Assembly (NCBI GenBank): GCA_016288055.1
Contig: JAEEXZ010000002.1
Coordinates: 20,967 to 84,966 of the forward strand
Reading direction: 5' to 3'
DNA from: Bacteroidales bacterium
Lineage (GTDB): Bacteria; Bacteroidota; Bacteroidia; Bacteroidales; UBA932
DNA length: 64,000 nucleotides
This document shows positions 1 to 64,000 of this stretch, one piece after another. Each line of letters starts with the position of its first letter. The stretch's first letter is position 1. The notes under the pieces were generated by a model. The model searched no databases and had not been told where the DNA came from. It saw only the letters and a list, made by a program, of their open reading frames with translations. The translations under genes and the position numbers were made by a program.

Positions 1-2
1 TG

Positions 3-2141
3 GAGACCGGCCTCAATGCCATGGAATATGGCCTGGAACACCTTCCCAGCTTTGTAGATACCAGTTGGTACGCTCTCATAGAGAAGGCGCTTACCCCCGA
101 AGCCATCCAGGCCCAGATGATGGAGAACGCCCACCTGATTATGGAAGACGAGACGGGAGACGACACCCAGCTGGTGAGCATGGACCCGCTGAATCTCCGG
201 AGTATCCTGCTCCATGACATCCTGGGAGAAGGAGCCGCACTGGGCAGTTTCAATATGGTTGACGGCCATTTCTTCTGCCTGGACAAGTCCGTTGCGCTGG
301 CCTTTGTGGCCCCGTCCTTCATTTCCACCGATACCGGCAAGGGTACGCGCCTGGTGAAGATGATCAACAACGCCCGCAAGGACTTCGAGAAATCCCATCC
401 CGACCTCCGCGTACTCGTGCACGGAAACCCGCAGGGCAGCGTCTCCAACGCCGGCACCATCAAGCGGGACCTCGTTTGGACCGTGGGCCTTTCCCTCCTT
501 CTGATCCTTCTTATCATGATGTTCAGTTTCCACAAACTGAGCTTCATCGTGCACCAGATTGTCCCCGTTATCTACGGCGCGCTCTTCTCCATGGCCTGCA
601 TGTATCTGATCAAGGGATACATGTCACTGATGGCCCTTGGACTCGGAGCCGTCATCCTGGGCGTAGCCATCAGCTACTGCCTGCATGTGCTCATCCACTT
701 CTACTATGTAGGAGACGTGGAGAAAATGCTCCGGGACGAGAGTACCCCCGTCGTACTGGGCTGCATCACCACAGTCGGCGCCTTCCTGGGCCTGCTGTTC
801 ACGGACAGCGACCTCCTCTCCGACTTCGGCCTCTTCGCCACCTTTGCCCTCCTGGGCAACACCTTCTTCGTGCTGGTGTTCCTCCCCCACTTCCTGAATC
901 CCTCGCAGATCAAATTCAAGCGCACCCACGGCTTCCCGCTGGTGGAGAGGATCAATTCCCTGCCCTGGGACAGAAACAAATGGGTAATTGGCACGCTTGT
1001 CGTCGCCATTATCGTTGGCATCGCATTCAGCGGCAAAGTCAAATTCGACTACGACCTGCGCAACCTGGACTACGACGACCCCGACCTTGTCGAGAGCCAG
1101 AACCTCTATAACCGCAAAAACGCAGACGGCAGCATGCACATGTACTTTGCCGCCTGGGACGACAATACCATTGACGCGGCCCTGGAGTACAACAAGTCCC
1201 TGTTCCCCGTGCTGGATTCCCTGCAGAAGGAAGGCGTCGTCACCTCCTATAGCCCGGTGACCAAGTTCCTCTTCCAGTCCCGCGAAGACCAGCGCGAACG
1301 CATCCAGGCCTGGAACGGTTTCTGGAATAAATCCCGGGTAGCCCGTCTCAAACGGGACCTCGGCGCCGCAGCAGCTGCGAACAACCTGCCCTACAACCTC
1401 TTCGACCCGTTCCTGAACATCATTTCCCGCCATTACGAGCCGGACAACCTCTTCGAATCCGGAGTGGCTCCCGCCGGCCTCCTTTCCAATTATGCAGAAA
1501 AACAGGGCAGCGGCCGCTACATGGTATTCACAGATGTTTCCTATCCCCTCGAGAAGCAGGAAGACGTCTTTGAAAGCCTTACCCGGATTCCCCATATCTT
1601 CGTCCTGGAACCTTTCTACTACTGCCAGGACCTGGTCAAGGTTATCCACGAGGATTTCTCCACCACCCTGTGGATTTCCAGTATTTTCGTACTCATCGTC
1701 CTGCTGCTGAGCTTCCGGAACCTGTGGATCGCGCTTGTCGCCTTCTTCCCCATGTTCGTGAGCTGGTATGTTATGCAGGGCTATATGGCCATTTTCGGCC
1801 TCGAGTTCAACCTGATCAACATTGTCATTGCCACCTTTGTGTACGGCATCGGCGTGGATTACAGCATCTTTGTGATGGAAGGCCTCCTGGCCGAAGCTCG
1901 TCGCGGAGAGAAATCCATGCTGGAGTATCACAAGGTTGCCATATTCTACAGTGCCCTCGTGCTGGGCATCGTCATTTTCTCACTTGTCTTCGCCACGCAT
2001 CCCTCTATCCATTCCATCGGCATCATTACGCTCATCGGCATGGCTTCCACCATCCTTATCACGTATTCGCTGCAGCCCTGGATTTTCCGTATGCTGGTGA
2101 AGATTCCCTTCTTTAGAAAAACTTTCCGTATTCCTGAATGA
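3..2141 (+). CDS. RND/MMPL-family exporter, 5' truncated by window start
   Basis: Multi-TM protein with repeated hydrophobic blocks (LSLLLILLIMMFSF, FVYGIGVDYSIFVMEG). The reading frame is open upstream of the listed Met. Confidence 0.8.
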   Translation, partial: ETGLNAMEYGLEHLPSFVDTSWYALIEKALTPEAIQAQMMENAHLIMEDETGDDTQLVSMDPLNLRSILLHDILGEGAALGSFNMVDGHFFCLDKSVALAFVAPSFISTDTGKGTRLVKMINNARKDFEKSHPDLRVLVHGNPQGSVSNAGTIKRDLVWTVGLSLLLILLIMMFSFHKLSFIVHQIVPVIYGALFSMACMYLIKGYMSLMALGLGAVILGVAISYCLHVLIHFYYVGDVEKMLRDESTPVVLGCITTVGAFLGLLFTDSDLLSDFGLFATFALLGNTFFVLVFLPHFLNPSQIKFKRTHGFPLVERINSLPWDRNKWVIGTLVVAIIVGIAFSGKVKFDYDLRNLDYDDPDLVESQNLYNRKNADGSMHMYFAAWDDNTIDAALEYNKSLFPVLDSLQKEGVVTSYSPVTKFLFQSREDQRERIQAWNGFWNKSRVARLKRDLGAAAAANNLPYNLFDPFLNIISRHYEPDNLFESGVAPAGLLSNYAEKQGSGRYMVFTDVSYPLEKQEDVFESLTRIPHIFVLEPFYYCQDLVKVIHEDFSTTLWISSIFVLIVLLLSFRNLWIALVAFFPMFVSWYVMQGYMAIFGLEFNLINIVIATFVYGIGVDYSIFVMEGLLAEARRGEKSMLEYHKVAIFYSALVLGIVIFSLVFATHPSIHSIGIITLIGMASTILITYSLQPWIFRMLVKIPFFRKTFRIPE

Positions 2142-3775
2142 ATTTAAACGCTGAACTATACCTGAACCTGATCCGTGGCGGTGCGGCCCATCTGGCCGAA
2201 GACCGTCAGGCCATCAACGACCTTAATGTCTTCCCCATCCCGGACGGAGATACGGGAGACAACATGTATATGACCATCGAAGCCGGCTCCCAGGCCCGGG
2301 CCGATGAAACCCTCTCCGAAACCGCGGAAGCCGTCTCCAAGCAGATGCTGATGGGCGCCCGCGGCAATTCAGGCGTCATCCTCTCGCGCATCTTCGCCGG
2401 TCTTTCCAAAGGCCTCAGAGGTTTGCATGAGGCCGATATGCCTGCGTTCACCCAGGCCATGCAGGCGGCCGTGAACGAAGCCTATCACGCCGTATCCACC
2501 CCCGTCGAAGGCACCATCCTCACCGTCCTCAGGGAAGGTGTCGATGCTGCAAAGGGTTCCTCCTCCCTGGAAGAATACTTCGACCTGTGGATTGCCGGCA
2601 TGGACCTGAGCCTGCAGCATACCCCCGAACTTCTGGACGTCCTGAAGAAAGCAGGCGTCGTGGACAGCGGCGGCGCCGGCCTTGTGAGTATCGCCGAAGG
2701 CATGCGCGCAGCCCTGCACGGGGAGATTCCCGGTCAAGCCGGGAATGACGGCGAAAGGAGCTATGACGGGGGTAGATCCGTCATGCCCGGCCCCGACCGG
2801 GCATCTAAAGTCAACTTCGACGCCTTCACCGAGGACAGCGTCCTGGAATTCGGCTACTGCACCGAATTCATCCTGCGCCTGCAGCGCTGCAAGGTGGACC
2901 TGGAAAGCTTCGACGAGACAGTCATCCACGACTGGCTGGCATCGCAGGGAGACTCCCTGGTCTTTTTCCGCGACGGTTCCCTCGTAAAGGTGCACGTCCA
3001 TACCAAAGACCCCGGCGCCGTCCTTACCAAGTGCCGCGAATGGGGCGAATTCCTCACCATCAAGGTGGAGAACATGACGCTCCAGCATCATGAGAACCAC
3101 ATGGAAGACCGCTTCAAACGCTCCCGAAAAGCCCTCGGAATCGTTACGGTAGCCGCAGGCCGCGGCCTTACCGACACCTTCCGGGAAATGGGCGTTGACG
3201 CCGTCATCGAAGGCGGCCAGACCATGAATCCTTCCGTCGAACGCTTCCTGGACGCCTTCAAGGAGGTGAACGCGGAAACCATCCTGGTCTTTCCCAACAA
3301 CAGCAATATCATCCTCACCGCCAACCAGGCCGCGGAGCTCTACAAGGACGCCCGCATCGTCGTCATCCCCACCAAGACCATCGGGGAAGGCTACTACGCC
3401 CTTGCCAACCTGGACGCCAGCCAGCCCGTCGAAGAGCTAACGCAGACCTTGAAAGACGCCGCAGCCGCCGTCACCACGGGAGCCGTTTCCCGCGCCATCC
3501 GCGATACGGCCGATGCCCACAGCGGAGACTACATCGGCTTCAGCGGCAAGGACATCCTCACCGCCTCCTCTTCCCGTGAAGAGGCCGTCAACGCGCTTGC
3601 AGGAAAGCTGGGCGCCTCCCAGGCAGACATCCTCGTCCTCTTTATCGGGGCCGATGCCCCCGCCGACGAGGCCGCCCGCATCAAATCCACCCTCGAAAAA
3701 GCATGTCCCATGACAGAAGTCATCCTTCTGGACGGAGGACAACCCGTATATGACTACATCTTAGTGCTATGTTAA
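2138..3775 (+). CDS. DAK2/DhaL domain protein, FakA/YloV-like (fatty acid kinase subunit A family)
   Basis: N-terminus NDLNVFPIPDGDTGDNMYMT and GARGNSGVILSRI are DhaL signatures. Overlaps the DegV-family gene. Confidence 0.85.
   Translation: MNLNAELYLNLIRGGAAHLAEDRQAINDLNVFPIPDGDTGDNMYMTIEAGSQARADETLSETAEAVSKQMLMGARGNSGVILSRIFAGLSKGLRGLHEADMPAFTQAMQAAVNEAYHAVSTPVEGTILTVLREGVDAAKGSSSLEEYFDLWIAGMDLSLQHTPELLDVLKKAGVVDSGGAGLVSIAEGMRAALHGEIPGQAGNDGERSYDGGRSVMPGPDRASKVNFDAFTEDSVLEFGYCTEFILRLQRCKVDLESFDETVIHDWLASQGDSLVFFRDGSLVKVHVHTKDPGAVLTKCREWGEFLTIKVENMTLQHHENHMEDRFKRSRKALGIVTVAAGRGLTDTFREMGVDAVIEGGQTMNPSVERFLDAFKEVNAETILVFPNNSNIILTANQAAELYKDARIVVIPTKTIGEGYYALANLDASQPVEELTQTLKDAAAAVTTGAVSRAIRDTADAHSGDYIGFSGKDILTASSSREEAVNALAGKLGASQADILVLFIGADAPADEAARIKSTLEKACPMTEVILLDGGQPVYDYILVLC
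2725..2806 (+). repeat. Composite palindromic repeat (two family-B units) in frame within the FakA-like ORF
   Basis: GATTCCCGGTCAAGCCGGGAATGAC at 2725 and GTCATGCCCGGCCCCGACCGGGCATC at 2780. Similar units are intergenic at 6847, 55856, 58310, 59531 and 59861. Confidence 0.8.
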
Positions 3776-4635
3776 AGATTTACACCGACACCGACACCGA
3801 CTTCTACCCGTCCATTGCGGCAGAATACGGTTACAAGCTCATCTCCATGCCTTACAGCATCGACGCCAAAACCACGTATCCCTATGTGGACTTCAAGGAG
3901 TTCGATGCCCACGCCTTTTACGATGTGCTTCGCGGTGGCGTCCTGCCCACCACCAGCGCTATTTCCAAGGAGCAGTACATCAAGTACTTCCAGGCCGACT
4001 TCAAAGCCGGCCACGAAATCCTTTACGTGCACTTCTCCCGCAACATGACCAATACCTTCGACGCCATGGACCAGGCTGTCGCGGAACTCAAAGCCCAGTA
4101 TCCCGACGCCCGCTTCGAAGAAATCGACACCAAGGGCATCACCACCATCAGCTACGCCATCGTGCGTGAGGTCGGAGACCTTGTGAAGGCCGGCAAGACC
4201 CTGGACGAGATCCTCGCCTGGGCCCGTGAGGAAGTGGACCACTTTGCCATGTACTTCTTTGCCGACGATCTCAAGTTCTTCCGCCGCAGCGGCCGTGTGA
4301 GCGGCCTGGCAGCGACGATGGGAACGCTCATCGGCGTACGTCCCCTCATCCACATGAGCCAGGAAGGAAAGATGGTATCCGTAGGCACCGCCAAGGGCCG
4401 TCTCAACGCCATGACCTTCCTTGTGGACAAGGTGGGAGAACTGGGACAGGACATTGACAAGCACCGCATCTGCATCGGCCATACCGACGCACCGGAGATT
4501 GCTCACAACATTGCCCAGATGATCGAGAAGAAATACGGCCCGCAGGATATCGTCTTCGTTGACGTGAACCCTACGGCCGGCAGCCACTGCGGCCCCAACG
4601 GCGTGGGCGTCTGCTTCCATGCCAAAAATAGGTAA
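3769..4635 (+). CDS. DegV family (FakB-like fatty-acid-binding) protein
   Basis: DegV-type sequence (TDTDTDFYPSIAAEYG, VLPTTSAISKEQY, FFRRSGRVSGLAATMGTLIGVRPL). Adjacent to the FakA-like gene. Confidence 0.85.
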   Translation: MLKIYTDTDTDFYPSIAAEYGYKLISMPYSIDAKTTYPYVDFKEFDAHAFYDVLRGGVLPTTSAISKEQYIKYFQADFKAGHEILYVHFSRNMTNTFDAMDQAVAELKAQYPDARFEEIDTKGITTISYAIVREVGDLVKAGKTLDEILAWAREEVDHFAMYFFADDLKFFRRSGRVSGLAATMGTLIGVRPLIHMSQEGKMVSVGTAKGRLNAMTFLVDKVGELGQDIDKHRICIGHTDAPEIAHNIAQMIEKKYGPQDIVFVDVNPTAGSHCGPNGVGVCFHAKNR

Positions 4636-4640
4636 TTCCT

Positions 4641-4666
4641 GTCATTCTGAGCGAAGCGAAGAATCT
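4641..4666 (+). repeat. Family-A dispersed repeat GTCATTCTGAGCGAAGCGAAGAATCT
   Basis: 26-nt consensus recurs at 5798, 7156, 17506, 19911, 20889 (rc) and 21009 (rc). Confidence 0.95.
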
Positions 4667-4673
4667 ATTTATT

Positions 4674-5807
4674 ATGATTGAAATCAAAGAAGTTAAATCC
4701 CGCCGCGAACGGAGGGATTTCCTGAACTTCCAGCTGGACCTGTACCAGAGCAACCGCAACTTCGTTCCGCCGCTCTATGCCGACGAAAAGAAGATGTTCC
4801 GGGAAGACTATGTCTATCGCAGCAGCTGCGAATACGTATTCTTCAACGCCTACCGTGACGGCGTGATGGCCGGCCGCATCCAGGGAATCATCCAGAAGGA
4901 CGCCAACGCCAAGAACAACGAGAAGCGCTGCCGATTCTGCCGCTTCGACGTCATCGACGACCTCGACGTCTCCCGCGCCCTGTTCGCCGCCGTCGAGAAA
5001 TGGGCGGCCGATAAGGGCATGGACACCATGGTGGGCCCGCTCAACTACTCCGACCTGGAACGCGAAGGCATGCTGGTGGACGGCTTCAACGAGCCCGCCA
5101 CCTTCGAGGAGAACTACAATTTCGCCTACTACAAGAAGCATGTGGAAGCCCTGGGATACAGCAAGGAGGTGGACTGGACCGCCAGCCGCCTTTACGGGGC
5201 CGAGAACCCGGAAGCCCTCCAGGAACTGGAAGAGCTGGTGGGATTCATCTTCAAGCGCTACAAACTGCACTACGGGACGGCCCGTTCTGGCCGGGAGCTG
5301 TTGAAGAAATACGCCACCGGCATCTTTGACCTGCTGGATGCGTCCTACGAAGGCCTGTACGGAACCGTTCCCTTCACCGACGGCATGCGCAAACTGATGC
5401 TGGAGAACTTCGCCATGGTCATCAATCCGCGCTATACGGCCGTCATCCTGGACGAGAATGAACGAATCGTCTGCTTCGGCCTGTCCTTCCCCGGCCTTGC
5501 AAAGGCGCTTTCGGGAACGCGCGGAAAATACACGCCGCTCACCCTCGTGAAGCTCCTGAACGCCATCAAGAATCCGGAAATCCTGGACCTTTGCCTGGTG
5601 GGCGTAGATCCCGAATATCTCAACCGGGGCGTTTCCGGTGCCCTGTCCCTTGCCATCATGAAGATGCTCCGCGACAACCCCCGCCTCAAGTGGGCCGACA
5701 CCAACCTGAACCTGGAAGACAACTATGCCATCCTGAACAGTTGGCGCCGCTTCCGGCGCGAAGAGTGCAAACGTTACCGTTCTTACGTAAAGTCCCTGTC
5801 ATTCTGA
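4674..5807 (+). CDS. GNAT-like acyltransferase family protein
   Basis: 377-aa ORF between the DegV-like gene and plsX. Family call rests on overall resemblance to long GNAT-like proteins. Confidence 0.55.
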   Translation: MIEIKEVKSRRERRDFLNFQLDLYQSNRNFVPPLYADEKKMFREDYVYRSSCEYVFFNAYRDGVMAGRIQGIIQKDANAKNNEKRCRFCRFDVIDDLDVSRALFAAVEKWAADKGMDTMVGPLNYSDLEREGMLVDGFNEPATFEENYNFAYYKKHVEALGYSKEVDWTASRLYGAENPEALQELEELVGFIFKRYKLHYGTARSGRELLKKYATGIFDLLDASYEGLYGTVPFTDGMRKLMLENFAMVINPRYTAVILDENERIVCFGLSFPGLAKALSGTRGKYTPLTLVKLLNAIKNPEILDLCLVGVDPEYLNRGVSGALSLAIMKMLRDNPRLKWADTNLNLEDNYAILNSWRRFRREECKRYRSYVKSLSF

Positions 5808-5823
5808 ACGAAGTGAAGAATCT
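5798..5823 (+). repeat. Family-A dispersed repeat (diverged) supplying the upstream stop codon
   Basis: GTCATTCTGAACGAAGTGAAGAATCT; TGA of the upstream ORF lies inside it and plsX ATG follows directly. Confidence 0.9.
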
Positions 5824-6843
5824 ATGATCAAAATCATCGTTGACTGCTTCGGCGGCGACCACTGCCCCGAAGCCCCGGTAGAAGCCGCAGTTCGTTCCCT
5901 GGCCGCCAACCCGGACCTGTACCTCATCCTCACCGGAGACGAGGCCATCCTTCGCAAATGCCTGGAGGGCAAGCAATACGACGCCTCCCGTCTGGAAATC
6001 GAGCATGCTCCCGAAGTGATCGGCTGTGATGAGAAGCCCACGGACGTGGTGCGGCTCAAGCGCAACTCCTCCATGATGAAGGGCATCATCCTCCTGCGGG
6101 ACCGCGACGACATCGCCGCCATGGTTTCCACCGGTTCTACGGGGGCGCTGGTGACCGGCGCACTCGTGCGTATCGGCCGTATTCCCGGAGTGATCCGCCC
6201 GGCGTTCTGCCCGCTTCTTCCGACGATGGACGGCGGCATCGTGGGCGTGTGCGACAGCGGGGCCAACGTAGAGGTGACATCGGCCCATCTGCGGCAGTTC
6301 GCGATCATGGCCAGCCTCTATATGGAGAACGTTTACGGCGTGAAGAACCCGCGCGTGGCGCTTCTGAACGTGGGAAAGGAGGCCGAGAAAGGCGACGACA
6401 TGCGGCGCGAGACGTATCAGCTGCTCACGCAGACGCCTTCCGTGAACTTCGTGGGCAACATGGAGAGCCGGGACCTTCTGAGCGGCAGCTACGACGTGGT
6501 GGTGGCCGACGGCTTCAGCGGCAATGTCCTGGTGAAGACCACCGAAGGGACCGCCCTTGAGCTTCTTCGGAAGCTCAAAAAAGATATCATGAGCCGATGG
6601 CTCTATAAAATGGGCGCTCTTCTGATGAAGCGGATGTTCAAGGACATGAAGGCGTTCATGAACTACCAGAATTATGGCGGAAGCGTGCTCCTGGGCACAT
6701 CCAAAGTGGTTGTGAAGGGGCATGGCTCCTCCAAGGCCGTGGCGGTGGAGAAGTGCATCGAGCAGGCCTACAAGATGGAAGTATCCCATCTCTCCGGTAA
6801 GATTGAAACTGAAATCGCTCAATACGAGCATTACGAAGACTAA
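5824..6843 (+). CDS. plsX: Phosphate acyltransferase PlsX
   Basis: DCFGGDHCPEAPVEA, MVSTGSTGALVTGALVRIGRIPGVIRPA, VADGFSGNVLVKTTEGTA motifs. Confidence 0.92.
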   Translation: MIKIIVDCFGGDHCPEAPVEAAVRSLAANPDLYLILTGDEAILRKCLEGKQYDASRLEIEHAPEVIGCDEKPTDVVRLKRNSSMMKGIILLRDRDDIAAMVSTGSTGALVTGALVRIGRIPGVIRPAFCPLLPTMDGGIVGVCDSGANVEVTSAHLRQFAIMASLYMENVYGVKNPRVALLNVGKEAEKGDDMRRETYQLLTQTPSVNFVGNMESRDLLSGSYDVVVADGFSGNVLVKTTEGTALELLRKLKKDIMSRWLYKMGALLMKRMFKDMKAFMNYQNYGGSVLLGTSKVVVKGHGSSKAVAVEKCIEQAYKMEVSHLSGKIETEIAQYEHYED

Positions 6844-6846
6844 AAC

Positions 6847-6873
6847 GTCATGCCCGGCCCGACCGGGCATCTA
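6847..6873. repeat. Family-B palindromic repeat between plsX and acpP
   Basis: GTCATGCCCGGCCCGACCGGGCATCTA hairpin. Confidence 0.85.
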
Positions 6874-6884
6874 AACCTTATCTT

Positions 6885-7118
6885 ATGTTTGAAAAAGTAC
6901 AGACCATCCTGGCGAAGCAGCTTCGTCTGGACCCCTCCAAAATCACTCCCCAGTCCCTCATCAAGAAAGACCTGGGGGCGGACTCCCTGGACATCCTCCA
7001 GCTGCTGATGCGCATCGAGGATCAGTACGGAATTGTGATTCCGGACCAGGCCCTCGCCACCTTCGAGACCGTCGCCGACGTTGTCGGCTATCTCGAAAAA
7101 CAACAAGTCAACCTCTAG
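6885..7118 (+). CDS. acpP: Acyl carrier protein
   Basis: 77 aa with LGADSLDILQL phosphopantetheine site. Confidence 0.9.
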   Translation: MFEKVQTILAKQLRLDPSKITPQSLIKKDLGADSLDILQLLMRIEDQYGIVIPDQALATFETVADVVGYLEKQQVNL

Positions 7119-7155
7119 ATCCTTCGTCACTGCGTTCCTCAGGATGACAATATTT

Positions 7156-7181
7156 GTCATTCTGAGCGAAGCGAAGAATCT
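7156..7181 (+). repeat. Family-A dispersed repeat
   Basis: GTCATTCTGAGCGAAGCGAAGAATCT. A diverged inverted copy (AGATCCTTCGTCACTGCGTTCCTCAGGATGACA) lies just upstream. Confidence 0.9.
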
Positions 7182-7196
7182 TTAAAACGATATTAT

Positions 7197-8852
7197 ATGG
7201 TACAGGTATTCTGCAAAAACACTGGCGAAAGCAAACGCTTCCCCGAAGGGACATCCCTCCTGCAGATGCTGCAGGAGTTTGATTGCCATCGGCCCTACCC
7301 TATCGTGTCGGCCAAGGTTAACAATGTTTCCCAGGGCCTCAAGTTCAAGGTTTACCAGAACAAGGACATCGAGTTCATCGATGTGCGGGAGTCCAGTGGT
7401 ATGCGGGTGTACTGCCGTTCCCTGTATTTTCTGCTTTATAAAGCCACCTGCGACGTTTTTCCGGGAAGCAGGCTCTATATCGAGCACCCCATCTCCCATG
7501 GCTATTTCTGCCATTTGAGAAAGGCCGATGGAAGCAACCCCACTTCGGAGGACCTCCTGCTGCTGGAAGCGCGCATGAAAGAACTGGTGGCCAAAGATAT
7601 GCCTTTCCACCGTTATGACGTGCAGACGGACCGTGCCCTCAAGGAGTTCCGCAAGGCGGGCTTCGAGGATAAGGTGAAGCTGCTGGAAACCAGCGGCGAA
7701 GCCTATACGGACTACTACACCCTGGACGACACGGTGGACTACTACTACGGAAAACTTGTGCCTTCCACCGGTTACCTCAAGGTATGGGGGCTTATCCTTT
7801 ACCATGACGGATTCCTGCTGCAGGTTCCCTCCCGCGAGGATCCCTCCCGTGTGGCCGACTTCGTGGACCAGCCCAAGACCTTCGAAATGTTCAAGGAGGC
7901 GCTGCGCTGGAACATCATCATGGGCCTGAGCACGGTGGGAGACGTGAACGAGGCGTTCCTGCATGGGCGGGCCAGCGAGCTTATCCAGATTGCAGAGGCC
8001 TTGCAGGAAAAGAAGATCGTGCAGATTGCCGAGGAAATCGACCGCCGATACCGCAGCGAGAATCCGCTGAAAGTGGTGCTTATCACCGGGCCTTCCTCCT
8101 CCGGAAAGACTACTTTCTGCAAACGACTCTCCATCCAGCTCAAGGCATGCGGCCTCAAGCCCATTTCCGTGAGTACCGACGATTACTTCGTCAATCGCGT
8201 TGACACGCCCAAGTTCCCCGACGGGTCCTACGACTTCGACAACTTCGACACCGTGGACCACGACCTCATGGAACGGGATATCATGAAACTCATCGCCGGA
8301 GAGGAGGTTTCCGTGCCGGAATACAACTTCGTGACGGGCCTGAGGGAGTACAACAACAAACTCCTGCGCCTCACCGAGGGCAGTATTCTCCTGATCGAGG
8401 GTATCCATGCCCTGAATCCGGCCCTTACGGCCCAGATTCCCGACGAGAGCAAATTCCGCATCTTCATCAATACCCTTACCGGTACGCTGCTGGACGACCA
8501 CAACATGATCCCCACCAGCGACAACCGCCTTCTCCGCCGTATCGTACGAGACTATAACAAGGGCGCCTTTACAGCCCGCGAGTCCATCTCCAACTGGCAG
8601 AACGTCTTATCGGCGGAGCGTAAATGGATTTACCCCTACCAGGAGACAGCCGACGCCATGTTCAACAGCGCCTACCTCATTGAGTTTGCTGTACTGAAAA
8701 ACCACGCCGAGCCCATTCTGCGGAGCGTGCCGCAGAACTGCGTCGAATACTCCGAAGCTCACAGGCTCCTGAAGTTCATCCACTACTTCACTCCCGTCAG
8801 CGACCGCGAAATCCCCGCCACATCCATGATCCGCGAATTCATCGGCGGATAG
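7197..8852 (+). CDS. Nucleoside (uridine-kinase-like) kinase with TGS-like N-terminus
   Basis: Walker A ITGPSSSGKTTFCKRLSIQL; uridine-kinase-like YDFDNFDTVDHDLM. Confidence 0.8.
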   Translation: MVQVFCKNTGESKRFPEGTSLLQMLQEFDCHRPYPIVSAKVNNVSQGLKFKVYQNKDIEFIDVRESSGMRVYCRSLYFLLYKATCDVFPGSRLYIEHPISHGYFCHLRKADGSNPTSEDLLLLEARMKELVAKDMPFHRYDVQTDRALKEFRKAGFEDKVKLLETSGEAYTDYYTLDDTVDYYYGKLVPSTGYLKVWGLILYHDGFLLQVPSREDPSRVADFVDQPKTFEMFKEALRWNIIMGLSTVGDVNEAFLHGRASELIQIAEALQEKKIVQIAEEIDRRYRSENPLKVVLITGPSSSGKTTFCKRLSIQLKACGLKPISVSTDDYFVNRVDTPKFPDGSYDFDNFDTVDHDLMERDIMKLIAGEEVSVPEYNFVTGLREYNNKLLRLTEGSILLIEGIHALNPALTAQIPDESKFRIFINTLTGTLLDDHNMIPTSDNRLLRRIVRDYNKGAFTARESISNWQNVLSAERKWIYPYQETADAMFNSAYLIEFAVLKNHAEPILRSVPQNCVEYSEAHRLLKFIHYFTPVSDREIPATSMIREFIGG

Positions 8853-8871
8853 CAGGCGGCAGGCTAACAAA

Positions 8872-8905
8872 AAACCGGAGCCCTCAGGAAAGGGTTCCGG
8901 TTTTT
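8872..8905. terminator. Bidirectional Rho-independent terminator
   Basis: AAAACCGGAGCCCTCAGGAAAGGGTTCCGGTTTTT between convergent genes. Confidence 0.75.
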
Positions 8906-8923
8906 GTTTGATGACGTTATCCA

Positions 8924-9376
8924 TTAAAAGAGGTAGCGGATGCCGAGGGCGAGGCCTTGCCAGCCGAAGCCGGTGGCGGGAACGAGGTTGAAGGAAGGCT
9001 TCCAGTCAAGGGAGAGCTGGAGAGGGATTTCCTCGAAGCAGTATTCAAGGCCCAGCTGGGCGCCGATACCGGCCCACAGTTTGGTGGAGTTCTGGCCTTC
9101 TGCATCACTGTAGCCGCCGAAGCCGATGTAGGCCTGGGGACCAGCGTAGAAGTTGAAGGGACCTACAGGACAAACCTGGAAGTCATAGGCGAGGCCGGCG
9201 TTGAAGGAGCCGACGCTCCAGCCGAGGTCAATTTCAGCGAAGTTGGCAGCACCAAGGGTGTGCTGATAGGATACTTCGGCACCGTAACCGGCACGGATAC
9301 CGATGGCACGGGGCTGTGCGATGGCCGCAAAGGAAAAGCCCAAGACGGCGACAGCAATTAAAAGAAACTTTTTCAT
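8924..9376 (-). CDS. Small outer-membrane beta-barrel-like protein
   Basis: Signal peptide MKKFLLIAVAVLGFSFAAIAQ, alternating hydrophobic pattern, C-terminal GIRYLF. Confidence 0.65.
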   Translation of the reverse strand: MKKFLLIAVAVLGFSFAAIAQPRAIGIRAGYGAEVSYQHTLGAANFAEIDLGWSVGSFNAGLAYDFQVCPVGPFNFYAGPQAYIGFGGYSDAEGQNSTKLWAGIGAQLGLEYCFEEIPLQLSLDWKPSFNLVPATGFGWQGLALGIRYLF

Positions 9377-9510
9377 TATTACGTTTGGTTTAAGGGTTTA
9401 TATCCTAATTCTGTAACACGAAATTACAGAAATTTTTCTAAATTTGCAATCTGAAGTCAGGGGTTGGAGACCAAAGACTGGTTTCGCCCGCTGGCCGCTT
9501 TTTAAGTAAA

Positions 9511-10485
9511 ATGGAAAAGGGACCTATCTCTCAATTCATTACCCACAACTACCGTCACTTCAATTCTGCAGCTCTTGTAGATGCTGCAAAAGCCTATGAA
9601 GACCTTCTGAACAAGGGTGGCAAGATGTTCCTGGCCATGGCCGGTGCCATGAGTACGGCTGAACTCGGCCTCTCCCTGGCCGAAATGATCCGTCAGGACA
9701 AAATTTCCTTCGTCTGCTGCAGCGCCAACAACCTGGAGGAAGACATCATGAACCTGGTGGCTCACAACCACTATTATCGTGTACCCGGCTACCGCGACCT
9801 CACCCCGGAGCAGGAGCAGGAACTCATCAACAACCACTACAATCGTGTAACCGATACCTGCATCCCCGAGGAAGAGGCTTTCCGCCGTCTGGAGAAGCAC
9901 CTCGTGGAGGTATGGGACAAAGCCAAAGCTGAAGGTAAGAGATATCTCCCCTACGAGTTCATCTATCAGATGATCCGCAGCGGTGTTCTGGAGCAGTACT
10001 ACGAAATCGACCCCAAGGACAGCTGGGTGGTCGCCGCCTGCGAAAAGAACATCCCCATCATCTGCCCCGCATGGGAAGACTGCACCACCGGTAACATCTT
10101 CACCGCACACGTCATCCGCGGCGAATACGATCCTCACATGGTCATCCAGGGTGTAGAGGTCATGATGTTCCTCGTGGACTGGTACAAGAAGAACAGCCAG
10201 GGCGCCGGCGTCGGTTTCTTCCAGATCGGCGGCGGTACTGCCGGTGACTTCCCCATCTGCTGCGTTCCCATGATGGAGCAGGATCTGGGCTGGACCGGCA
10301 CTCCCCTCTGGGCCTACTTCTGCCAGATCTCCGATTCCACCACCTCCTACGGTTCCTACTCCGGTGCCGTCCCCAACGAGAAAATCACCTGGGGCAAGCT
10401 GGCTCCCGAAACACCCAAGTTCATCGTAGAGTCCGACGCCACCATCGTGGCACCGCTCATCTTCGCCTACGTGCTGGGCTGGTAA
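9511..10485 (+). CDS. Deoxyhypusine synthase-like protein
   Basis: MFLAMAGAMSTAELGLSLAEMIR and AGVGFFQIGGGTAGDFPICCVPMM resemble the DHS family. Confidence 0.75.
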   Translation: MEKGPISQFITHNYRHFNSAALVDAAKAYEDLLNKGGKMFLAMAGAMSTAELGLSLAEMIRQDKISFVCCSANNLEEDIMNLVAHNHYYRVPGYRDLTPEQEQELINNHYNRVTDTCIPEEEAFRRLEKHLVEVWDKAKAEGKRYLPYEFIYQMIRSGVLEQYYEIDPKDSWVVAACEKNIPIICPAWEDCTTGNIFTAHVIRGEYDPHMVIQGVEVMMFLVDWYKKNSQGAGVGFFQIGGGTAGDFPICCVPMMEQDLGWTGTPLWAYFCQISDSTTSYGSYSGAVPNEKITWGKLAPETPKFIVESDATIVAPLIFAYVLGW

Positions 10486-10509
10486 GTTAGTACCTTATAT
10501 ATTATATCT

Positions 10510-10543
10510 GAGCCTGCTTTTTCCGAGCAGGCTCATTTTTTTT
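10510..10543 (+). terminator. Rho-independent terminator
   Basis: GAGCCTGCTTTTTCCGAGCAGGCTCATTTTTTTT. Confidence 0.85.
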
Positions 10544-10626
10544 GTAAAATTTTCACAAAAAATTTGCAGATTAAATTATTCTTTCTACCTTTGCAGTGTA
10601 CTAATGAACTAATACACTACAAAGAT

Positions 10627-11451
10627 ATGATTAGCGTAAAAGATTTATCGTTCAGCTATGGTTCCAAAGGAGTGCTCAAAAACATCTCCACGGAGCTGCA
10701 AGGAGGCAATATCTATGGCCTTCTCGGAGAAAATGGCGTGGGTAAGACCACCCTTCTTACTCTTCTGTGCGGCTTGAAAAAGCCCCAGGTGGGAACGATT
10801 GACACGGACGGACGCAATCCCTTCGACCGCCAGCCTTCCCTTCTGGCAGAGCAATTCTATCTTCCCGACGAAGTCGCCCCTGTTCACAGCAAGGCCAACG
10901 CCTTCGGTGAAGAAACCGGCGCTCTCTGGCCCAAATACAGCCAGGAGAAATTCCTTCAGATTCTTCGCGAATTCGAGGTTGACGAGTACCAGCGCATGGA
11001 TACCATGAGCGCGGGCCAGCTCAAGAAAACCTGGATTGCCTTTGCCCTCGCCTGCAATGCCCGCCATTATTTCATGGACGAACCCACCAACGGACTGGAC
11101 ATCCCTTCAAAGTCCATGTTCCGCAAAGCCATCATGAAATACACGGACGAAGAATCGGCCGTCATCATTTCCACCCACCAGGTCCGTGACCTGGAAAACA
11201 TCATCGACCCCATCATCATCCTGGACAAGGAAGACGTGCTTGTCAACGCTTCCCTGGCGGAAATCAGCGAGAAACTCTACTTCGACTACGGCAACACCAT
11301 CCATCCCGAAGCACTGTACATGGAAAGCACCCCTACCGGATGCATCCAGGTGTACCCCAATACCACCGGCGAAGAGTCCAAGGTGCATATCGAAGCCCTC
11401 TTCAATGCCGTCCATGCCCATAAAGATGTTGTAAAAGCCTTATTCAAATAG
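10627..11451 (+). CDS. ABC transporter ATP-binding protein
   Basis: Walker A GLLGENGVGKTTLL; signature MSAGQLKKTW; Walker B HYFMDEPTNGLD. Confidence 0.9.
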   Translation: MISVKDLSFSYGSKGVLKNISTELQGGNIYGLLGENGVGKTTLLTLLCGLKKPQVGTIDTDGRNPFDRQPSLLAEQFYLPDEVAPVHSKANAFGEETGALWPKYSQEKFLQILREFEVDEYQRMDTMSAGQLKKTWIAFALACNARHYFMDEPTNGLDIPSKSMFRKAIMKYTDEESAVIISTHQVRDLENIIDPIIILDKEDVLVNASLAEISEKLYFDYGNTIHPEALYMESTPTGCIQVYPNTTGEESKVHIEALFNAVHAHKDVVKALFK

Positions 11452-11455
11452 CCTT

Positions 11456-12268
11456 ATGAAAAGCGAAGTATTCAACGGTTCCCGTTTCTGGAACTATTTC
11501 AAATACGATCTTGTACAGATGTGGCGCAACCACATGAAAGCCGCCATCGGCATCGGCCTTTCCGGTGTCATCGTTTACTTCATAACGGTGATTCTCTCCC
11601 TGACGATCACCGGAGCCTGGAACGGTCCCAACATCATCGTAAGAGCGCTCACCTTCTTCTTCGCCGGCGCAGCCCTTGAACTGTACTACACCCGCATCTA
11701 TGGCTATCTGACGGATCGTCGTAAAGGTAGCGCATGGCTTATGGTTCCGGCCTCCAGCTTTGAAAAGTGGCTTTCCATGATGATCATGTCACTTCTCATC
11801 CTTCCCATCCTGCTGGCCGCCGTATTCCTCGTCCTTGACTGGCTGATGTGCGCCCTCGACCCCACGGTTGGAGATTCCATCCTCCACTACGCCTTTGACG
11901 GTATCAGTTCTCTCCGCACGGCGCTGGACGAGGTCAATGCAGAGTACAATACTTTCTGGACTCCCGGAATGTTCGTGCCTGTCTTCATCGTTTCCTTCTG
12001 CTTCAACTATCTGTTTTTCCTGCTCTGCGGTATTTGCTTCAAGAAAAACAAGATTGTCAATGCCTTCCTGGTAATCATTCTTACCAGCATCGTCTGGACC
12101 ATTTGCATGAGCGTCTTCGGCTTCCCCACTTACTATAATATCGAAGTATTTGCCGACGCAGAGCACGCCCTTGAAAAAATGATGACGATACTCAATATTG
12201 TAACAGGAGCCGCCGCTGTGGGTATCGCCGGAGGCATCTTCTACAGAATCAAAACTTTAAAACATTAG
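11456..12268 (+). CDS. ABC transporter permease-like membrane protein
   Basis: Multi-TM ORF directly after the ATPase. Confidence 0.7.
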   Translation: MKSEVFNGSRFWNYFKYDLVQMWRNHMKAAIGIGLSGVIVYFITVILSLTITGAWNGPNIIVRALTFFFAGAALELYYTRIYGYLTDRRKGSAWLMVPASSFEKWLSMMIMSLLILPILLAAVFLVLDWLMCALDPTVGDSILHYAFDGISSLRTALDEVNAEYNTFWTPGMFVPVFIVSFCFNYLFFLLCGICFKKNKIVNAFLVIILTSIVWTICMSVFGFPTYYNIEVFADAEHALEKMMTILNIVTGAAAVGIAGGIFYRIKTLKH

Positions 12269-12272
12269 AATC

Positions 12273-12611
12273 ATGGACTTTCACGGAGAAAAACCCATCT
12301 ATCTCCAGATTGCCGACGTGTTTTGCGAAAACATCCTGACCGGCACTCTGAAGGCGGACGAGCGCATCCCGTCTGTCCGCGAATACGGCGCCGAGATTGG
12401 CGTGAATCCCAATACTGTCATGAGAGTTTACGAGAAACTGACTGCCGAAGGCATCATCTACAACAAGCGCGGAATCGGTTACTTCGTTTCCGAAGATGCG
12501 CGCGAGAAAATCCTGGACACCCAGCGCAAGGAATTCATTGAGACAGAAGTGCCTGCCATCCGTCGCAAGATGGAACTGCTGGGACTGGATGCAAGTATAT
12601 TCAATAAATAA
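12273..12611 (+). CDS. GntR-family (YtrA-like) regulator
   Basis: KPIYLQIADVFCENILTGTLKADERIPSVREYGAEIGVNPNTVMRVYEKL winged HTH. Confidence 0.88.
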   Translation: MDFHGEKPIYLQIADVFCENILTGTLKADERIPSVREYGAEIGVNPNTVMRVYEKLTAEGIIYNKRGIGYFVSEDAREKILDTQRKEFIETEVPAIRRKMELLGLDASIFNK

Positions 12612-12618
12612 TAAAGCA

Positions 12619-13302
12619 ATGAAAAAACTATTCCTCCTCATCAGTTGCGCAGCTGTCCTGTTTACCGGCTGCATCAGCATTAACTACGGATTCAAGACTG
12701 TCCGCTGCAACGGACCCGTCGAAGAAGTGTACTTTGAAGACTTGAAGGACTTCAGCAAGATCGAAGCATTTGCTTCCGTTGACCTGAACATTGTCCAGGC
12801 CGACACCTTCTCTGTAAAAGTGACCGCCAACAAGGAAGTGTTCGATTACCTGAACTACCAGATAAAAGACGAAACGCTCCTTCTCGTCACCAAAGACAGC
12901 GTAGCCCTCCGTGCAGAGAAATACGTTGTGGACATCACGCTTCCCTACATCGAGAAGATTGAAGTCTTCGGCGCGGGAGACGTAGATTTCAAAGGCAACT
13001 ATGCCTCTGACAAGTCGCTCGCCATTGACGTCAACGGTGCGGCCGATATCAATATCGGAAAGATGCAGGTCCCCTCAGTGAGCATCGATGTGAATGGTGC
13101 CGGAGACATTGCCATCAACGATTTGGATGCAGAGAAGCTTTCCATCGAAGTGAACGGCGCCGGTGATGTGGTCGTCGCCGGAAAATGCGAGAAGTGCAGC
13201 TTCTCCGTGAATGGTGCCGGTGACATCGATGCCAAAAATCTGGAATGCAACGATGTCAAGACGCACAAGTCCGGACTTGCCAGCATCGCGCTCAAAAAGT
13301 AA
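12619..13302 (+). CDS. Head-GIN/DUF2807-type lipoprotein
   Basis: Lipoprotein signal MKKLFLLISCAAVLFTGC; repeated VNGAGD(I/V) beta-repeats. Confidence 0.8.
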   Translation: MKKLFLLISCAAVLFTGCISINYGFKTVRCNGPVEEVYFEDLKDFSKIEAFASVDLNIVQADTFSVKVTANKEVFDYLNYQIKDETLLLVTKDSVALRAEKYVVDITLPYIEKIEVFGAGDVDFKGNYASDKSLAIDVNGAADINIGKMQVPSVSIDVNGAGDIAINDLDAEKLSIEVNGAGDVVVAGKCEKCSFSVNGAGDIDAKNLECNDVKTHKSGLASIALKK

Positions 13303-13334
13303 CTTTTTTCTTCCTTAAATAATCGTTTTGTGCT

Positions 13335-13424
13335 TGGGACGAATGGCCAAAAAAGCGGTCATTCGTCCCAAAATCGTTACTTTCGTCCCTAAATAGCAGT
13401 TTTAACCCCATTCATTCGTCCCAG
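13335..13424. repeat. Intergenic CATTCGTCCC iterons including one 11-bp inverted repeat
   Basis: TGGGACGAATG..CATTCGTCCCA, then TTTCGTCCC and CATTCGTCCC. Confidence 0.75.
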
Positions 13425-13463
13425 ACAACATTTCTTTTTTCAGGTCTTTCGCACGCTGTAATT

Positions 13464-14762
13464 TTGCGCAAAACCTTGAGAGAAATGATTGCAACTATTC
13501 CCGCCCGACTCAGACTGGACAACGCAGCAAACATCTATCCCGCATCCATGTCCAAGCATTACAGCTCGTTGTACAGGATGAAGGTAAGCCTTGTCGATCC
13601 CGTCGATACAGATATATTACAGGCCGCGCTACTGCGCGTATCCGAACGCATTCCCACTTTCCGGTGCACGCTTAGAAACGGCACTTTCTGGTGGTATCTT
13701 GACCGCTGCAAAGCGCTGCCCTGCATAAGACCCGTGAAACCCCTCAAACATTTTTCCTTCAAAGAACAGGAAGGTCTCCTCTATCGTGTGAGCGTAGAAG
13801 GCAAGGAGATCCTGCTTGACGTGTTTCACGCCCTTGCCGACGGAAACGGCGCCATGTGTTTCCTTCTGACGCTTGCAGGAGAGTACATCCGCACCCGTTA
13901 CGGAGTGAGCCTCACTTACAACCAGCTTGTCTGGAACCCTGGCGAACACCCCGTATATGCAGAAGTGGAAGACAGCTTCAAAACCGTCTTCAGCGGCCGC
14001 CACGGCCAGCTGGAGAAGAATGTCGATGCCTACCACATCCGCGGGAACGTACTCCCCTTCTCCGCCGTCAAGGACCTGCGCGCCGTTTTGTCGGCCGATG
14101 CATTCCGCCGCGTATGCCGGCAGTACGGCTGCACCGTGACCGAACTTCTCACGGCCACCATGCTCTGGGCGCTGCAGGAAGAGCACAGGATTGATACATC
14201 GGCCCGCAAGCGCAGCGTCCTGAAGGTCTCGGTGCCCGTGAACCTGAGGCCGATCTACGGCAGCCGCACCGTGCGCAACTTCTCCTCCTACGTAAACCTG
14301 GGCGTTGACGTTAAAGACGGCTATTACTCCTTCCCGGAGCTGGTGGCAGCCGTAAAGGCACAGAAAGAGCACGACTTGCGCAAGGAGAACCTGGAGCCCA
14401 AGATCGCTGCCAACGTAGAGCTGGAGGAAATGCTCCTGGTACGCATGCTTCCCCTCAAGATCAAGCATCCCATCATCGATATCATCAACCTGCTGCATGG
14501 AGACCGCTTCTGCTCCCAGACGCTCTCCAATATGGGAAATCTGGAAGTGCCGGAAGAAATGCGCATTTATATGACAGGAGTGGACTTCATCCTGGGACGC
14601 CAGCGCGGCAACAGCGGCGCATTCTCCTGCGTAAGTTACAACGGGAAGATGTATCTGCACATGACACGGAAAGTGGCGGGAGACCGTTTCGAGATGGCTT
14701 TCCTGCGCCAGCTTTCCGCTCTGGGGCTTTCCGTAAGCACCCAGCTTACAAATCTAGCCTAA
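13464..14762 (+). CDS. Acyltransferase / condensation-domain-like protein
   Basis: DVFHALADGNGAMCFL (HxxxDG-like) and SVPVNLRPIYGSRTVRNFSSYVNLGVD. Confidence 0.6.
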   Translation: MRKTLREMIATIPARLRLDNAANIYPASMSKHYSSLYRMKVSLVDPVDTDILQAALLRVSERIPTFRCTLRNGTFWWYLDRCKALPCIRPVKPLKHFSFKEQEGLLYRVSVEGKEILLDVFHALADGNGAMCFLLTLAGEYIRTRYGVSLTYNQLVWNPGEHPVYAEVEDSFKTVFSGRHGQLEKNVDAYHIRGNVLPFSAVKDLRAVLSADAFRRVCRQYGCTVTELLTATMLWALQEEHRIDTSARKRSVLKVSVPVNLRPIYGSRTVRNFSSYVNLGVDVKDGYYSFPELVAAVKAQKEHDLRKENLEPKIAANVELEEMLLVRMLPLKIKHPIIDIINLLHGDRFCSQTLSNMGNLEVPEEMRIYMTGVDFILGRQRGNSGAFSCVSYNGKMYLHMTRKVAGDRFEMAFLRQLSALGLSVSTQLTNLA

Positions 14763-15359
14763 AGGATAGAAAAGGTTGTTGTAGCGGCTGTGCCAGCTTT
14801 TGTCATACTGCTTACGGATGACGCGGGCGCTGGCAAAGAGGTTGAAATTATCCCACGCCGCCAGAAACAGGGCGGCAAAGTCCTCGCGGCCATGAAGGGC
14901 CAGCGCGAACAGCGTGTACACAGCTACGACATAGACCATGGCGCGCTCGCGGTCGTCGGCCTGGGGATTGTCCGGCGTCACAAGGACGAGGCGTTCGGCC
15001 TGCGCGAAAGAGAGGTCCGCGATGGCATCGGCGAGGAGAGGGTCGGAGGCGGGCCGATAAAGTTGGCGGCAGTAGCGCTCCCCTGCCCGCGTGCGGGTAT
15101 CGGCCTCCTTTTCCAGGATCGCATTAGGGGACGGCAGCGCGCTCTCGAAGTAGCGGGACGGACTGGCCTTCCCTTTCAGGAAATCGAGAGCCAGGATGCA
15201 GTAATCCCGCACGGAGGCTTCCACATCCATTTTCATGGGCGCGTTTTCGTCTATTCTGCGGAGTATGTCATCCAAATTCGCCGGCATATCACTCGTAAAT
15301 ATACGAATTTTACTTAATTTTGCACCCATGAACATTGTATTTCTTGACGCCATCTCCAT
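14754..15359 (-). CDS. Hypothetical protein; true start probably downstream of the listed Met
   Basis: Long ORF between genes; overlaps the start of the divergent dehydrogenase if the full ORF is used. Confidence 0.5.
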   Translation of the reverse strand: MEMASRNTMFMGAKLSKIRIFTSDMPANLDDILRRIDENAPMKMDVEASVRDYCILALDFLKGKASPSRYFESALPSPNAILEKEADTRTRAGERYCRQLYRPASDPLLADAIADLSFAQAERLVLVTPDNPQADDRERAMVYVVAVYTLFALALHGREDFAALFLAAWDNFNLFASARVIRKQYDKSWHSRYNNLFYPLG

Positions 15360-16254
15360 GGGGGATGTCTCCCTGGAGGAAATCGCTTCCCTGGGTCATT
15401 TCACCTCCTATCCCACTTCCACCGCGGAAGAAGCCCGCGAGCGCGTGAAGGACGCAGACGTCGTCCTCCTTAACAAAGTCATTGTGGACCAGGCATTTCT
15501 GGACGCTGCGCCCCGGCTCAAACTCGTCTGCGAGGCGGGTACAGGCATCAACAATATCAACGTTCCCCTGTGCGAAAAGCGGGGCGTGATCGTGCGCAAC
15601 GTAGCGGCCTACTCCACCGACTCCGTGGCGCAGACGGCCTGGATGCACATTCTCAACCTCGCGGGACGCGCGTTCCACTACCAGGAATTCGTCCAGAGCG
15701 GGGACTACAGCCGGAATCCCGTCCACGTGGACTACCGGCACCCCTTCACAGAACTTGCCGGGAAAACGCTCGGCATCGTGGGGATGGGCGCCATCGGCCA
15801 GAAAGTCGCAGCCATCGGCACGGCCTTCGGCATGCGCGTAGTCTATTATTCGACGTCCGGGACCGCGCACTGCAAGGACTACCCCTGCGTGACGCTGGAG
15901 GAACTTCTGAAGCAGGCCGATGTCCTCTCCATCCACGCGCCCTACAACGCGCGCACCGCGGGGCTCATCGGCTATGAGCAGCTTCGACAGATGAAGAAAT
16001 CGGCTTTCCTCGTGAATACGGGACGCGGCGGCATCGCCGTGGAGGAAGACCTGGCCCGGGCGCTGGATGAAGGTCTCATCGCCGGCGCGGCCCTCGATGT
16101 ATATGAAAGGGAGCCGCTCCCGCAGAGCAGCCCCCTTATGAAGATCAAAGACTCCGGGCGGCTTATTTTCTCGCCGCACATTGCCTGGTATTCCCGTGAA
16201 GCCCGTGCAAGACTGGCTCACGAGATGGCGGAGAATATCCGCCGTGGATGGTAA
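15328..16254 (+). CDS. D-isomer-specific 2-hydroxyacid dehydrogenase
   Basis: LGIVGMGAIGQKVAAIG Rossmann motif; NTGRGGIAVEEDLARAL. Confidence 0.88.
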   Translation: MNIVFLDAISMGDVSLEEIASLGHFTSYPTSTAEEARERVKDADVVLLNKVIVDQAFLDAAPRLKLVCEAGTGINNINVPLCEKRGVIVRNVAAYSTDSVAQTAWMHILNLAGRAFHYQEFVQSGDYSRNPVHVDYRHPFTELAGKTLGIVGMGAIGQKVAAIGTAFGMRVVYYSTSGTAHCKDYPCVTLEELLKQADVLSIHAPYNARTAGLIGYEQLRQMKKSAFLVNTGRGGIAVEEDLARALDEGLIAGAALDVYEREPLPQSSPLMKIKDSGRLIFSPHIAWYSREARARLAHEMAENIRRGW

Positions 16255-17469
16255 TTAAGCGCCCAGGCGTACTTCCAGACGCTTTCTGATTTCCTGAAGG
16301 AACTGGAGTGAGGTAAGGCCCTTCGGGGTAATGCCCTCGGAGAGGTTCACCAGGTCCTTGGTCTCCAGACCCTCGTTCAGGGTGTCGAAGCAGGCCTGCT
16401 CCAGCTGGTTGGCGTAGTTCACCAGTTCCGGCAGGTTGTCCATCTCGCCGCGCTTGCGGAAGGCACCGCTCCAGGCGAAGATGGTGGCCATCGGGTTGGT
16501 GGAAGTCTCCTCACCCTTGAGATACTTGTAATAGTGACGGGTCACGGTGCCGTGAGCGGCCTCGTACTCGTACTTGCCGTCGGGGCTCACCAGCACGGAA
16601 GTCATCATGGCCAGGGAACCGAATGCGGTGGACACCATGTCGGACATCACGTCGCCGTCGTAGTTCTTGCAGGCCCAGATGAAACCGCCCTCGGAGCGCA
16701 TCACACGGGCCACTGCGTCGTCGATGAGCGTGTAAAAGTACTCGATGCCGGCGGCCTCGAACTGCTCCTTGTACTCGTTCTCGTAGATTTCCTCGAAGAT
16801 GGCCTTGAAGCGGCCGTCATACTTCTTGGAGATGGTATCCTTGGTGGCGAACCACAGGTTTTGCTTCACATCCAGCGCGTATTTGAAGCAGGCGTGGGCG
16901 AAGCTGCTGATGGACTTGTCGGTGTTATGCATGCCCTCGATCACGCCGGGGCCGGCAAACTCGTGGATCACTTCCTCGATGCGCTCGCCGGAAACGCCTT
17001 CGAACACCAGTTTGGCCACACCGGGCTCGGTGGTCTGGATTTCCACATCACGGTACACGTCGCCGTAAGCGTGACGGGCGATGGTGATGGGCTTCTTCCA
17101 GAACTTCACGGCCGGATGGATGGAAGGGATGGTGATAGGTGTACGGAACACGGTACCGTCCAGCATGGCGCGGATGGTTCCGTTCGGGCTCTTCCACATC
17201 TGGTGCAGATTGTACTCGCTCATGCGCTGCACGTTGGGAGTGATGGTGGCGCACTTGACGGCAACGCCCAGACGCTTGGTGGCGTTGGCCGAGTCGATGG
17301 TCACCTGGTCGGAGGTCTTGTCGCGGTACGGCAGGCCCAGGTCGTAGTACTCGGTCTTAAGGTCCACGAAGGGCAGGATGAGCTCGTCCTTGATCATTTT
17401 CCAGAGGATTCTGGTCATTTCATCGCCGTCCATCTCTACGAGCGGCGTAGTCATTTTGATTTTTTCCAT
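16255..17469 (-). CDS. icd: NADP-dependent isocitrate dehydrogenase
   Basis: [27 protein letters not shown]; eukaryote-like IDH sequence. Confidence 0.92.
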
Positions 17470-17505
17470 AATATTTAATTATTTGTCATTCTGAGCGAAT
17501 TATTT

Positions 17506-17531
17506 GTCATTCTGAGCGAAGCGAAGAATCT
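17506..17531. repeat. Family-A repeat preceded by a partial tandem copy (17485)
   Basis: TTATTTGTCATTCTGAGCGAA duplicated before the full unit. Confidence 0.9.
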
Positions 17532-19767
17532 ACTTCCTATTCTTATAATAATTCATGAGGCAGCCGTCGGCGAGGATCTGGCGTTCATCCTCGGTGAGCG
17601 GCTTGAAGTAAAGGGTAATGGGCGTGGACTTGCCGTCGCGGGTGATGACGCGCGCCTCGATCTGCTCCTCGCCGCCCAGGATGGCCTTGCGGATGCCGGG
17701 CACGAACACATAGTCCCCCACCTCGTACTCGAAAGGAGTATCCGGGCCGATGGTAAACGGAACGATACCCCAGTTGATGCAGTTGGAGCGATAACGCTTG
17801 GTGGCATACTCGTAGCAGATGTTGGCGTCGCCGCCCAGCACCTTCTGGCAGGAAGCGGCCTGCTCACGGGCGCTGCCATCGCCGGGCTTGTTGGCAAACA
17901 CGCAGGAACCGAAGGAAGTGGTCTCGGGAGAGGTTCCGGCAACGGCGAAAGCCTTCTGGAGATCCTCGGAGAGCTGTCCGGCGCGGCGGTTGCGGTCGTC
18001 CTCCTGGATGCGCTTGCTGCGGCCTACATACTCGGGAACGCGGCGGCTCAGGGCGAACTCGGAGAGCTTGAGCGGGTTGGAACGGTAGCTGGACGTTTCA
18101 CCGGAAGGAATGAGTTCGTCGGTGGTGGTCACGGGGTCGTGGATGACGGCGGCCAGTTCCAGCAGCATGTTCTCCTGCATGGCAGGCATCACGGGCCAGT
18201 CCTTGATATTGGGACCATAACGCAGCTCTACGGAAAGGTCTGCCTTGCCGTAACCATTGTAGATACGCTTCTCGTAGATATGGCCGTCGAACTCATAGGG
18301 CTTGTGCTTGTCCTCGTATTCGATATCGGTAGCAGCGGTGATGACGCCGCCGTTTGCAGCCGTAGCGGCAATGGAACGGGCGTCCATCAGGGCCACCATG
18401 GAAATCTGTCCCTGGCCGGGCTTGGAGCCTTCGCGGTTGGGGAAGTTGCGGGTGGTATGGCGGATGGACAGGCCATTGTTGGACGGCACGTCACCGGCGC
18501 CGAAGCAAGGGCCGCAGAAAGCGGGCTTGATGACCACGCCGGCCTCCAGGAGTTCCTCGGCGATATGGTTACGCGTGGTTGCCAGATAAACCGGAGTGCT
18601 CTGCGGATAGGCGCTCATGGTGAAGTAATCGTTGCCGATGGACTTGCCCTTGAGGATAGTAGCGGCCTCGGAGAGGTTGTCGTAGGTGCCGCCGGAGCAG
18701 CCGGCAATGATACCCTGGTCGGCGTACACCTTTCCGTTCTTGATCTTGGACATGAGGTCGGGGTGCACTTTCTCGCCAAAACGCTTGATGGTGTCTTCCT
18801 CGATGGCCTTGAGGACCTTTTCAGGGTTGGCCTGCAGTTCGTGGATGGTCACGGCGTTGGACGGGTGGTAAGGCAGGGCGATCATGCTCTCCTGCTGGGA
18901 GAGGTCGATGGTGATCATGGCGTCGTAGTAGGCGACCTTACCGGGATCCAGCTTCTTGTAGGCGCTGGGACGTCCGTGCATTTCGAAGTAGTTCTTCACC
19001 TCCTCGTCGGTGATCCAGATGGAGGACAGGCAGGTGGTCTCGGTGGTCATTACGTCGATGCCGTTACGGAAGTCGATGGGGAGTTCCTTGACGCCGGGGC
19101 CGGCGAATTCCAGGACTTTGTTCTTGACGAAACCGCTTTCGAACACAGCCTTAACCAGGGAGATGGCCACGTCGTGCGGGCCGATACCGTGCTTGGGCTT
19201 GCCTTCCAGCCACACCAGCACCACCTCGGGGGCATTGATGTCCCAGGTGTTCTGCAGGAGCTGCTTCACGAGCTCGCCGCCACCTTCACCCACGCCCATG
19301 TTGCCCAGGGAACCGTAACGAGTATGGGAGTCGGAACCCAGAATCATGTTACCGCAGGCGGTAAGGGCCTCGCGGGCATACTGGTGAATCACCGCCTGGT
19401 TGGCAGGTACGTAGATACCGCCGTACTTCTTGGCCGCGGAAAGGCCGAACACATGGTCGTCCTCATTGATGGTACCGCCCACTGCACACAGGGAATTGTG
19501 GCAGTTGGTCATGGCGTACGGCAGCGGGAACTTCTCCAGTCCGCTGGCGCGAGCCGTCTGGATAATACCTACGTAAGTGATGTCATGGCTCACCATGGCG
19601 TCGAAGCGGATATTGAGGGCCTTGCCCTTGGAACCGTTCACGTCATGAGCGCGCAGAATCTGGTAGGTAATGGTGTTTTCACGGGCCTCGTCTTTACCGA
19701 GGGCCGCTTCCTGGGCGATGGTTTTCCCATCAAGGAGATAAACTCCATTGGCGTTCAGTGTAATCAT
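17530..19767 (-). CDS. Aconitate hydratase
   Basis: SDSHTRYGSLGNMGVGEGGGE, AFCGPCFGAGDVPSNNGLSIRHTTRNFPNREG. Confidence 0.9.
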   Translation of the reverse strand: MITLNANGVYLLDGKTIAQEAALGKDEARENTITYQILRAHDVNGSKGKALNIRFDAMVSHDITYVGIIQTARASGLEKFPLPYAMTNCHNSLCAVGGTINEDDHVFGLSAAKKYGGIYVPANQAVIHQYAREALTACGNMILGSDSHTRYGSLGNMGVGEGGGELVKQLLQNTWDINAPEVVLVWLEGKPKHGIGPHDVAISLVKAVFESGFVKNKVLEFAGPGVKELPIDFRNGIDVMTTETTCLSSIWITDEEVKNYFEMHGRPSAYKKLDPGKVAYYDAMITIDLSQQESMIALPYHPSNAVTIHELQANPEKVLKAIEEDTIKRFGEKVHPDLMSKIKNGKVYADQGIIAGCSGGTYDNLSEAATILKGKSIGNDYFTMSAYPQSTPVYLATTRNHIAEELLEAGVVIKPAFCGPCFGAGDVPSNNGLSIRHTTRNFPNREGSKPGQGQISMVALMDARSIAATAANGGVITAATDIEYEDKHKPYEFDGHIYEKRIYNGYGKADLSVELRYGPNIKDWPVMPAMQENMLLELAAVIHDPVTTTDELIPSGETSSYRSNPLKLSEFALSRRVPEYVGRSKRIQEDDRNRRAGQLSEDLQKAFAVAGTSPETTSFGSCVFANKPGDGSAREQAASCQKVLGGDANICYEYATKRYRSNCINWGIVPFTIGPDTPFEYEVGDYVFVPGIRKAILGGEEQIEARVITRDGKSTPITLYFKPLTEDERQILADGCLMNYYKNRK

Positions 19768-21632
19768 GATAATATGGAATGTATAAATATTGTCAAAGCA
19801 AGCATATCGGCAGCCCCTCCGGGGGAAATCCGTTCCGCCGCAAATTCTTCGCACAAGGATTGTAACCTGTCCTTCTGATTCCCCTCATTGTCATTCTGAT
19901 TCCCCTCATTGTCATTCTGAGCGAAGCGAAGAATCTCTTCTTTTACTCTCTCAGCCCTCTCCTTCCCCACTCTATGAACAACACATGTATCATCCAGCGT
20001 GCTCATAATCTTCAGCAGCGTCCGCAGCGCACCGGCACCGCTCCGGTAGTACGGCAGCCAGTCTTCGAAGAGTTGGCGGTAGCCGGTGGCGGCGATGGCT
20101 CGGGCACCGGTTAGGGGCGTTTTCGTTAAGTTATTAACATTCAACTGATTACACAAAATGCTCCCGGCAATATTGCACAGAGCAATTTGCATATCTCGTT
20201 GATAATTAGCACTTTGAGAAAAACGGCCATTATCAGGGAAGCTGCGCATGGCGGCGTTCAGGGCAATCCCCAGGCAGAAAATGGCGCCGCGATGGGTGTT
20301 AACCCCGCCGGTAGCAGCCAGCATGGCCTTTTCGGCCTCGATGCCCAGAGCAATCAGGGACGGGGCATCGGGGGCCAGGGCCATTTGGGACCAGAACGGG
20401 CGCAGGGCGCGGATACCGGCGGCCATCACGGAATAATTCATGTCGGAATGGGCGCCGCTGGACTCCGGGCAAACGAGACCGGGCTTGAGAGGCGTGTCCA
20501 GTTCCAGCAAAAGGGCGCGCTGTGCCAGGGCGGCCAGCAAATAAGGACGGGAGGAAACAGGGCAAAGGGCCGATGCTTCCCCGAACCGCCCCAGCGACAG
20601 AGCGCTGCGCACCCGGGATGCCGAAACGGGAGCACCGTCAAGCTCCATCCGGGGTACGACTACAGAGTTGGTTATTAATTGGTTGTAACGGTTGGTAAGG
20701 GCGTCAAGGGGTTCAGAACCCACGAAGCGGACGGAAGCACCCAACGCAGGTGCAATCCATCGTGTATATAAGTCCACATCCAACTGCATCTGCGTCTGCG
20801 CAGCCATGGACAAATCCTTCAGAAAATACGTCGGAAACGTCACCGCCGAAATCACATACTCCGACCCCTCCAGCACCGTAATGCGATTAGATTCTTCGCT
20901 TCGCTCAGAATGACAGCGCGTTGGCGTTGCGATGGCCGACGGAAATTGGTTTTTCGGGCACCGTCCCGAAAAATAATTTCCTTCGGCCGTAGGCCCTTCA
21001 TAACACATAGATTCTTCGCTTCGCTCAGAATGACAGAGGTCTGCGACGGCCGCACGGATCATCGCCAGGCGCTCCTCATAAAGAAAATCGGAGCAATCTT
21101 CTTTGACGGGAATGACGAAGAGGTGATCTACCTGCGAAGAAGCCTGTTGCAGAAGATACTGATGTCCCAGCGTGAAGGGATTGGCGTTCATCACCACCAC
21201 ACCCGTGCGGCCTTCCCGGCGGAAAGAACGAAGGTAAGAACAGTACTGCTCCAGTCCCCTGCCATTCTCGAGCAGGACAGCCAGCGGGGCCGATGCCAGG
21301 AGACGGAACCCCATGCTCTCGAACACCGCCTGATACTCCGGCTTGGTAAAGACCTTGAGAGGCCCGGGGTGCTCGCTCATGATGCGGGAAACCAGCGGAA
21401 CCAGCATGCCGGAAGAACGATGGGACTCGGAAACGGCCAGGCATTTGAGCACGGAACCGGCCAGGCCGGCGCCGGCCAGCAGTTCCCCTTCCCCATCGAC
21501 AAAAGCATAATAAGAATCAAGCGATTCCATTCGGAGCCCATTGGCCTCGAGGAACCGCTTTACTTTATCACGGAAATAAGGAGTACTTAAAGGTATCTCC
21601 TGTATGTCGGTGTTTCTTTCGTATGTATTCAT
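19764..21632 (-). CDS. CitC ([citrate lyase] ligase)-CitG (triphosphoribosyl-dephospho-CoA synthase) fusion
   Basis: CitC half: VVMNANPFTLGHQYLLQQA and GSEYVISAVTFPTYFLKD. CitG half: LLLELDTPLKPGLVCPESSGAHSDMNY and ISPGGAADMLALTIFI. Confidence 0.85.
   Translation of the reverse strand: MNTYERNTDIQEIPLSTPYFRDKVKRFLEANGLRMESLDSYYAFVDGEGELLAGAGLAGSVLKCLAVSESHRSSGMLVPLVSRIMSEHPGPLKVFTKPEYQAVFESMGFRLLASAPLAVLLENGRGLEQYCSYLRSFRREGRTGVVVMNANPFTLGHQYLLQQASSQVDHLFVIPVKEDCSDFLYEERLAMIRAAVADLCHSERSEESMCYEGPTAEGNYFSGRCPKNQFPSAIATPTRCHSERSEESNRITVLEGSEYVISAVTFPTYFLKDLSMAAQTQMQLDVDLYTRWIAPALGASVRFVGSEPLDALTNRYNQLITNSVVVPRMELDGAPVSASRVRSALSLGRFGEASALCPVSSRPYLLAALAQRALLLELDTPLKPGLVCPESSGAHSDMNYSVMAAGIRALRPFWSQMALAPDAPSLIALGIEAEKAMLAATGGVNTHRGAIFCLGIALNAAMRSFPDNGRFSQSANYQRDMQIALCNIAGSILCNQLNVNNLTKTPLTGARAIAATGYRQLFEDWLPYYRSGAGALRTLLKIMSTLDDTCVVHRVGKERAERVKEEILRFAQNDNEGNQNDNEGNQKDRLQSLCEEFAAERISPGGAADMLALTIFIHSILS
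19911..19936 (+). repeat. Family-A repeat inside citG coding region
   Basis: Read in the CDS as ILRFAQND; preceded by tandem CTGATTCCCCTCATTGTCATT duplication. Confidence 0.9.
20889..21034. repeat. Composite in-frame insertion A-C-A inside the citC coding region
   Basis: Family-A units at 20889-20914 and 21009-21034 flank a 41-nt family-C palindrome at 20941-20981. Confidence 0.88.
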
Positions 21633-21730
21633 CCTGCCGCAAGCTTTCCAATACTCCCGGTTCCGCCTGCTATGGAATCACGTCACGAAGGTAACGATTA
21701 ATTGCCGATAAACAAAGAAATAAATGCACT

Positions 21731-23710
21731 TTATGCCTGCAGCCGGGCAATGAGTTCATCCCCCAGCGCCTCTTTGGCTTTGATGTGCTCCAGGACGGCT
21801 GTCACAAAAGGATTCGTTTCGAATTCCCCACGCACCTCGGAGAAATCCTTCTCCTTGATTTCGTGGGAACCGTCGGCACCGAAACCGGTTTGCGAAGCCA
21901 TGTTGAATTCCTTGCGGGCGTCCTCGTAGAGCATCCGGTCCAGCCCCACCACGGCCTCTTTCCAGCGCTCCACGATGGTGATAATCTGGCTGGGCGAGAT
22001 ATGGTCCAGGGAAATGCCGAAGAAGCACTCGAACTTGTCGTAGGCCCAGGTCCACTCGGCGTCATAATAGTTTTCATGCAGGGCGCGGAATCCCTCCGAG
22101 AGCTGCCAGATGTCCATGTGCCCGTTCTCCACCTGGTCCAGCAGTTCCGAGACCGCATTGCGCGGGACGATGAGGCCGCTGATATCGGCCCAGGGGCCCT
22201 TCCCGGAATGGGAGGTGGGCTTGAGTAGCTGGTGGATGCGCTCGTCCGACGCACCGGCCGGCATATTCTCCAGGCGCTTGATGAGCGAATTGCCGAGGAA
22301 CTTGGTGATGGCAATCTCGTAATACTGGATGCCGTGCCGGAGGGAAGCATTACGGATTTTGGTGCTGTGATAGGAATACAGGTCCGAGAGTTCGCCGGAA
22401 GCGTACTGGAGGTTCTTGAGCACCTGAATTCCCTTGAACATCTTCTGGATGGTGTAAGGGCTAAGGAGGTTGTAATTGATGCAGTCCAGACGGTCCGGGT
22501 CCTTGCGGGCGTCGCGCTTGGGCCATTTCTGGGCATCGCGGATGGTACCTACACTGCGCAGGTTAACGCCCGGCACCAGATAAGTGGTGTTCTGCTGCTC
22601 AATGAGATAGGAGAACGGCAGGTGCGACGTATCCGAGTGAGTGACATGGCGGCCCATGACCAGCGAAAAAGCTCCAACGCGGGCCGGCCACAGGATATAG
22701 GAATCGGATGCCGTCTTGGCGCCGCGCTCCAGGATACCCTGGTGGATGGGCCCCAATTTATACATGTGGTTGCTCTGGTTGGAGCCGGAGCCCGCATTCA
22801 TGAAGGAAAACATGCCGGCTATGAGGAGCGTACTCTTGTGGTGCGTCACCGTGAAAGGGCCCGCAAAGATGGCGCAGGCCTCGCCGTTTTCTTCCGTGCA
22901 ATTGCTGAAGAACAGGGAATCCGTAGCGCTGTACCCGTGCCCCATCTGGCAGCACTGACCCACGAAGCAGCGTTCCAGGGAAGTATTGTCAGACACATGA
23001 GAGCCGCTGCAGATGATGAAATCGTCCGCAATCACCCCATGCGCGATGGTCACCGGCGCCACGGCATTGCTGTGGACGGAACCGTTGCGGAGCCGGCTGC
23101 ACCCGCTGATGACGGCGTAGTCCCCGATGCGTACGCCATTGATATGCCGCGTATTGCGGATGGAGACCTCGTCGCCGATCATCCCCCGCTCCGACGTCTG
23201 CGACTTGGCGTAAGCGTCGATGTCCGCATTCAGGCGGGCAATCAGGTCGGGCCGATGCCGATACATGGCCAGCACATAGGCGATCTGCGCGCTGAGGCGG
23301 TCGAAGATCTTCACCTCGCGGCCGCCGGTCTCGTTGAGAACGGCCACCTCCACCCCATTGCCGAAGCTGCAAGGCCCCTCCGTCACAATCAGGTCCACAT
23401 TCTCGATATACGAATGCCGGCCGATGTCGTAGTTGGCGATATAATTGGAAACATTCTCGATCAGGGTGTCGTCCCCCACCGTCACATTGTGAAGCGTGGC
23501 ATTGCGGATGCCGGAATGCTTCCGGATGCCGCCGGGCAGTTCGAACACTTCCCTGAACCGTCCCCAACGGACATCACCGGAAAAACGCACGTTCCGGACA
23601 TGCTGAAGGGACTCCGCGTCGGTGATTTCCACCCTGTTCCAATCCGTGGCGCAGCATCCGCCGGACACGAGTAAATCAATCTCTTGCTGGCTTAGTTTTC
23701 TGTATTGCAT
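21731..23710 (-). CDS. DUF4954-family protein (left-handed beta-helix-like)
   Basis: Repeated hexapeptide-like motifs (GDDTLIENVSNYIANYDIGRHSYIENVDLIV). Confidence 0.75.
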   Translation of the reverse strand: MQYRKLSQQEIDLLVSGGCCATDWNRVEITDAESLQHVRNVRFSGDVRWGRFREVFELPGGIRKHSGIRNATLHNVTVGDDTLIENVSNYIANYDIGRHSYIENVDLIVTEGPCSFGNGVEVAVLNETGGREVKIFDRLSAQIAYVLAMYRHRPDLIARLNADIDAYAKSQTSERGMIGDEVSIRNTRHINGVRIGDYAVISGCSRLRNGSVHSNAVAPVTIAHGVIADDFIICSGSHVSDNTSLERCFVGQCCQMGHGYSATDSLFFSNCTEENGEACAIFAGPFTVTHHKSTLLIAGMFSFMNAGSGSNQSNHMYKLGPIHQGILERGAKTASDSYILWPARVGAFSLVMGRHVTHSDTSHLPFSYLIEQQNTTYLVPGVNLRSVGTIRDAQKWPKRDARKDPDRLDCINYNLLSPYTIQKMFKGIQVLKNLQYASGELSDLYSYHSTKIRNASLRHGIQYYEIAITKFLGNSLIKRLENMPAGASDERIHQLLKPTSHSGKGPWADISGLIVPRNAVSELLDQVENGHMDIWQLSEGFRALHENYYDAEWTWAYDKFECFFGISLDHISPSQIITIVERWKEAVVGLDRMLYEDARKEFNMASQTGFGADGSHEIKEKDFSEVRGEFETNPFVTAVLEHIKAKEALGDELIARLQA

Positions 23711-24198
23711 AAAATGTAGTTATTGACCATTTGGCGGATACGGGCAAGCAGCTCGTCCGTAGAGTGGTTCCGGGCCCGCATGCAGTAGCGCACCTCGTTC
23801 CCGCAAAGGAGGCATCGGCGGGGCTCACGGCCCACGGCCTCGCGCGGGACGGGACCATCGGCCCCCACGACATCGATGTCCATCAGGCGGCCCAGCGGGT
23901 GGGATTCCTCCACTTCGCAGGTGATGCGCTTGACGTCCAGCGGGGTGGCGGGCACGGAGAAATAGGCCTCGTAGCCTGTTTCCAGGTCCTTTTCGCAGAC
24001 AAAGCATCCGGGGAAACGCCCTTCGAGGGCTTCGCGGCCCGCCCTGCCGATGGCAAGGGAAACGTCGTTGCGTTTTTCCGGGCCGGGCAACTGTACCGTG
24101 AGAGAGACAAGCGTACAACCGGGATGCTTTCCCAGCCATTCCCGCTGAAAAGCCACCCGGGTGTCGCGACTCAGGAGCAGTTGCTCTAATGATACCAT
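23692..24198 (-). CDS. citX: CitX-like apo-citrate lyase phosphoribosyl-dephospho-CoA transferase
   Basis: ESHPLGRLMDIDVVGADG and RRCLLCGNEVRYCMRARNHS motifs; located by citC-citG. Confidence 0.8.
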   Translation of the reverse strand: MVSLEQLLLSRDTRVAFQREWLGKHPGCTLVSLTVQLPGPEKRNDVSLAIGRAGREALEGRFPGCFVCEKDLETGYEAYFSVPATPLDVKRITCEVEESHPLGRLMDIDVVGADGPVPREAVGREPRRCLLCGNEVRYCMRARNHSTDELLARIRQMVNNYILCNTEN

Positions 24199-24268
24199 AC
24201 CGATAGTTTAGCTAACAAATATAGTAAAATTCTTTGTATCTTTGCACGCCCAAATCAAATAGACATTT

Positions 24269-24790
24269 ATGAATCTCAATAACATCAAGGCATTCGCCTT
24301 TGATATAGACGGCGTGGCAACCGACGGCGGTGTATTCTGTAACAGCGAAGGAGACCTTCTGCGCACCTACGATGCGAAGGACGGATTCGCCATCCGCATG
24401 GCCGCCATGCACGGTTTCCCCCTCGCCGTCATCACCGGCGGCAGCAGCGAGAGTATCCGCAAACGCATGCAGGGATGCGGCGTAAAACCGGAGGACGTCT
24501 TCCTCCACTGCCGCGACAAACGGGACCAGTTCGCCATCTTCTGCGAGCGCTACGGCCTCCAGCCTTCAGACGTCATGTACTTCGGGGACGACGTACCGGA
24601 CCTGGACATCATCAAGGCCTGCGGCGCGGGCGTTTGCCCCTCCGACGCCGTGGACGAAGTAAAGGAGGCGGCCGATTGGATCACCACCCACCGGGGCGGC
24701 AAGGGCTGCCTGCGCGAAGCCATCGAAAAGACACTCCGCGTCCAGGGAAAATGGACCTTCGAACCGGAAGATTACAAAGCAAGATTCTAA
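24269..24790 (+). CDS. KdsC-like HAD phosphatase
   Basis: FAFDIDGVATDGGVF, TGGSSESIRKR, YFGDDVPDLDIIKACG. Confidence 0.85.
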   Translation: MNLNNIKAFAFDIDGVATDGGVFCNSEGDLLRTYDAKDGFAIRMAAMHGFPLAVITGGSSESIRKRMQGCGVKPEDVFLHCRDKRDQFAIFCERYGLQPSDVMYFGDDVPDLDIIKACGAGVCPSDAVDEVKEAADWITTHRGGKGCLREAIEKTLRVQGKWTFEPEDYKARF

Positions 24791-24793
24791 ACC

Positions 24794-25390
24794 ATGGACC
24801 TGAAAGGAAAACATATCATCCTCGCGAGCAACTCCCCCAGAAGGCGCGAGCTGCTCAAAGGCCTGGACATTGATTTTGAGGTTGATACCCGTAACAACTT
24901 TGAGGAACGCTTCGGTCCGGAGATTCCTTACGACGAAGTCCCCCGCCTGATGGCGGAGGGCAAGTCCCACGGGTTCCATCGGCCCCTCGAGGACGGGGAA
25001 ATCCTCATTACCGCAGACACCATGGTCATCCTCCCCTCCTCCTGCGGGAAGCCCGGGGAGATTCTGGGCAAGCCGCGCGACCGCGAGGACGCATGCCGCA
25101 TGCTGCGGGACCTCTCTGGCCGCGAACATCACGTGACCACAGCCGTCACCATCCGGGACAACAGCCGGGAGAGCACCTTCGCCATCACCACCGAGGTGTG
25201 GTTCAAACAGCTCACGGAAGAGGAAATCGCCTATTACGTAGATACTTACAAGCCCTATGACAAAGCGGGCGCCTATGCCATCCAGGAATGGATAGGCCAT
25301 ATCGGCATCACCCGTATCGAGGGTTCCTATTTCAATGTGGTGGGATTCCCCGTGCAGCGCGTGTACGAGGCCCTGCAGTCCTTCCTTTAG
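24794..25390 (+). CDS. maf: Maf-like nucleotide pyrophosphatase
   Basis: IILASNSPRRRELLKGLDIDFEV; GAYAIQEWIG. Confidence 0.92.
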   Translation: MDLKGKHIILASNSPRRRELLKGLDIDFEVDTRNNFEERFGPEIPYDEVPRLMAEGKSHGFHRPLEDGEILITADTMVILPSSCGKPGEILGKPRDREDACRMLRDLSGREHHVTTAVTIRDNSRESTFAITTEVWFKQLTEEEIAYYVDTYKPYDKAGAYAIQEWIGHIGITRIEGSYFNVVGFPVQRVYEALQSFL

Positions 25391-26691
25391 TGAGTAGCCT
25401 TGCGGTAGCGGGAGAAGAGCCGCTGCGGCAGTTCCATCGCAAAGACAATTCCCAGAACAATGGCCACAGCCACTTTGAGGGCCATGAATCCGCTGCCCAG
25501 TCCCAACTGGAACTGGCTGGTTGTGATGTAGTAGGAGAACCAGAACACGCCCGCCCCCGGAACCAGCGTAAAGATGCCGCACACAGTGAACACCTGCGCC
25601 GGACAGCGGTTAGGGACAGCGGCGAAGCGTGAGAGGACGCAGATGACAAAAGCCGCAAAGAGGGACGCCATCGGGGCCGTCATTCCCGCGAACCTGAACA
25701 GCAGCAGATACACCATCCACCCTGCCACGCCGATGACGCCGGAGGAGAGATAGTGCTCGCGGTCCACCCCGTAGATGGCCGTAAACCCGAGCGTGCCGAT
25801 GAACGCCGCCACCGCCTGCCAGAAGAAGCCCGCCGTCTGGGGACTTGCCGTCATGCCCGTGAGCTTGATGATCTGGCCGAACAGCGCGCCGTCCACCAGG
25901 AAGGCGAAGGACACGCCCAGCGCAATGCACACAAAGCCCAGCATGGCATCCGTCAGCCGCGTGAGGCCGGCCAGATAGTCGGAGTTGGCAAGGTCCCGCA
26001 CGCCGTTGGTAAACGGAACGCCGGGAATGAGGGGCATCACCGCGCCGATGATAATGTCGCTCAGGCTGTCCCCCAGCCCAAGCCTCCAGCAGAGGATGGA
26101 TATGGCCGATGCAATCACGGCGTTGGACACGCCCGCCACGATGCGGGACATGTAGCGGGAACTCACGAAGTGGATGAACAGGAAGAGGAAAAGGCCGGCG
26201 ATGGCCGCCGCCGCGCAATCCAGGAAACCGCCGCCGAACACAGCCGAGAAGGCCGCGGCGCTGGCCGATGTAGCCACCAGCTGCTCCCAGAACGGCTTTC
26301 CGGGCAGTTTCTTAATCTGCTCCAGGCGTTCGCGGGCCTGGTCCAGGGTGCATCGGCCGGCCGCAATGTCATAGCTGAGGCGGTTGACGGCCGTCACGCG
26401 GGAGAACTGAGTGGCGCGGATGGGAATGAAGGCGACGTTGGCGTAGGTGGAAGCCTGGCCGCCGTTCTTGGAGACGCGCTCTGCCTTGCCGGAAGTAAAA
26501 ATCCCGTTGGAGAGGATGAAAAAATGACCGGAACTCACGCCGAAGTGCGTCGAAATCCGGTTCATGATATCTTCCACGCGGGAGAGTTCCGCGCCGTTTT
26601 CCAGCAGGATGTGCCCGGCCTCGGAGGCCACCTCCAGGACCTCTGAGAAATCTGGTTTCTGTTCGTTCGTTTCCACGGTGCAAAAGTACAT
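25387..26691 (-). CDS. ThrE-type threonine/serine exporter family protein
   Basis: ILLENGAELSRVEDIMNRIS followed by a multi-TM domain; start placed at MYFCTVETNE. Confidence 0.82.
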   Translation of the reverse strand: MYFCTVETNEQKPDFSEVLEVASEAGHILLENGAELSRVEDIMNRISTHFGVSSGHFFILSNGIFTSGKAERVSKNGGQASTYANVAFIPIRATQFSRVTAVNRLSYDIAAGRCTLDQARERLEQIKKLPGKPFWEQLVATSASAAAFSAVFGGGFLDCAAAAIAGLFLFLFIHFVSSRYMSRIVAGVSNAVIASAISILCWRLGLGDSLSDIIIGAVMPLIPGVPFTNGVRDLANSDYLAGLTRLTDAMLGFVCIALGVSFAFLVDGALFGQIIKLTGMTASPQTAGFFWQAVAAFIGTLGFTAIYGVDREHYLSSGVIGVAGWMVYLLLFRFAGMTAPMASLFAAFVICVLSRFAAVPNRCPAQVFTVCGIFTLVPGAGVFWFSYYITTSQFQLGLGSGFMALKVAVAIVLGIVFAMELPQRLFSRYRKATH

Positions 26692-26698
26692 AAAATAA

Positions 26699-27778
26699 TT
26701 GTATTTTTGCACTGTGAATTCCTTTACGCAAAGCATTCTTTTCTGGTACTCCGAAAATGGCCGCGACCTACCCTGGCGCCGTACCCGGGACCCGTACGCC
26801 GTGTGGCTCAGCGAGATTATCCTGCAGCAGACGCGCATCGCCCAGGGAACGGCCTACTGGCACCGTTTCATGGAGCGCTTCCCCACCGTCGGGGAGTTGG
26901 CCGATGCCTCCGAAGACGAGGTCCTGCGCCTCTGGGAAGGCCTGGGGTATTACTCCCGGGCCAGGAACCTGCACGCCGCCGCCAGGCAGATCGTGGCGGC
27001 CGGCGCGTTCCCTTCCACGCTGGAGGGGATCAAGGCGCTGAAGGGGGTCGGGGACTATACGGCGGCGGCCATCGGCTCCATCTGCTTCGGCCTTCCGGCC
27101 GCGGTGGTGGACGGCAATGTGTACAGGGTGCTCGCGCGGCATTTTGGTCTGGCGACTCCGGTCGGAACCACGCAGGCCAAGAAGGAATTTACCGCCCTGG
27201 CGCAGCAGTTGTTGCCGGCCGACGACCCCGCCGCCTTCAACCAGGGCATGATGGACTTCGGAGCCATGCAGTGCACGCCCATCGGCCCGGACTGCCCGGC
27301 CTGTCCCCTGCGGGCTTCCTGCAATGCGCTCCGCACCGGCCGCGTGGAGCTTCTTCCCGTCAAAAAGGCGCCCGTCGCCGTCCAGGAGCGCCGCTTCAGC
27401 TACGTCTATGTCCGCTTCAATGGCGAGACCGCCATCCGCCGCCGCGGCGCTGGCGATATCTGGCAAGGGTTATATGAGCCTTTGGTAATTAGCGACCCCG
27501 CCTGGCTGGCGGCCAAAGGAATTTATTTTTCGCAAGGCTTTGCGAAAAACCAAATTCCTTCGGCCATCGCGAACCTAACGCACGCGGGGCCGCTGGTACA
27601 ATTACGGAATAACGTCAAGCATCAATTAACTCACAGGACTCTTATTGTAGATTTTTTCCTGTGGGAGCCTGTTTCCAAACCCGAACTCCCCGACGGATAT
27701 ATCTGGATAAAAGAAACGGAGCTTGACCGTTATGGCAAGCCCCGTCTGTTCGAACTGCTTCTGGAAAGCCTTCCTTAG
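26699..27778 (+). CDS. mutY: A/G-specific adenine glycosylase
   Basis: NGRDLPWRRTRDPYAVWLSEIILQQTRIA; LKGVGDYTAAAIGSICF; Fe-S Cys cluster CTPIGPDCPACPLRASC. Confidence 0.92.
   Translation: MYFCTVNSFTQSILFWYSENGRDLPWRRTRDPYAVWLSEIILQQTRIAQGTAYWHRFMERFPTVGELADASEDEVLRLWEGLGYYSRARNLHAAARQIVAAGAFPSTLEGIKALKGVGDYTAAAIGSICFGLPAAVVDGNVYRVLARHFGLATPVGTTQAKKEFTALAQQLLPADDPAAFNQGMMDFGAMQCTPIGPDCPACPLRASCNALRTGRVELLPVKKAPVAVQERRFSYVYVRFNGETAIRRRGAGDIWQGLYEPLVISDPAWLAAKGIYFSQGFAKNQIPSAIANLTHAGPLVQLRNNVKHQLTHRTLIVDFFLWEPVSKPELPDGYIWIKETELDRYGKPRLFELLLESLP
27518..27581. repeat. Family-C palindromic element in frame within mutY
   Basis: GGAATTTATTTTTCGCAAGGCTTTGCGAAAAACCAAATTCC + TTCGGCCATCGC; same architecture as citC copy 20941-20981. 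Confidence 0.82.
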
Positions 27779-28839
27779 GCTTCTTCTTCGTCGTCCGGAA
27801 GGACAATCTGCTTGAACTGGTTCTTGCGTTTGAGCCAGCGCTCACGGGCATACTGCTGCATGTCGGTGATGGTGTCGTTCTCGTCGATGATTTCCATTCC
27901 CAGGATGGTTTCCATGATGTCTTCCAGCGTGATGATGCCCTGGAAGCAGCCATAGTCGTCGATGATGCAGGCAATCTGGTCCTTGGTCTTGAGAAGGCTT
28001 TCCCAGATGTCCCCGACGGTGGTTTCCTCGTGAAAGGCAGCGATTTTGCGCTTGATAGACTTCAGGCGCATGTCGAACTTATCCTCTGCCAGGTTCTCCA
28101 GGACATCGTAGCGCAGGACATAGCCGGTGATGAATTCCGGAGAGTCTGCATAGACAGGGATACGGGAGTTGTGGGAAAGGTCTTCCTGCCTGTAGAACTG
28201 CTTGAGCGTCATGTTCTCGGGGGCGATGGCCGCCACTACCCGGGGAGTCATTACGTCGTAGGCTTTTATATCGTCCAGTTTGATGATGTTCTGGATGACT
28301 TTGTTCTCGGAGTTGTCCAGCACACCTTCCTCTTCGCCGATATTGGCCATGGCGCTCACTTCTTCGCGGGAGATTCCCACGTCCGGTTCCTCGTCCGAAA
28401 TGCTGGAATGCAGCTTGTCCACCACCCACACGATGGGATAGAGCAGGTAAACCAGCATCTGCATGATTTTGCTCAGCCAAAGGAGGTCTTTGTAGTGGGA
28501 GGTGCCGATGGTTTTGGGAACGATCTCCGAAAACACCAGGATGAGGATGGTCATGGCGGCGCTCACGATGCCGAACCAGTGGTCTCCGGTGAGGAGTGTG
28601 GCCTGATGGCCCACGGCGGCGGCGCCCAGGGTGTTGGCAATGGTATTGAGGGACAGGATGGCGGTGAGGGGGCGGTCCGGATCCTGCTTGAACTTCAAAA
28701 AGCGGGCAGCATGGCGGTCTCCCTCCTCCTCCTTCATGGTAATAAAGGAAATGGGCGTTGACATGAGCACCGATTCCAGCAACGAGCACAGGAAGGAAAT
28801 GCCCATCGTGAGAAGGAGATATACGAGAAGAAGTGTCAT
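27775..28839 (-). CDS. CNNM/hemolysin-C-like membrane protein with CBS domains
   Basis: DUF21 multi-TM N-terminus, VMTPRVVAAIAPE, IACIIDDYGCFQGIITLEDIMETILG. Confidence 0.82.
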   Translation of the reverse strand: MTLLLVYLLLTMGISFLCSLLESVLMSTPISFITMKEEEGDRHAARFLKFKQDPDRPLTAILSLNTIANTLGAAAVGHQATLLTGDHWFGIVSAAMTILILVFSEIVPKTIGTSHYKDLLWLSKIMQMLVYLLYPIVWVVDKLHSSISDEEPDVGISREEVSAMANIGEEEGVLDNSENKVIQNIIKLDDIKAYDVMTPRVVAAIAPENMTLKQFYRQEDLSHNSRIPVYADSPEFITGYVLRYDVLENLAEDKFDMRLKSIKRKIAAFHEETTVGDIWESLLKTKDQIACIIDDYGCFQGIITLEDIMETILGMEIIDENDTITDMQQYARERWLKRKNQFKQIVLPDDEEEA

Positions 28840-28890
28840 CTTGTTCTATTCAATTCACAAATTTATCAAATTTTCCGTAAATTTGTACTC

Positions 28891-30120
28891 ATGAGTAAGG
28901 AACAAATCTTAATCCGCATTTCCGGCAAAGACCAGATAGGGCTCACCGCGGAAGTGATGTCCATCCTGGCCCGCTACGATGCACAGGTTCTGGACATCGG
29001 CCAGGCAGATATCCACAGCACCCTTTCCCTGGGTATTCTCATCCGCATCGACGAGAACGCCTCCGGGCAGGTGATGAAGGAGCTGCTTTTCAAGACCAGC
29101 GAGATGGGCGTTACCATCGGCTTTGAGCCCATCACCGACGACGAATACGAGGACTGGGTGGGCCGCCAGGGACGCAACCGCTATATCCTCACCTGCATCG
29201 GCCGGTCCCTCAGCGCCGGGCAGATCCAGTCGGCCGCGCAGGTCATCGCCCGGCACGGGCTCAATATCGACGCCATCAAGCGCCTGACGGGCCGCATGAG
29301 CATCAAGCATCCGGAGCGCAATGTGCGCGCCTGCGTGGAGTTCTCCATCCGCGGCACCATGGACGACAAAGCCCTGTTTCAGAAGGAGTTGATGGCGCTA
29401 TCGGCCGAAAGCGGCATGGATTTTTCCTTCCAGAAGGACGACATGTACCGCCGTATGCGCCGCCTCATCTGCTTCGATATGGATTCTACGCTCATTCAGG
29501 CGGAATGTATAGACGAGCTGGCGCGTCGCCACGGTGTTTATGACAAGGTGGCCGCCATCACCGAGCGTGCCATGCGGGGGGAGATTGACTTCAAGGAAAG
29601 TTTCACCGAAAGGGTTGCCCTGCTGAAGGGGCTGGATGTCTCCGTGATGAAGGAAATCGCGGAGAGTCTGCCTGTCACCGAGGGCACGGATCGCTTGATG
29701 AGCGTCCTCAAGACCTGCGGCTACAAGATTGCCATCCTCAGCGGCGGCTTCACTTTCTTCGGGGAATACCTTCGTTCCAAATACGGGATTGATTATCTCT
29801 ATGCCAACGAGCTGGAAATCGGCGAGGACGGCAAGCTGACGGGGCGGTATGTGGGCGAAGTCGTGGACGGGCGCCGCAAGGCAGATCTGTTGAAGCTCAT
29901 CGCCCAGACGGAGAAGGTCAACATTGCGCAGACCATCGCCGTGGGTGACGGTGCCAACGACCTCCCCATGCTGCTGGAGGCCGGTCTGGGCATCGCGTTC
30001 CACGCCAAGCCCCGCGTGAAAGAGACGGCAGGGCAGAGCCTTAGTACCATCGGCCTGGACGGCATTCTCTACTTCCTGGGCTTCAAGGACAGCAACCTGG
30101 GAGAGCAGGGGCGGTTATGA
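28891..30120 (+). CDS. serB: Phosphoserine phosphatase with N-terminal ACT region
   Basis: CFDMDSTLIQAECIDELA; ILSGGFTFF; VGDGANDLPML. Confidence 0.9.
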   Translation: MSKEQILIRISGKDQIGLTAEVMSILARYDAQVLDIGQADIHSTLSLGILIRIDENASGQVMKELLFKTSEMGVTIGFEPITDDEYEDWVGRQGRNRYILTCIGRSLSAGQIQSAAQVIARHGLNIDAIKRLTGRMSIKHPERNVRACVEFSIRGTMDDKALFQKELMALSAESGMDFSFQKDDMYRRMRRLICFDMDSTLIQAECIDELARRHGVYDKVAAITERAMRGEIDFKESFTERVALLKGLDVSVMKEIAESLPVTEGTDRLMSVLKTCGYKIAILSGGFTFFGEYLRSKYGIDYLYANELEIGEDGKLTGRYVGEVVDGRRKADLLKLIAQTEKVNIAQTIAVGDGANDLPMLLEAGLGIAFHAKPRVKETAGQSLSTIGLDGILYFLGFKDSNLGEQGRL

Positions 30121-30539
30121 GTCGCATCTTCTTCAATCCTTTTACGGGGCAGTTCTTTTCACTGATTGCAAGGCGGCGGGTCCGGCTGGTCCGTCGGCGG
30201 GCGGCCGTGGGCCCCGAAGTGGAGGAGCTGCGGGCCCGGGCCAAGGCTGAGTTGCCCGCCCGGCTGGCTGCGCTGGCGGCCCAGCACGGGTTTGAGTACC
30301 GGAAAGTCTTCATCAAGAACAACGTGAGCAACTGGGGCAGCTGCTCCTCCCTGGGCAACATCAACCTGAACCTTCGCCTGGTGACGCTCCCCCCCGACCT
30401 TGCCGACTATGTGATGCTCCACGAACTCTGCCACCTGCGCCACATGAACCACGGCCCCAAGTTCCACGCCCTGCTTGAGTCCGTCTGCCCTGGCCACCTC
30501 GCCCTCGCCCGCCGCCTCAAGGCCATTCCTATTAAGTAA
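30117..30539 (+). CDS. YgjP/SprT-like metallopeptidase
   Basis: NWGSCSSLGNINLNLRL and VMLHELCHLRHMNHGPKF (HExxH). Confidence 0.85.
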   Translation: MSRIFFNPFTGQFFSLIARRRVRLVRRRAAVGPEVEELRARAKAELPARLAALAAQHGFEYRKVFIKNNVSNWGSCSSLGNINLNLRLVTLPPDLADYVMLHELCHLRHMNHGPKFHALLESVCPGHLALARRLKAIPIK

Positions 30540-30591
30540 GTTTTTTGCCCCGGGGGGGGCTTTTGCGCCACTTGTCATCCTGAGCGCCCCC

Positions 30592-30644
30592 TGTCATCCT
30601 GAGCGCAGCGAAGGATCTATCCGCCGTACTTCATACCCCGCCGC
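30592..30644 (+). repeat. Dispersed 53-bp L repeat
   Basis: TGTCATCCTGAGCGCAGCGAAGGATCTATCCGCCGTACTTCATACCCCGCCGC; also at 45216, 47111 and (rc) 58208. Confidence 0.95.
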
Positions 30645-30646
30645 TA

Positions 30647-30864
30647 CTGTATGTACAGAAAAACGGCCTTCCAGAGCACTTTCGCTGTACATACAGATTC
30701 GCAATCGCCCACAGGAGCCACTTCCCGCTACTGTATGTACAGAAAAACGCCCTCCCAGAGCACTTTCGTTGTACATACAGAATCGCAATCGCCCCCAGGC
30801 GCCACTTCCCGCTGCTGTATGTACAGAAAATCGCCCTCCCAGAGCACTTTCGTTGTACATACAG
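30647..30864. repeat. Tandem array of three 50-nt palindrome-ended units (R1), period 84 bp
   Basis: CTGTATGTACAG...TGTACATACAG at 30647-30696, 30731-30780, 30815-30864, separated by conserved 34-nt spacers. Confidence 0.93.
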
Positions 30865-30910
30865 ATTTGCAGTCGCCCCCTTTGTCACAAGATTGGGTTG
30901 TTTGGAGGGG

Positions 30911-31148
30911 TTCGAGCACGAAAACGGCCTCTCTGGTGCTCGAGTTTAGTCACGGGTGCACCGGGACAAAGGAAAAGTGCACCCGTTGCGAGCGCAAAAA
31001 ATCGCAATCGGCTAAAATAATTGTCGATTTTTATCTGTTTTAGCCGATTCGTGAAGAAATCGCCCGAAAAAATTTATGTTTTGACCGATAGTATCGGGAA
31101 AATAGAGATATTATTGTAGTCCGGTTCTCCACGGTGGAGGACCGGACT
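30911..31148 (+). promoter_or_regulatory. Rpn leader: successive inverted repeats R2-R5 upstream of rpn1
   Basis: TTCGAGCAC..GTGCTCGAG; CGGGTGCAC..GTGCACCCG; AATCGGCTAAAA..TTTTAGCCGATT; CCGATAGTATCGG; AGTCCGGTTCTCCACGGTGGAGGACCGGACT. Confidence 0.85.
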
Positions 31149-31168
31149 AATTTTTAATTATTTATGCT

Positions 31169-32158
31169 ATGCAAGAAAACAAACTGACCAAAGAACAGCA
31201 GCAAAAATTCATGGCCTTCTTGAACGAGTATGAGAAGTGCCGGAACCTCTCTAAGGAAGAGAAAGAGAACCTAATTGTTCAGATCACATCCACCACGTAC
31301 ATTGACCTCCTCTGCGATTGGGCCTTCAAACATGTCTTCGGACACAACAAGGAAAACCTGATGCTACTCCTGAACGACTTCCTTCCGGAAGAGATCATTG
31401 ACATCGAGTACGATCCCAATGAGCGGGACATGCTCCGGGGTGATGACAAGCAGGTCATCATGGATGTCATCTGTCACACTAAGGACCGTAAGTTCATCGT
31501 GGAGATGCAGAAGTGCGGCAGCAACGAGTTCCGTAACCGCATGCTATACTACGGTGCAGCGTCGCTGGCCCGGCAGCTGAATCCGGGCGACAGCTATGAC
31601 AAGTTGGTTCCGGTGTACGTAATCTGCTTCATGAACTTCCGTCTGTTACATGACACAGACCAGTTGGTGTACCGTTTCCAGGTCCGTGAACAAGACTCCT
31701 GTGAACTCTATGGTCAGCAGCTATCCATCTACCTGTGCGAACTGCCCAGATGGGTCAAACCACTGGAGGAAGCGAAGACTCCGATTGAGGAATGGTTTGA
31801 CATTTTGCAGAATATGAGTAACTTTGCAGAGAAACCAGCCACCATCAGCAAACGTTACGATTCCATTTTCGATGCTTGTCAGCGTGGCCGGTTACAAGTC
31901 AAAGAACTGGAACAATACTTTCGCGCCATGATTACAGAACGAGAAGAAAAAGGCATCGCCGCCTTCTACAAGGAAGAAGGTCTCCGTGAAGGCTTCGACC
32001 TCGGTAAGGCCGATGGCTTGGCCGAAGGTAAAGCCGAAGGTAAGGCAGAAGGTAAGGCAGAAGTAGCCAGGGCATTGTTGAAAGATGGAATGACGGCAGA
32101 GAAGGTCATGGCTTATACTGGCTTGTCAAAAGAAGAGATTGAGCACTTGCGTCAATAA
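31169..32158 (+). CDS. Rpn-family recombination-promoting nuclease/putative transposase (rpn1)
   Basis: PD-(D/E)XK-like VIMDVICHTKDRKFIVEMQKCG; C-terminal EGKA repeats; near-identical to rpn3 (58345-59370). Confidence 0.85.
   Translation: MQENKLTKEQQQKFMAFLNEYEKCRNLSKEEKENLIVQITSTTYIDLLCDWAFKHVFGHNKENLMLLLNDFLPEEIIDIEYDPNERDMLRGDDKQVIMDVICHTKDRKFIVEMQKCGSNEFRNRMLYYGAASLARQLNPGDSYDKLVPVYVICFMNFRLLHDTDQLVYRFQVREQDSCELYGQQLSIYLCELPRWVKPLEEAKTPIEEWFDILQNMSNFAEKPATISKRYDSIFDACQRGRLQVKELEQYFRAMITEREEKGIAAFYKEEGLREGFDLGKADGLAEGKAEGKAEGKAEVARALLKDGMTAEKVMAYTGLSKEEIEHLRQ
31928..32158 (+). CDS. Candidate intragenic RpnS-like product of rpn1
   Basis: In-frame internal ATG (AMITEREEKG) at codon 254, the same ATG that starts the duplicated downstream ORF. 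Confidence 0.45.
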   Translation: MITEREEKGIAAFYKEEGLREGFDLGKADGLAEGKAEGKAEGKAEVARALLKDGMTAEKVMAYTGLSKEEIEHLRQ

Positions 32159-32168
32159 CTTTCGCGCC

Positions 32169-32375
32169 ATGATTACAGAACGAGAAGAAAAAGGCATCGC
32201 CGCCTTCTACAAGGAAGAAGGCCTCCGTGAAGGCTTCGACCTCGGTAAGGCCGACGGTTTGGCCGAAGGTAAAGCAGAAGTAGCCAGGGCATTGTTGAAA
32301 GATGGAATGACGGCAGAGAAGGTCATGGCTTATACTGGCTTGTCCAAGGAGGAGATTAACGGTCTGTCCCACTAG
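32169..32375 (+). CDS. Free-standing tandem duplicate of the rpn1 C-terminal segment (RpnS-like)
   Basis: MITEREEKGIAAFYKEEGLREGFDLGKADGLAEGKAEVARALLKDGMTAEKVMAYTGLSKEEINGLSH; starts 10 nt after rpn1 TAA. Confidence 0.75.
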   Translation: MITEREEKGIAAFYKEEGLREGFDLGKADGLAEGKAEVARALLKDGMTAEKVMAYTGLSKEEINGLSH

Positions 32376-32399
32376 ACGCATTAGAAGACCACACAAGAA

Positions 32400-32431
32400 A
32401 GCTCCGTTTGTCCAACAGACGGAGCTTTTTT
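32400..32431 (+). terminator. Terminator after rpn1/RpnS-like ORF
   Basis: AGCTCCGTTTGTCCAACAGACGGAGCTTTTTT; near-identical to that at 46895. Confidence 0.85.
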
Positions 32432-32512
32432 GCGTCAATGATAAAAAAAAGACGGGCACGAAGGGTGCCCGTCGACTGTGAATAAACACAAAAATCATTA
32501 ACCAATAGAGTT

Positions 32513-33235
32513 TTAATCCTTCTTAGTTAATGTTTTATCATAATGGTAGGCCGCTCCCGAGGAGGAAGAGCCGGAACCAGAGGCGGAAGCGGAGCATGAA
32601 GAGTGCGCCACCGAGGAGGGAGTGCCGGAACTAGCAACGCCAGCAGAACCAGCCACGGAACCAGAGGTAGAAGCGTCAAGCAGGGCGGACTCGAGCGGAG
32701 CGGGAGCGTCAATCAAGGCGGACTCGAGCGGAGCAGAAGCGTCAAGCAGGGCAGACTCGAGCTGGGCGAGGCGGGGGGCGGCGGGAGAGTCGGGAGAGGA
32801 GAAGGCGGCGCGGAGGGGCGGCAGGAGGGCCTGCGCGGAGGCGTAGTCGCCCAGGGAGAGGTGGTGCCAGGCCATCTCCAGGCGGGAGAGGCAGGCGCCG
32901 GCGGTCTCGCCGCAAGCCTCGAGCGCCACCACCGACGAGCGCGCATAATCGAGCGCCGCACCGTACTCGCAAGTCATCGCCCACAGGGCCGATAACTGCT
33001 GACACGCATACCCCCGGTAGTAATCGTTCCCCGCGACCTCCGCGGCCGACAAAGCCTTTTCAAAATAGCCGATGGCCCCCTCCCAGTCCTCATCCAGACG
33101 CGCATAGCGCCCGAGGTCGTAGTACTCCCCCGCCGACAACGACATCCCCCGCCCCTCGCGGGAACTCCCGCAGGAGCCCCCGCAAAGGACAAGGCCGATG
33201 CCGATGCAAATATAAAGGAGCAATCTCATTATCAA
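32513..33235 (-). CDS. TPR-like lipoprotein with C-terminal 11-aa repeats
   Basis: YYDLGRYARLDEDWEGAIGYFEKAL; LESAL(L/I)DA(S/P) repeated three times; paralog at 57159. Confidence 0.7.
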   Translation of the reverse strand: MIMRLLLYICIGIGLVLCGGSCGSSREGRGMSLSAGEYYDLGRYARLDEDWEGAIGYFEKALSAAEVAGNDYYRGYACQQLSALWAMTCEYGAALDYARSSVVALEACGETAGACLSRLEMAWHHLSLGDYASAQALLPPLRAAFSSPDSPAAPRLAQLESALLDASAPLESALIDAPAPLESALLDASTSGSVAGSAGVASSGTPSSVAHSSCSASASGSGSSSSGAAYHYDKTLTKKD

Positions 33236-35503
33236 TTAAGGTTCCTGGACGCAACGGATGGGGAAAGCACTTGCTGGATTATTCGTACTAAGAATACGAA
33301 CACCAGCCGAATCAAAACTCAAAATGAATTTAGTACCAGACGCCCATGTGTAACCATATGTTGTCACAAGGTTCAACGAGCCACTATCATTTCTGCGATG
33401 CCCCGATGCGAGATAAAAATCTGTAGGACCGCTTTTCCAATCCTGATAGTAGTATTCAAAACCTTTATTGAAAGTTGTTGAAACTACATTCCACTTATCC
33501 GACAAAGAAGCACCGTTAGCATTATCGTGTGTCTGAGTAAAGTTCACCCACAGGTCCTGAGGAGCAACCCTAAACCCTTCCGGAGAAGGATCGAAGATGG
33601 ATTTATATGTTTCTTCCATGAACGGGAATGAACGAGACTCTTTATTGTTGCCCCATAGATTAGAATCCAACTCGGTCCAACAGTTGTCGTATTTACCGTT
33701 ACACATGATATACATCCACGGCATAGTAACGGAATAATCAATCATAAAACGCCCTACTGGTTTTGTCCGACCGGCAGCATCCCACGCATTATAAAGCTGA
33801 CTTAAACTTGCATCTGCCGAACTGTTCGCAAACCAAATCTCACAATCTTTTAGGTTTCCACCAGCTATACCGTGACCAGCATCTCCAATATTCAAAGCAG
33901 TAGTTTGGTCGGGGCCATATACATTTCTGACATCACCGCCATTCGTATTAGTAATATTGGTCGGCCGCCCCAGAGGGTCTTTTCTTCCCCACTGGTAGTA
34001 GTTTCCTGCCGCTTCCGGATCGGCCGTACCGGCGCTCGCTTTCTTCAAAGCACCAATAGGCATAGTCATTACAATATAGGTACCGCTATTGGTTTGGGAG
34101 TATTCGTACATACCTTCAGTAGGATCTTCGTCCGGGCACCAGATGTGGTAACTCCACAGAAGCCGGTCCGAACTATCATAGATGCCCACCAGGGCATTGC
34201 CGCTTCCGCTGCCGCGCTTAATGGTAAGCGTAGACTTGCCGTTGCTGTCGGTGGAAATTGCATCCGCCGCACCGGCCGCACTGCCAGCCAGTTTGAGCTT
34301 ATAACCGTATGCGCTGCCGTTTACAGTGGAGGAAGCAATTACTTCGGCCCCCTCACTCCAGATAATCTTGGCATAAACGGCGGGCCGGGACGTCTGGACA
34401 TCCACCATGTTCTTTGTGTTATGCCAATAGCTGTCAGTTACATACTGCGTGACGTCCAGGGTGCCCGTCATGTTGGTCTGCGCGAGCAGCAGGCAGTTGG
34501 TGCCGCCGTAGTAGTAGAAAGGCTCCAGACCGGTGCGGTCGGTGCGGGTGTAGGCCAGGTCTGTCCCGTCCAGGGTGAAGTTCTTGTCCACCGTGATGGG
34601 GAAGGAAAGTTTGACGCCGCCCTCAAAGTTGCGGGTGGGCTTTCCGGTGAAGACAAACTCGTGGTCGGTGGTGGTAATGGTGACTTTCAGCGTGTTGCTA
34701 ATAGTCACCTCCGGGTACAGCACAAACTCGAACTTCTTCTCGGCGGTCATGGGAGCCGGCGTGGTGAGCGTCCAGTCAAGGGACGTCTGCGGCATGGAAA
34801 TGATTCCCAGGCTTGTACCGACCACCTTGGCACGGCCGGCGATGGCGGCACCTTCCAGGGTTGTCACCTGGATGCGCTCGATGCTTTCCATCGCGAGGGT
34901 CTCCGCAATGTCGGACTGGGTGAAATCCACCAGGAACTCACAGTAGGTTCCCAGCTGTTGAAACTTAAAATTAACTTTCCCGTTATTATCCACTTCGGCG
35001 CCGTCCGGGACGGCCACCTTGATGTCGTTGTTGGAGAAACTGAAGCGGGAGTCGCCAGACCAAGTGGTAACGCCCCTCTGTGTGAAGGTGCTGCTCAGGT
35101 CCTGGTTATTGATGTTTACATACAGCTCGCCGCCGGAGAGTTCCGCCGCGCAGGCCGGATAAACGGCCGTCAGGTCCTCGGGGGCGTTGTAGGACGCCGG
35201 ACTCTGGCCGGCAGCCGGAAGGAAGCGGCCGATAGAAGTGCCGCCGCCGAATACGAGCCGATAGTAATGCAGGACGCCGTCGGTGCCCTTCACGGCAATT
35301 TGGTCGTCGGCGCTCCATTTCACCACGCCATTCGCCTGGACGGAGGTCTTTGTATCAAGGTCCTCGCCGGTGTAGGCAGTGATTTCGGTAAGCAGGTACT
35401 TACCCTGGACGCCGTTCTCGGGAGGGGCTATTTCTTCCCGGTTACACGAAGCCAGGCCGATGGCCGTCATGGCTGTCAGTGCAATGAATATAATTTTTTT
35501 CAT
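33236..35503 (-). CDS. Fimbrillin-family lipoprotein with C-terminal FISUMP-like domain
   Basis: Lipobox MKKIIFIALTAMTAIGLASC; YYQWGRKDPLGRP; FDPSPEGFRVAPQDLW. Confidence 0.75.
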   Translation of the reverse strand: MKKIIFIALTAMTAIGLASCNREEIAPPENGVQGKYLLTEITAYTGEDLDTKTSVQANGVVKWSADDQIAVKGTDGVLHYYRLVFGGGTSIGRFLPAAGQSPASYNAPEDLTAVYPACAAELSGGELYVNINNQDLSSTFTQRGVTTWSGDSRFSFSNNDIKVAVPDGAEVDNNGKVNFKFQQLGTYCEFLVDFTQSDIAETLAMESIERIQVTTLEGAAIAGRAKVVGTSLGIISMPQTSLDWTLTTPAPMTAEKKFEFVLYPEVTISNTLKVTITTTDHEFVFTGKPTRNFEGGVKLSFPITVDKNFTLDGTDLAYTRTDRTGLEPFYYYGGTNCLLLAQTNMTGTLDVTQYVTDSYWHNTKNMVDVQTSRPAVYAKIIWSEGAEVIASSTVNGSAYGYKLKLAGSAAGAADAISTDSNGKSTLTIKRGSGSGNALVGIYDSSDRLLWSYHIWCPDEDPTEGMYEYSQTNSGTYIVMTMPIGALKKASAGTADPEAAGNYYQWGRKDPLGRPTNITNTNGGDVRNVYGPDQTTALNIGDAGHGIAGGNLKDCEIWFANSSADASLSQLYNAWDAAGRTKPVGRFMIDYSVTMPWMYIMCNGKYDNCWTELDSNLWGNNKESRSFPFMEETYKSIFDPSPEGFRVAPQDLWVNFTQTHDNANGASLSDKWNVVSTTFNKGFEYYYQDWKSGPTDFYLASGHRRNDSGSLNLVTTYGYTWASGTKFILSFDSAGVRILSTNNPASAFPIRCVQEP

Positions 35504-35530
35504 AGTTTTAATGATTCATGTGTTAAACTG

Positions 35531-36547
35531 TTACCAGCCGAATCCGGCATTGGTATAGGCGCCGTCCTCTACGACGGGCTCGTAATCCCAGCCGTTGCCG
35601 CCGTCGATGTAGTAGGCATCGGGGGTGTCGCCGTTAACAACGGAGACGAGGAACTCGCGCTCCAGGCTGTAGCGAACCCCGGGCAGGAAGCGGGCGGGAG
35701 AGAGCTTGTTGGCCATGGTGTACTTGGTGCCGTTCTCGTCCACTACATAGAAGGAGAGGACGGAGTTGCCGGTGACGGCCGGCAGCAGGATGGCCGTGAA
35801 GAAGGGATTCTCTGTTGCGTCCTTGGTAATGCGTACGGCATTGGTAAGGGTAACCGTGACGGTGGAAGAACCGCCGGCGGCAGAGAGAGATCCGTTAGAG
35901 AGGGTAAGTTCGCAGGCGCCCACAATGGGACGGTTGTCCGCGATCTTGATGGTAAGCTGCTTGATGTAGATGGCATCCACGGCCGACGTACTCTTGAGCA
36001 CGGGCTTCACGCGGAGCATGGAGGTTACCGGGCCGAACTCGAAGTTCACCGGTTCGTAGCCCTCCGTAAGCGCCGCCGCAGTGAGGTCCGTGGAGGCGTA
36101 GCAGATCTGATACCTGCCGAACTCGCCGCTCTGGGCACTCGGAAGGTTCAGGGCCACCTTGCCGCCGACGCACGAGGACTCCGGGGCAAACATCTGGGGA
36201 TAGTAGGCGCAGAACGTAAGGTCTGCGGCACTCCCCGCCCAGGCGGAACGGCCCTCCGACGAGGCGAACACGGCGTCATTCCCCGTGCGCCAGGTGATGG
36301 GGGCGAACCCGCTGTGGACAAGGGCCGACGTATTGGCGTCGAAACTATAGACGCCCAGATTGTCGTACGAACTCCACACCAGGGTGCCATCATCCTCGTC
36401 GGAGAAGGTTGCCTTGGTGCTCACGGTTGAGCCCGTGAACGTCAAAGGCTCTTCATCCGCCCGGGGGCTCACAGCCCCGCCTTTTGCGCAGCCCGCAATG
36501 ACGGACAGCGACAGCAGCAGAATGATATATGATTGAATCTTTTTCAT
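35531..36547 (-). CDS. Fimbrillin-family lipoprotein (copy 1)
   Basis: Identical from CAKGGAVSPRADEE to the C-terminus with the 38877-39893 product. Confidence 0.78.
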   Translation of the reverse strand: MKKIQSYIILLLSLSVIAGCAKGGAVSPRADEEPLTFTGSTVSTKATFSDEDDGTLVWSSYDNLGVYSFDANTSALVHSGFAPITWRTGNDAVFASSEGRSAWAGSAADLTFCAYYPQMFAPESSCVGGKVALNLPSAQSGEFGRYQICYASTDLTAAALTEGYEPVNFEFGPVTSMLRVKPVLKSTSAVDAIYIKQLTIKIADNRPIVGACELTLSNGSLSAAGGSSTVTVTLTNAVRITKDATENPFFTAILLPAVTGNSVLSFYVVDENGTKYTMANKLSPARFLPGVRYSLEREFLVSVVNGDTPDAYYIDGGNGWDYEPVVEDGAYTNAGFGW

Positions 36548-36549
36548 GA

Positions 36550-38844
36550 TTAATGTTCTTTGACGCAGCGGACAGAGAAGCAGCTGGCACGACGCCCACC
36601 TGCATTATACGGATGAACAACGGTAGCAACAAAATATAGCATTGAGCCAGCATTGTTCTGATTTGCCGGTGAAGAAGTCCATACGGCTAAATTATCAGAC
36701 ACATTCGACAGAAAGGAGTACGCCCTTGATCGTTGACCTTGCGCCAGATAAAAATCCGTCGGGCCAGTCTTCCATCCCTGATAGTAAAATGCCCATCCAT
36801 TCGCATTATTGGGATTTACATAGTCACCAGTGGCGACATTAAACTGTTCTATTATTGAAGAATTCTGTCGTGTTGATGTAAAGCCCGCGAACAAATCTTG
36901 GGGTGCAACACGGAATCCTTCAGGGGAAGGATCAAAGATGGATTTATATATTTCCTCCATAATGGGGAATTTATTTGACCCACCTCCGTTTCCCCACAAA
37001 TTGTCATCAAGCGGGAGCCAACTATGAGAATATGCTAAATCGTCACAGAAAATACACATCCAAGGTTTAGCAATAGTATAATCAAGTATAAAGCGTCCAA
37101 GTGTTTTTGATTTATCAGAACCCTCCCACGCAAGTTTAAGAGTGTTTTTTTCAGAACTGCCGTTGGAATTCGAAAACCATATCCAACAATCCAACAAATT
37201 GCTCGCAGACACAGAATAGTCTGGATCGCCAAGGTTCAATGTGGAGATTTGATCAGAACCATATAAATTCAGAACACCTCCTCCGTTTAAAGAGTTAAAA
37301 TTCTTCGGCCTTCCCATAGGGTCTTTTCTACCCCACTGGTAATAGAACCCCGCAGCCGTTTCCGGATTAGACATACCGGGATAGGCCTTCTTGATGGCGC
37401 CAATGGGCATGGTCATTACGGTATAATTGCCGCTATTGGTTTGGGTGTATTCATACATGCCATCCGTGGGATCGTCCTCCGGGCACCAGATATGGTAACT
37501 CCACAGAAGCTTATCAGAGGCGTCGTAGATGCCCACCAGGGCATTGCCGGCGGCGGAGCCGCGTTTGATGGCGAGGAAGGATTTCCCGCTGCTGTCGGTG
37601 GAGATGGCGTCCGTTGCGCCAGCGGCGCTGTCGGCCATCTTCAGTTTATAGTCGTAGGCACTGCCATTGACGGTGGCGGAGGCGATGACATCGGCCCCCT
37701 CGCTCCAGATAATCCTGGCATAGGAGGCGGGGCGGGGATTCTGGACATCGGCGGTGTTCTTGGTGTTGTGCCAGAAACTGTCGGTCACGTACTGGGTGAC
37801 ATCCAGATAGCCAATCTCGTTGGGAGTGCGCAGGAGCAGGCAGTTGGTGCCGCCGTAATAGTAGAACTGGTCCACATCTGTCCGGAGCGTGGAAGTATAG
37901 GCCAGCAGCGTACCGCCCTGGGTGAAGTTTTTATCCACCGTTACAGGGAAAGTCAATCTTCTGCCCGCCTCGAAATCCTGCGTGGGTTTTCCGGTGAAAA
38001 CGAACTCATGGTCCGTGGTAGTAAGGGTAATCTTCAGGGTGGTGTTGGTGGTCACCCCGGGATAGAACACGAACATGGGCTGGATGAGCGCGGACATGGG
38101 TCTGGGCGTTGCGACGGTCCAGTCAATGTTGGTCACGGGATTGGTGATGGGGCCCAGCGTTGTGCCCGTCAGTTTGGCGCGGCCGCCCAGGGCAACGCCA
38201 TTGAGCGTGGATATCTGAATCCTTTCCACGCTCTCCATCATGAGGCTGCGGGCTTGGTCGGCCTGGGTAAAGTCGATAATAAAGCTACAGCAGGTTCCCA
38301 GCTGCTTGAATTTGAAGTTAGGAAGCCCGTCCTCCAGCTTGACGCTGCCGGGGACAGCCACTTTGATGTCATTATTGGTAAAGGTGAACGGAGAATCAGC
38401 GTTCCAGGAAGACAGTCCCCTTTCCGAGAAAGAGCCGCTCAAATCCTGGTTGTTGATATTCACATACAGTTCTCCATCCGTCAGTTCCGCGGCGCAGGCC
38501 GGGTAGATGGCGGTGAGGTCTGCCGGCGTGTTGTAGGAGGCAGGTGTCTGGCCGGGAGCCGGAAAGAATTTTCCGACCGGGGTACCGCCGCCAACCTTGA
38601 GTTTGTAATAGTGGAGCGCACCGTCGGTTCCCTTGACCGCAATCTGGTCGTCGGCGTTCCATACAACCACGCTGTTGGACTGTATGTTCGTCTTTGTATC
38701 ATCATCTCCCGTGGAAGCTGTAATCTCGGTAAGCAGGTACTTACCCTGTACACCTTCCCTGGGAGGATCTATTTCTTGTCTGTTGCACGACGCCAGGCCA
38801 AGGGCCGTTATGGCTGTCAGTGCCAGGAGTAAAAACTTTTTCAT
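36550..38844 (-). CDS. Fimbrillin-family lipoprotein with C-terminal FISUMP-like domain, diverged paralog of 33236-35503
   Basis: MKKFLLLALTAITALGLASCNRQEIDPPREGVQGKYLLTEITA; FDPSPEGFRVAPQDLF. Confidence 0.75.
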   Translation of the reverse strand: MKKFLLLALTAITALGLASCNRQEIDPPREGVQGKYLLTEITASTGDDDTKTNIQSNSVVVWNADDQIAVKGTDGALHYYKLKVGGGTPVGKFFPAPGQTPASYNTPADLTAIYPACAAELTDGELYVNINNQDLSGSFSERGLSSWNADSPFTFTNNDIKVAVPGSVKLEDGLPNFKFKQLGTCCSFIIDFTQADQARSLMMESVERIQISTLNGVALGGRAKLTGTTLGPITNPVTNIDWTVATPRPMSALIQPMFVFYPGVTTNTTLKITLTTTDHEFVFTGKPTQDFEAGRRLTFPVTVDKNFTQGGTLLAYTSTLRTDVDQFYYYGGTNCLLLRTPNEIGYLDVTQYVTDSFWHNTKNTADVQNPRPASYARIIWSEGADVIASATVNGSAYDYKLKMADSAAGATDAISTDSSGKSFLAIKRGSAAGNALVGIYDASDKLLWSYHIWCPEDDPTDGMYEYTQTNSGNYTVMTMPIGAIKKAYPGMSNPETAAGFYYQWGRKDPMGRPKNFNSLNGGGVLNLYGSDQISTLNLGDPDYSVSASNLLDCWIWFSNSNGSSEKNTLKLAWEGSDKSKTLGRFILDYTIAKPWMCIFCDDLAYSHSWLPLDDNLWGNGGGSNKFPIMEEIYKSIFDPSPEGFRVAPQDLFAGFTSTRQNSSIIEQFNVATGDYVNPNNANGWAFYYQGWKTGPTDFYLAQGQRSRAYSFLSNVSDNLAVWTSSPANQNNAGSMLYFVATVVHPYNAGGRRASCFSVRCVKEH

Positions 38845-38876
38845 AGTCTAAATGATTTTTGTGTTTCAAATGGGGT

Positions 38877-39893
38877 TTACCAGCCGAATCCGGCATTGGT
38901 ATAGGCGCCGTCCTCTACGACGGGCTCGTAATCCCAGCCGTTGCCGCCGTCGATGTAGTAGGCATCGGGGGTGTCGCCGTTAACAACGGAGACGAGGAAC
39001 TCGCGCTCCAGGCTGTAGCGAACCCCGGGCAGGAAGCGGGCGGGAGAGAGCTTGTTGGCCATGGTGTACTTGGTGCCGTTCTCGTCCACTACATAGAAGG
39101 AGAGGACGGAGTTGCCGGTGACGGCCGGCAGCAGGATGGCCGTGAAGAAGGGATTCTCTGTTGCGTCCTTGGTAATGCGTACGGCATTGGTAAGGGTAAC
39201 CGTGACGGTGGAAGAACCGCCGGCGGCAGAGAGAGATCCGTTAGAGAGGGTAAGTTCGCAGGCGCCCACAATGGGACGGTTGTCCGCGATCTTGATGGTA
39301 AGCTGCTTGATGTAGATGGCATCCACGGCCGACGTACTCTTGAGCACGGGCTTCACGCGGAGCATGGAGGTTACCGGGCCGAACTCGAAGTTCACCGGTT
39401 CGTAGCCCTCCGTAAGCGCCGCCGCAGTGAGGTCCGTGGAGGCGTAGCAGATCTGATACCTGCCGAACTCGCCGCTCTGGGCACTCGGAAGGTTCAGGGC
39501 CACCTTGCCGCCGACGCACGAGGACTCCGGGGCAAACATCTGGGGATAGTAGGCGCAGAACGTAAGGTCTGCGGCACTCCCCGCCCAGGCGGAACGGCCC
39601 TCCGACGAGGCGAACACGGCGTCATTCCCCGTGCGCCAGGTGATGGGGGCGAACCCGCTGTGGACAAGGGCCGACGTATTGGCGTCGAAACTATAGACGC
39701 CCAGATTGTCGTACGAACTCCACACCAGGGTGCCATCATCCTCGTCGGAGAAGGTTGCCTTGGTGCTCACGGTGGAGCCCGTGAACGTCAAAGGCTCTTC
39801 ATCCGCCCGGGGGCTCACAGCCCCGCCTTTCGCGCAGCCCGCGACAATCGCGGACAGCGACAGCAGCAGAATGATGCTTAGTTTGTTTTTCAT
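38877..39893 (-). CDS. Fimbrillin-family lipoprotein (copy 2)
   Basis: Near-identical DNA to 35531-36547 over about 1 kb. Confidence 0.78.
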   Translation of the reverse strand: MKNKLSIILLLSLSAIVAGCAKGGAVSPRADEEPLTFTGSTVSTKATFSDEDDGTLVWSSYDNLGVYSFDANTSALVHSGFAPITWRTGNDAVFASSEGRSAWAGSAADLTFCAYYPQMFAPESSCVGGKVALNLPSAQSGEFGRYQICYASTDLTAAALTEGYEPVNFEFGPVTSMLRVKPVLKSTSAVDAIYIKQLTIKIADNRPIVGACELTLSNGSLSAAGGSSTVTVTLTNAVRITKDATENPFFTAILLPAVTGNSVLSFYVVDENGTKYTMANKLSPARFLPGVRYSLEREFLVSVVNGDTPDAYYIDGGNGWDYEPVVEDGAYTNAGFGW

Positions 39894-39913
39894 AGCTTAT
39901 AATACATTAATAA

Positions 39914-41002
39914 TCAGAATGAACGGTCCTCATAGGCCCCGGTTCCGCTTCCCGGCATAACGCCGTCCTGATAAACACCAGGGGTTATTTCGCCATTAAA
40001 AGCGTTGGGGTCTTTCGTCACACACCACCAGGACTGGTGGGTATCACCCGCCGCAGATTCACTAGGGAACCTGGCAGTGTAGAATCCTTCATAGAGATCC
40101 AGGAAGGTATTACCTCCGCTGCTGAAATTTTGGCTTCTGTTTCTATGGAAGCCGACCACATAATTGTCGTTTTCCAACAGAAAAGTCAGTCCCAGATTTG
40201 TCCCACTCTGAAGAGTGTTGATGGGCAGCATGGGGACAAAACGTACCACATAGTCAGTTGCAGAGAATCTGGGAGCCGAAGTAAGCGTTATCGTGAAACT
40301 GTCCTTTGTTCCGGCATTCCTTGCGATGGAAGGCGTGCCGGACGAAAAAGTAACCGGGGCTTTTCCCGCAATGCCGGTGGCTTTGAAGGTGACGTTACTA
40401 ATAGTCTCACTTCTCAGGGTTTCATCGGACATGGTGACATTCAAAGCCATCAAACTGACCATACGGCTGAAACTCAGAACACCAGACAGGCTCGATGCCT
40501 TGAAACGCCTGGTAATCAGGATATCGTTGAATGTAAAAGGGTCATTCGCCGTCTTGGCGTTTGAATATGCATATCCACCGCTCTTCTCCCGATAGAGGTC
40601 GACATAAAGTTGCCCTCCTTCGACGGACACAGCGTCGTATGGATAAATGGCATGCAGGTTGTGCTTCCCAAAGTCAGGAGTTGCCTCGCCGGCAGCAAGG
40701 ACGAACGAGCCATCCTCGGATCCTACATAAGACGGATTCAGTTCATATTTATAGAACTGCCGCGTAGTCTCATCATAAACGGCCACGGCATCCCCGGACT
40801 TCCAGGACAATTTCATAGATAAGCTGCCCACTTCAGTTTTTGTATCCGTATCGTCCAGAAGTGGCACTTCCGTATAGCGAAGCGTCAACTGCCTTAGCTG
40901 ACCCGATGCAGATTCTGCATCATGGGTCAGCTGGCAGGACGCGCCACAAACGACGCCAATAATGGACAATATGAGTAGCTTATTCTTACTCATGGGTGTC
41001 AA
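39914..41002 (-). CDS. Fimbrillin-family lipoprotein
   Basis: Paralog of 47782-48879 (SFTITLTSAPRFSATDYVVRFVPMLPI / DQITVLLPNRPKMASAAAIVEFIPVFPI). Confidence 0.7.
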   Translation of the reverse strand: MTPMSKNKLLILSIIGVVCGASCQLTHDAESASGQLRQLTLRYTEVPLLDDTDTKTEVGSLSMKLSWKSGDAVAVYDETTRQFYKYELNPSYVGSEDGSFVLAAGEATPDFGKHNLHAIYPYDAVSVEGGQLYVDLYREKSGGYAYSNAKTANDPFTFNDILITRRFKASSLSGVLSFSRMVSLMALNVTMSDETLRSETISNVTFKATGIAGKAPVTFSSGTPSIARNAGTKDSFTITLTSAPRFSATDYVVRFVPMLPINTLQSGTNLGLTFLLENDNYVVGFHRNRSQNFSSGGNTFLDLYEGFYTARFPSESAAGDTHQSWWCVTKDPNAFNGEITPGVYQDGVMPGSGTGAYEDRSF

Positions 41003-41005
41003 GGA

Positions 41006-41107
41006 TTAGTCACCGGACTGTTCATCCGGAATACTCTGGCAGATAATCTGCTCGGTCTGGATGGTGAAAACCTCCGATTCGGGTGCAAAATACATTTCCT
41101 TTTTCAT
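41006..41107 (-). CDS. Small peptide ORF (33 aa) in the fimbrial operon
   Basis: MKKEMYFAPESEVFTIQTEQIICQSIPDEQSGD; not in the ORF track; stop is 3 nt before the next start. Confidence 0.6.
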   Translation of the reverse strand: MKKEMYFAPESEVFTIQTEQIICQSIPDEQSGD

Positions 41108-41147
41108 AACATTAATTTTTAAAGGGTTAAACATGGTTTAATGATTT

Positions 41148-42317
41148 TTATGTTTCTTCGTTCAAGGATGCGCCTTCGGCATAGGCGCCGGGGTTGGAGA
41201 TACCGCTGTTGGTGTCGTCTCCAGACCCATATTTTCCCGCCTCGCTGCCGTCCACGACGCGGTTCTGATAATCCCCTGCCTCAAGGCCGGGCAGGAATTG
41301 GTCAATATATTCGCCGGCGGTGGACGCTTCCACGGAAGGTGCTCCGCCCAGGCTCAAGGTGAGGCTGTAAGTAAAGACGCCGCCGGCTGGCCAGATGTGC
41401 TGGTCCAGAAGCCCTATCTCAAAGGCGGCCTCGAATTCCTCTTCCAGGCTATCGGCCGCATAAATCCCGTATTTCACGCGGAGGCGTGAGCTGGGCGCGA
41501 GGGTCTGCGGGATCAGGTAGAGCACGCCGGCGGGCAGGAGGAAGGAATCCGTGTAGGCAGGGGCCTGCGGGAGGGCGGAGGTAGTCACATCGGCCGCCGC
41601 AAGCGAGCCGTTTGCCGGGGTGAGGCTGTAAGACTCGGTGGCATAGGTGGCCAGATCCTCCGGGGCGGGGCTGTCCCAGTTGTAGCCGCCGCTGTAGAAG
41701 GTGACGGAACTGCTTCCGCGCACGTTCTCCAGCGCGATGGAACGGATCCGGACATCGAGCCCGCGGGAGACGACGCGCCGCACGAAGGGGTCCTCGCCCG
41801 TCCAGCGGGCTTTGAAGACCACCTGCGCGAGCGCGTGCGTAAACACCAGCGGCACGTTGCCGGAGGCCTGCGTCCGGTTCAGGACGGGCGTCGCCAGCAC
41901 CAGGTCTTCCTGCTGCGAGGGGGCCGATGCCACCGTGTAGCTGGCCACCGGAAAATCGCCGGACATCCCCGAGGGGAAGACCAGGGAGCCGTGGGCGGCG
42001 TCTGCGTGGTAGGGAGCGTAGGCATAGAAGGAAAGCGCGCAGCCAAAGGGCCAGTACGCGTTCCCGAGCCAGGTCCCCGAGCCGCCGTCGTAGGTAAAGT
42101 GCCGATTGTCAAGGTAAATGGACGTATCCCAGGCAAAAAGGCCGATCCCCGCGGTCTGCAGGGTTCCGGTAACGGTTTCGCCGGTGCCTTTCGTATGGGC
42201 ATCGGCCCGTGCTACGCATGCGATGGGCTGCCGCCCCCCTTCAGGGAGCGACAGCGGCGTGCACGCGGCTATTGACAGCCACGCCACTATCCATCGGTAT
42301 GCGAAAGGACGGGTCAT
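41148..42317 (-). CDS. Fimbrillin-family protein
   Basis: Paralog of 55943-57157 (DLVLATPVLNRTQAS / VDLCLATPVMDRAAS). Confidence 0.7.
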   Translation of the reverse strand: MTRPFAYRWIVAWLSIAACTPLSLPEGGRQPIACVARADAHTKGTGETVTGTLQTAGIGLFAWDTSIYLDNRHFTYDGGSGTWLGNAYWPFGCALSFYAYAPYHADAAHGSLVFPSGMSGDFPVASYTVASAPSQQEDLVLATPVLNRTQASGNVPLVFTHALAQVVFKARWTGEDPFVRRVVSRGLDVRIRSIALENVRGSSSVTFYSGGYNWDSPAPEDLATYATESYSLTPANGSLAAADVTTSALPQAPAYTDSFLLPAGVLYLIPQTLAPSSRLRVKYGIYAADSLEEEFEAAFEIGLLDQHIWPAGGVFTYSLTLSLGGAPSVEASTAGEYIDQFLPGLEAGDYQNRVVDGSEAGKYGSGDDTNSGISNPGAYAEGASLNEET

Positions 42318-42318
42318 T

Positions 42319-43302
42319 TTAGATACCTGCAGCGACTCCGGATGCTTCAGACCAGCTACCTACAGTGGCCGTCACCTTGATCTCGTGCATCGTGATACCA
42401 ATGTTGTAGGTATACTTGTAGCCAGGCTGCATGACCATATCTGCCGTATCAGGCGTTATTACGACTGAATAGGCATGACCGTCAAGCGTATAGTTCACTA
42501 CAAAAGAAGTAAAGGAAGCCCCATTCGCGGTAGGGTTGGGCACAATCAGAAGGCCGTCACCGACAGTCCGGGCGGTACCATCTACGGTGATGGATGACAC
42601 ATTGGGAACGGAGACATTATTCTCCTTTGTGGCGGAAGCATACGCCGTCGCATCCCATGAAGGGGTCGCAGTCAGCGTTTCAGAAGAGCTATTGTAGTTT
42701 GCAAGATTAACAGTAAGTGTTCCAGTATATGCAGCACCGTTCAACTTGATGCCAGTCACTGCCAGGCCTGTACCGGCAGTACCGGAAACGGTAAACTGTA
42801 CCCAGGACAGGGCATGCTTGAAAGTAAGGGGTACATTGCTGCTGGGGTTCGATGCCTGTGCGCAGGCATACATCAAGTCATGCTGGGCGGTTTTATTGTT
42901 CTCGAGTGCGACAACAACTTTACTGGCATAATTGGCATTATCCGTACCGAATGTGGTCGTGGAACTACCAGCTTTAGTCACGGCAAGGAAGTTAAGTGTT
43001 TCCGAATTAAGCGGCCAATACTTTTTGGAACCCGATACACCGGACCAAGTAGTAGTAGATGATTCATTGGCAAACTCGGCTCCATCAAAATAGTCACCAG
43101 AGCCTGCTGCGTAAGCGGCAACGTAGAAATGATAATCCGTAGGGAAGACCGTGTTGGCAACCGGTGCCTTCGTAGTAGGCTTGGCCAGAAGCGAGAAGGC
43201 GATCTGGCGGGATTCAGGACTGCCTGTGTAGACGTCCTTGACTTTGGCGCAACTCACGAGCGCGAGAGCTGCGACGGAAAGAAGAATAAAGTACTTTTTC
43301 AT
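42319..43302 (-). CDS. Fimbrillin-family (Mfa1-like) lipoprotein
   Basis: MKKYFILLSVAALALVSCAKVKDVYTGSPESRQIAFS; paralog at 53792. Confidence 0.75.
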   Translation of the reverse strand: MKKYFILLSVAALALVSCAKVKDVYTGSPESRQIAFSLLAKPTTKAPVANTVFPTDYHFYVAAYAAGSGDYFDGAEFANESSTTTWSGVSGSKKYWPLNSETLNFLAVTKAGSSTTTFGTDNANYASKVVVALENNKTAQHDLMYACAQASNPSSNVPLTFKHALSWVQFTVSGTAGTGLAVTGIKLNGAAYTGTLTVNLANYNSSSETLTATPSWDATAYASATKENNVSVPNVSSITVDGTARTVGDGLLIVPNPTANGASFTSFVVNYTLDGHAYSVVITPDTADMVMQPGYKYTYNIGITMHEIKVTATVGSWSEASGVAAGI

Positions 43303-43347
43303 AGTAAGGTTTAAATTTGATTGTTTTCTTGTTGATGTATATATGGA

Positions 43348-44280
43348 CTAACCGATGGGAACGTCAATCTCCTCTCCTTGCCACGGGTTCACCGCTGGAG
43401 AAAAGCCGCCCGTTCCTTCCGGTTCAGGAATGTCAATTTCTTCTTCGATTTCGATCACATGCCGGGGTGCGACCACTTTCTCCGTGATGTCCATGGAGTA
43501 GTTGTGTTCGTCGCCGCCCGTGTCACGCATGATAAAATGTACGTATGTTTCGCTTTCTTTGTCGGTCCTTACGCCAAAGGTATTGAAGACGGCTGTGAGG
43601 GTGCCTTTCTCGCGGTTCACCTCCACCGGGAACCAGATGGTGCAAGGTTCGTCGGAGGCCTCTCCCCTGCCGATGAAATAGCTCCGGGACTGGTTGGTCA
43701 CAAATGCCTCGGCACTCTCCACGTACTCGAGGCCTGTGAGCTGGGTCATCTCGAAGGAGAAGGTCTGTACCACTGTGGAAGCATCGGCATGCAAGCTCGC
43801 AGCGCGGATCTCTCCGGTGAATTCCTGCACGGTCACTTCTTCCTTGGCGACGAGGAGGTGGTCCGGCATATAGACGATGGGGTCGTCCAGCGCTTTGGTG
43901 GAGAAGCGCCTGTAGCTCTTCATCTTGGATGCTGTGATGTCGGAGGTGAAGGCTTCGATGGTTTCCAGGGAGCTTTCTCCGCGTATCTGCACGTATTCTG
44001 TTCCGAAGGTATATACTAATAAAGTGTAGGTGCCGGGGGCTATGGTTACGTCGCCGCCTTCGCTTCCTACAAAGTGGGTGTTGGAAAGCATGCCCGTTTC
44101 CCAGCCGTAGAAGTTGGCCATGAAGTGTTCGGGGACGGCTATGGCATTGTCTTCCAGGTCGCTGGAAAGGTCAAGGGCCAGTTCCAGTTTCACGGACTTG
44201 TCCTTTTCATATATCGGCATGAAACGGCAGGAAGGCAGCAGGAGAAGGAGGGCTGCCATACTTGTTACGGCTTTTCTCAT
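43348..44280 (-). CDS. DUF5119-like lipoprotein of fimbrial operon
   Basis: YVQIRGESSLETIEAFTSDITASK conserved with the 52826-53746 product. Confidence 0.6.
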   Translation of the reverse strand: MRKAVTSMAALLLLLPSCRFMPIYEKDKSVKLELALDLSSDLEDNAIAVPEHFMANFYGWETGMLSNTHFVGSEGGDVTIAPGTYTLLVYTFGTEYVQIRGESSLETIEAFTSDITASKMKSYRRFSTKALDDPIVYMPDHLLVAKEEVTVQEFTGEIRAASLHADASTVVQTFSFEMTQLTGLEYVESAEAFVTNQSRSYFIGRGEASDEPCTIWFPVEVNREKGTLTAVFNTFGVRTDKESETYVHFIMRDTGGDEHNYSMDITEKVVAPRHVIEIEEEIDIPEPEGTGGFSPAVNPWQGEEIDVPIG

Positions 44281-44891
44281 TGCCCACCTCCTTTTTTCTT
44301 GAATACCGTGAGGGGGACGACGACGGACACGCCGGCCTTCACCGGGCCGAAGTAGCGGATGTCCTTGGCCATGTCCTTTTCTGCGTAAGCCGGTCCGCCG
44401 GGTTCGTACACCCGGTACTCCCTGGCCCGGGAAAGGAAGAAACCCAGTCCCAGGGAGAACTCCAGGCGTAAACGGTTCCCTATGACGGGAACGGCAAACA
44501 TATAATCTATACCGACGCTTCCGAATCGGCCCTGATAGCCGTGGAAGTTGCGTTCAACATCATATTTCCCGGCCATGCCGAAGGCTCCGACCGAGTGGCC
44601 CTCGAAGGGCTTTGTGAACCAGTATCGGCCCTCAAGGGAAGCGGCGAGGGCCTGGAGGGCATTGGCGTTTGAGCCGAGGGTGCGAGGGATCCAGGGGTAG
44701 TACCAGTCTGCGCCGAGGGTCCAGTTGGCGGCCACGGCTACTTCCACGCCTATGTTGAGAAGGGGTATAGCCAGCGCATTGGTGCGTACGGCAACATCCC
44801 CCGCGCCTGTCTGCGCCGGCCTTGCGGCCATTGCATGCACGGTGATAAATACTGTTAGCAGCGTGAGGATATGTTTACAGGCGGGCCTCAT
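44277..44891 (-). CDS. DUF3575-like outer-membrane protein
   Basis: VRTNALAIPLLNIGVEVAVAANWTLGADWYYPW; paralog at 52203. Confidence 0.75.
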   Translation of the reverse strand: MRPACKHILTLLTVFITVHAMAARPAQTGAGDVAVRTNALAIPLLNIGVEVAVAANWTLGADWYYPWIPRTLGSNANALQALAASLEGRYWFTKPFEGHSVGAFGMAGKYDVERNFHGYQGRFGSVGIDYMFAVPVIGNRLRLEFSLGLGFFLSRAREYRVYEPGGPAYAEKDMAKDIRYFGPVKAGVSVVVPLTVFKKKGGGQ

Positions 44892-45127
44892 TGTGGTTCT
44901 TTTTCGAGGAATAATTAGTCCTCATCTGTTGGGCGCCTGATTACAGTTAGTCTTAGCGCGTTTCATAGTTTAGTTCTTGTTATTCAGTCATCTATGCGGG
45001 GGCTGGTTAGACCCCTTGTCCGTTCAATTTATCGAACGTTTATTTACACACCTTTTGTCCCTATCCCCAGCCTCTCCTCCCTGCGTCCTTTCGTGGGTAT
45101 TTCATGGCCCTTTTTGCAGGGCCCTTT

Positions 45128-45200
45128 GCCCGGCTTCTTGTCCGGTTCTTGCCCGGTTCTTGCCTGGCTTCTTGCCCGGATTCTTGCCCGGCTTCGCTCG
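45128..45200. repeat. Tandem 11-12-bp repeat (TTGCCCGG(C/T)TTC)
   Basis: About six imperfect copies. Confidence 0.8.
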
Positions 45201-45215
45201 GGTGCACTGCCCCCT

Positions 45216-45688
45216 TGTCATCCTGAGCGCAGCGAAGGATCTATCCGCCGTACTTCATACCCCGCCGCCGCTGTATGTACAGAAAATCGGCCTCTCAGAG
45301 CACTTTCGCTGTACATACAGATGCGCAATCGCCCTCTGGCGGCACTTCCCGCAACTGTATGTACAGAAAAACGGCCATCCAGAGCACTTTCGTTGTACAT
45401 ACAGAATTGCAATCGCCCTCTTTGTCGCAAGATTGGGTTGTTTGGGTGCCTTCGAGCACGAAACACCCCCTTCTGGTGCTCGAGTTCAGGTACGGGTGCA
45501 CCGGGGCAAGGGAAAAGTGCACCCGTCGCGAGCGCGAAAAATCGCAATCGGCTAAAAAAAATGACGATTTTTATCTGTTTTAGCCGATTCGTGAAGAAAT
45601 CGACCGAAAAAATTTATGTTTTGACCGATAGTATCGGGAAAATAGACATATTATTGTAGTCCGGTTCTCCAGGGTGGAGGACCGGACT
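45216..45688 (+). promoter_or_regulatory. Rpn leader module of rpn2: L repeat, two R1 units (45271-45320, 45355-45404), R2-R5
   Basis: Colinear with 30592-31148; final hairpin AGTCCGGTTCTCCAGGGTGGAGGACCGGACT at 45658-45688. Confidence 0.88.
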
Positions 45689-45709
45689 AATTTTTAACCA
45701 TCATAACTT

Positions 45710-46633
45710 ATGACAAAGCCTTTGGCACCTGGCGGGAAAGGGAGGTATGCATTCCTGCTGTTTGACTCCACGATGAAAGTCGTCATTTTCAACCCCGAGA
45801 ACGAGAGACTCCTGATTCAGATCCTCGAGCTGCTCATTCCGGGGAAGCACATTGCCGGTATCACATTCATGGACAAAGAGAAACACGGTTTGGTGATTTC
45901 CGAAAAAGTGGCTACCTTTGACATGTTGTGTAAAGATGCAGATACCGGCGAAGAGTTCCTGGTAGAAGTGCAGAATGCGCCGCAGAACAACTTCCAAGAC
46001 CGTGTTCTGTCGTATTCCACCTACCCTATTAGGGAACAAATGGCACGAAGGATCAGCCGCATCCGCGACGGAGAGAAGTTGGACCGGATGGACTACACTT
46101 TAAGGCCGATATACGTCCTGAGCCTTGTGAACTTCGCGCTGGAGCATGAATCGGCCGAAGCCCTGGAGGAGAACTACATCTCCCGCTATGAGCTGAGAAA
46201 CCGCCACAACGCGGAGCTCATGACCCGGAGCCTGAACTTCGTGTTCGTGGAGATGGGCCGAATGAAACTGGGCCCCGAAGACGGTGACAAGTGCAACACT
46301 TTGCTGGAAAAATTCATCTTTTCACTGAAGCACATGCATGAGCTGGACAAGTGCCCGGACAACTTCAAGGAGGACCTGCTGAAAGACCTCTACCGCGCCA
46401 CGGAACTGGCCACCATGCCCATAGAGACAAGAGAATATTACGACCAGAATATGAGAACCGAATTAGACATCATCGCCCAGAAAGACTATGCCGTCAAACA
46501 AGGCCGCGCCGAAGGCGAAGCTAAGGGGCGGGCTGAAGTTGCCAAGGCCATGCTGAAGAACGGTTTGTCCGTAGACATGGTCATGTCGTGTACTGGTCTG
46601 TCGAAGAAAGAAGTTGAGCATCTTGCCCAATAA
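45710..46633 (+). CDS. Divergent Rpn-family nuclease/putative transposase (rpn2)
   Basis: CKDADTGEEFLVEVQNAPQNNFQDRVLSYS (PD-(D/E)XK-like) and RPIYVLSLVNF. Confidence 0.82.
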   Translation: MTKPLAPGGKGRYAFLLFDSTMKVVIFNPENERLLIQILELLIPGKHIAGITFMDKEKHGLVISEKVATFDMLCKDADTGEEFLVEVQNAPQNNFQDRVLSYSTYPIREQMARRISRIRDGEKLDRMDYTLRPIYVLSLVNFALEHESAEALEENYISRYELRNRHNAELMTRSLNFVFVEMGRMKLGPEDGDKCNTLLEKFIFSLKHMHELDKCPDNFKEDLLKDLYRATELATMPIETREYYDQNMRTELDIIAQKDYAVKQGRAEGEAKGRAEVAKAMLKNGLSVDMVMSCTGLSKKEVEHLAQ

Positions 46634-46642
46634 CTGGTCACC

Positions 46643-46873
46643 ATGCCCATAGAGACGAGAGAATATTACGACCAGAATATGAGAACCGAATTAGACATCA
46701 TCGCCCAGAAAGACTACGCCGTCAAACAAGGCCGCGCCGAAGGCGAAGCCAAAGGTCGTGCCGAAGGCAAGGCGGAAGTTGCCAAGGCCATGCTGAAGAA
46801 CGGTTTGTCCGTAGACATGGTCATGTCGTGTACTGGTCTGTCCAAGAAAGAAGTTGAGGAATTGACTGTTTAG
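46643..46873 (+). CDS. Free-standing tandem duplicate of the rpn2 C-terminal segment (RpnS-like)
   Basis: MPIETREYYDQNMRTELDIIAQKDYAVKQGRAEGEAKGRAEGKAEVAKAMLKNGLSVDMVMSCTGLSKKEVEELTV; starts 9 nt after rpn2 TAA; matches internal in-frame ATG 46415. Confidence 0.75.
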   Translation: MPIETREYYDQNMRTELDIIAQKDYAVKQGRAEGEAKGRAEGKAEVAKAMLKNGLSVDMVMSCTGLSKKEVEELTV

Positions 46874-46894
46874 ACACACCAGACTACCACGAAC

Positions 46895-46930
46895 AGCTCC
46901 GTTTGTCAAACAGACGGAGTTGTTTTTTTT
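46895..46930 (+). terminator. Terminator after rpn2/RpnS-like ORF
   Basis: AGCTCCGTTTGTCAAACAGACGGAGTTGTTTTTTTT. Confidence 0.85.
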
Positions 46931-46949
46931 TCTTTCCCGGAGCTGGGGG

Positions 46950-47099
46950 CAACGGCAGCCATTTTCTGGGCCCTTCCACGGAGCCCGGAAAATGGCTGTC
47001 CGTAGCAGGCCCTCCTGCTTTCGAGGGCCTGCGGTGCCTTCTCACCAACACGCAATGGCCGGCGCGCCTCGTTTTGCGCGCCGGCTCCCGTGTAACCAC
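46950..47099 (+). other. Structured three-hairpin element S (candidate ncRNA), copy 1
   Basis: Stems 46952-47003, 47005-47032, 47058-47085; covarying inverted copy at 59582-59732. Confidence 0.7.
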
Positions 47100-47110
47100 T
47101 CGCATAAGCT

Positions 47111-47215
47111 TGTCATCCTGAGCGCAGCGAAGGATCTATCCGCCGTACTTCATACCCCGCCGCTGCTGTATGTACAGAAAAACTGCCTCCCAGAGCACTT
47201 TCGGTGTACATACAG
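47111..47215 (+). repeat. L repeat plus a single R1 palindrome unit (47166-47215)
   Basis: Same L+R1 order as at 30592 and 45216. Confidence 0.92.
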
Positions 47216-47285
47216 ATTCGCAATCGCCTACTTTATCGCAAGATTGGGTCGTTTGGGTGCCTTCGAGCACGAAACAGGCCCTTCT

Positions 47286-47420
47286 GGTGCTCGAGTGGGT
47301 GCAAAGGTGCTTGAAGTGATGCAAAGGAGCTCGAGGGGGTGCAAAGGAGCTCGAGGGGGTGGCAAAGGTGCTCGAGGTGGCGCAAAGGTGCTCGAGTGGG
47401 TGCAAAGGTGCATGAAGTGG
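47286..47420. repeat. Tandem ~20-21-bp repeat GGTGCTCGAGTGGGTGCAAA
   Basis: About seven imperfect copies. Confidence 0.9.
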
Positions 47421-47594
47421 GGCCTGGGCGCTTCAGGGACTAGGTTTTGGGGATGAGACACAGCCGCGAAGGGGCCCCGCGCCAGAGGGAAACTTTACGA
47501 TTTTTGACAAAAAATTTGCATTTGTATTTTTTAGTTCTTATGTTTGCAAAAATATTCGTTCGTTTATTTGAACAGTATTGAAGGCTATTAGCCA

Positions 47595-47759
47595 ATGTTT
47601 AACATTAAAATGAAGGCCATGAAAAACTTTAAGAATGCGCAAGTCTATGACTGCCCGAAGGTCGAGCCCATTGAGCTCAACACCGAATCTACCATCCTGG
47701 ACACCAGCGATGATGAGGGACAGATGACACCTAAGCCGTTTGACCCTATTTACCAGTAG
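47595..47759 (+). CDS. Small peptide ORF (54 aa) leading fimbrial locus 2
   Basis: MFNIKMKAMKNFKNAQVYDCPKVEPIELNTESTILDTSDDEGQMTPKPFDPIYQ; positional analog of 41006-41107. Confidence 0.6.
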   Translation: MFNIKMKAMKNFKNAQVYDCPKVEPIELNTESTILDTSDDEGQMTPKPFDPIYQ

Positions 47760-47781
47760 ATTAATCACCTAAACTCACACT

Positions 47782-48879
47782 ATGAAAAACGGACTCCGAA
47801 ATGGTCCCCTTTGGGGATCATTGGCCGTTGTCCTCATGGTTTCGGGAGCTTGTACGAGAGAAGGGGCATCGGCCCTTAATGGCGAAGCCTTTATCTTGCC
47901 CGGAATCATGGTCGAGTCTCCGTACACGGAGCCGGACGACGCTACAAAATCTGTAGCCGGAGAGGTTCAGTACAGGCTGTATTGGAATGCTGGCGACAAG
48001 ATTGCCATCGTGAACATATCACAGGGCAATCGGATCGACACCTATACCTCTACCGCGCGCACGAACGAAAACGACGGCCTGGCCAGCTTCAAGGCCGATG
48101 CCCAGTACTCTTACAACCCGAACGACCTGGTATTTGCCGCATATCCGGTAGATGCCATCGAGAATATTGCAACCAGCGTGGCTCCCTACAAGATTACGAT
48201 GAGCCTGGCGGACAATACTTCCTATTACATCAAGTCAAACAGCCCCATGTTCTCGCGGAACGACATTCAGGTCTCTCCGCTGATGAATGCAAGCCAGTTG
48301 CATGGTTCCGGAAACAATCTTCCCAGCATCAAGCCCAGCCGCATGACGGGCATGCTCCGCGTTTTGAGCCACATCTCCAACGAGACGCTCAGCCAGGAGC
48401 AGGTATCGGCCCTCACCGTTGCGGTGAAGGGCGTCGCAGGGCAGGCCGATATCGTCTTCTCGGGGACATCGGCCGGCGCGAAGCCGTCCCTGGCCGTGAA
48501 CATGGGCTCGGAGGACCAGATCACCGTGCTTCTGCCCAACAGGCCGAAGATGGCGTCTGCCGCCGCCATTGTTGAGTTCATCCCTGTGTTCCCCATCTGG
48601 ATGGGCCGGGACAATACCCGCGACGGGATTAGCTTTATCTTCACGACGGACCTGTACAAGGCGGCTTTCCACCGCGAAGCCAGCAGTAATGTCCGTTCCA
48701 ATAACGTCACTGCATTCAATATATTTGAAGGGTCCTACACACGGATTGGCTCGGAGGATGCTTTCTCTGCCGACAACCAGTGGTGGTACACCCTCAAAGC
48801 CGGCGGCATGAACAGCCCCGGCAACTTTGACTCCCCCGGCCCGAATATAGGCAGCAGCGCGGGAGGATTTGTTGACTAA
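47782..48879 (+). CDS. Fimbrillin-family lipoprotein
   Basis: Lipobox-like VLMVSGAC; paralog of 39914-41002. Confidence 0.7.
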   Translation: MKNGLRNGPLWGSLAVVLMVSGACTREGASALNGEAFILPGIMVESPYTEPDDATKSVAGEVQYRLYWNAGDKIAIVNISQGNRIDTYTSTARTNENDGLASFKADAQYSYNPNDLVFAAYPVDAIENIATSVAPYKITMSLADNTSYYIKSNSPMFSRNDIQVSPLMNASQLHGSGNNLPSIKPSRMTGMLRVLSHISNETLSQEQVSALTVAVKGVAGQADIVFSGTSAGAKPSLAVNMGSEDQITVLLPNRPKMASAAAIVEFIPVFPIWMGRDNTRDGISFIFTTDLYKAAFHREASSNVRSNNVTAFNIFEGSYTRIGSEDAFSADNQWWYTLKAGGMNSPGNFDSPGPNIGSSAGGFVD

Positions 48880-48902
48880 AAAAGATTTAAAGAGAACAAA
48901 CT

Positions 48903-51900
48903 ATGAAAAACGAATATCTGATTCCGGCATTAGTGCTTTTGATTCTGGCCGGATGTTATAAGGAGCAGGAACCGATACAGGAGGGCTCCATTCCCCGGAA
49001 GGGGACATTCAACTTCTCCAGTTCCACTGGAGAGGTGACCAAAGTGTTGCTGAACTCCGACAATACCCTTTTCTGGGCTAGCGGAGACAAGATTGCCGTG
49101 TATGATTACAAGGCAGGATCCGTATATGCGAAGGATATCGCCGTCCTTACGGGCGGTGAAAGTACGGCTGTGGGTACCTTTACCCCTGCCGTCAAGACAA
49201 CCAATACAGATTGGTATAACGCAGCGGACGCCTCTGACCAGGTGTATAATTTCTATGCATTCTACCCTGGCGGCACAGAAGCCGTGAATCCTACCGATGG
49301 CAAAGTGACCGTGAGTGTTGCTGCCTCCCAGCAGGAATCCGTCGGCATTGGCAAGTACATTGTTAGCTGGGCCAGTGCCAATACCACCAAGCAGAACCTT
49401 GCTGGTGGCTCGGCGCCCAACTTCGCATTCGCTCCCAAGAGCGCATTGCTCAAGCTTACTCTGCAAAACAGTGCTGACATCCCGGTGAAGATTACCTCCA
49501 TCCAGATTAGCGCCGCATCCGTGAATATTGCGGGTGATGCTAACCTGAATCTGGGTACCGGTGTCTTGTCTGCAGGTAGCGGAAAGGTAATTACCTACAT
49601 ACCCAGTAAGCCCATCGAAATTGCTGCCGGTGCAGTTGCTTCTGCACCAGTGTACATTTCATTACTGCCTGGCGCTCCCGATTCCTTGACCGTGACTCTC
49701 AACCAAGCTGGTTTCAAATACAATTCCCCTAGCATTGCTCTGGCGACCATTGAGTCGGGTCATGTGTATTCCAAAGAGGCTGCAATCAGCAGCGTGAGCC
49801 GTGAGCTGGCCATCTCTAATGATAACACAACTAACTTGGCAGATGCCGCCGCAATGGACTCTGATCCGAATCTCTACTATGGCACGTCAAACTGCGTGGT
49901 TATGGATGCTAGCGATATCCAGGGTATCATTGCTATTGGTCTTTACAGTTCCGATGATGGTTACACACGCAACAACTCTTCCGCAGGAAAGGATACTGCG
50001 GTCAAGAAGGCCAAGGTGATTTGGGCGGAGAAAGGTCTTTACGAAGATCCGAACTTCTGCATTGCTTCCGGTACAACGAACATGCTTGTCGTGACCAAGT
50101 CTGCTGGTGTCACTGGCAATGCTTTGATTGGTATCTACGATGGTAACGATGGACTCCTGTGGAGTTATCATGTCTGGTGCCCGTTTGATAAGTCTGTCAT
50201 GAGTGTCACTACAGAAAAGACGTCTACGAAGTATACTGCCTTCAAACTTGCCCTGGGCCAGATTACCGGTGCAGACAGTGATACTTATATGTACTATCAG
50301 TGGGGACGAAAGGACCCGTTGGGACGTGCAAATCCTGGCTTTATTGGGAAGAGCCTCTTGACGGTATATGGCGATGTGCCCACTACTTGGGCTACTGAGA
50401 ATGGCCGCACAAGAACAGGTGTGACGGCAAATAACATTGCATATGCACGTAAAAATCCGACCGTTTTCATTACAGATAATAATTCGACACCTTATGACTG
50501 GTACCCTGGATCTGATGCGACTCAGAACAACAACCTTTGGGTGACGACAAAGGCGACCATTTTTGACCCCTGTCCTCCGGGTTACCGTGTCGCGCCTAAG
50601 ACTCTTTGGGATGGCACCAAGGACAAGGAGGCTAGTCCTTTGTTTGAGTCCGCAGGGCTTTGGTATGTCCTTGGTGGCGGCCGTGATCGCTCGGATGGCA
50701 GCGTCAGCAGTGTGGCGTCCGGCGGCCACTACTGGTCCTCCGAGGTTTCGGGTTCGTCGGTGGGCGCGTACTACTTGTACTTCAATTCGGGCACGCGCTC
50801 GCTCCGAGAGAACATCTACCACCGCGCGAGCGGCTACGGGGTGCGCTGCGTCAAAGAAGACGACAGCAGCATCAAGCGCGAAATAGCCATCTCCAACAGC
50901 AACAGTGGTGAAAACCTGGCCAACTCCGCTGCGCTTGACGCCGCCTATGCCGACGACGAGACCGATGCCTCGTCCCTCTACTACGGTGCAGCCAACTGCG
51001 TGGTTATGGGCGCCAGCGACACCCGCGCGCTCATCGACATCAGGCTCAAGAAGTCTACCGACGGCTACTCCCGCAGCGGCGCCGACCCTTCCCCCAAGGT
51101 GACCGCCGTCAAGAAGGCCAAGGTCATTTGGGCCGAAGCAGACCTCTACCGTGATTCCAATTTCGGTATTGCCGCCGGAACTGTTAGTCAGCTGGTTATC
51201 CAAAAGTCTGCCGGTACCACCGGTAACGCCCTCGTGGGTATCTACGACGAGTCCGACCAGCTCCTGTGGAGCTACCACATCTGGTGCCCCGTGGACCGTA
51301 GCGTAGTGTCCGCCACTTCCGAGGATGCTTCTCCCTTCACCTACCAGGCTTACAAACTGGCCCTTGGTCAGATCCTGGGCGCCGACTGCGACACCTACAT
51401 GTACTACCAGTGGGGCCGAAAGGATCCTCTGGGTCGAGCGGAGAGCTCCTTTACGGGCGGTGGTAGCCTTGCCGCCACGTACGGTGTTGCTTTCTCAAAC
51501 AAAGGCCATTCTTCGACTGGTGAAACTGTTCATAATCTTGGCTACGCTCGAAAGAATCCTACCGTATTCATTTCGGACGGTAACACCACGCCTTACGATT
51601 GGTATAATCCAATGGATAAAACAAATCAGAACGACAACTTGTGGAAGTCCGATATAGCAACCATTTTCGATCCTTGCCCGCAGGGCTACCATGTTGCTCC
51701 CAAGAAACTCTGGGCTGGCAATGCCGCCAAGGTCGCAGGTCCTCTGTTTGAGTCCGCAGGGCTTTGGTATGTCCTTAGTGGCTACCGTGTTCGCACGAGT
51801 GGCAACGTCTACGATGTGGCGTCCAACGGCTACTACTGGTCCTCCGAGGCTGTTGGTGGGGCTTCTCAGTACTCCTACCACCTGAACTTCAGTTCCGGCG

Positions 51901-51965
51901 CTGGCCTGAACCGAGCGCGCAACGACTACCGCGCGAGCGGTTTCGGGGTGCGCTGCGTCAAGTGA
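48903..51965 (+). CDS. Fimbrillin-like adhesin with two tandem FISUMP-like/C-type-lectin-like domains
   Basis: Lipobox LILAGC; duplicated MYYQWGRKDPLGRA...FDPCP.GY.VAPK.LW...YWSSE...FGVRCVK. Confidence 0.78.
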   Translation: MKNEYLIPALVLLILAGCYKEQEPIQEGSIPRKGTFNFSSSTGEVTKVLLNSDNTLFWASGDKIAVYDYKAGSVYAKDIAVLTGGESTAVGTFTPAVKTTNTDWYNAADASDQVYNFYAFYPGGTEAVNPTDGKVTVSVAASQQESVGIGKYIVSWASANTTKQNLAGGSAPNFAFAPKSALLKLTLQNSADIPVKITSIQISAASVNIAGDANLNLGTGVLSAGSGKVITYIPSKPIEIAAGAVASAPVYISLLPGAPDSLTVTLNQAGFKYNSPSIALATIESGHVYSKEAAISSVSRELAISNDNTTNLADAAAMDSDPNLYYGTSNCVVMDASDIQGIIAIGLYSSDDGYTRNNSSAGKDTAVKKAKVIWAEKGLYEDPNFCIASGTTNMLVVTKSAGVTGNALIGIYDGNDGLLWSYHVWCPFDKSVMSVTTEKTSTKYTAFKLALGQITGADSDTYMYYQWGRKDPLGRANPGFIGKSLLTVYGDVPTTWATENGRTRTGVTANNIAYARKNPTVFITDNNSTPYDWYPGSDATQNNNLWVTTKATIFDPCPPGYRVAPKTLWDGTKDKEASPLFESAGLWYVLGGGRDRSDGSVSSVASGGHYWSSEVSGSSVGAYYLYFNSGTRSLRENIYHRASGYGVRCVKEDDSSIKREIAISNSNSGENLANSAALDAAYADDETDASSLYYGAANCVVMGASDTRALIDIRLKKSTDGYSRSGADPSPKVTAVKKAKVIWAEADLYRDSNFGIAAGTVSQLVIQKSAGTTGNALVGIYDESDQLLWSYHIWCPVDRSVVSATSEDASPFTYQAYKLALGQILGADCDTYMYYQWGRKDPLGRAESSFTGGGSLAATYGVAFSNKGHSSTGETVHNLGYARKNPTVFISDGNTTPYDWYNPMDKTNQNDNLWKSDIATIFDPCPQGYHVAPKKLWAGNAAKVAGPLFESAGLWYVLSGYRVRTSGNVYDVASNGYYWSSEAVGGASQYSYHLNFSSGAGLNRARNDYRASGFGVRCVK
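50641..50854 (+). other. Variable-region-like segment 1 (DGR-VR candidate)
   Basis: TGTTTGAGTCCGCAGGGCTTTGGTATGTCCTT...TACGGGGTGCGCTGCGTCAA; aligns to 51745-51961 with differences mostly at codon positions 1-2. Confidence 0.5.
51745..51961 (+). other. Variable-region-like segment 2 (DGR-VR candidate)
   Basis: See segment 1; located at the C-terminus of the adhesin. Confidence 0.5.
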
Positions 51966-52103
51966 TTTTACCGACCCGCCCCCTCTTTTCATAAGAGGGA
52001 GGAGGCGGGTCATCCCATGAAATATCCCGTCATGCGGCGGGCATCCAAAAGCACGCCGCAATATTATTAAAACAATCTATTGTTAGCTGCGCACAAACTG
52101 TAG

Positions 52104-52190
52104 GGTGATAGCAAATTCGGTGGTCCACGGCTATCCACTGTTGGCTCTTCCGGCATAAACGCCTTCGGGGTGCGCTGCGTGAAAGAATAA
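52104..52190 (+). pseudogene. Orphan C-terminal fragment of a FISUMP-type adhesin
   Basis: Reads GDSKFGGPRLSTVGSSGINAFGVRCVKE* after an in-frame TAG; no gene upstream in frame. Confidence 0.65.
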
Positions 52191-52202
52191 GAAACATTGA
52201 TT

Positions 52203-52829
52203 ATGTCCATATCCCCTCGGCTGTTACTATTGTTTGCCACGCTTGTTGCGAGCGTGGCAGGCAATAGCGCGGGGGCAGCGAAACCACAAAAGGAGCCGCC
52301 CGTCGCAGTTGCCGCGCGTACCAATGTGCTGGCTGTGCCGTTTCTGAATCTGGGGGCGGAAGTGTCCCTGGGCCGTCACTGGTCCATCGGCGCGGACCTG
52401 TACTATCCCTGGCTGCGGCGTGTGAAGGGTTCCGAGGGGATGGATTACAGCGGGAAATGTGTGCAGATTATGGCCGGCGGGCTGGAGCCGCGTTATTGGT
52501 TCGGCGGGAGCGGGCGGCTTGTGGGGTTTGGTATCGGCCTGCTTGCCATGGGCGGTTACTACGACCTGGAATGGGACTACCACGGTTATCAGGGAGAGTT
52601 TGTGAGTGGCGGGCTTGACTTTGTTTATGCCTGCCCTGTCTTTAAGGACAGGCTGCGGCTGGAGTTCTCTCTCGCGCTGGGCTATCTGTATTCCCGGGCC
52701 AGGGAGTACCAGACATACTGGGCTGGAGGCCAGGCTTTTACCGAAAAAGGAATGGCCAAGGATATTCATTTCGTGGGCCCGGTGAAGGCCGGAGTCTCTC
52801 TTGTGCTTCCAATCCGCATCAAGAAATGA
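52203..52829 (+). CDS. DUF3575-like outer-membrane protein
   Basis: ARTNVLAVPFLNLGAEVSLGRHWSIGADLYYPW; start approximate (Met at 52197 or 52203). Confidence 0.72.
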   Translation: MSISPRLLLLFATLVASVAGNSAGAAKPQKEPPVAVAARTNVLAVPFLNLGAEVSLGRHWSIGADLYYPWLRRVKGSEGMDYSGKCVQIMAGGLEPRYWFGGSGRLVGFGIGLLAMGGYYDLEWDYHGYQGEFVSGGLDFVYACPVFKDRLRLEFSLALGYLYSRAREYQTYWAGGQAFTEKGMAKDIHFVGPVKAGVSLVLPIRIKK

Positions 52830-53746
52830 AAGTATTATTACATGGGGCGCTGTCCCTTCTCTGTCTTCTGTCATGTGAACGTATGCCGCTCTACGTGAGG
52901 GAACCGTATGTGAAACTGACTCTGGAATTGAACCTGGAAGAGGGCAAGATTCCCGAGCCGGAGCACATGAAGGCGTGTTTCTTCGCTCCGGACGGCGGCG
53001 GGCTTTATAATACCCAATTTGTGGGTAGCGACGGCGGTAATTTGTCCGTTGCTTCAGGTAGCTATACCCTGCTGGTGTATTCCTTCGGCACGGAGTACAT
53101 TCAAATCCGCGGAGAGAGTTCCCTGGAAACCATAGAGGCCTTCACCTCGGACATTACCGTTTCAAAGCACACGGCCTTCCGAAGGCTTACAGGAACAAAG
53201 GCAGGAGAGGACGCCCCCATTTTTTATGCGCCGGACTATTTGCTGGTGGCCATGACCACGGTCGAAGTGCCGGAGTTCACCGGCGAGAATACGCTTGCCG
53301 AGGTTGCTCTGGAGCCCTCGTCCGTCGTGCAGACTTACTCTTTTGAAGTGACTAACGTGCACGGGGTTGACTATGTAGAGAGCGCAGAGGCGTATGTGAC
53401 CAACCAGGCGCGTTCGTACTTCATCGGCCGCATGCAGCCTTCCACTGAACCGGCGACGCTGTGGTTTCCCATAGAGGTGGACAAGGAGAAGGCCGTCTTG
53501 AATGCTTCATTCAATACATTCGGTGTGCTTCCGGGCGGCAGCGAGACTTACATCCATTTTGTGGTGCGCAGTTCCGGCGGCCAGGAGGTTACTTTCTCCA
53601 AAGATATTTCCGAGCAACTGGCTGCGCCGGAGCACAGGATTACAGTAGATGACGAGATTACTATCCCCAAGCCGTCGGGGCCCAGCGGTTTCTCTCCCGA
53701 AGTGGATCCCTGGGAGGAGGAAATACGCGACGTTCCCATCGGCTGA
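52826..53746 (+). CDS. DUF5119-like lipoprotein of fimbrial operon
   Basis: YIQIRGESSLETIEAFTSDITVSK; paralog of 43348-44280. Confidence 0.6.
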   Translation: MKVLLHGALSLLCLLSCERMPLYVREPYVKLTLELNLEEGKIPEPEHMKACFFAPDGGGLYNTQFVGSDGGNLSVASGSYTLLVYSFGTEYIQIRGESSLETIEAFTSDITVSKHTAFRRLTGTKAGEDAPIFYAPDYLLVAMTTVEVPEFTGENTLAEVALEPSSVVQTYSFEVTNVHGVDYVESAEAYVTNQARSYFIGRMQPSTEPATLWFPIEVDKEKAVLNASFNTFGVLPGGSETYIHFVVRSSGGQEVTFSKDISEQLAAPEHRITVDDEITIPKPSGPSGFSPEVDPWEEEIRDVPIG

Positions 53747-53791
53747 TTCCATATGAACCATTATTCAATCATTTTTTACACAACTAAAGCT

Positions 53792-54763
53792 ATGAAAAAA
53801 ATCCTTTTGACTCTTTTCGTCACAATGCTTCCCCTTGTAAGCTGCGTGAAATCCCGCGACGTTTATGTCGGCTCCTCCGACGCGCGTCAGATTTCCTTTT
53901 CCCCGCTGGCGCAGCCGGTGACAAAGGCCGCTGTAGAGGGGACCACATTCCCCAATCAGGCCATGTACGTAGCCGCATACGATGCGACCGCCGGGGCCAA
54001 TTACTTCGACGCGACTGCTTTCTCGCAGGACGGAAGTACCGGCAGCTGGAAATCTACTCCCGCAACGTTCTGGCCCCTGAACACAGCCACGCTTAACTTC
54101 CTGGCCTATAGCGGTGTGTCTTCCGGTGCCACCTGGAATTCCACCAATCCTGCCAGCGGTGTAGAGATTGTGCTGGCCAACAATGCCACCAATCAGTATG
54201 ACCTGATGTATGCCTGCGGCCGTCAGTCCAGGACCAGCGGATCGGCCGCAACCAGTATTGCCTTGCCTTTCAAGCATGCCATGGCACTCATCAAGTTTAC
54301 GGCATGCACTGCCGCCAATTATGGAAATCGCATGAAGATCACCAGCATCGTGCTCACCGGAGCTCACTACGCGGGCACCTACCGCGTCACTCATACCGGC
54401 TGGAATTCAGCCACCGATGCACAAAGTGTCGCCGGTACATGGGATTCCGTCGGTTCGGAGGCCAATGTGTCCATAACGCCTTCCTGGGAGAATGAGAATG
54501 CCGTGACAACCACCGCCCAGCAGGTCGGAGCCGGCATCCTGGTCGTTCCCGACGACGACGACACCAAGGACGACTACACCGGTTTTACCATCAATTATAC
54601 CATCGATGGCCATGGCTACAGTTATAATTACGCCCCGGCGGACCTTGATGTGCACCAGGCCAAGAAGTACATCTTCGCCATCAGCATGACGCTGAACGAG
54701 ATTGTCATTGTTCCTTCCGTCGTGGATTACGCAGAAGAAGGCAACAACGGCGTTACCATCTAA
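53792..54763 (+). CDS. Fimbrillin-family (Mfa1-like) lipoprotein
   Basis: MKKILLTLFVTMLPLVSCVKSRDVYVGSSDARQISFS; paralog of 42319-43302. Confidence 0.75.
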   Translation: MKKILLTLFVTMLPLVSCVKSRDVYVGSSDARQISFSPLAQPVTKAAVEGTTFPNQAMYVAAYDATAGANYFDATAFSQDGSTGSWKSTPATFWPLNTATLNFLAYSGVSSGATWNSTNPASGVEIVLANNATNQYDLMYACGRQSRTSGSAATSIALPFKHAMALIKFTACTAANYGNRMKITSIVLTGAHYAGTYRVTHTGWNSATDAQSVAGTWDSVGSEANVSITPSWENENAVTTTAQQVGAGILVVPDDDDTKDDYTGFTINYTIDGHGYSYNYAPADLDVHQAKKYIFAISMTLNEIVIVPSVVDYAEEGNNGVTI

Positions 54764-54934
54764 ACATTTCATCCGGCGGGGCCCGACCGCCCCTCCGGGT
54801 GCCAATCCAACCGTTCTTTGACATACTGACACAGAGAGAATAAGAATTTTTTGCGAAGTTCCAGATTATCATTACATTTGCTATAGGCAATTCGTTGCCA
54901 AGTAAGTGTAGTTGTATAGTCGAGGCGTCGAGAC

Positions 54935-55471
54935 ATGGACGATATCGCGAATGAACTAGCCAAGTTGCATGAACTGGAAGGTTCGGCATTTGTGTTACAG
55001 TTAAAACACATTGTTGCTCACAAGAGCTTTCGGGCTTTGGATGACCATCCTGACGTATTTACGATGGGTGAATGTGGGGAGGACTATGATAACCTATTAG
55101 ATGCGGCCCTGAAGGCCGTTGATTTAGGTTATCGGGTTTTCATTTTACCTAATCCAAAGAGGTCTCGTACGGCGGATTTTATTTTTGTCCGTCGTGGAAT
55201 ATACCGGATGTATGATTTGAAGACCATTCGCGGGAAATCGTCTGTGGGGAATCGATTGAGGGAGTCCATCGGCCAAACAAATCACGTACTGCTTAACTTA
55301 CAAGTTCGCTATAATGGAGGCCGGCTTGCCGCGGAAATCCGCAGCTTCTTTGAAATAAACCCCAAAGCATGTGAGGTGCTCGTTTTTAAGGGGAAACAGG
55401 TGTTTACCATAAAACGAGGGTATGCCTTACAAAAGGATTTCCTAATCAAATTCAGGAAGAGATATGGATAG
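54935..55471 (+). CDS. Nuclease-like protein resembling CdiA-CT/contact-toxin domains
   Basis: ALKAVDLGYRVFILPNPKRSRTADFIFVRRGIYRMYDLKTIRG and SIGQTNHVLLNLQV resemble restriction-like/BECR toxin folds; AT-richer than neighbours. Confidence 0.45.
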   Translation: MDDIANELAKLHELEGSAFVLQLKHIVAHKSFRALDDHPDVFTMGECGEDYDNLLDAALKAVDLGYRVFILPNPKRSRTADFIFVRRGIYRMYDLKTIRGKSSVGNRLRESIGQTNHVLLNLQVRYNGGRLAAEIRSFFEINPKACEVLVFKGKQVFTIKRGYALQKDFLIKFRKRYG

Positions 55472-55633
55472 AAAAAGTCACCCCGCAGGGTGACTTAGAT
55501 GATGGAGCAGGGGCGATACGGTCTTACTCCTACTCGGGAACTTACCGGATAGTCAATCATTATTGACACCTCAAAGGTAAGCATTATTTTCTGATTATCA
55601 AATTTTTCGATCGATTCTATCGGCTATCTTTCG

Positions 55634-55716
55634 TTGGACCAGGTCCAACCCCTATTTGGACGAGGTCTCGTGAATATCTGGACTAGGTCGCTTTTTACCC
55701 CTTGGACCAGGTCCAC
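55634..55716. repeat. Four iterons TTGGAC(C/G/T)AGGTC spaced 22-24 bp
   Basis: Starts at 55634, 55656, 55678, 55702; outer copies contain TGGACCAGGTCCA dyads. Confidence 0.82.
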
Positions 55717-55855
55717 CCCGTAGTCTGTAGCGCATTTGGCTGTTTTTGTTAAATGGTTAATAATCAACAAAAAACGAGAATTGCTCTCGTCTATATGGCA
55801 TGGAGCAAATGTTGTAAATTATTAATATATAATCAATTAGCAAAAACACTATAGA

Positions 55856-55902
55856 GATGCCCGATCAGGTCGGGCATGACGAGGATGAGGTCGGGCATGA
55901 CG
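55856..55902. repeat. Family-B palindromic repeat with partial second copy
   Basis: AGATGCCCGATCAGGTCGGGCATGACGAGGATGAGGTCGGGCATGACG. Confidence 0.85.
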
Positions 55903-55942
55903 TTTCTCTTTATGTTAGTTTTGTTTTAGAACGAAATACTGG

Positions 55943-57157
55943 ATGACTGATAATGAGATGAAGTGTGCAAAATACATATTGGGATTGCTGATGCTTGCTG
56001 GTTGTAGCCGTTTGGAGCAGCCGCAGGGGCGGGCCATCATGTGCCGGGCGGAGGCACCGGAACAGGCGCAGTCCCCGGCCAATGAGCAGACGAAGGGCGC
56101 CGGCGTGACCAACACGGCGGCCCTGGAGTCTTCCGGGCTCGGCCTGTTTGCCTGGCGCACCGCGGAAGGCACTCCCTTCGACGGTACGACACCATACTTG
56201 CAGAACTGCGGATTCACGTATGACAGCAATATGGATTTGTGGAAGGGCGGTGTGTACTGGCCTATCGGGTATTGGCTTTCCTTCTTCGCTTATACGCCTT
56301 ACTCGGCCGATGTCAGTACTGGCAATCTAAAATTTCCCTCCAGTGACTATGTGTCGGGGTATCCCAGGCTGCAGTTTACGCCGGATGCATCGGCCGCCTC
56401 GCAGGTGGACCTGTGCCTGGCCACGCCGGTGATGGACCGCGCGGCATCCACGAACGACGGCGTTGTGCCGCTCTCCTTCTCTCATGTGCTCACGCGGTTG
56501 TGCGTCCAGGTGCGGTGGATGGGGACCAGCGCGCAGGTTGCGCAGATATCGGCCTCGGGGCAGACGGTTCGCGTGCTGGGCATGGAAATCGGCCCTGTTG
56601 TCGGCACGAACAAGCTCACTTACGGACGGACTTCCTTCCTCTGGGACAGCCCTTCGGCCGGGGACTACGACGCGTCCTACGAGATGAGCGTCGCCAACGG
56701 TTCCTTCCGGGATGTGGCCCTTCCCGCCGCGGGAACCTATTCGACGGATTTTTGGAATATGGCCGATGCCTGCCTGTACGTGCTGCCGCAGTCCCTGGTG
56801 GCGGGCTCGGAGCTGGCGGTGACGTTCGGGATTTTCAACAGCGACGGGTCGATGGTTTCCGAGGAATCGGTCTCGTTCGATATCGGCACGCTTCCGCAAA
56901 ACCTCTGGCCGGCGGGGATGACGATGACTTATTCTGTTACGCTGGACCTTCTGGGGCACTACACCGTGGAGGCAGATGTAACTTATGACTGCAACGCCGG
57001 GACCTTTGTGGCTCCGGGAACGTTTAACTTTAACCAATCCAACGCCGGCGCCTTCCTGGGCGGCAGCTTCCAGGTGAACGACACCCGGGCCGGCGCCTAC
57101 GGGACCGACGGCATGGGGCTTGGCGGATCATCGGCCGGAGGATTTACTACAGACTGA
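55943..57157 (+). CDS. Fimbrillin-family protein
   Basis: Lipobox-like GLLMLAGC; paralog of 41148-42317. Confidence 0.7.
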   Translation: MTDNEMKCAKYILGLLMLAGCSRLEQPQGRAIMCRAEAPEQAQSPANEQTKGAGVTNTAALESSGLGLFAWRTAEGTPFDGTTPYLQNCGFTYDSNMDLWKGGVYWPIGYWLSFFAYTPYSADVSTGNLKFPSSDYVSGYPRLQFTPDASAASQVDLCLATPVMDRAASTNDGVVPLSFSHVLTRLCVQVRWMGTSAQVAQISASGQTVRVLGMEIGPVVGTNKLTYGRTSFLWDSPSAGDYDASYEMSVANGSFRDVALPAAGTYSTDFWNMADACLYVLPQSLVAGSELAVTFGIFNSDGSMVSEESVSFDIGTLPQNLWPAGMTMTYSVTLDLLGHYTVEADVTYDCNAGTFVAPGTFNFNQSNAGAFLGGSFQVNDTRAGAYGTDGMGLGGSSAGGFTTD

Positions 57158-57158
57158 C

Positions 57159-57611
57159 ATGAACAGATTCATTTATCTCATACTGCTACTGGCGACCTGT
57201 ACTTGCCGAAACTCCGCGCTCACGCCCGCCGAATACTATAATCTGGGCCGATACGCCCGTCTGGACGGAGACTGGTCGGCCGCCGTCGGGTACTTTGAGA
57301 AGGCGCTGGATGCGGCGGAATGGGCTGGTGACGACTACTACCGGGGCTACGCATGCCAGCAGCTTGCCGCCATGTGGATCCTGGCCGGGGAAAAAGCAAT
57401 TGCTTTGTCTTACTCCATAACGGCGGTTGCTGCCCTTGAGGCCTGCGGCGAGACTGCCGGAGCCTTCCTCTCCCAGCAGATTATCAAGGATTGCGAGGCG
57501 TCACCCGTACAAAAGGCCGCGGAGGTGAAGCCAGCGGTAGAGGGTTGTGCGACTGCAGCCGATGTCGCGCGCAATGGCCGCCACGGGCCGATGGGAATTC
57601 AACAGCAGTAG
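57159..57611 (+). pseudogene. 3'-truncated TPR-like lipoprotein gene
   Basis: Paralogy to 33235-32513 stops after ETAGAFLS (about 57475); the ORF tail is antisense to the recombinase C-terminus. Confidence 0.65.
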
Positions 57612-58106
57612 AATGACGTCCCTGTGCCGGTCAAGTTTTTTCATGACGGTTGTACTGCCCTTCGGCCTGCCCAGGGCTACGCCCTCGGCTTTCTTGCGAG
57701 CCAGCGCTTCGCGGGTTCGGATGGAGATAAGCTGACGCTCTATCTCGGCCGCAAGCCCGAACGTAAATGCCAGCACCTTTGACTGGATATCCTCCCCCAG
57801 ACGAAATCTTTCCTTGACGGTCCACACTCGACATTCCTTCTTGAGACAGATGTTCAGGATGTTCATGATCATGAACAGGCTTCGGCCCAGACGGGAGAGC
57901 TCGGCACAAATGATGACATCTCCCTTTCGGACTTGCTTCAGAAGCTCTCCCAGTTTACGTTCTGTTGTTTCCAGTGTCCCGGAAACTGTTTCCTGAATCC
58001 AGACATCGACGTGCAAGTTCTCACTCCGGCAATAATTAATGATTTCGAAACGCTGATTCTCCAGCGTCTGACGGTCTGTGGAGACACGGATATAAGCATA
58101 AGTCAT
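57501..58106 (-). CDS. Serine recombinase (resolvase/invertase family)
   Basis: MTYAYIRVSTDRQTLENQR, ICAELSRLGRS, GRPKGST, C-terminal HTH VAAIARDIGCSRTTLYRWL. Confidence 0.92.
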   Translation of the reverse strand: MTYAYIRVSTDRQTLENQRFEIINYCRSENLHVDVWIQETVSGTLETTERKLGELLKQVRKGDVIICAELSRLGRSLFMIMNILNICLKKECRVWTVKERFRLGEDIQSKVLAFTFGLAAEIERQLISIRTREALARKKAEGVALGRPKGSTTVMKKLDRHRDVILLLLNSHRPVAAIARDIGCSRTTLYRWLHLRGLLYG

Positions 58107-58207
58107 AACGGTTAACAAATAGTTTACCCTTATGTAAACAAATAGCCTGCTTAAAGGTGGTGACTTGTCCTGACCACCCACTCGTGAATCAGAGGGGACC
58201 ATGCAAT

Positions 58208-58260
58208 GCGGCGGGGTATGAAGTACGGCGGATAGATCCTTCGCTTCGCTCAGGATGACA
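58208..58260 (-). repeat. L repeat, inverted copy
   Basis: Reverse complement of the 53-bp L repeat (one variant base in GAGCGAAGCG). Confidence 0.93.
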
Positions 58261-58274
58261 ATGAGTATAAAATA

Positions 58275-58296
58275 ACTCCGCCGGGATGGGCGGAGC
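58275..58296 (-). terminator. Candidate terminator after rpn3
   Basis: Minus-strand GCTCCGCCCATCCCGGCGGAGT followed by TATTTTA. Confidence 0.6.
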
Positions 58297-58309
58297 AATT
58301 AATGATAGA

Positions 58310-58336
58310 GATGCCCGGTCGGAGCCGGGCATAACG
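58310..58336. repeat. Family-B palindromic repeat
   Basis: GATGCCCGGTCGGAGCCGGGCATAAC. Confidence 0.8.
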
Positions 58337-58344
58337 AAGCGACC

Positions 58345-59370
58345 TTACTGATTCAAGGCTTCGATTTCGTTCTTTGAGAGGCCGGTATATGCCATGACCT
58401 TCTCTACCGTCATTCCATCTTTCAACAAAGCCTTGGCTACTTCGGCCTTACCTTCTGCCTTACCTTCTGCCTTACCTTCTGCTTTACCTTCGGCCAAACC
58501 GTCGGCCTTGCCAAGATCGAAACCTTCGGCCTTACCGAGGTCGAAGCCTTCACGAAGGCCTTCTTCCTTGTAGAAGGCGGCGATGCCTTTTTCTTCTCGT
58601 TCTGTAATCATGGCGCGAAAGTATTGTTCCAGTTCTTTGACTTGTAACCGGCCACGCTGACAGGCGGCGAAAATCGAATCGTAACGTTTGCTGATGGTGG
58701 CTGGTTTCTCTGCAAAGTTACTCATATTCTGCAAAATGTCAAACCATTCCTCAATCGGAGTCTTCGCTTCCTCCAGTGGTTTGACCCATCTGGGCAGTTC
58801 GCACAGGTAGATGGATAGCTGCTGACCATAGAGTTCACCGGAGTCTTGTTCACGGACCTGAAAACGATACACCAGTTGGTCCGTGTCATGCAATAGGCGG
58901 AAATTCATGAAACAGATAACGTAAACCGGAACCAACTTGTCATAGTTATCACCCGGATTCAACTGCCGGGCCAATGACGCTGCTCCGTAGTAAAGCATAC
59001 GGTTACGGAACTCGTTGCTGCCGCACTTCTGCATCTCCACGATGAACTTACGGTCCTTAGTGTGACAGATGACATCCATGATGACCTGCTTGTCGTCACC
59101 CCGGAGCATGTCCCTCTCGTTGGGATCATACTCGATGTCGATAATCTCTTCCGGTAAGAAGTCATTCAAGAGCAGCATCAGATTATCCTTGTTGTGGCCG
59201 AAGACATGTTTGAAGGCCCAATCGCAGAGGAGGTCGATGTACGTGGTGGATGTGATCTGTACGATCAGGTTTTCCTTCTCTTCTTTCGAGAGGTTCCGGC
59301 ACTTCTCGTACTCGTTCAAGAAGGCCATGAATTTTTGCTGCTGTTCTTTGGTCAGTTTGTTTTCTTGCAT
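58345..59370 (-). CDS. Rpn-family nuclease/putative transposase (rpn3)
   Basis: Near-identical to rpn1 except for an expanded EGKA/EGFDLGKA repeat tract; no downstream duplicate. Confidence 0.85.
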   Translation of the reverse strand: MQENKLTKEQQQKFMAFLNEYEKCRNLSKEEKENLIVQITSTTYIDLLCDWAFKHVFGHNKDNLMLLLNDFLPEEIIDIEYDPNERDMLRGDDKQVIMDVICHTKDRKFIVEMQKCGSNEFRNRMLYYGAASLARQLNPGDNYDKLVPVYVICFMNFRLLHDTDQLVYRFQVREQDSGELYGQQLSIYLCELPRWVKPLEEAKTPIEEWFDILQNMSNFAEKPATISKRYDSIFAACQRGRLQVKELEQYFRAMITEREEKGIAAFYKEEGLREGFDLGKAEGFDLGKADGLAEGKAEGKAEGKAEGKAEVAKALLKDGMTVEKVMAYTGLSKNEIEALNQ

Positions 59371-59390
59371 AGCATAAATAATTAAAAATT

Positions 59391-59421
59391 AGTCCGGTCC
59401 TCCACCGTGGAGAACCGGACT
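59391..59421 (-). promoter_or_regulatory. Leader hairpin R5 of rpn3
   Basis: Minus-strand AGTCCGGTTCTCCACGGTGGAGGACCGGACT followed by AATTTTTAATT; identical to the rpn1 hairpin. Confidence 0.88.
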
Positions 59422-59530
59422 ACAAGTATATGCGAAAATCCCCGAAGAATTGCAATCAAAACAGACAATAATTCGGTACAAACATGCTACAATCGGCTAA
59501 AACATAAAAAGTTATCAACAACCAGGCATT

Positions 59531-59557
59531 GAGATGCCCGATCAGGGTCGGGCATGA
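59531..59557. repeat. Family-B palindromic repeat
   Basis: GATGCCCGATCAGGGTCGGGCATGACG. Confidence 0.82.
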
Positions 59558-59581
59558 CGCGGAATAGGTACGGCCGTGTTT

Positions 59582-59732
59582 GTGGTTACACGGGAGCCGG
59601 CGCGCAATACGCGGCGCGCCGGCTCCCGTGTATATGTTAACAAGGCACCGCAGCCCCTCAATACGAGGAGGGGCTGCTACGGACAGGGATTTCCCGGGAT
59701 CCGTGGAAGGTCCCGGAAAATCCCTGCCGTTG
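59582..59732 (-). other. Structured three-hairpin element S (candidate ncRNA), copy 2, inverted
   Basis: Aligns to 46950-47099 with conserved linkers and compensatory stem substitutions. Confidence 0.7.
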
Positions 59733-59860
59733 CCTCCTAGGATGGGGAGTCAGCACGTGGCGGGGCAAGGAAAGGCTGTTTTTTTGCCCCGCCAGATGCT
59801 GGAGCACGTGCTCGGACATAAAACCGGCGTTTTTTTGACCGGCCAGGTGCTAGGGTGGGG

Positions 59861-59887
59861 AGATGCCCGGTCGGGGCCGGGCATGAC
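59861..59887. repeat. Family-B palindromic repeat
   Basis: GATGCCCGGTCGGGGCCGGGCATGACG. Confidence 0.85.
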
Positions 59888-60019
59888 GGAAACAAACCAA
59901 TGGAAGGGGTATGGTTACACGGGAGCGGGGAGGAAAATGAGAGAAAAATGAGAGAAAAATGAATAATGAATATGTTTTTAAATTTTTTTCGTATATTAGC
60001 GAGTGGAAATGGTACACGT

Positions 60020-60388
60020 ATGAATACGATCGGAAATGTGTTTTGGCTGCTGCTGGGCGGCATTGTGCTGGCCCTGTGGTATTTTGTGTACGGGATGCTC
60101 CTGTGCATTACCATCATCGGGATCCCGTTCGGGGTGCAGTTGATGAAGCTCGGGGCATTCGTCCTGTGGCCGTTCGGCCGTGATCTGGTGGACAAACCCT
60201 CGGAACCCGGATGCCTGTCCGTGCTGATGAACGTTATCTGGATCTTCACCGGTTGGTGGGAGATCGCAGTCGGGCACCTCTTCTTCGGCCTGCTGTGTTG
60301 CATCACTGTTATCGGCATACCCTTCGGCCTGCAGCACTTCAAACTGGCCAAGGCATCCCTGACCCCCTTTGGTAAGGAAATCAAATAA
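60020..60388 (+). CDS. YccF-family inner membrane protein
   Basis: NVFWLLLGGIVLALWYFVYGMLLCITIIGIPFGVQ, repeated GIPFGLQ. Confidence 0.82.
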   Translation: MNTIGNVFWLLLGGIVLALWYFVYGMLLCITIIGIPFGVQLMKLGAFVLWPFGRDLVDKPSEPGCLSVLMNVIWIFTGWWEIAVGHLFFGLLCCITVIGIPFGLQHFKLAKASLTPFGKEIK

Positions 60389-60401
60389 CACGAAACTCAA
60401 T

Positions 60402-61517
60402 ATGAATCAACTCCCCGCCATGAGGGCCGACTTCGTAGGAAGTTTTCTTCGGCCCCAATCCATCAAACAGGCCAGGGCACAACTGGCCGCCGGTGAAATC
60501 ACACCCCAGCAGCTCAAAGCCGTAGAAGACGCGGCCATCACAGACCTCGTCGCCAAGCAGAAAGCGCTCGGCTACAAAGTCGTCACCGACGGCGAGTTCC
60601 GCCGACAGGCCTGGCACCTGGACTTCATGTGGGGATTCAACGGCGTCGGCCATGCGCCTACCAAGACCGGCCTGCCCTTCCACGGCGAGCAAGCCATGAT
60701 CGACGACACCTTCCTCACCGGGAAGATCTCCATAGGCGAGACACACCCCTTCGTGGAGCACTTCAAATTCGTGAACGCCCTTGCAGGGGCCGATGCCGAA
60801 GCCAAGCTCACCATCCCCGCCCCGGCCCAGTTCCTGGCCCAGATGATCATGCCCTTCGCCGAAGAAAACACCCGTAAATACTACGCCACCGACGAAGAAG
60901 TCTTCGAAGACATCGCGCAGGCCTACAAAGCCTTCATCAAGATGATCTACGACGCCGGATGCCGCCGTCTCCAGTTCGACGACTGCACCTGGGGCATGCT
61001 CGTGGATCCCGCCGCCGTCTATATGTGGGGCACCGACGAAGGCGGCCTCAGGAAAGTGGCCGAGACGAACCTCGCCCTGAACAACCTCGCCATCGAAGGA
61101 AAGCCGGCCGACATGTTCATCAACACCCACGTCTGCCGCGGCAACTACCATTCCACCTACGCCAACTCCGGCGCTTATGACAAAGTCGCTAAAGTCCTCT
61201 TCGCCCAAGAAAACGTGAACGCCCTCTTCCTGGAGTTCGATGACGAACGCTCCGGCGGCTTCGCACCCCTCCAGCACGTCTCCGACGACAAGATGGTCGT
61301 GCTGGGACTAATTACCACCAAGTCTCCCCGCCTTGAATTCCCGTCCCTCGTCAAGGAACGCATCGAGAAAGCCAGCCAGTACATCCCGCTGGAACGGCTG
61401 TGCCTGAGCCCCCAGTGCGGCTTCGCCTCCTGCGAAATCGGCAACCGGCTCACCGAAGACGAACAATGGGCCAAGCTCAAGCTGGTCCAGGACATCGCAA
61501 AAGAAGTTTGGAAATAA
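60402..61517 (+). CDS. Cobalamin-independent methionine synthase (MetE C-terminal)-like protein
   Basis: MRADFVGSFLRP; DGEFRRQAWHLDFMWGF; RLCLSPQCGFASCEIGN. Confidence 0.85.
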   Translation: MNQLPAMRADFVGSFLRPQSIKQARAQLAAGEITPQQLKAVEDAAITDLVAKQKALGYKVVTDGEFRRQAWHLDFMWGFNGVGHAPTKTGLPFHGEQAMIDDTFLTGKISIGETHPFVEHFKFVNALAGADAEAKLTIPAPAQFLAQMIMPFAEENTRKYYATDEEVFEDIAQAYKAFIKMIYDAGCRRLQFDDCTWGMLVDPAAVYMWGTDEGGLRKVAETNLALNNLAIEGKPADMFINTHVCRGNYHSTYANSGAYDKVAKVLFAQENVNALFLEFDDERSGGFAPLQHVSDDKMVVLGLITTKSPRLEFPSLVKERIEKASQYIPLERLCLSPQCGFASCEIGNRLTEDEQWAKLKLVQDIAKEVWK

Positions 61518-61522
61518 AAAAA

Positions 61523-61551
61523 GCGGCGGCCCAATGAAAGGGTCGCCGCTC
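61523..61551. terminator. Terminator between convergent genes
   Basis: AGCGGCGGCCCAATGAAAGGGTCGCCGCT after an A-run. Confidence 0.7.
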
Positions 61552-61565
61552 TCCATCTAAATAGA

Positions 61566-62903
61566 CTACAGCCGCTGCTTGATAGCCTTGGTAGCCTCTT
61601 CGTAGCCGGGTTTCTCCAGCAGGGCGAACATGTTCTTCTTGTAAGCCTCCACACCGGGCTGGTTGAAAGGATTCACACCCAGCAGGTAGGCGCTCACGCC
61701 GCAGGCGAACTCGAAGAAGTACAGCAGGGCGCCCAGGTTGAAGGCGTCGATCTTCTCCAGCACGACCTGCATCTGAGGTACGCCACCGTCGATGTGAGCC
61801 AGGACTGTACCGAGCTCGGCCATGTGGTTGCAGTGCTCCACGTGCTTGCCGGCCAGGTAGTTCAGCTGGTCCAGGTTCTGGTCATCGGCCTCGATCACCA
61901 CGCTGCGCTGGGCGTTCTCCACGTGGAGAACCGTCTCGAACATCACGCGGGAACCCTCCTGGATGAACTGACCCATGGAGTGAAGGTCTGCGGTGTTGTT
62001 CACGCTGGCGGGGAAGATACCCTTGCCGTCCTTGCCCTCGGACTCGCCGTAGAGCTGCTTCCACCATTCGGCCACGTAAGTGAGCTTGGGGTTGTAGTTC
62101 ACCAGGATCTCGGTGCTCTTGCCCAGCTCCGTGTGGAGGAAGTTACGCATGGCGGCGTAGATGACAGCGGGGTTCTTCTCGCTCTTGATCTCCAGACCCT
62201 TCTGGGCGTCCAGGGCACCGGCCACCAGGGCGTGGATGTCGAAGCCGGCCACGCAGATGGGCAGCAGACCAACCGGAGTGAGAACGGAGAAACGGCCGCC
62301 CACATTGTCCGGAACCACGAAGCTCACGTAGTTCTCCTGGGTGGCCAGGGTCTTGAGGGCGCCCTTCTTGGCGTCCGTGATGGCGACGATACGGTCTGCA
62401 GCTTCGGCCTTGCCGTAGTGGGTCTCCAGGTACTGCTTCACCACGCGGAAAGCCACGGCGGGCTCGGTGGTGGTGCCGCTCTTGGAGATGACGATGCAGG
62501 CGACGTTACGCTCGGCGGCGAGGTCCATCAGCTCGGCCAGATACTCCTCGGAGAGGTTGTTGCCGGCGAAGACCACCTCCGGGGCGTCCTTGCGCTTCAG
62601 CTGCTTAGCGAAGTTGTGGCTCAGGGCCTCCATGACGCACTTGGCGCCCAGGTAGGAACCGCCGATGCCGATGGCGATCACCAGGTCCACACCCTTCTTG
62701 ACCCACTTGTCGCGAATAGCCTCATACTCGGCCAGCTCGCGCTCGTCGATCTGCTTGGGGAGTTTCTTCCAGCCCAGGAAGTCGTTACCGGCGCCGGTCT
62801 CATTCTTGAGCACGTCGAAGGCATCCAGGGCCTTGGCGACATAGCTTTCATACTTGGCTGCATCCACGAAAGAAGAGCAGCCTTTTACGTCAATTTTGAT
62901 CAT
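61566..62903 (-). CDS. pgi: Glucose-6-phosphate isomerase
   Basis: VIAIGIGGSYLGAKCVMEAL; VISKSGTTTEPAVAFR; GVNPFNQPGVEAYKKNM. Confidence 0.93.
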   Translation of the reverse strand: MIKIDVKGCSSFVDAAKYESYVAKALDAFDVLKNETGAGNDFLGWKKLPKQIDERELAEYEAIRDKWVKKGVDLVIAIGIGGSYLGAKCVMEALSHNFAKQLKRKDAPEVVFAGNNLSEEYLAELMDLAAERNVACIVISKSGTTTEPAVAFRVVKQYLETHYGKAEAADRIVAITDAKKGALKTLATQENYVSFVVPDNVGGRFSVLTPVGLLPICVAGFDIHALVAGALDAQKGLEIKSEKNPAVIYAAMRNFLHTELGKSTEILVNYNPKLTYVAEWWKQLYGESEGKDGKGIFPASVNNTADLHSMGQFIQEGSRVMFETVLHVENAQRSVVIEADDQNLDQLNYLAGKHVEHCNHMAELGTVLAHIDGGVPQMQVVLEKIDAFNLGALLYFFEFACGVSAYLLGVNPFNQPGVEAYKKNMFALLEKPGYEEATKAIKQRL

Positions 62904-62973
62904 TGTTTATCGTTATTTGTGTTGTTTTTACAGCTAAAACAGGGGCCAAATTTAGCGATTATTCTTGATATAT

Positions 62974-63005
62974 AAAAAAAGCCGGACGAAAACGTCCGGC
63001 TTTTG
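62974..63005. terminator. Bidirectional terminator
   Basis: AAAAAAAGCCGGACGAAAACGTCCGGCTTTTG. Confidence 0.85.
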
Positions 63006-63007
63006 TC

Positions 63008-63999
63008 TTAATTATCACCGTTAATGGTAAAGCTTACCGATTTCGCTGCATACATAGGCGTCTCGGGGAAAGTGAGCGTTACTGTTCGGGCCATAAACAT
63101 ATTCCCCGTCTCAGGATGGATTGTCAAGGTCTTTGCTGACAGATTGTAGGTTATGGTATAAGCAACCTGCATAGGCGCATCACCCGACGTGGTAGTTTGA
63201 ACAATCGAAGGTATTGTTCCGGCGCTGGAATAAACATTATTGATTACTTTGTCCCCACCACTCGTTATGCTGTAGTTACTGGGTAAGCCGTAAATCGTCT
63301 GCTGCGCCTTTGAGATGGTAGCGGGCGTGGGCCATGTTCCGGTTACTTCATTCAAGTTGTCATTTCCTACAATCATGTAGTGGATCGTGTAGGAACCCTG
63401 ATCTTTTGCCTGGAGCAAGCCAGCGGTTTTCCAGTTTTCACCATCCAGTGAGAAATACCTGGTAGCGGTGACTTCGACATCGCCAACCTTTACCGTACCT
63501 ATATTATTCAGCAGCGTCTGGTTCTGTCCGGTGTAAGTGAGGTTGTTAACTCCCAACCCGGTCAGCGTAGGCGTACCCTTGCTGATGGAGGCGATGAAAG
63601 GCGTCGTAGGCAGCTCAGATGCGTCCACATCCTCGTAGTCGTCGTTACCCTGAGCCTTGGCAAAGACATAGTATTGGCCAACGTTTGTGGCCGTTGCCGT
63701 GGTCTTCCACTCGGAGTCCTCAATGTCATCCAGCGTAGGGGTACCTCCGATTACGAACTTCCTCACGGCGAACATGAGCTGGCACTTCTTGTCATACTTG
63801 TCGGACTCTCCGTCAATGAAGACGCGCTGGCCGTTTACCTCGGCATAGAGATAACCCTCGGCCGGCTCTACCAGATTCTGGGCCTGTCCGTTGTACTTGA
63901 CTTCTTCTACGGCCTTGAGACTGTCTGCGGCAAACTTGATGAGTTTTTTCATCTGGAGCTCACGGGTGTAGAATTCGCCTTCCTTGAGGCCGACGTTTG
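63008..63999 (-). CDS. MBG-like repeat protein, partial (continues past window end)
   Basis: GTPTLTGLGVNNLTYTGQNQTL repeats; minus frame is open to the window edge (TNVGLKEGEFYTRELQMKKL). Confidence 0.55.
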   Translation of the reverse strand, partial: NVGLKEGEFYTRELQMKKLIKFAADSLKAVEEVKYNGQAQNLVEPAEGYLYAEVNGQRVFIDGESDKYDKKCQLMFAVRKFVIGGTPTLDDIEDSEWKTTATATNVGQYYVFAKAQGNDDYEDVDASELPTTPFIASISKGTPTLTGLGVNNLTYTGQNQTLLNNIGTVKVGDVEVTATRYFSLDGENWKTAGLLQAKDQGSYTIHYMIVGNDNLNEVTGTWPTPATISKAQQTIYGLPSNYSITSGGDKVINNVYSSAGTIPSIVQTTTSGDAPMQVAYTITYNLSAKTLTIHPETGNMFMARTVTLTFPETPMYAAKSVSFTINGDN

Positions 64000-64000
64000 T

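Follow-up and report, generated by a model that had tools for sequence, protein, structure and literature searches.

In pneumococcus, ComX regulates rpn-like (pseudo)genes alongside radC, dprA and ssbB (PMC6560143), and the LexA motifs described in Bacteroidota, GGA-N5-TCC and CTAA-N5-TTAG, are palindromes of 11-13 bp (PMC8565304). Transformation of Riemerella anatipestifer needs ComEC, DprA, ComF, RecA and several DUF proteins (PMC8459023), indicating that the phylum can transform, and for Rpn nucleases the release of their activity has been termed a key unresolved issue (PMC10327210). Our search for a competence regulon in Bacteroidota, or for an operator like the one proposed below, covered open-access PMC text, with most subscription papers and non-PMC preprints outside its scope, and found none.

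We analyzed a stretch of 64,000 nucleotides (the window) that carries three rpn genes (Table 1). PF12784 matches all three, which places them among the PDDEXK_2 nucleases, and TIGR01784 matches rpn2 as well as rpn1. Those relatives of rpn1 that bear names come from Bacteroidales metagenome assemblies, most of which name ruminants as their source. PADLOC returned a single weak match and nothing else, and an Rfam scan of the whole window gave no family at gathering score, so no known RNA family. We propose, with a probability of about 0.7, that the R4 palindrome upstream of rpn1 is an operator of a competence-type DNA-processing regulon that includes recruited rpn nucleases, and that the adjoining R5 palindrome forms a 5'-UTR hairpin.

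An earlier note on this DNA had described the same ordered series of inverted repeats upstream of rpn1 and rpn2, and we found all of the named palindromes there. It was also correct that rpn3 keeps R5 and one arm of R4, and that the leaders (about 90-93% identical) are better conserved than the coding regions, the Rpn1 and Rpn2 proteins being about 28% identical. Counting perfect inverted repeats (minimum arm 9, maximum loop 30), we obtained 6 in the rpn1 leader (leader 1) and 5 in the rpn2 leader (leader 2), as compared to means of 0.06 and 0.055 and a maximum of 1 each in 200 dinucleotide-preserving shuffles. The palindromes are thus real and not the product of chance. Rather than a single functional unit, the leader is a mosaic of a distal part made of repeat litter and a proximal promoter module. 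The suggestion that the leader is likely functional is supported for R4, which recurs before dprA, radC, ssb and rpn in many species, and for R5, whose hairpin recurs in rpn genes.

Table 1. Window, rpn genes, leader elements and exact TGTTTTAGCCGAT sites of the source genome (window positions unless a contig is named)
Feature	Position	Strand	Description
Window	G000:C63:20967-84966		2.05-Mb genome on 90 contigs
Module A (GTCATCCTGAGCGCAGCGAAGGATCT...)	30592..30643	+	dispersed repeat, not rpn-specific
Module B (R1 array)	30641..30892	+	three 84-bp units, each CTGTATGTACAG..CTGTACATACAG
R1 units of rpn1 leader	30647-30696, 30731-30780, 30815-30864		84-bp period
Module C palindrome	30911..30944	.	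TTCGAGCAC..GTGCTCGAG; dispersed
Module D palindrome	30953..30985	.	CGGGTGCAC..GTGCACCCG
R4 of rpn1	31006..31049	.	AATCGGCTAAAA/TTTTAGCCGATT; half-site CGGCTAAAAC in inverted arrangement; proposed operator
Extra inverted half-site	31077..31089	-	ATCGGTCAAAACA; overlaps CCGATAGTATCGG palindrome
CCGATAGTATCGG palindrome	31085-31097
Predicted -7 element	31109..31116	+	TATTATTG; 7 of 8 to TAnnTTTG; same position in rpn2 and L095
R5 hairpin of rpn1	31117..31149	+	TAGTCCGGTTCTCCA / TGGAGGACCGGACTA, then AT-rich stretch and ATG
rpn1	31169..32158	+	PD-(D/E)XK nuclease (PDDEXK_2, Rpn family); PF12784 E 2.3e-37; TIGR01784 E 9.8e-31
rpn1 tail, stand-alone copy	32169..32375	+	RpnS-like ORF, 68 aa
R4 of rpn2	45546..45589	.
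R5 of rpn2	45657..45689	+
rpn2	45710..46633	+	PF12784 E 9.5e-33
rpn2 tail, stand-alone copy	46643..46873	+	RpnS-like ORF, 76 aa
rpn3	58345..59370	-	protein about 93-97% identical to Rpn1
R5 of rpn3	59390..59422	-
Remaining R4 half-site of rpn3	59492..59504 (C63:80458-80470)	-	TGTTTTAGCCGAT
TGTTTTAGCCGAT site	contig C1		DUF4493/DUF6359 lipoprotein
TGTTTTAGCCGAT site	contig C11		dprA
TGTTTTAGCCGAT site	contig C20		near R1 array, no clear partner gene
TGTTTTAGCCGAT site	contig C28		Y1_Tnp transposase (HUH)
TGTTTTAGCCGAT site	contig C59		another lipoprotein
TGTTTTAGCCGAT sites	contig C63		rpn1, rpn2, rpn3
TGTTTTAGCCGAT site	contig C82 (L234)		ssb divergent from zinc-finger protein

R4 recurs well beyond the window. 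The pattern AATCGNNNRAAAN{15,36}TTTYNNNCGATT, derived from sequences upstream of rpn1 relatives, matched 114 sites (the sum of the listed per-genome counts) in 33 of 400 genomes of the genus, compared to 3 sites in 3 genomes for the reversed pattern. Clustering of the proteins downstream of 70 of these sites, examined among the matches listed, placed 66 before recurring families, the other four being unassigned or chance-like. The targets are a lipoprotein family with a CxxPLF motif (15 sites), dprA (13), radC (13, in other genomes), rpn (7), DUF4493/DUF6359 lipoproteins (2), ssb (1), a comF-like gene (1) and HUH/transposase-like genes (14, in two families of 7 and 6 plus L200; the L160 type barely passes the Y1_Tnp cut-off, the L170 type has no Pfam match and is so classed from a reading of its sequence, and L200 was assigned by eye). 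Pfam and NCBIfam confirmed the representatives as RadC, DprA, SSB, Y1_Tnp, serine resolvase and DUF4493/DUF6359, and the ComF representative has a domain match under the curated cut-off. Two names used among these loci, HicAB for L166 and IspE for a divergent gene, are ones we presume.

Within the source genome, the 13-mer TGTTTTAGCCGAT occurs at 9 exact sites, 8 of them with a target gene, and allowing up to one mismatch yields 25 sites against 8 for the reversed control. The element stands before ssb both here and in a second genome (G413, locus L201), each with a Pfam SSB match. At both loci (L234, 917-1995, and L201) a small zinc-finger protein, with weak resemblance to DUF2116, is encoded divergently from ssb with the putative operator between the two genes; it is possibly a member of the regulon or its regulator.

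Family searches in the 33 element-bearing genomes, counting the strict or direct-repeat form, set the limits of this association. The element was present at 21 of 30 dprA loci (19 strict; own dprA included), a fraction inflated because the genomes were chosen for having at least one site, and at 0 of 30 loci for error-prone polymerases (PF00817) and 0 of 30 for comEC; reversed sequences gave 0. The contrast of dprA with the other two remains marked. At comEC, which is present in 31 of the 33 genomes, loose patterns gave only scattered half-site-like matches and no whole element; comEC thus lies outside the regulon, which is not a full textbook competence regulon. Among rpn genes, the element was present at 12 of 29 rpn1-like loci (one of the 12, L120, looks like chance; the reversed control gave 0) compared to 0 of 30 general PF12784 loci. 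Given this, and with only 33 of 400 genomes matching the strict pattern, the link between element and rpn is confined to rpn2 and the rpn1-like branch.

These counts bear directly on an alternative in which R4 serves an SOS regulon, or one for general DNA damage or phage stress, as its operator, with radC and ssb among the targets for that reason. Both are SOS genes in some Bacteroidota (PMC8565304), Rpn overexpression provokes an SOS response in E. coli (PMC10327210), and the lack of the element at comEC loci would be in keeping with such a role. However, an element that is present at dprA loci and was found at none of the error-prone polymerase loci points to DNA processing and speaks against the SOS regulon known from Bacteroidota. 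The LexA palindromes of Bacteroidota are also far shorter than the 44-55 bp multi-half-site elements found here (PMC8565304). By eye, R4, whose arms lie 20 bases apart, matches neither LexA palindrome, and the half-site used elsewhere (CGTAAGAAAC) lacks CTAA. We consider an SOS-type operator unlikely. That rpn-like genes are regulated by ComX (PMC6560143) lends independent support to a link with competence. Together our results give good support to R4 as a shared operator, and the regulon it would define likely serves DNA uptake.

The architecture of R4 offers clues to what might bind it. In the rpn1 leader the extra half-site lies 41 bp from an R4 half-site (CGGCTAAAAC to CGGTCAAAAC on the minus strand), and the module shared by rpn1 and rpn2, including the 41-bp spacing, is repeated before the DUF4493/DUF6359 lipoprotein gene on contig C1. 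Many copies consist of half-sites CGGCTAAAAC or CGTAAGAAAC in direct repeat about 20-21 bp apart together with a further inverted one, a spacing of two helical turns that would probably place a regulator multimer on one face of the DNA. We considered a LytTR-type protein as a candidate regulator on account of the direct-repeat spacing of about 21 bp. The -7 box and both R4 and R5 are retained in the closest rpn1 relative (L095, equivalent to L138; about 81% identical), where the R5 stem has wobble changes; other rpn1 relatives have AATCG...CGATT inverted repeats whose inner letters differ, often around GAAACAACAC. Half-site spelling differs between genomes and is largely common within one (CGGCTAAAAC in the source genome, CGTAAGAAAC in G326), from which we infer one trans-acting protein per genome whose specificity has changed. 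G413 is an exception: the half-site of its rpn copy differs from that of its other copies, which conflicts with a single regulator in each genome unless the rpn gene in question is a recent arrival.

The Bacteroidota -7 promoter consensus is TAnnTTTG, and R5 starts right after the predicted -7 box, which would place it at the extreme 5' end of the transcript. A search with the leader located R5 in the source genome only at the three rpn genes, and L095/L138, the closest relative of rpn1 and from a different genome, has the R4-R5 pair as well. Two other assignments were set aside: R5 as a GTAG-tagged REP, since the predicted promoter here ends in GTAG and that search located R5 only at the three rpn genes, and an R5-like match at L051, which sits within a coding gene and is due to chance.

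Stable folds at this position are frequent in rpn genes. We took genes whose ATG is preceded, at a distance of 22-80 bases, by an exact TAnnTTTG box. Of these, 16 of 30 rpn genes, which are related to each other, had a 5'-UTR fold z below -2 against single-nucleotide shuffles, compared to 11 of 96 other genes sharing their loci (Fisher p 6e-6; Mann-Whitney p 1.5e-7). Having TATTATTG as their -7 box, rpn1-3 themselves fall outside this test. Loci L138-L145, which we took to be those of the L095-L105 range based on equal identity and upstream letters, were omitted from listings of rpn1 relatives, and leaving L138-L155 and repeated entries out of the hairpin test reduced 140 items to 126 unique ones. 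The hairpins of different rpn genes vary in sequence, so that what is conserved seems to be their structure. The simplest reading is that R5 probably acts on mRNA stability or translation.

The earlier note had offered an attenuator as one possible function; in this case the R5 hairpin and the TAATTTTTAA that follows it would end transcription before the ATG unless relieved. This would apply to R5 alone and could coexist with an operator at R4, and it draws on the stable hairpin followed by a T run and on the comparable hairpins of 16 of the 30 rpn genes tested. However, the predicted -7 box ends just before R5, leaving no leader upstream of the hairpin, and the Rfam scan of the window matched no family. 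A 5'-UTR hairpin fits better, and we regard early termination at R5 as improbable.

Upstream of R4 the picture is different. The distal palindromes (30592-30985) are best read as interspersed genomic repeats that accumulated upstream of rpn1. Modules A-D are dispersed extragenic palindromes, resembling REP repeats: the first 27-53 bases of module A match many places in the source genome and its relatives, the R1 unit (three copies upstream of rpn1, two upstream of rpn2) has 12 exact copies on 6 contigs (reversed control 0), the module C motif GAGCAC..GTGCTC has 17 sites in the source genome (reversed control 1), and a palindrome like module D is found on contig C28, close to a transposase-like gene. 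Searching the source genome with the leader gave 37 matches, mostly to single modules, and 25 of 30 matching loci have no rpn relative (the exceptions being L001, L002, L005, L008 and L009). Across 61 genomes, 18 gave some match, the source genome included; outside it every match was to a short stretch, nearly always the first 27-48 bases, and no complete leader was found. That leader sequence might occur genome-wide without rpn genes had been named in advance as evidence against a function, and this is what we see for the distal modules. It is true of R4 in another sense, given its non-rpn targets, which change the meaning of R4 and do not remove it. The proposal of a mobility end would suit the distal modules, with their resemblance to dispersed repeats; R4 and R5 show no such behavior.

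We made several further observations on these repeats. At L021 a Y1-like ORF (455-1369; Pfam E 0.038, below cut-off) lies beside two module C palindromes (1501-1583), an arrangement common among transposases that mobilize repeats. Module C palindromes with a 51-bp period lie in frame within ORFs at L014 (about 1399-1584; the ORF is nucleotidyltransferase-like) and L015 (about 1447-1545), resembling palindromic elements inserted into genes. A third partial leader (plus strand), made of modules A-C and with no rpn gene downstream, occupies 47111-47296 of the window and is followed at 47297-47430 by a degenerate series of GTGCTCGAG-like units that stops before a secreted-protein-like gene.

Dispersal of this sort raises the question of whether the entire leader is non-functional litter copied with rpn by segmental duplication or recombination, its conservation reflecting recency. 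Besides the dispersed modules and the third leader copy, the three genes themselves attest to reassortment of leader and coding parts: rpn1 and rpn2 share the leader and little coding identity, whereas rpn1 and rpn3 have coding sequence and R5 in common and not the rest of the leader. Against this stand the recurrence of R4 before specific unrelated genes in other species, the 5' hairpins of differing sequence in other rpn genes, and the pattern of conservation between leaders 1 and 2, where palindrome arms, picked by eye in leader 1 and hence somewhat circular as a class, are identical in 150 of 151 columns and the remaining columns in 243 of 294 (Fisher p 3.6e-9). For R4 a leader-wide litter origin is already largely refuted, and for the leader in its entirety we consider it very unlikely.

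The rpn genes have companions of their own. The RpnS-like ORFs lie directly 3' of rpn1 and rpn2, with none at rpn3. In E. coli, RpnS can likewise be a gene of its own downstream (PMC10327210), so these ORFs would be of a known kind. Such stand-alone tails are rare, occurring at 1 of the 25 rpn1-like loci whose downstream DNA was long enough and at 0 of 29 general rpn loci. A serine recombinase gene (57504-58298, minus strand) follows rpn3, and in two other genomes (loci L178 and L216) rpn and a serine recombinase gene point away from each other with an R4-type element between them. Binding or cutting of the palindromes by Rpn or the RpnS antitoxin, for autoregulation or targeted recombination, would draw on the HTH-like character of RpnS and the frequency of HTH motifs in antitoxins (PMC10327210) and on the reassorted leaders, but is highly improbable given that R4 also stands before dprA, radC and lipoprotein genes that have no rpn beside them and is absent from all 30 general rpn loci.

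Returning to R4 as the operator of a DNA-processing regulon, we envisage the gene-proximal leader (31006-31168) as a promoter module of R4, a predicted promoter and R5 just before the ATG. R4 and the extra half-site would be bound, just upstream of the promoter, by a single trans-acting regulator acting as a multimer, which would also control dprA, ssb, radC, several lipoproteins, HUH transposase-like genes and, once, a comF-like gene. In a DNA-uptake or DNA-processing state, a presumed competence signal would lead the regulator to activate dprA and ssb and, along with them, rpn1, rpn2 and probably rpn3. The Rpn nuclease would then act while foreign single-stranded DNA undergoes processing, and the R5 hairpin at the transcript 5' end would probably tune mRNA stability or translation.

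The sharing of R4 with genes that handle incoming DNA suggests that rumen bacteria may turn on rpn nucleases together with their DNA-uptake machinery. We give somewhat less than even odds to the broader proposal, drawn from sequence comparison, of an undescribed DNA-uptake regulon of rumen Bacteroidales that would unite dprA, ssb, radC and surface lipoproteins with Rpn nucleases, REP-type transposases and serine recombinases. If true, the entry of foreign DNA would be exactly the moment at which these cells raise their own capacity for recombination and rearrangement, and the role of Rpn proteins would extend beyond that of anti-phage toxins to that of competence effectors. An element linking dprA, ssb, radC and surface lipoproteins provides a handle for finding the regulator and the inducing condition, and offers a native context for Rpn nucleases. 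In addition, the change of half-sites between species would be a natural system for studying regulator-operator co-evolution.

For Riemerella anatipestifer the accessible text describes no operator, and its DUF5689/DUF5017 protein is not of the DUF4493/DUF6359 family (PMC8459023). As in REP systems with REP-associated tyrosine transposases, modules A-D are dispersed extragenic palindromes and transposase-like HUH genes are among the proposed regulon targets, although L021 alone has a repeat beside a transposase-like ORF, whose domain match is weak (PMC3733652). The E. coli RpnL/RpnS toxin-antitoxin systems likewise have an Rpn nuclease, a repeat-rich C-terminal tail and sometimes a stand-alone tail gene downstream, while the accessible text describes for them neither a competence-type operator nor a multi-palindrome leader (PMC10327210). 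The Bacteroidota SOS regulon, governed by a non-canonical LexA, belongs to the same phylum and has radC and ssb as possible targets, but uses short palindromes with N5 spacers and has error-prone polymerases as core targets (PMC8565304). The late competence regulon of Streptococcus pneumoniae differs in its ComX-binding box, in place of the multi-half-site R4 element, and in including comEC, yet like the regulon proposed here it co-regulates radC, dprA and ssbB with rpn-like recombination-promoting nuclease/transposase (pseudo)genes (PMC6560143).

Follow-up and report, generated by a model that had tools for sequence, protein, structure and literature searches.

A predicted stand-alone RpnS behind a full-length Rpn nuclease gene in a Bacteroidales genome and its probable origin by recombination between rpn alleles

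Introduction

Why should a gene for a full-length Rpn nuclease be followed, within a few nucleotides, by a second open reading frame (ORF) that repeats its own C-terminal part? This arrangement occurs twice in the window analyzed here, a stretch of 64,000 nt from a Bacteroidales genome (a metagenome-assembled draft of 90 contigs, 87.5% complete). It had been attributed, from the sequence of the window, to independent duplication at one functional boundary; our analysis supports that original prediction only partly. Translation from an internal start within rpn genes yields the C-terminus alone (RpnS), which acts as an antitoxin, and pairing is decided by how many four-residue repeats its first helix contains (Zhong et al. 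2023, PMC10327210). In Escherichia coli, rpnE is followed by a separate RpnS (ypaA), as is rpnC in some strains, and the two are of independent origin (PMC10327210); the stand-alone RpnS layout is in this sense already published (2023).

Results

The gene in question, rpn2 (45710..46633, + strand), encodes a full-length Rpn protein (RpnL) of 307 aa, predicted to be a toxin or phage-defence nuclease. In profile searches, its product matched PF12784 (E 9.5e-33; 114.3 bits against a curated cut-off of 27.4) and TIGR01784 (E 2.5e-17; 63.6 bits against 52.1). Alignment with relatives showed that residues D19, D71, E86, and Q88 of the PD-(D/E)XK core are invariant. They correspond to D11, D63, E82, and Q84 of RpnA, whose catalytic D, D, E, and Q are needed for activity, and the D19-D71 distance of 52 equals the D11-D63 spacing of RpnA (PMC5350276). 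PADLOC gave no useful match, and the AlphaFold model of the full-length protein (pLDDT 57) was left out of the analysis.

An internal ATG at 46415 opens a module of 72 aa that runs to the end of rpn2 (46415..46633, +), the predicted cognate antitoxin. The internal Met is kept among relatives. The module matched the RpnA-S crystal structure 7TH0 in a profile comparison (E 0.003), and its predicted fold superimposed on 7TH0 in Foldseek at 0.8 Å rmsd over 37 columns (the last 37 residues) with a probability of 0.97. The TM score was 0.75 on the target, and the overall E value of 1.1 is that of a short protein with a model pLDDT of 67. Length differences among copies and alleles of the module were mostly multiples of 4, corresponding to variable repeats in the first helix.

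The second copy, hereafter the solo, is an in-frame ORF of 76 aa (46643..46873, +) that repeats the last ~72 residues of rpn2 and begins at the same Met. The stop codon of rpn2 (TAA, 46631-46633) is followed 9 nt on by the ATG of the solo at 46643, as had been predicted, and the solo ends with TAG at 46871-46873. The predicted recurrence of AACTGG(C/T)CACCATGCCCATAGAGAC was also found, with starts at 46404 and 46632, 1-2 nt from the positions first given. It opens a direct repeat of 135 nt with 94% identity (46404-46538 and 46632-46766), which is continued by a second stretch of 119 nt with 87% identity (46500-46618 and 46740-46858). The repeat takes in ~10 bases 5' of the ATG and leaves out the last five residues, which are unrelated between the copies (EHLAQ in the first, EELTV in the solo). 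The solo also carries one additional four-residue repeat (GKAE), an insertion that the original prediction had missed. An intrinsic terminator, common to the rpn1 locus, lies 3' of the solo (46885..46930, +; fold -22.4 kcal/mol, z -7.5). At the rpn1 and rpn2 loci, a terminator stem stands 3' of the solo, and the stretch between full-length gene and solo showed no such stem; therefore, the two genes are probably carried on one transcript. By homology, the 76-aa ORF is best read as a stand-alone RpnS of the known type, here in a Bacteroidales genome.

Comparison of the two rpn2 copies revealed about 17 differing sites, and all those outside the last six codons were silent: 8 (to ~10) synonymous and 0 nonsynonymous changes. 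The rpn1 copies likewise differed by 8 synonymous and 0 nonsynonymous changes outside the last six codons. A neutral solo would predict about 15-16 nonsynonymous changes (P about 1e-7 for each of rpn1 and rpn2), and dS between intragenic and solo copies was about 0.27-0.30. The lack of amino-acid substitutions outside the last six codons indicates that the solo is under selection on its protein; by this divergence, the copies are old enough to have drifted apart, with the solo retained as a protein. The same data bear on two trivial explanations. Mis-assembly could be suspected in a draft of this kind, yet it would not turn one sequence into copies that differ by silent sites, one four-residue repeat, and the last five residues, and the layout recurs in many other genomes, including complete E. 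coli genomes; an assembly artefact is thus ruled out for practical purposes. A decaying remnant without function would fit the solos of L036, L089, and L113, which show no constraint, and a relative in which the nuclease is broken and the module alone is left (L122, below). Against this, the rpn1 and rpn2 solos have kept frame, start, and terminator intact besides their amino-acid sequence, and we consider decay very unlikely for them. No excess of silent changes was found in the solos of L036, L089, L113, and L081; therefore, not all solos are maintained.

The predicted recurrence of the plan at rpn1 was borne out. This gene (31169..32158, +; 329 aa; internal ATG 31928; PF12784 E 2.3e-37) is followed 10 nt past its stop by a solo of 68 aa that repeats its tail (32169..32375, +). 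The first copies end in EHLRQ (rpn1) and EHLAQ (rpn2) and the distal copies in NGLSH and EELTV, as predicted. The rpn1 solo has an 8-residue deletion, previously overlooked, and so has two four-residue repeats fewer than the intragenic copy; its terminator stem (32402..32424, +) is near-identical to that at the rpn2 locus. Profile searches of the draft genome returned one further PF12784 gene, rpn3 (58345..59370, -; 341 aa; E 1.8e-38), a paralogue of rpn1 that the prediction had not noticed. Ahead of the internal Met, in the nuclease part, rpn3 and rpn1 are identical in 249/253 residues (98%), with a dS of 0.37; rpn3 has no solo.

A 14-bp perfect stem followed by ATTTTT precedes all three genes (31118-31157, +; 45658-45697, +; 59382-59421, -). 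These leader hairpins are identical or 1 nt apart, and the one at rpn2 has a fold of -24.9 kcal/mol (z -6.6); it could be an attenuator. Searches allowing up to 3 mismatches found the hairpin nowhere else among 300 family genomes, and none was found in viral contigs. A near-identical hairpin stands 5' of the rpn2 ortholog in L122. A conserved regulatory RNA was considered and rejected, given an occurrence confined to the three genes of this genome and the L122 ortholog.

The relation between the rpn1 and rpn2 loci is mixed. The solo tails group with their respective genes (94-95% identity, versus about 45% between rpn1 and rpn2), and a single inherited duplication was rejected on this ground despite the common flanks. 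However, the 5' flanks, which the prediction had missed together with the shared terminator, are near-identical (398/434 aligned nt, 92%), and the two loci also share the leader hairpin, a similar end of the first copy, and the 3' terminator. They therefore do not represent two clean independent events; they resemble copies of a single cassette setting, with the coding parts exchanged. Independence of solo events comes from the wider sample of relatives and not from the two cases in the window. The common junction CAATAACT, proposed as the target of a specific mechanism, dissolved on inspection into a Gln codon plus stop (CAA TAA) and then CT, which are each gene's own pre-ATG bases (...TACTTTCGCGCC-ATG and ...GAACTGGCCACC-ATG).

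Several other features were observed in the window. On the flanks of the rpn genes are copies of a dispersed repeat, CATCCTGAGCGCAGCGAAGGATCTATCC...CCCCGCCGC with TGTATGTACA palindromes (30595-30644, 45219-45268, and 47114-47163, +; 58208-58257, -), and two of them, direct copies about 1.9 kb apart, enclose rpn2. No terminal inverted repeats or target duplication were seen around rpn2 in a general repeat scan of 42000-49000. Downstream of rpn2 lies a run of about 20-nt repeats, GGTGCTCGAG(T/G)GGGTGCAAA (47280-47440). A serine recombinase of the resolvase/invertase type (57504-58298, -) adjoins rpn3 near a fimbrillin-like gene cluster. Two fimbrillin-like (Mfa_like_1) genes (35531-36547 and 38877-39893, -) are identical but for their first residues and stand in tandem with paralogous large lipoproteins. 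A 178-aa protein (54935-55471, +) has a weak CdiA_C match (E 0.007).

We next consider the relatives. The survey drew on 300 family genomes (108 with a relative), 393 order genomes, and one genome-contig scan, and yielded 230 distinct full-length genes, 215 of them with at least 350 nt downstream. The proposed search for separate C-terminal modules behind full-length rpn genes was productive: a solo of the gene's own tail type was present in 24 of these 215 Bacteroidales loci (11%), in a sample biased toward rpn2 relatives and high-scoring PF12784 genes. The matches were clearly separated from background. Not all of the 24 are neat modules; a few (L239, L087) are longer remnants. Two solos occurred at L025, L031, L036, L083, and L089. 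The predicted recurrence of duplication at one boundary held in that solos recur in distantly related rpn genes, in frame and under selection. It failed as to the boundary: elsewhere, the distance from the start of a copy to the internal Met ranges from 3 to about 40 codons, and the constant feature among solos is an intact small-protein ORF, not one breakpoint.

Orthologous loci often lack the second copy, and where it is present it is usually intact. No solo was found at the G296 ortholog (58% identity) or behind the rpn2-like genes of L120 and L121, as at rpn3. The gene in L120 (L120:3001-4062) lies immediately behind pgi and carries many tandem four-residue tail repeats. The rpn2 ortholog of L122 (rumen assembly RUG395) is interrupted by a stop after 122 codons and has lost most of the nuclease to a deletion, with an 80-aa RpnS ORF retained, a state as expected if the antitoxin outlives the toxin or during decay.

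The origin of the solos was approached through the relationships of their tails. One account is that the 3' part of rpn2 was duplicated in tandem where it stands and yielded a spare cognate antitoxin that raises dose only. In its favor, no tail is closer to the solo than that of rpn2 itself (96%), most solos lie directly behind their full-length gene and recur in 11% of loci, and a local origin of the rpnC and rpnE solos was inferred from trees (PMC10327210). Nevertheless, simple duplication does not account for copies that carry only silent changes up to the last 5-6 codons and are unrelated from there onward, and the repeat number differs.

The nearest tail was that of the gene itself for 21 of 30 copies, and most of the exceptions fell in two subfamilies. 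In the larger of these, the C-terminal head of the solo was only 26-56% like the head of its own gene, and at four loci a gene from a different locus had a head 88-100% like it. The L051 solo with its 3' flank matched the single-copy tail and flank of L048 at 96.7% over 512 nt, whereas the head of L051's own full-length gene was only 53% alike; the same tail is thus the sole gene's in L048 and a solo behind a different nuclease and tail in L051. Within-species history could be read in E. coli only, because the collection holds one genome per species. In the E. coli allele L140, which lacks a solo, the nuclease part matches that of MG1655 at 98.9% identity. The head of L140 and the following 40 nt agree at 100% with the corresponding stretch of the MG1655 solo ypaA, and the head is only 67% identical to that of MG1655 rpnE. 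Where the history of a site is readable (L051 versus L048, MG1655 versus L140), a single-copy allele at the site therefore has the distal tail as its own, and with either direction of change tails have been exchanged or displaced there. These sister-site matches suggest that, besides duplication, tails have been displaced and exchanged, and they make duplication in place an unlikely account. Within the window, each rpn2 copy still has the other as its nearest relative, and the same is true of the rpn1 copies; the sharp break at the last six codons, together with the terminator that follows the distal copy, would fit displacement between close alleles.

L140 has the exact form of a fusion between nuclease and solo tail, and such a fusion was also reported in E. 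coli (PMC10327210). Solos might accordingly be silent donors whose recombination with the intragenic tail switches the tail of the nuclease, as in CDI and Rhs loci. The occurrence of solo heads on full-length proteins elsewhere and the arrays of two different solos are consistent with this. On the other hand, the solos here are under purifying selection as proteins, ypaA/RpnES is produced as a protein in E. coli (PMC10327210), and switching within one strain was not seen; we regard the donor role as possible but doubtful.

Furthermore, the number of four-residue repeats was compared between toxin tails and solos. It was unequal in 21 of 24 pairs of full-length gene and solo, and all examined rpnE alleles with a solo and all examined rpnC alleles of E. 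coli differed in the same way. Toxin-toxin pairs of like identity from different loci were unequal as often (108/133; Fisher P 0.57), and selection for mismatch between toxin and solo was rejected, general hypervariability being sufficient. Because one additional repeat abolished neutralization of RpnC (PMC10327210), a solo may often not inhibit the adjacent toxin. The rpn2 solo, one four-residue repeat off its neighbor, may be such a case. Repeat mismatch and non-cognate heads are not discussed for E. coli by Zhong et al. (PMC10327210).

Discussion

We think it fairly likely that rpn2 is a gene-within-gene toxin-antitoxin and defence locus, that the 76-aa ORF is a stand-alone RpnS, and that this ORF originated by recombination between rpn alleles. 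The full-length protein would be a DNA nuclease toxic to the cell that makes it, with the C-terminal module from the internal ATG as antitoxin. Judging from the spacing, the solo may be translated from rpn2 mRNA through re-initiation 9 nt past the stop. It would then add antitoxin, with supply and specificity freed from the nuclease reading frame, if it has antitoxin activity in this organism, as homology suggests. Most likely, a nuclease bringing its own complete tail was placed in front of a tail already present from the same lineage, and this older tail kept its position, its former 3' end, and its terminator; we infer such displacement for rpn2 itself in preference to duplication in place. 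The old antitoxin would be favored, since a cell without it would be vulnerable to the old toxin, whether its own or that of kin.

In a broader form of this idea, alternative antitoxin tails would be stacked at Rpn loci. With every new toxin-tail allele, the previous tail would be pushed downstream, and the old tails, expressed and recombinable, would record past toxin specificities and might confer immunity to earlier or foreign Rpn variants. We offer this as a conjecture and consider it rather improbable in its full extent.

These results extend stand-alone RpnS from E. coli to rumen-type Bacteroidales and to a second nuclease subfamily. They show solo RpnS to be frequent, at about one locus in nine, and subject to selection, with displaced tails as a testable origin. 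If solos neutralize non-neighboring Rpn toxins, this would explain how fast, non-matching changes of repeats and tails are survived.

Among known systems, the locus is closest to the RpnL/RpnS gene-within-gene toxin-antitoxin systems, with which it shares the catalytic residues of the nuclease, the internal Met, the helix of variable four-residue repeats, and a three-helix C-terminal module like 7TH0; this kinship is known here by homology. As in E. coli rpnE-ypaA (RpnES) and rpnC-rpnCS, a separate in-frame C-terminal copy stands behind a full-length Rpn gene, at 12-68 nt in E. coli, and its last residues have diverged and its repeat number is unequal in every allele examined. The nuclease domain is PF04754 in E. 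coli rpnE and rpnC and PF12784 here. Unlike the E. coli genes, those described here have no Shine-Dalgarno sequence, a motif by which Bacteroidota starts cannot be confirmed. Displaced modules are also familiar from CDI and Rhs loci, in which orphan toxin/immunity modules lie downstream, an older C-terminal module behind a newer one, and can recombine back. By contrast, the module displaced at the rpn loci would be the antitoxin tail of an intracellular nuclease and not a secreted toxin.

Follow-up and report, generated by a model that had tools for sequence, protein, structure and literature searches.

A dispersed three-way-junction repeat of gut Bacteroidales that is most likely spread by REP-type transposases

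Introduction

REPs are described as single hairpins of 21–65 nt (PMC6006769), and the known TnpA-REP, in the account given in PMC8266576, acts on one strand of folded single-stranded DNA (ssDNA) that carries a GTAG. Where the sources deal with canonical REPs, this GTAG is single-stranded and does not tolerate mutation (PMC6006769, PMC8266576, PMC3733652). In TIRtrons (TIRYT), as outlined in PMC3733652, a RAYT-like gene is flanked by inverted repeats that are partly self-complementary and are also found dispersed. Closer in phylogenetic terms is TnpAY1 subclass 2.6 (RAYT group 5) of the Bacteroidetes, for which PMC6006769 mentions 'atypical secondary structures' that adjoin the gene and are repeated at other places in the genome; the proteins of this subclass have a median length of 179 aa and carry the motifs NH[LIV]H and YIH[QN]NP (PMC6006769).

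The spreading of REPs by RAYTs has been studied almost only in Proteobacteria and with single-hairpin REPs. Here we analyse a 64,000-nt stretch of DNA (the window) from a Bacteroidales bacterium (UBA932; assembly GCA_016288055.1, contig JAEEXZ010000002.1, positions 20,967–84,966 of the forward strand). The window holds two copies of a dispersed repeat that folds as a three-way junction and whose spread is most likely the work of a single-strand transposase of the REP type (RAYT).

Results

Two inverted copies with a three-way-junction core

Copy 1 of the repeat occupies positions 46948–47100 on the + strand and copy 2 positions 59581–59734 on the − strand. The two are 83% identical across 158 nt (BLASTN, E 7.7e-41) and have folding energies of −96.4 and −105.7 kcal/mol, respectively (z −9.8 and −11.5 against dinucleotide shuffles). 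The ends of copy 1, at 46946–46948 on the left and about 47096–47100 on the right, are common to copies of the same genome that lie in unrelated contexts. An earlier note on this DNA had described an inverted pair of three-hairpin elements, and the positions, linkers, loop and double-sided stem changes that it quoted were all found again in the sequence; the stem changes are compensatory. The arrangement of the hairpins needs correction. Stems 1 and 2 are enclosed by the pairing of GGCA with TGCC, and the first two hairpins are therefore the arms of a three-way junction. Similarly, the segments CTGTCCGTAG and CAACGGCAG are indeed shared by the copies but are not purely linkers, since the CCGT of the former pairs with the ACGG of the latter and so forms the base of stem 1. 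For the third stem the note gave 10 versus 16 bp; in copy 1 it has 11 bp, with a 5-bp outer stem set apart from it, and in copy 2 it runs unbroken for 19 bp.

In copy 1 (all features on the + strand), the 5′ strand of the closing stem P0 (GGCA, 46948–46951) pairs with positions 47035–47038, and these pairs covary. P1 (46952–47003) consists of the ACGG/CCGT base, a bulged T (46999), a long stem and an apical GGGC-CCTTCCACGGA-GCCC. At the foot of P2 lies a GTAG-like tag (47002–47005) whose GT takes part in the pairing of the P1 base, whose A is the invariant junction base and whose last G pairs in P2. P2 itself (47005–47032) has 10 bp and an 8-nt loop and is followed, as the alignment of copies indicates, by an unpaired conserved GG and the 3′ strand of P0, TGCC (47033–47038). 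A GC-rich third hairpin, P3, is predicted by folding at 47049–47094 and is variable across the family. In copy 2 the core runs from 59734 to 59644, with GTAG at 59680–59677 and P3 at about 59632–59588. (Note that a pseudoknot between ACGGA in a loop and TCCGT is possible on paper; the pairing of the P1 base, which covaries, explains TCCGT better.)

The fold covaries across the family

The consensus of 122 copies reads GGCA-[long hairpin P1]-A-[hairpin P2]-GG-TGCC, with variable hairpins after this core; the core is thus a three-way junction of about 90 nt to which P3 is an extra. The apex of P1 is usually GGGC-CCTTNNANGGA-GCCC. All 61 non-redundant copies have the A at the junction, and the GG is almost invariant. 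When the same 122 copies (121 distinct) are aligned to the fold, 92.2% of cells are paired, compared to 65% in shuffled alignments and 35–48% in slid registers. Among the 121 distinct copies, 40 of 41 pairs show double-sided changes, and the covariation score of 0.54 (0.14 when shuffled) was reached by none of 500 shuffles. Because alignments of this kind are fitted to the covariance model, we added a structure-free check, in which 30 non-redundant cores were aligned with MAFFT; here 7 of the 10 column pairs that covary most strongly correspond to RNAalifold pairs, and one P0 pair ranks 11th. These findings bear out the proposal of the earlier note that a secondary structure of RNA or DNA is under selection. 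The tag takes part in this covariation. Of 76 copies, 41 have GTAG at the foot of P2, and most others have a tag of the form xTA[G/A] (the variants being CTAG, CTAA and GTAA); the first two bases of the tag pair into P1, where AC:GT changes jointly to AG:CT, and its last base pairs into P2.

G-T cells exceed A-C cells by 90 to 41, which suggests that the strand given here is the one more likely to be under selection to fold. A tolerance of G-U above A-C, together with a fold that is very stable and covaries, would also suit a structured RNA, either a small RNA or a cis-regulatory leader or 3′ element, that is selected at the RNA level and copied incidentally. We consider this reading unlikely, given that the repeat has no match in Rfam, that the genes next to it are not conserved and that its distribution is multi-copy, patchy and linked to RAYT genes, as described below.

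A repeat family of gut Bacteroidales

We used two covariance models, R1, built from four copies of the window genome, and R2, built from 67 copies; copy 1 scores 186.6 bits with R1 and 105 bits with R2. In the search of Bacteroidales genomes that the earlier note had proposed, R1 found homologues in 54 of 400 genomes of the same genus. R2 found 9 copies in the window genome and matches in 17 of 200 genomes of the family, drawn from 6 of 26 genera. With R2, no match was found in 247 other genomes of the order, a set that doubles as a negative control for GC-rich hairpins. A strict pattern search of 200 same-genus genomes, superseded by the covariance model, had recovered only the window genome's own copies. 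In an exact-pattern scan of GTDB, matches came almost all from rumen or gut Bacteroidales metagenome-assembled genomes, and two actinobacterial matches were taken as chance. Neither copy can be placed in an Rfam family, there being no match at or above the gathering threshold; the best hit below it (E 0.21) was to an unrelated lncRNA model. The structure is thus, as the note had it, of an unrecognised type. The two stretches are genuine members of a family of short, dispersed DNA repeats in gut Bacteroidales that had not been modelled before.

The number of model matches ranges from 1 to 27 per genome, with the maximum in G293. (Note that in this genome, RUG173, a full element can be followed by a tandem mini-element with a very short P1, GGCAACAGACGAAGTCTGTAGCCGCC..., as at positions 4001–4213 of locus L091.) Copies are 70% identical within a genome and 52% between genomes; they occupy unrelated contexts with their ends in common, most of them as singles and others in tandem or as inverted pairs. 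One site, on contig C24 of G309, allows a comparison between close species. Two copies are present there, whereas the model has no match at the orthologous site of G005, G036, G361 or G141, in which the flanking gene is 76–95% identical. In G005 (95% flank identity) the intergenic match extends as far as GATGCCCGGTCAAGCC, breaks at the start of the element region and goes on with no element. The comparison demonstrates that the element was gained or lost between close species, short of a caught transposition.

The genes that adjoin copies are not conserved, and the families that recur most often are rpn, RAYT and an IS transposase. The IS3 and IS110 elements found near copies of the window genome are absent beside other copies, and the repeat was rejected as a part of either. 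(Note that, on contig C56 of the window genome, an IS110-family transposase gene at 1844–3120 of L154 is 84 nt away from a copy; insertion in REPs is known for some members of the IS110 family, such as ISPpu9 (PMC8450116).) Zinc-ribbon IS transposase genes adjoin copies in four genomes (L155, L157, L164 and L171). Around two copies of the window genome (L012, 9500–10400, and L013, 2060–2300) there are mosaic intergenic blocks of other repeats, namely GTGCTTTAA units and a GGCCGAAGGAATTTGGTTTTTCGGG palindrome.

The earlier note had also remarked that the window pair brackets about 12.6 kb. As geometry this holds. As a mobile unit it was rejected: the genes inside are unrelated, and a second genome with two copies about 12.7 kb apart is non-syntenic, shares no gene content with the window interval and has its copies in the opposite relative orientation.

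Copies lie near rpn genes more often than expected by chance

Both window copies lie beside rpn genes, as had been noted, at distances of 193–318 nt. The gene at 45710–46633 (+; PDDEXK_2, Pfam PF12784, E 9.5e-33) is upstream of copy 1, and that at 58345–59370 (−; PDDEXK_2, PF12784, E 1.8e-38) is downstream of copy 2 and shares its strand. (Note that at 46634–46870, immediately before copy 1, the 3′ end of the rpn gene is partially duplicated in tandem over 227 bp with 91% identity.) A third rpn gene of the window, at 31151–32155, is 93% identical to that at 58345–59370 and has the same 5′ leader without the repeat, so the repeat is not a fixed part of the rpn leader. In the leader of both of these genes a perfect hairpin (AGTCCGGTTCTCC...GGAGGACCGGACT) immediately precedes the ATG, and the repeat is upstream of only one of them.

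In 12 element-bearing genomes, which together hold about 20 rpn genes, 6 of these genes have an element no more than 430 bp away (e.g. G089:C15, G359:C43 and G426:C103), compared to 0.35–0.53 expected if 10–15% of the DNA is assumed to be intergenic (P about 1e-5, with 2 of the 6 due to a local duplication in G426). The proximity of the repeat to rpn genes is therefore statistically real, and rpn is its most recurrent neighbour family. Four of the 6 copies concerned are 60–241 nt upstream of rpn and on the rpn strand, which is what a cis-regulatory RNA might look like; the leader without the element at the third window gene argues the other way. The same association could arise if Rpn (PD-(D/E)XK) nucleases acted on the repeats as a substrate or left them as a by-product, with Rpn rather than RAYT seeding the copies beside rpn. 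We regard this as very improbable. Besides the duplication in G426, most rpn genes have no element, and an rpn gene is absent from G293 and G297, which hold 27 and 13 matches, respectively.

Copies flank divergent RAYT-like genes

RAYT-like open reading frames (ORFs) adjoin elements in seven genomes (G036, G309, G005, G430, G090, G277 and G250) at distances of 4–255 nt; four ORF ends are 4, 8, 13 and 13 nt from an element, and the others 158–255 nt. With random intergenic placement in the same loci as the null, 8 of 125 elements are within 260 bp of a RAYT gene compared to 3.2 expected (P 0.0024), a conservative estimate since only loci that contain a RAYT gene enter the null, although G309, G005, G036 and G361 belong to a single RAYT group and so are not independent. 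At the G361 locus, which was chosen by its gene (group A) and not by an element, a degenerate copy lies just downstream. Groups A, B and D and the C-like pair (G277 and G430) are only 11–18% identical to one another. Moreover, the dispersed elements of G309 and G005, those of G036 and most of those of G250 are nearest to the copies that flank their own or a sister RAYT gene.

The flanking proteins are divergent, about 300 aa in length, and have a C-terminal extension. H-x-H and Y...N motifs are conserved (the latter as YIPRNA, YVFRNP, YLLNNP or YIGNNP), except that the HUH motif is lost in G036. (In this gene, at 5094–6017 of L082, TRGLC stands in place of the SHGHC or THGHC of relatives that are 74–76% identical, and the Tyr motif is kept.) A profile of the flanking proteins has TnpA-REP (4er8) as its top solved PDB match in a sequence-based search (E 5.8e-5). 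Single proteins match NCBIfam REP_Tyr_transpos below its cut-off, and several remain below the NCBIfam and Pfam cut-offs. By sequence, the HUH motif, the catalytic Tyr in Y--xN(P) and the relation to TnpA-REP place these genes in the RAYT/TnpA-REP family, and in seven genomes, as in a REPtron, a RAYT gene is adjoined by copies of its cognate repeat.

In G250 an inverted pair of elements flanks the RAYT gene, and the same pair occurs at three sites with other, unrelated filler; inverted pairs are also found at G309 C24 and G036 C53. Such pairs might be the terminal inverted repeats (TIRs) of a RAYT-bearing transposon, a TIRtron with MITE-like deletion derivatives, in place of REPs that are mobilised singly. 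This seems quite improbable to us: the majority of copies occur singly, unrelated genes fill the 12.6 kb between the window pair, the RAYT-adjacent copies differ in orientation, and the ends are structured rather than plain TIRs.

Note that in the window genome, whose assembly is 87.5% complete, none of six Y1_Tnp genes is adjoined by a full element, and on the window's contig there is no RAYT match. RAYT-like genes are found in 348 of the 400 genus genomes, compared to 54 for the element, and most such genes are without it. The RAYT-like family of about 300 aa is greatly expanded in G000 and most genomes of the genus (often 10–29 first-look candidates per genome), mostly without the repeat.

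Discussion

The element is probably a non-autonomous, RAYT-mobilised, REP-like mobile repeat with a three-way-junction build. We envisage that when one strand becomes single-stranded, for example as the lagging-strand template, it would fold into the junction, with its closing stem GGCA/TGCC, long P1, invariant A, P2 (which has the GTAG-like tag at its foot) and GG strand. A RAYT/TnpA-REP protein of the divergent kind (HUH and Tyr, about 300 aa), acting in cis or in trans, would recognise the folded ssDNA, bind it, cut nearby and join the strand elsewhere. Copies would thereby build up between genes, singly, in tandem or as inverted pairs. Counting against this reading, the six Y1_Tnp genes of the window genome have no full element beside them, most RAYT-like genes of the genus lack it, the RAYT of G036 has lost its HUH motif, copy numbers of 1–27 are low for REPs, and the tag, unlike that of canonical REPs, is largely base-paired and variable.

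Several very divergent RAYTs share one DNA fold, and a tag set within a covarying junction offers a natural test of what a RAYT reads, be it tag, hairpin or junction. More tentatively, the repeat could represent a distinct RAYT-mobilised class, in which the tag sits inside a base-paired junction read as a whole by a divergent lineage of about 300 aa, tag and stem can co-vary, and a real affinity for rpn hints at an interplay of REP transposase and Rpn; we hold this to be possible, with the odds somewhat against it. The link with Rpn nucleases is testable, and the covariance model is ready for annotating the repeat in many rumen and gut Bacteroidales genomes.

How does the repeat compare with known systems? 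Like the ends of IS200/IS605 elements, whose subterminal hairpins are recognised by a HUH transposase of the Y1 type, it would offer hairpins to a HUH protein; in contrast to them, neither TnpB nor a mobile unit whose left and right ends are fixed was seen here. It shares with TIRtrons (TIRYT) a RAYT-like gene between inverted, partly self-complementary and also dispersed repeats, but here most copies are single, and the available account in PMC3733652 does not report TIRs as three-way junctions. TnpAY1 subclass 2.6 belongs to the same phylum and likewise has atypical structures beside the gene and copies in the genome. The flanking proteins described here fall outside that subclass (about 179 aa, NH[LIV]H, YIH[QN]NP), being about 300 aa long with other Tyr motifs. 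Note that some of the 'atypical secondary structures' reported for subclass 2.6 (PMC6006769) may be related to our element.

The closest likeness is to REPs, BIMEs, REPINs and REPtrons, with which the repeat has in common dispersed intergenic hairpins, cognate copies flanking an HUH-Tyr transposase gene, inverted pairs, genome-specific subfamilies and, to some extent, GTAG at a hairpin foot. As in REPs, it is extragenic and multicopy, albeit with 9 copies in its own genome and up to 27 matches per genome, which is low compared to typical REPs. Where a REP has GT[AG]G 0–2 nt 5′ of the hairpin foot, GTAG stands at the foot of P2 in the 41 of 76 copies noted above, though paired into P1 and P2. 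Where a REP is one short hairpin of 21–65 nt, the element is a junction of about 90 nt with P1 and P2, plus P3. It thus differs in its two-hairpin three-way-junction core, its paired and variable GTAG, its low copy number and the divergent RAYTs of about 300 aa beside it: it probably works like a REPtron repeat, built on a junction in place of the single hairpin of a canonical REP.

Follow-up and report, generated by a model that had tools for sequence, protein, structure and literature searches.

A predicted Bacteroidales surface adhesin with two candidate DGR variable repeats

The adhesin gene and its surroundings

The window, by which we mean the whole 64,000-nucleotide stretch of DNA analysed here, corresponds to positions 20967-84966 of contig C63 in an assembly of 2.05 Mb (90 contigs, 87.5% complete, 5.7% contamination), and its end coincides with the contig end, some 12 kb past the gene described below. 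This gene encodes a predicted surface lipoprotein, with a lipobox-like LAGC near the start as read from the sequence, an N-terminal region of about 300 residues, and two tandem domains of about 360 residues each (Table 1). In a profile search, the N-terminal region yielded no match to Mfa_like_1. The protein matches both TIGR02145 Fib_succ_major (7e-8) and PF07603 Lcl_C (3e-4) weakly, below the cut-off; a C-type-lectin-like fold of the two domains is putative. The predicted structures for domain 2 and its putative lectin part reached pLDDT values of 41.5 and 34, respectively, too poor for a structure search. No sequence relative of the variable domain was found in the PDB, where a 15-member profile gave matches at chance level only. 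The product is likely to serve as a surface adhesin.

Table 1. Features of the adhesin gene and its neighbourhood (positions in the window)
Feature	Position	Strand	Remarks
Lipoprotein-like gene, 365 aa	47782..48879	+	Directly upstream of the adhesin gene
Predicted surface lipoprotein adhesin (target gene), 1020 aa	48903..51965	+	ORF; N-terminal region, then two tandem FISUMP/Lcl_C-like domains
Domain 1 (internal)	49800..50855	+	62% amino acid identity to domain 2
VR1, internal candidate variable repeat	50641..50854	+	Third positions kept, differences at positions 1-2; variable sites coincide with adenine columns of related TRs
Anomalous middle tract of VR1	50745..50768	+	8 codons (9 in VR2, 51849-51875); all codon positions differ, one-codon indel
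Domain 2 (C-terminal)	50877..51962	+	From the domain-to-domain alignment
VR2, C-terminal candidate variable repeat	51745..51961	+	As VR1, plus DNA similarity to the TR and VRs of same-genus DGRs
Imperfect GC-rich inverted repeat	51970..52010	+	Just downstream of VR2, 9 bases past its end
Fossil VR tail (GDSKFGGPRLSTVGSSG//INAFGVRCVKE-stop)	~52104..52190	+	Looks like a remnant of another FISUMP copy; internal deletion of ~30 codons
DUF3575	52197-52829	+	Fimbrial neighbourhood
DUF5119	52826-53746	+	Fimbrial neighbourhood
Mfa_like_1 fimbrillin	53753-54763	+	Fimbrial neighbourhood (52197..54763) downstream of the adhesin gene

The order of the upstream lipoprotein-like gene and the adhesin gene recurs at another locus, L015, where a 348-aa protein precedes a single-domain adhesin of 669 aa. 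At about 32500-44900 there is a fimbrial cluster in mirror-image arrangement, which contains two more FISUMP proteins (33236-35503 and 36550-38844); these two proteins were considered as further VR carriers and rejected, since their C-termini are too different. Each of them adjoins one of two 338-aa genes on the reverse strand (35531-36547 and 38877-39893), which are identical over more than 800 bases. With the neighbouring FISUMP C-termini differing strongly, this gene pair would suggest a duplication or conversion that is recent, with binding ends that have diverged. Elsewhere in the window, the ORFs 31169-32158 (+) and 58345-59370 (-) are near-identical (98.5% over 200 aa); we take them to resemble Rpn/PD-(D/E)XK transposase-family proteins, and the ORF beside one of them (57501-58298) is presumably serine recombinase-like.

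Codon pattern of the two domain tails

Diversity-generating retroelements (DGRs) are mutation machines that shuffle receptor-binding sites. The first-pass annotation had read the tails of the two domains as DGR-like variable repeats, on the basis of listed codon pairs that differ only at positions 1-2, and our codon alignment of VR1 with VR2, and of domain 1 with domain 2, reproduced every one of these pairs. Upstream of the VRs, the two domains differ at 79, 64, and 169 sites at codon positions 1, 2, and 3 over 270 aligned codons, which bears out the annotation's statement that third-position differences are frequent in the rest of the duplicated domain. In the last 64 codons, the corresponding counts are 23, 17, and 8, as compared to 17, 18, and 40 in the preceding 80 codons (Fisher p=5.5e-5). 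The heavy divergence of silent sites outside the VRs indicates that the domain duplication is old, while their near identity inside the VRs indicates that the tails were templated recently.

The contrast is sharpest in the first 34 codons of the VRs, where VR1 and VR2 differ at 8, 7, and 0 sites at positions 1, 2, and 3. Ten of these codons are changed, half of them at both position 1 and position 2. At the upstream rate, the probability of finding no third-position difference in 34 codons is 3e-15, an approximate value that treats codons as independent. In the last 28 codons, the counts are 10, 7, and 3, and on the same approximation the probability of three or fewer third-position differences is 2e-8. 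The start of the tract is sharp: 32 bases in a row are identical from 50641/51745 onwards, and the sequence ahead of them shows no identity. At the other end stands a GC-rich, 18-base run, CGGGGTGCGCTGCGTCAA, identical in both VR1 and VR2 and a candidate for the GC-rich end (IMH) of a DGR variable repeat.

Between these two parts lies the scrambled middle with a one-codon indel that the annotation had also described, and the alignment confirms it. The 8 codons of VR1 and the 9 codons of VR2 differ here at all positions, so the confinement to positions 1-2 does not extend to this tract. Outside it, the variable bases are limited to positions 1-2 and the third bases are fixed, save for three third-position differences. 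Among the variable codons outside the middle tract, 19 of 23 have a common C or T as the third base, as expected of AAY codons. Since 24 of 36 invariant codons also end in C or T, this shared third base is a weak feature by itself.

Templates in the genus and a search for the machinery in the assembly

Do related DGRs carry a template that could have written such tails? We examined a set of 400 same-genus genomes (G-numbers below denote genomes of this set, and L-numbers denote loci). A DGR-type RT related to that of G013 is present in 38 of them. The surroundings of the RT loci were searched for ungapped repeats with adenine-biased mismatches, and a strong TR/VR pair was found in 34 of 39 loci. 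In these pairs, 625 of 647 mismatches fall on template adenines, a proportion into which some bias is built because the search rewards adenine mismatches; runs of 14/14, 21/21, and 24/24 adenine mismatches over 180-193 bases are far beyond this bias. About a dozen of the genus TRs read ASGYRNNNDGSLNNVGNNGNYWSASP..NLNFN.....NNNNRANGYSVRCL, a motif shared with the two domain tails, and targets with the same motif occur in G013, G365, G380, G209, G077, G361, G088, G173, and others. When the VR2 region was used as a DNA query against the 400 genomes, the best foreign match was the TR of G074's DGR; a VR of G074, a VR of G312, and a TR-like stretch beside the RT of G290 matched as well. One relative of the adhesin domain comes from Bacteroidales bacterium RGIG7808, of water-buffalo reticulum. 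A phage origin was considered and rejected, as viral contigs contained no relative of the domain or of the 3′ motif.

The DGR of G013 (L077) has the cassette order target (Mfa_like_1 + Fib_succ_major), MutS_I-like gene, bAvd, TR, and RT. Its target belongs to the same C-terminal family as the adhesin domains, with the VR motif R-x-x-x-x-G-x-L/V-x-x-V-x-S-x-G-x-Y-W-S ... R-A-x-G-F-x-V-R-C-V and variable bases at codon positions 1-2. In contrast, it bears one C-terminal VR with an adjacent RT and TR, while the adhesin described here has two VRs in an assembly with neither. The remote FISUMP genes of G013 were tried as further VRs of its TR and rejected, because only 28/94, 24/84, and 25/62 of their differences fall on adenines.

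We then made codon alignments of VR1 and VR2 with 12 related TRs from other species, which were not picked by their fit to the variable sites. The position 1-2 sites that differ between VR1 and VR2 fall on majority-A columns of these TRs in 28 of 40 cases, as compared to 16 of 84 identical sites (p=5e-8). As a positive control with a known TR, two G209 targets of one TR gave 13, 15, and 5 differences at positions 1, 2, and 3 in the VR, and 14, 8, and 30 upstream. The negative control, a tandem domain pair of G287, gave 24, 18, and 34, and 25, 29, and 42, corresponding to ordinary divergence.

In the adhesin's own assembly, RVT_1 had no match at E<=10, although at 87.5% completeness this does not establish true absence, and no relative of the DGR RT of G013 was found. 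The bAvd model gave no match either; since it is also silent in several genomes of the genus whose TR/VR pairs are proven, its silence is not discriminating. A DNA repeat search of the assembly detected no TR, and no VR-like repeat beyond VR1, VR2, and the fragment at ~52104-52190, with no further intact 3′ motif. Thus, the check for an RT and a template repeat in the full genome, proposed with the first-pass annotation, found neither in the 2.05 Mb assembly. With no DGR RT in the assembly, we class the adhesin as an orphan DGR-like target rather than a complete DGR, and we infer the machinery. The DGR reading of the annotation therefore holds in part: the pattern is well supported by same-genus DGRs, with their RT, adenine-rich TRs, same-motif targets, and matching adenine columns, while the assembly has yielded no RT, TR, or Avd and the middle tract does not fit one template.

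Could the tails have arisen with no retroelement at all, by ordinary gene conversion of the C-terminal tracts and subsequent strong diversifying selection on surface residues? An assembly lacking RT and TR would be expected in that case, and the middle tract with its indel does resemble ordinary divergence or recombination. Nevertheless, we consider this explanation very improbable: the first 34 codons changed in 10 places without a single third-position difference, the changes coincide with the template adenines of other species' TRs, and real TRs exist for same-motif targets in the genus.

A proposed history of the two repeats

We propose, at a probability of about 85% and judging from sequence comparison, that the adhesin gene is a DGR target, and that both tails were overwritten after an old domain duplication by a DGR that is unassembled, trans-acting, or lost. 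A fimbria-associated surface lipoprotein would have gained a second FISUMP/Lcl-type (C-type-lectin-like) domain copy; because silent sites have diverged freely between the two domains, this acquisition must be old. Later, the last ~70 codons of each domain would have been overwritten from essentially one TR by mutagenic retrohoming, which is the most parsimonious account of the pattern. The AAC/AAT codons of the TR would be copied with random bases at the adenines, which would scramble positions 1-2 and leave the third positions fixed. Such a TR would match both VRs at all non-adenine bases, ending in CGGGGTGCGCTGCGT. VR1 may have been written directly, or may have received copies of VR2 by gene conversion. 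The outcome would be an adhesin with two heads, whose binding surfaces vary independently of each other. The element itself may be missing from a MAG of ~88% completeness, may act in trans from elsewhere, or may since have been lost.

A single template does not account for the middle tract or for the three other third-position differences. Since the genus TRs themselves vary in length where the middle tract falls, successive TR versions or two TRs may have contributed to it.

If the element was lost, it may have acted after the domain duplication and left the VRs frozen when the RT and TR were deleted. This relic version of the DGR history we regard as possible, though short of probable. It would account for the lack of RT, Avd, and TR in the assembly, and the three third-position differences and several of the middle ones could be drift since the last homing. 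The fossil VR end with its internal deletion, just downstream between the adhesin gene and the DUF3575 gene, also fits the loss of a DGR, without proving it. In this fragment, ..KFGGPRLSTVGSSG is followed directly by INAFGVRCVKE-stop, the middle of the FISUMP tail being deleted. We tested it as the lost TR and rejected it, because it has the VKE-stop end of a coding VR, T instead of A at the Y/F site, and no middle part of ~30 codons; from its sequence, it looks like a fossil coding VR. Against a relic stand the incompleteness of the assembly (87.5%, in 90 contigs), the existence of remote, trans-acting elements (PMC10907252), and the near lack of silent differences, which points to recent writing.

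How could an internal VR be reached? The inverted repeat downstream of VR2 is possibly a DGR hairpin or cruciform, or else a transcription terminator. Most genus VRs have a downstream inverted repeat, as VR2 does, while the genus TRs rarely do. No inverted repeat or hairpin was found after VR1, where coding sequence continues. In phage BPP-1, a downstream hairpin is required for efficient homing (PMC3240598). Lacking a downstream hairpin, VR1 may therefore accept new copies inefficiently, or may obtain its sequence from VR2 by gene conversion. Strong hairpins lie 10-50 bases downstream of most VRs, and rarely of TRs, at about 20 genus DGR loci besides L077, and by analogy this pattern would extend the BPP-1 hairpin rule to the genus.

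A DGR history in which only VR2 is, or was, a retrohoming site, and VR1 took older VR2 versions by intragenic gene conversion, would explain why the GC-rich inverted repeat follows VR2 at 9 bases, as in most genus VRs, and does not follow VR1, which runs on into coding sequence; the long homologous stretches common to both domains would also favour such conversion. VR1 and VR2 would in that case differ solely at template adenines, even with VR1 never written by the DGR. We hold this history to be rather unlikely, as homogenisation has a sharp limit at 50641/51745 and spares the flanking domain, similar as it is, several VRs per target are diversified elsewhere (PMC10907252), and the inverted repeat after VR2 may serve as a terminator instead. 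Only tentatively do we suggest that VR1 and VR2 are both live recipients of one trans-acting DGR, forming two independently hypermutated heads, with VR1 working without a hairpin. The adhesin would offer a natural experiment on the requirements of an internal VR: protein and template are the same, and one site has a downstream hairpin and the other does not.

Relation to known DGR targets

Fib_succ_major/Mfa lipoproteins are published DGR targets (PMC4159848). Among them, the HMP target SRS014459.31157, an Mfa2 + Fib_succ_major lipoprotein, resembles the adhesin in being fimbria-associated and in bearing its VR in a C-terminal Fib_succ_major domain, but a single such domain is described there (PMC4159848). 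DGR diversification of Bacteroides tip pilins is likewise on record: according to the paper that cites Macadangdang et al. (PMC12632263), the type V pilus tip pilins are surface fimbrial Bacteroidales proteins with a DGR-diversified C-terminal binding domain, and in this they would be like the adhesin.

The first-pass annotation had regarded an internal and a C-terminal VR in one polypeptide as unusual, yet there is precedent. Several VRs in one ORF are reported for 31 of 271 multi-VR DGRs (PMC6642488) and for the three tandem FGE paralogs of Marichromatium (PMC3521204), and Thiohalocapsa has tandem VR-bearing CLec domains, with a DGR acting in trans and VRs of unequal activity (PMC10907252). 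The targets of Thiohalocapsa PB-PSB1 DGR 4/5 and Marichromatium purpuratum would share with the adhesin several VRs per polypeptide on tandem lectin-type domains, both internal and C-terminal (PMC10907252, PMC3521204). They differ from it in having three tandem VR-bearing CLec domains, in being putative conflict-system sensors with vWA domains, in their gammaproteobacterial hosts, and in their known RT and TR. As tandem VR-bearing domains in one protein have already been published, the two-VR adhesin is a variant of a known system. The principle of several VRs per target is already known; what would be added to the known DGR targets is a surface adhesin from a Bacteroidales gut lineage that is two-headed and doubly diversified. 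Moreover, when a MAG contains no RT or TR, internal duplicates may suffice to reveal a DGR target, the signs being old silent divergence outside the VR and templated identity inside it.

Among the genus DGRs, none of the 34 loci has two VRs in one ORF. Three loci do have two VRs, either in separate genes or with one of the ORFs truncated where the stretch ends. A further pair of orphan targets is found at L110 (G287:C5), where two FISUMP genes near the contig end, with VR ends at 3291 and 6541, show a DGR footprint of 12, 14, and 8 differences at the three codon positions, as compared to 13, 9, and 35 upstream; the only RT found in G287 is far off, at C5:165485. At L160 (G294:C60), the repeat just before the RT (~2689-2919) is a mosaic, with a 3′ part that is all NNNN like a TR and a VR-like 5′ part that includes non-N residues; here a VR may have overwritten a TR, or the assembly may be chimeric.
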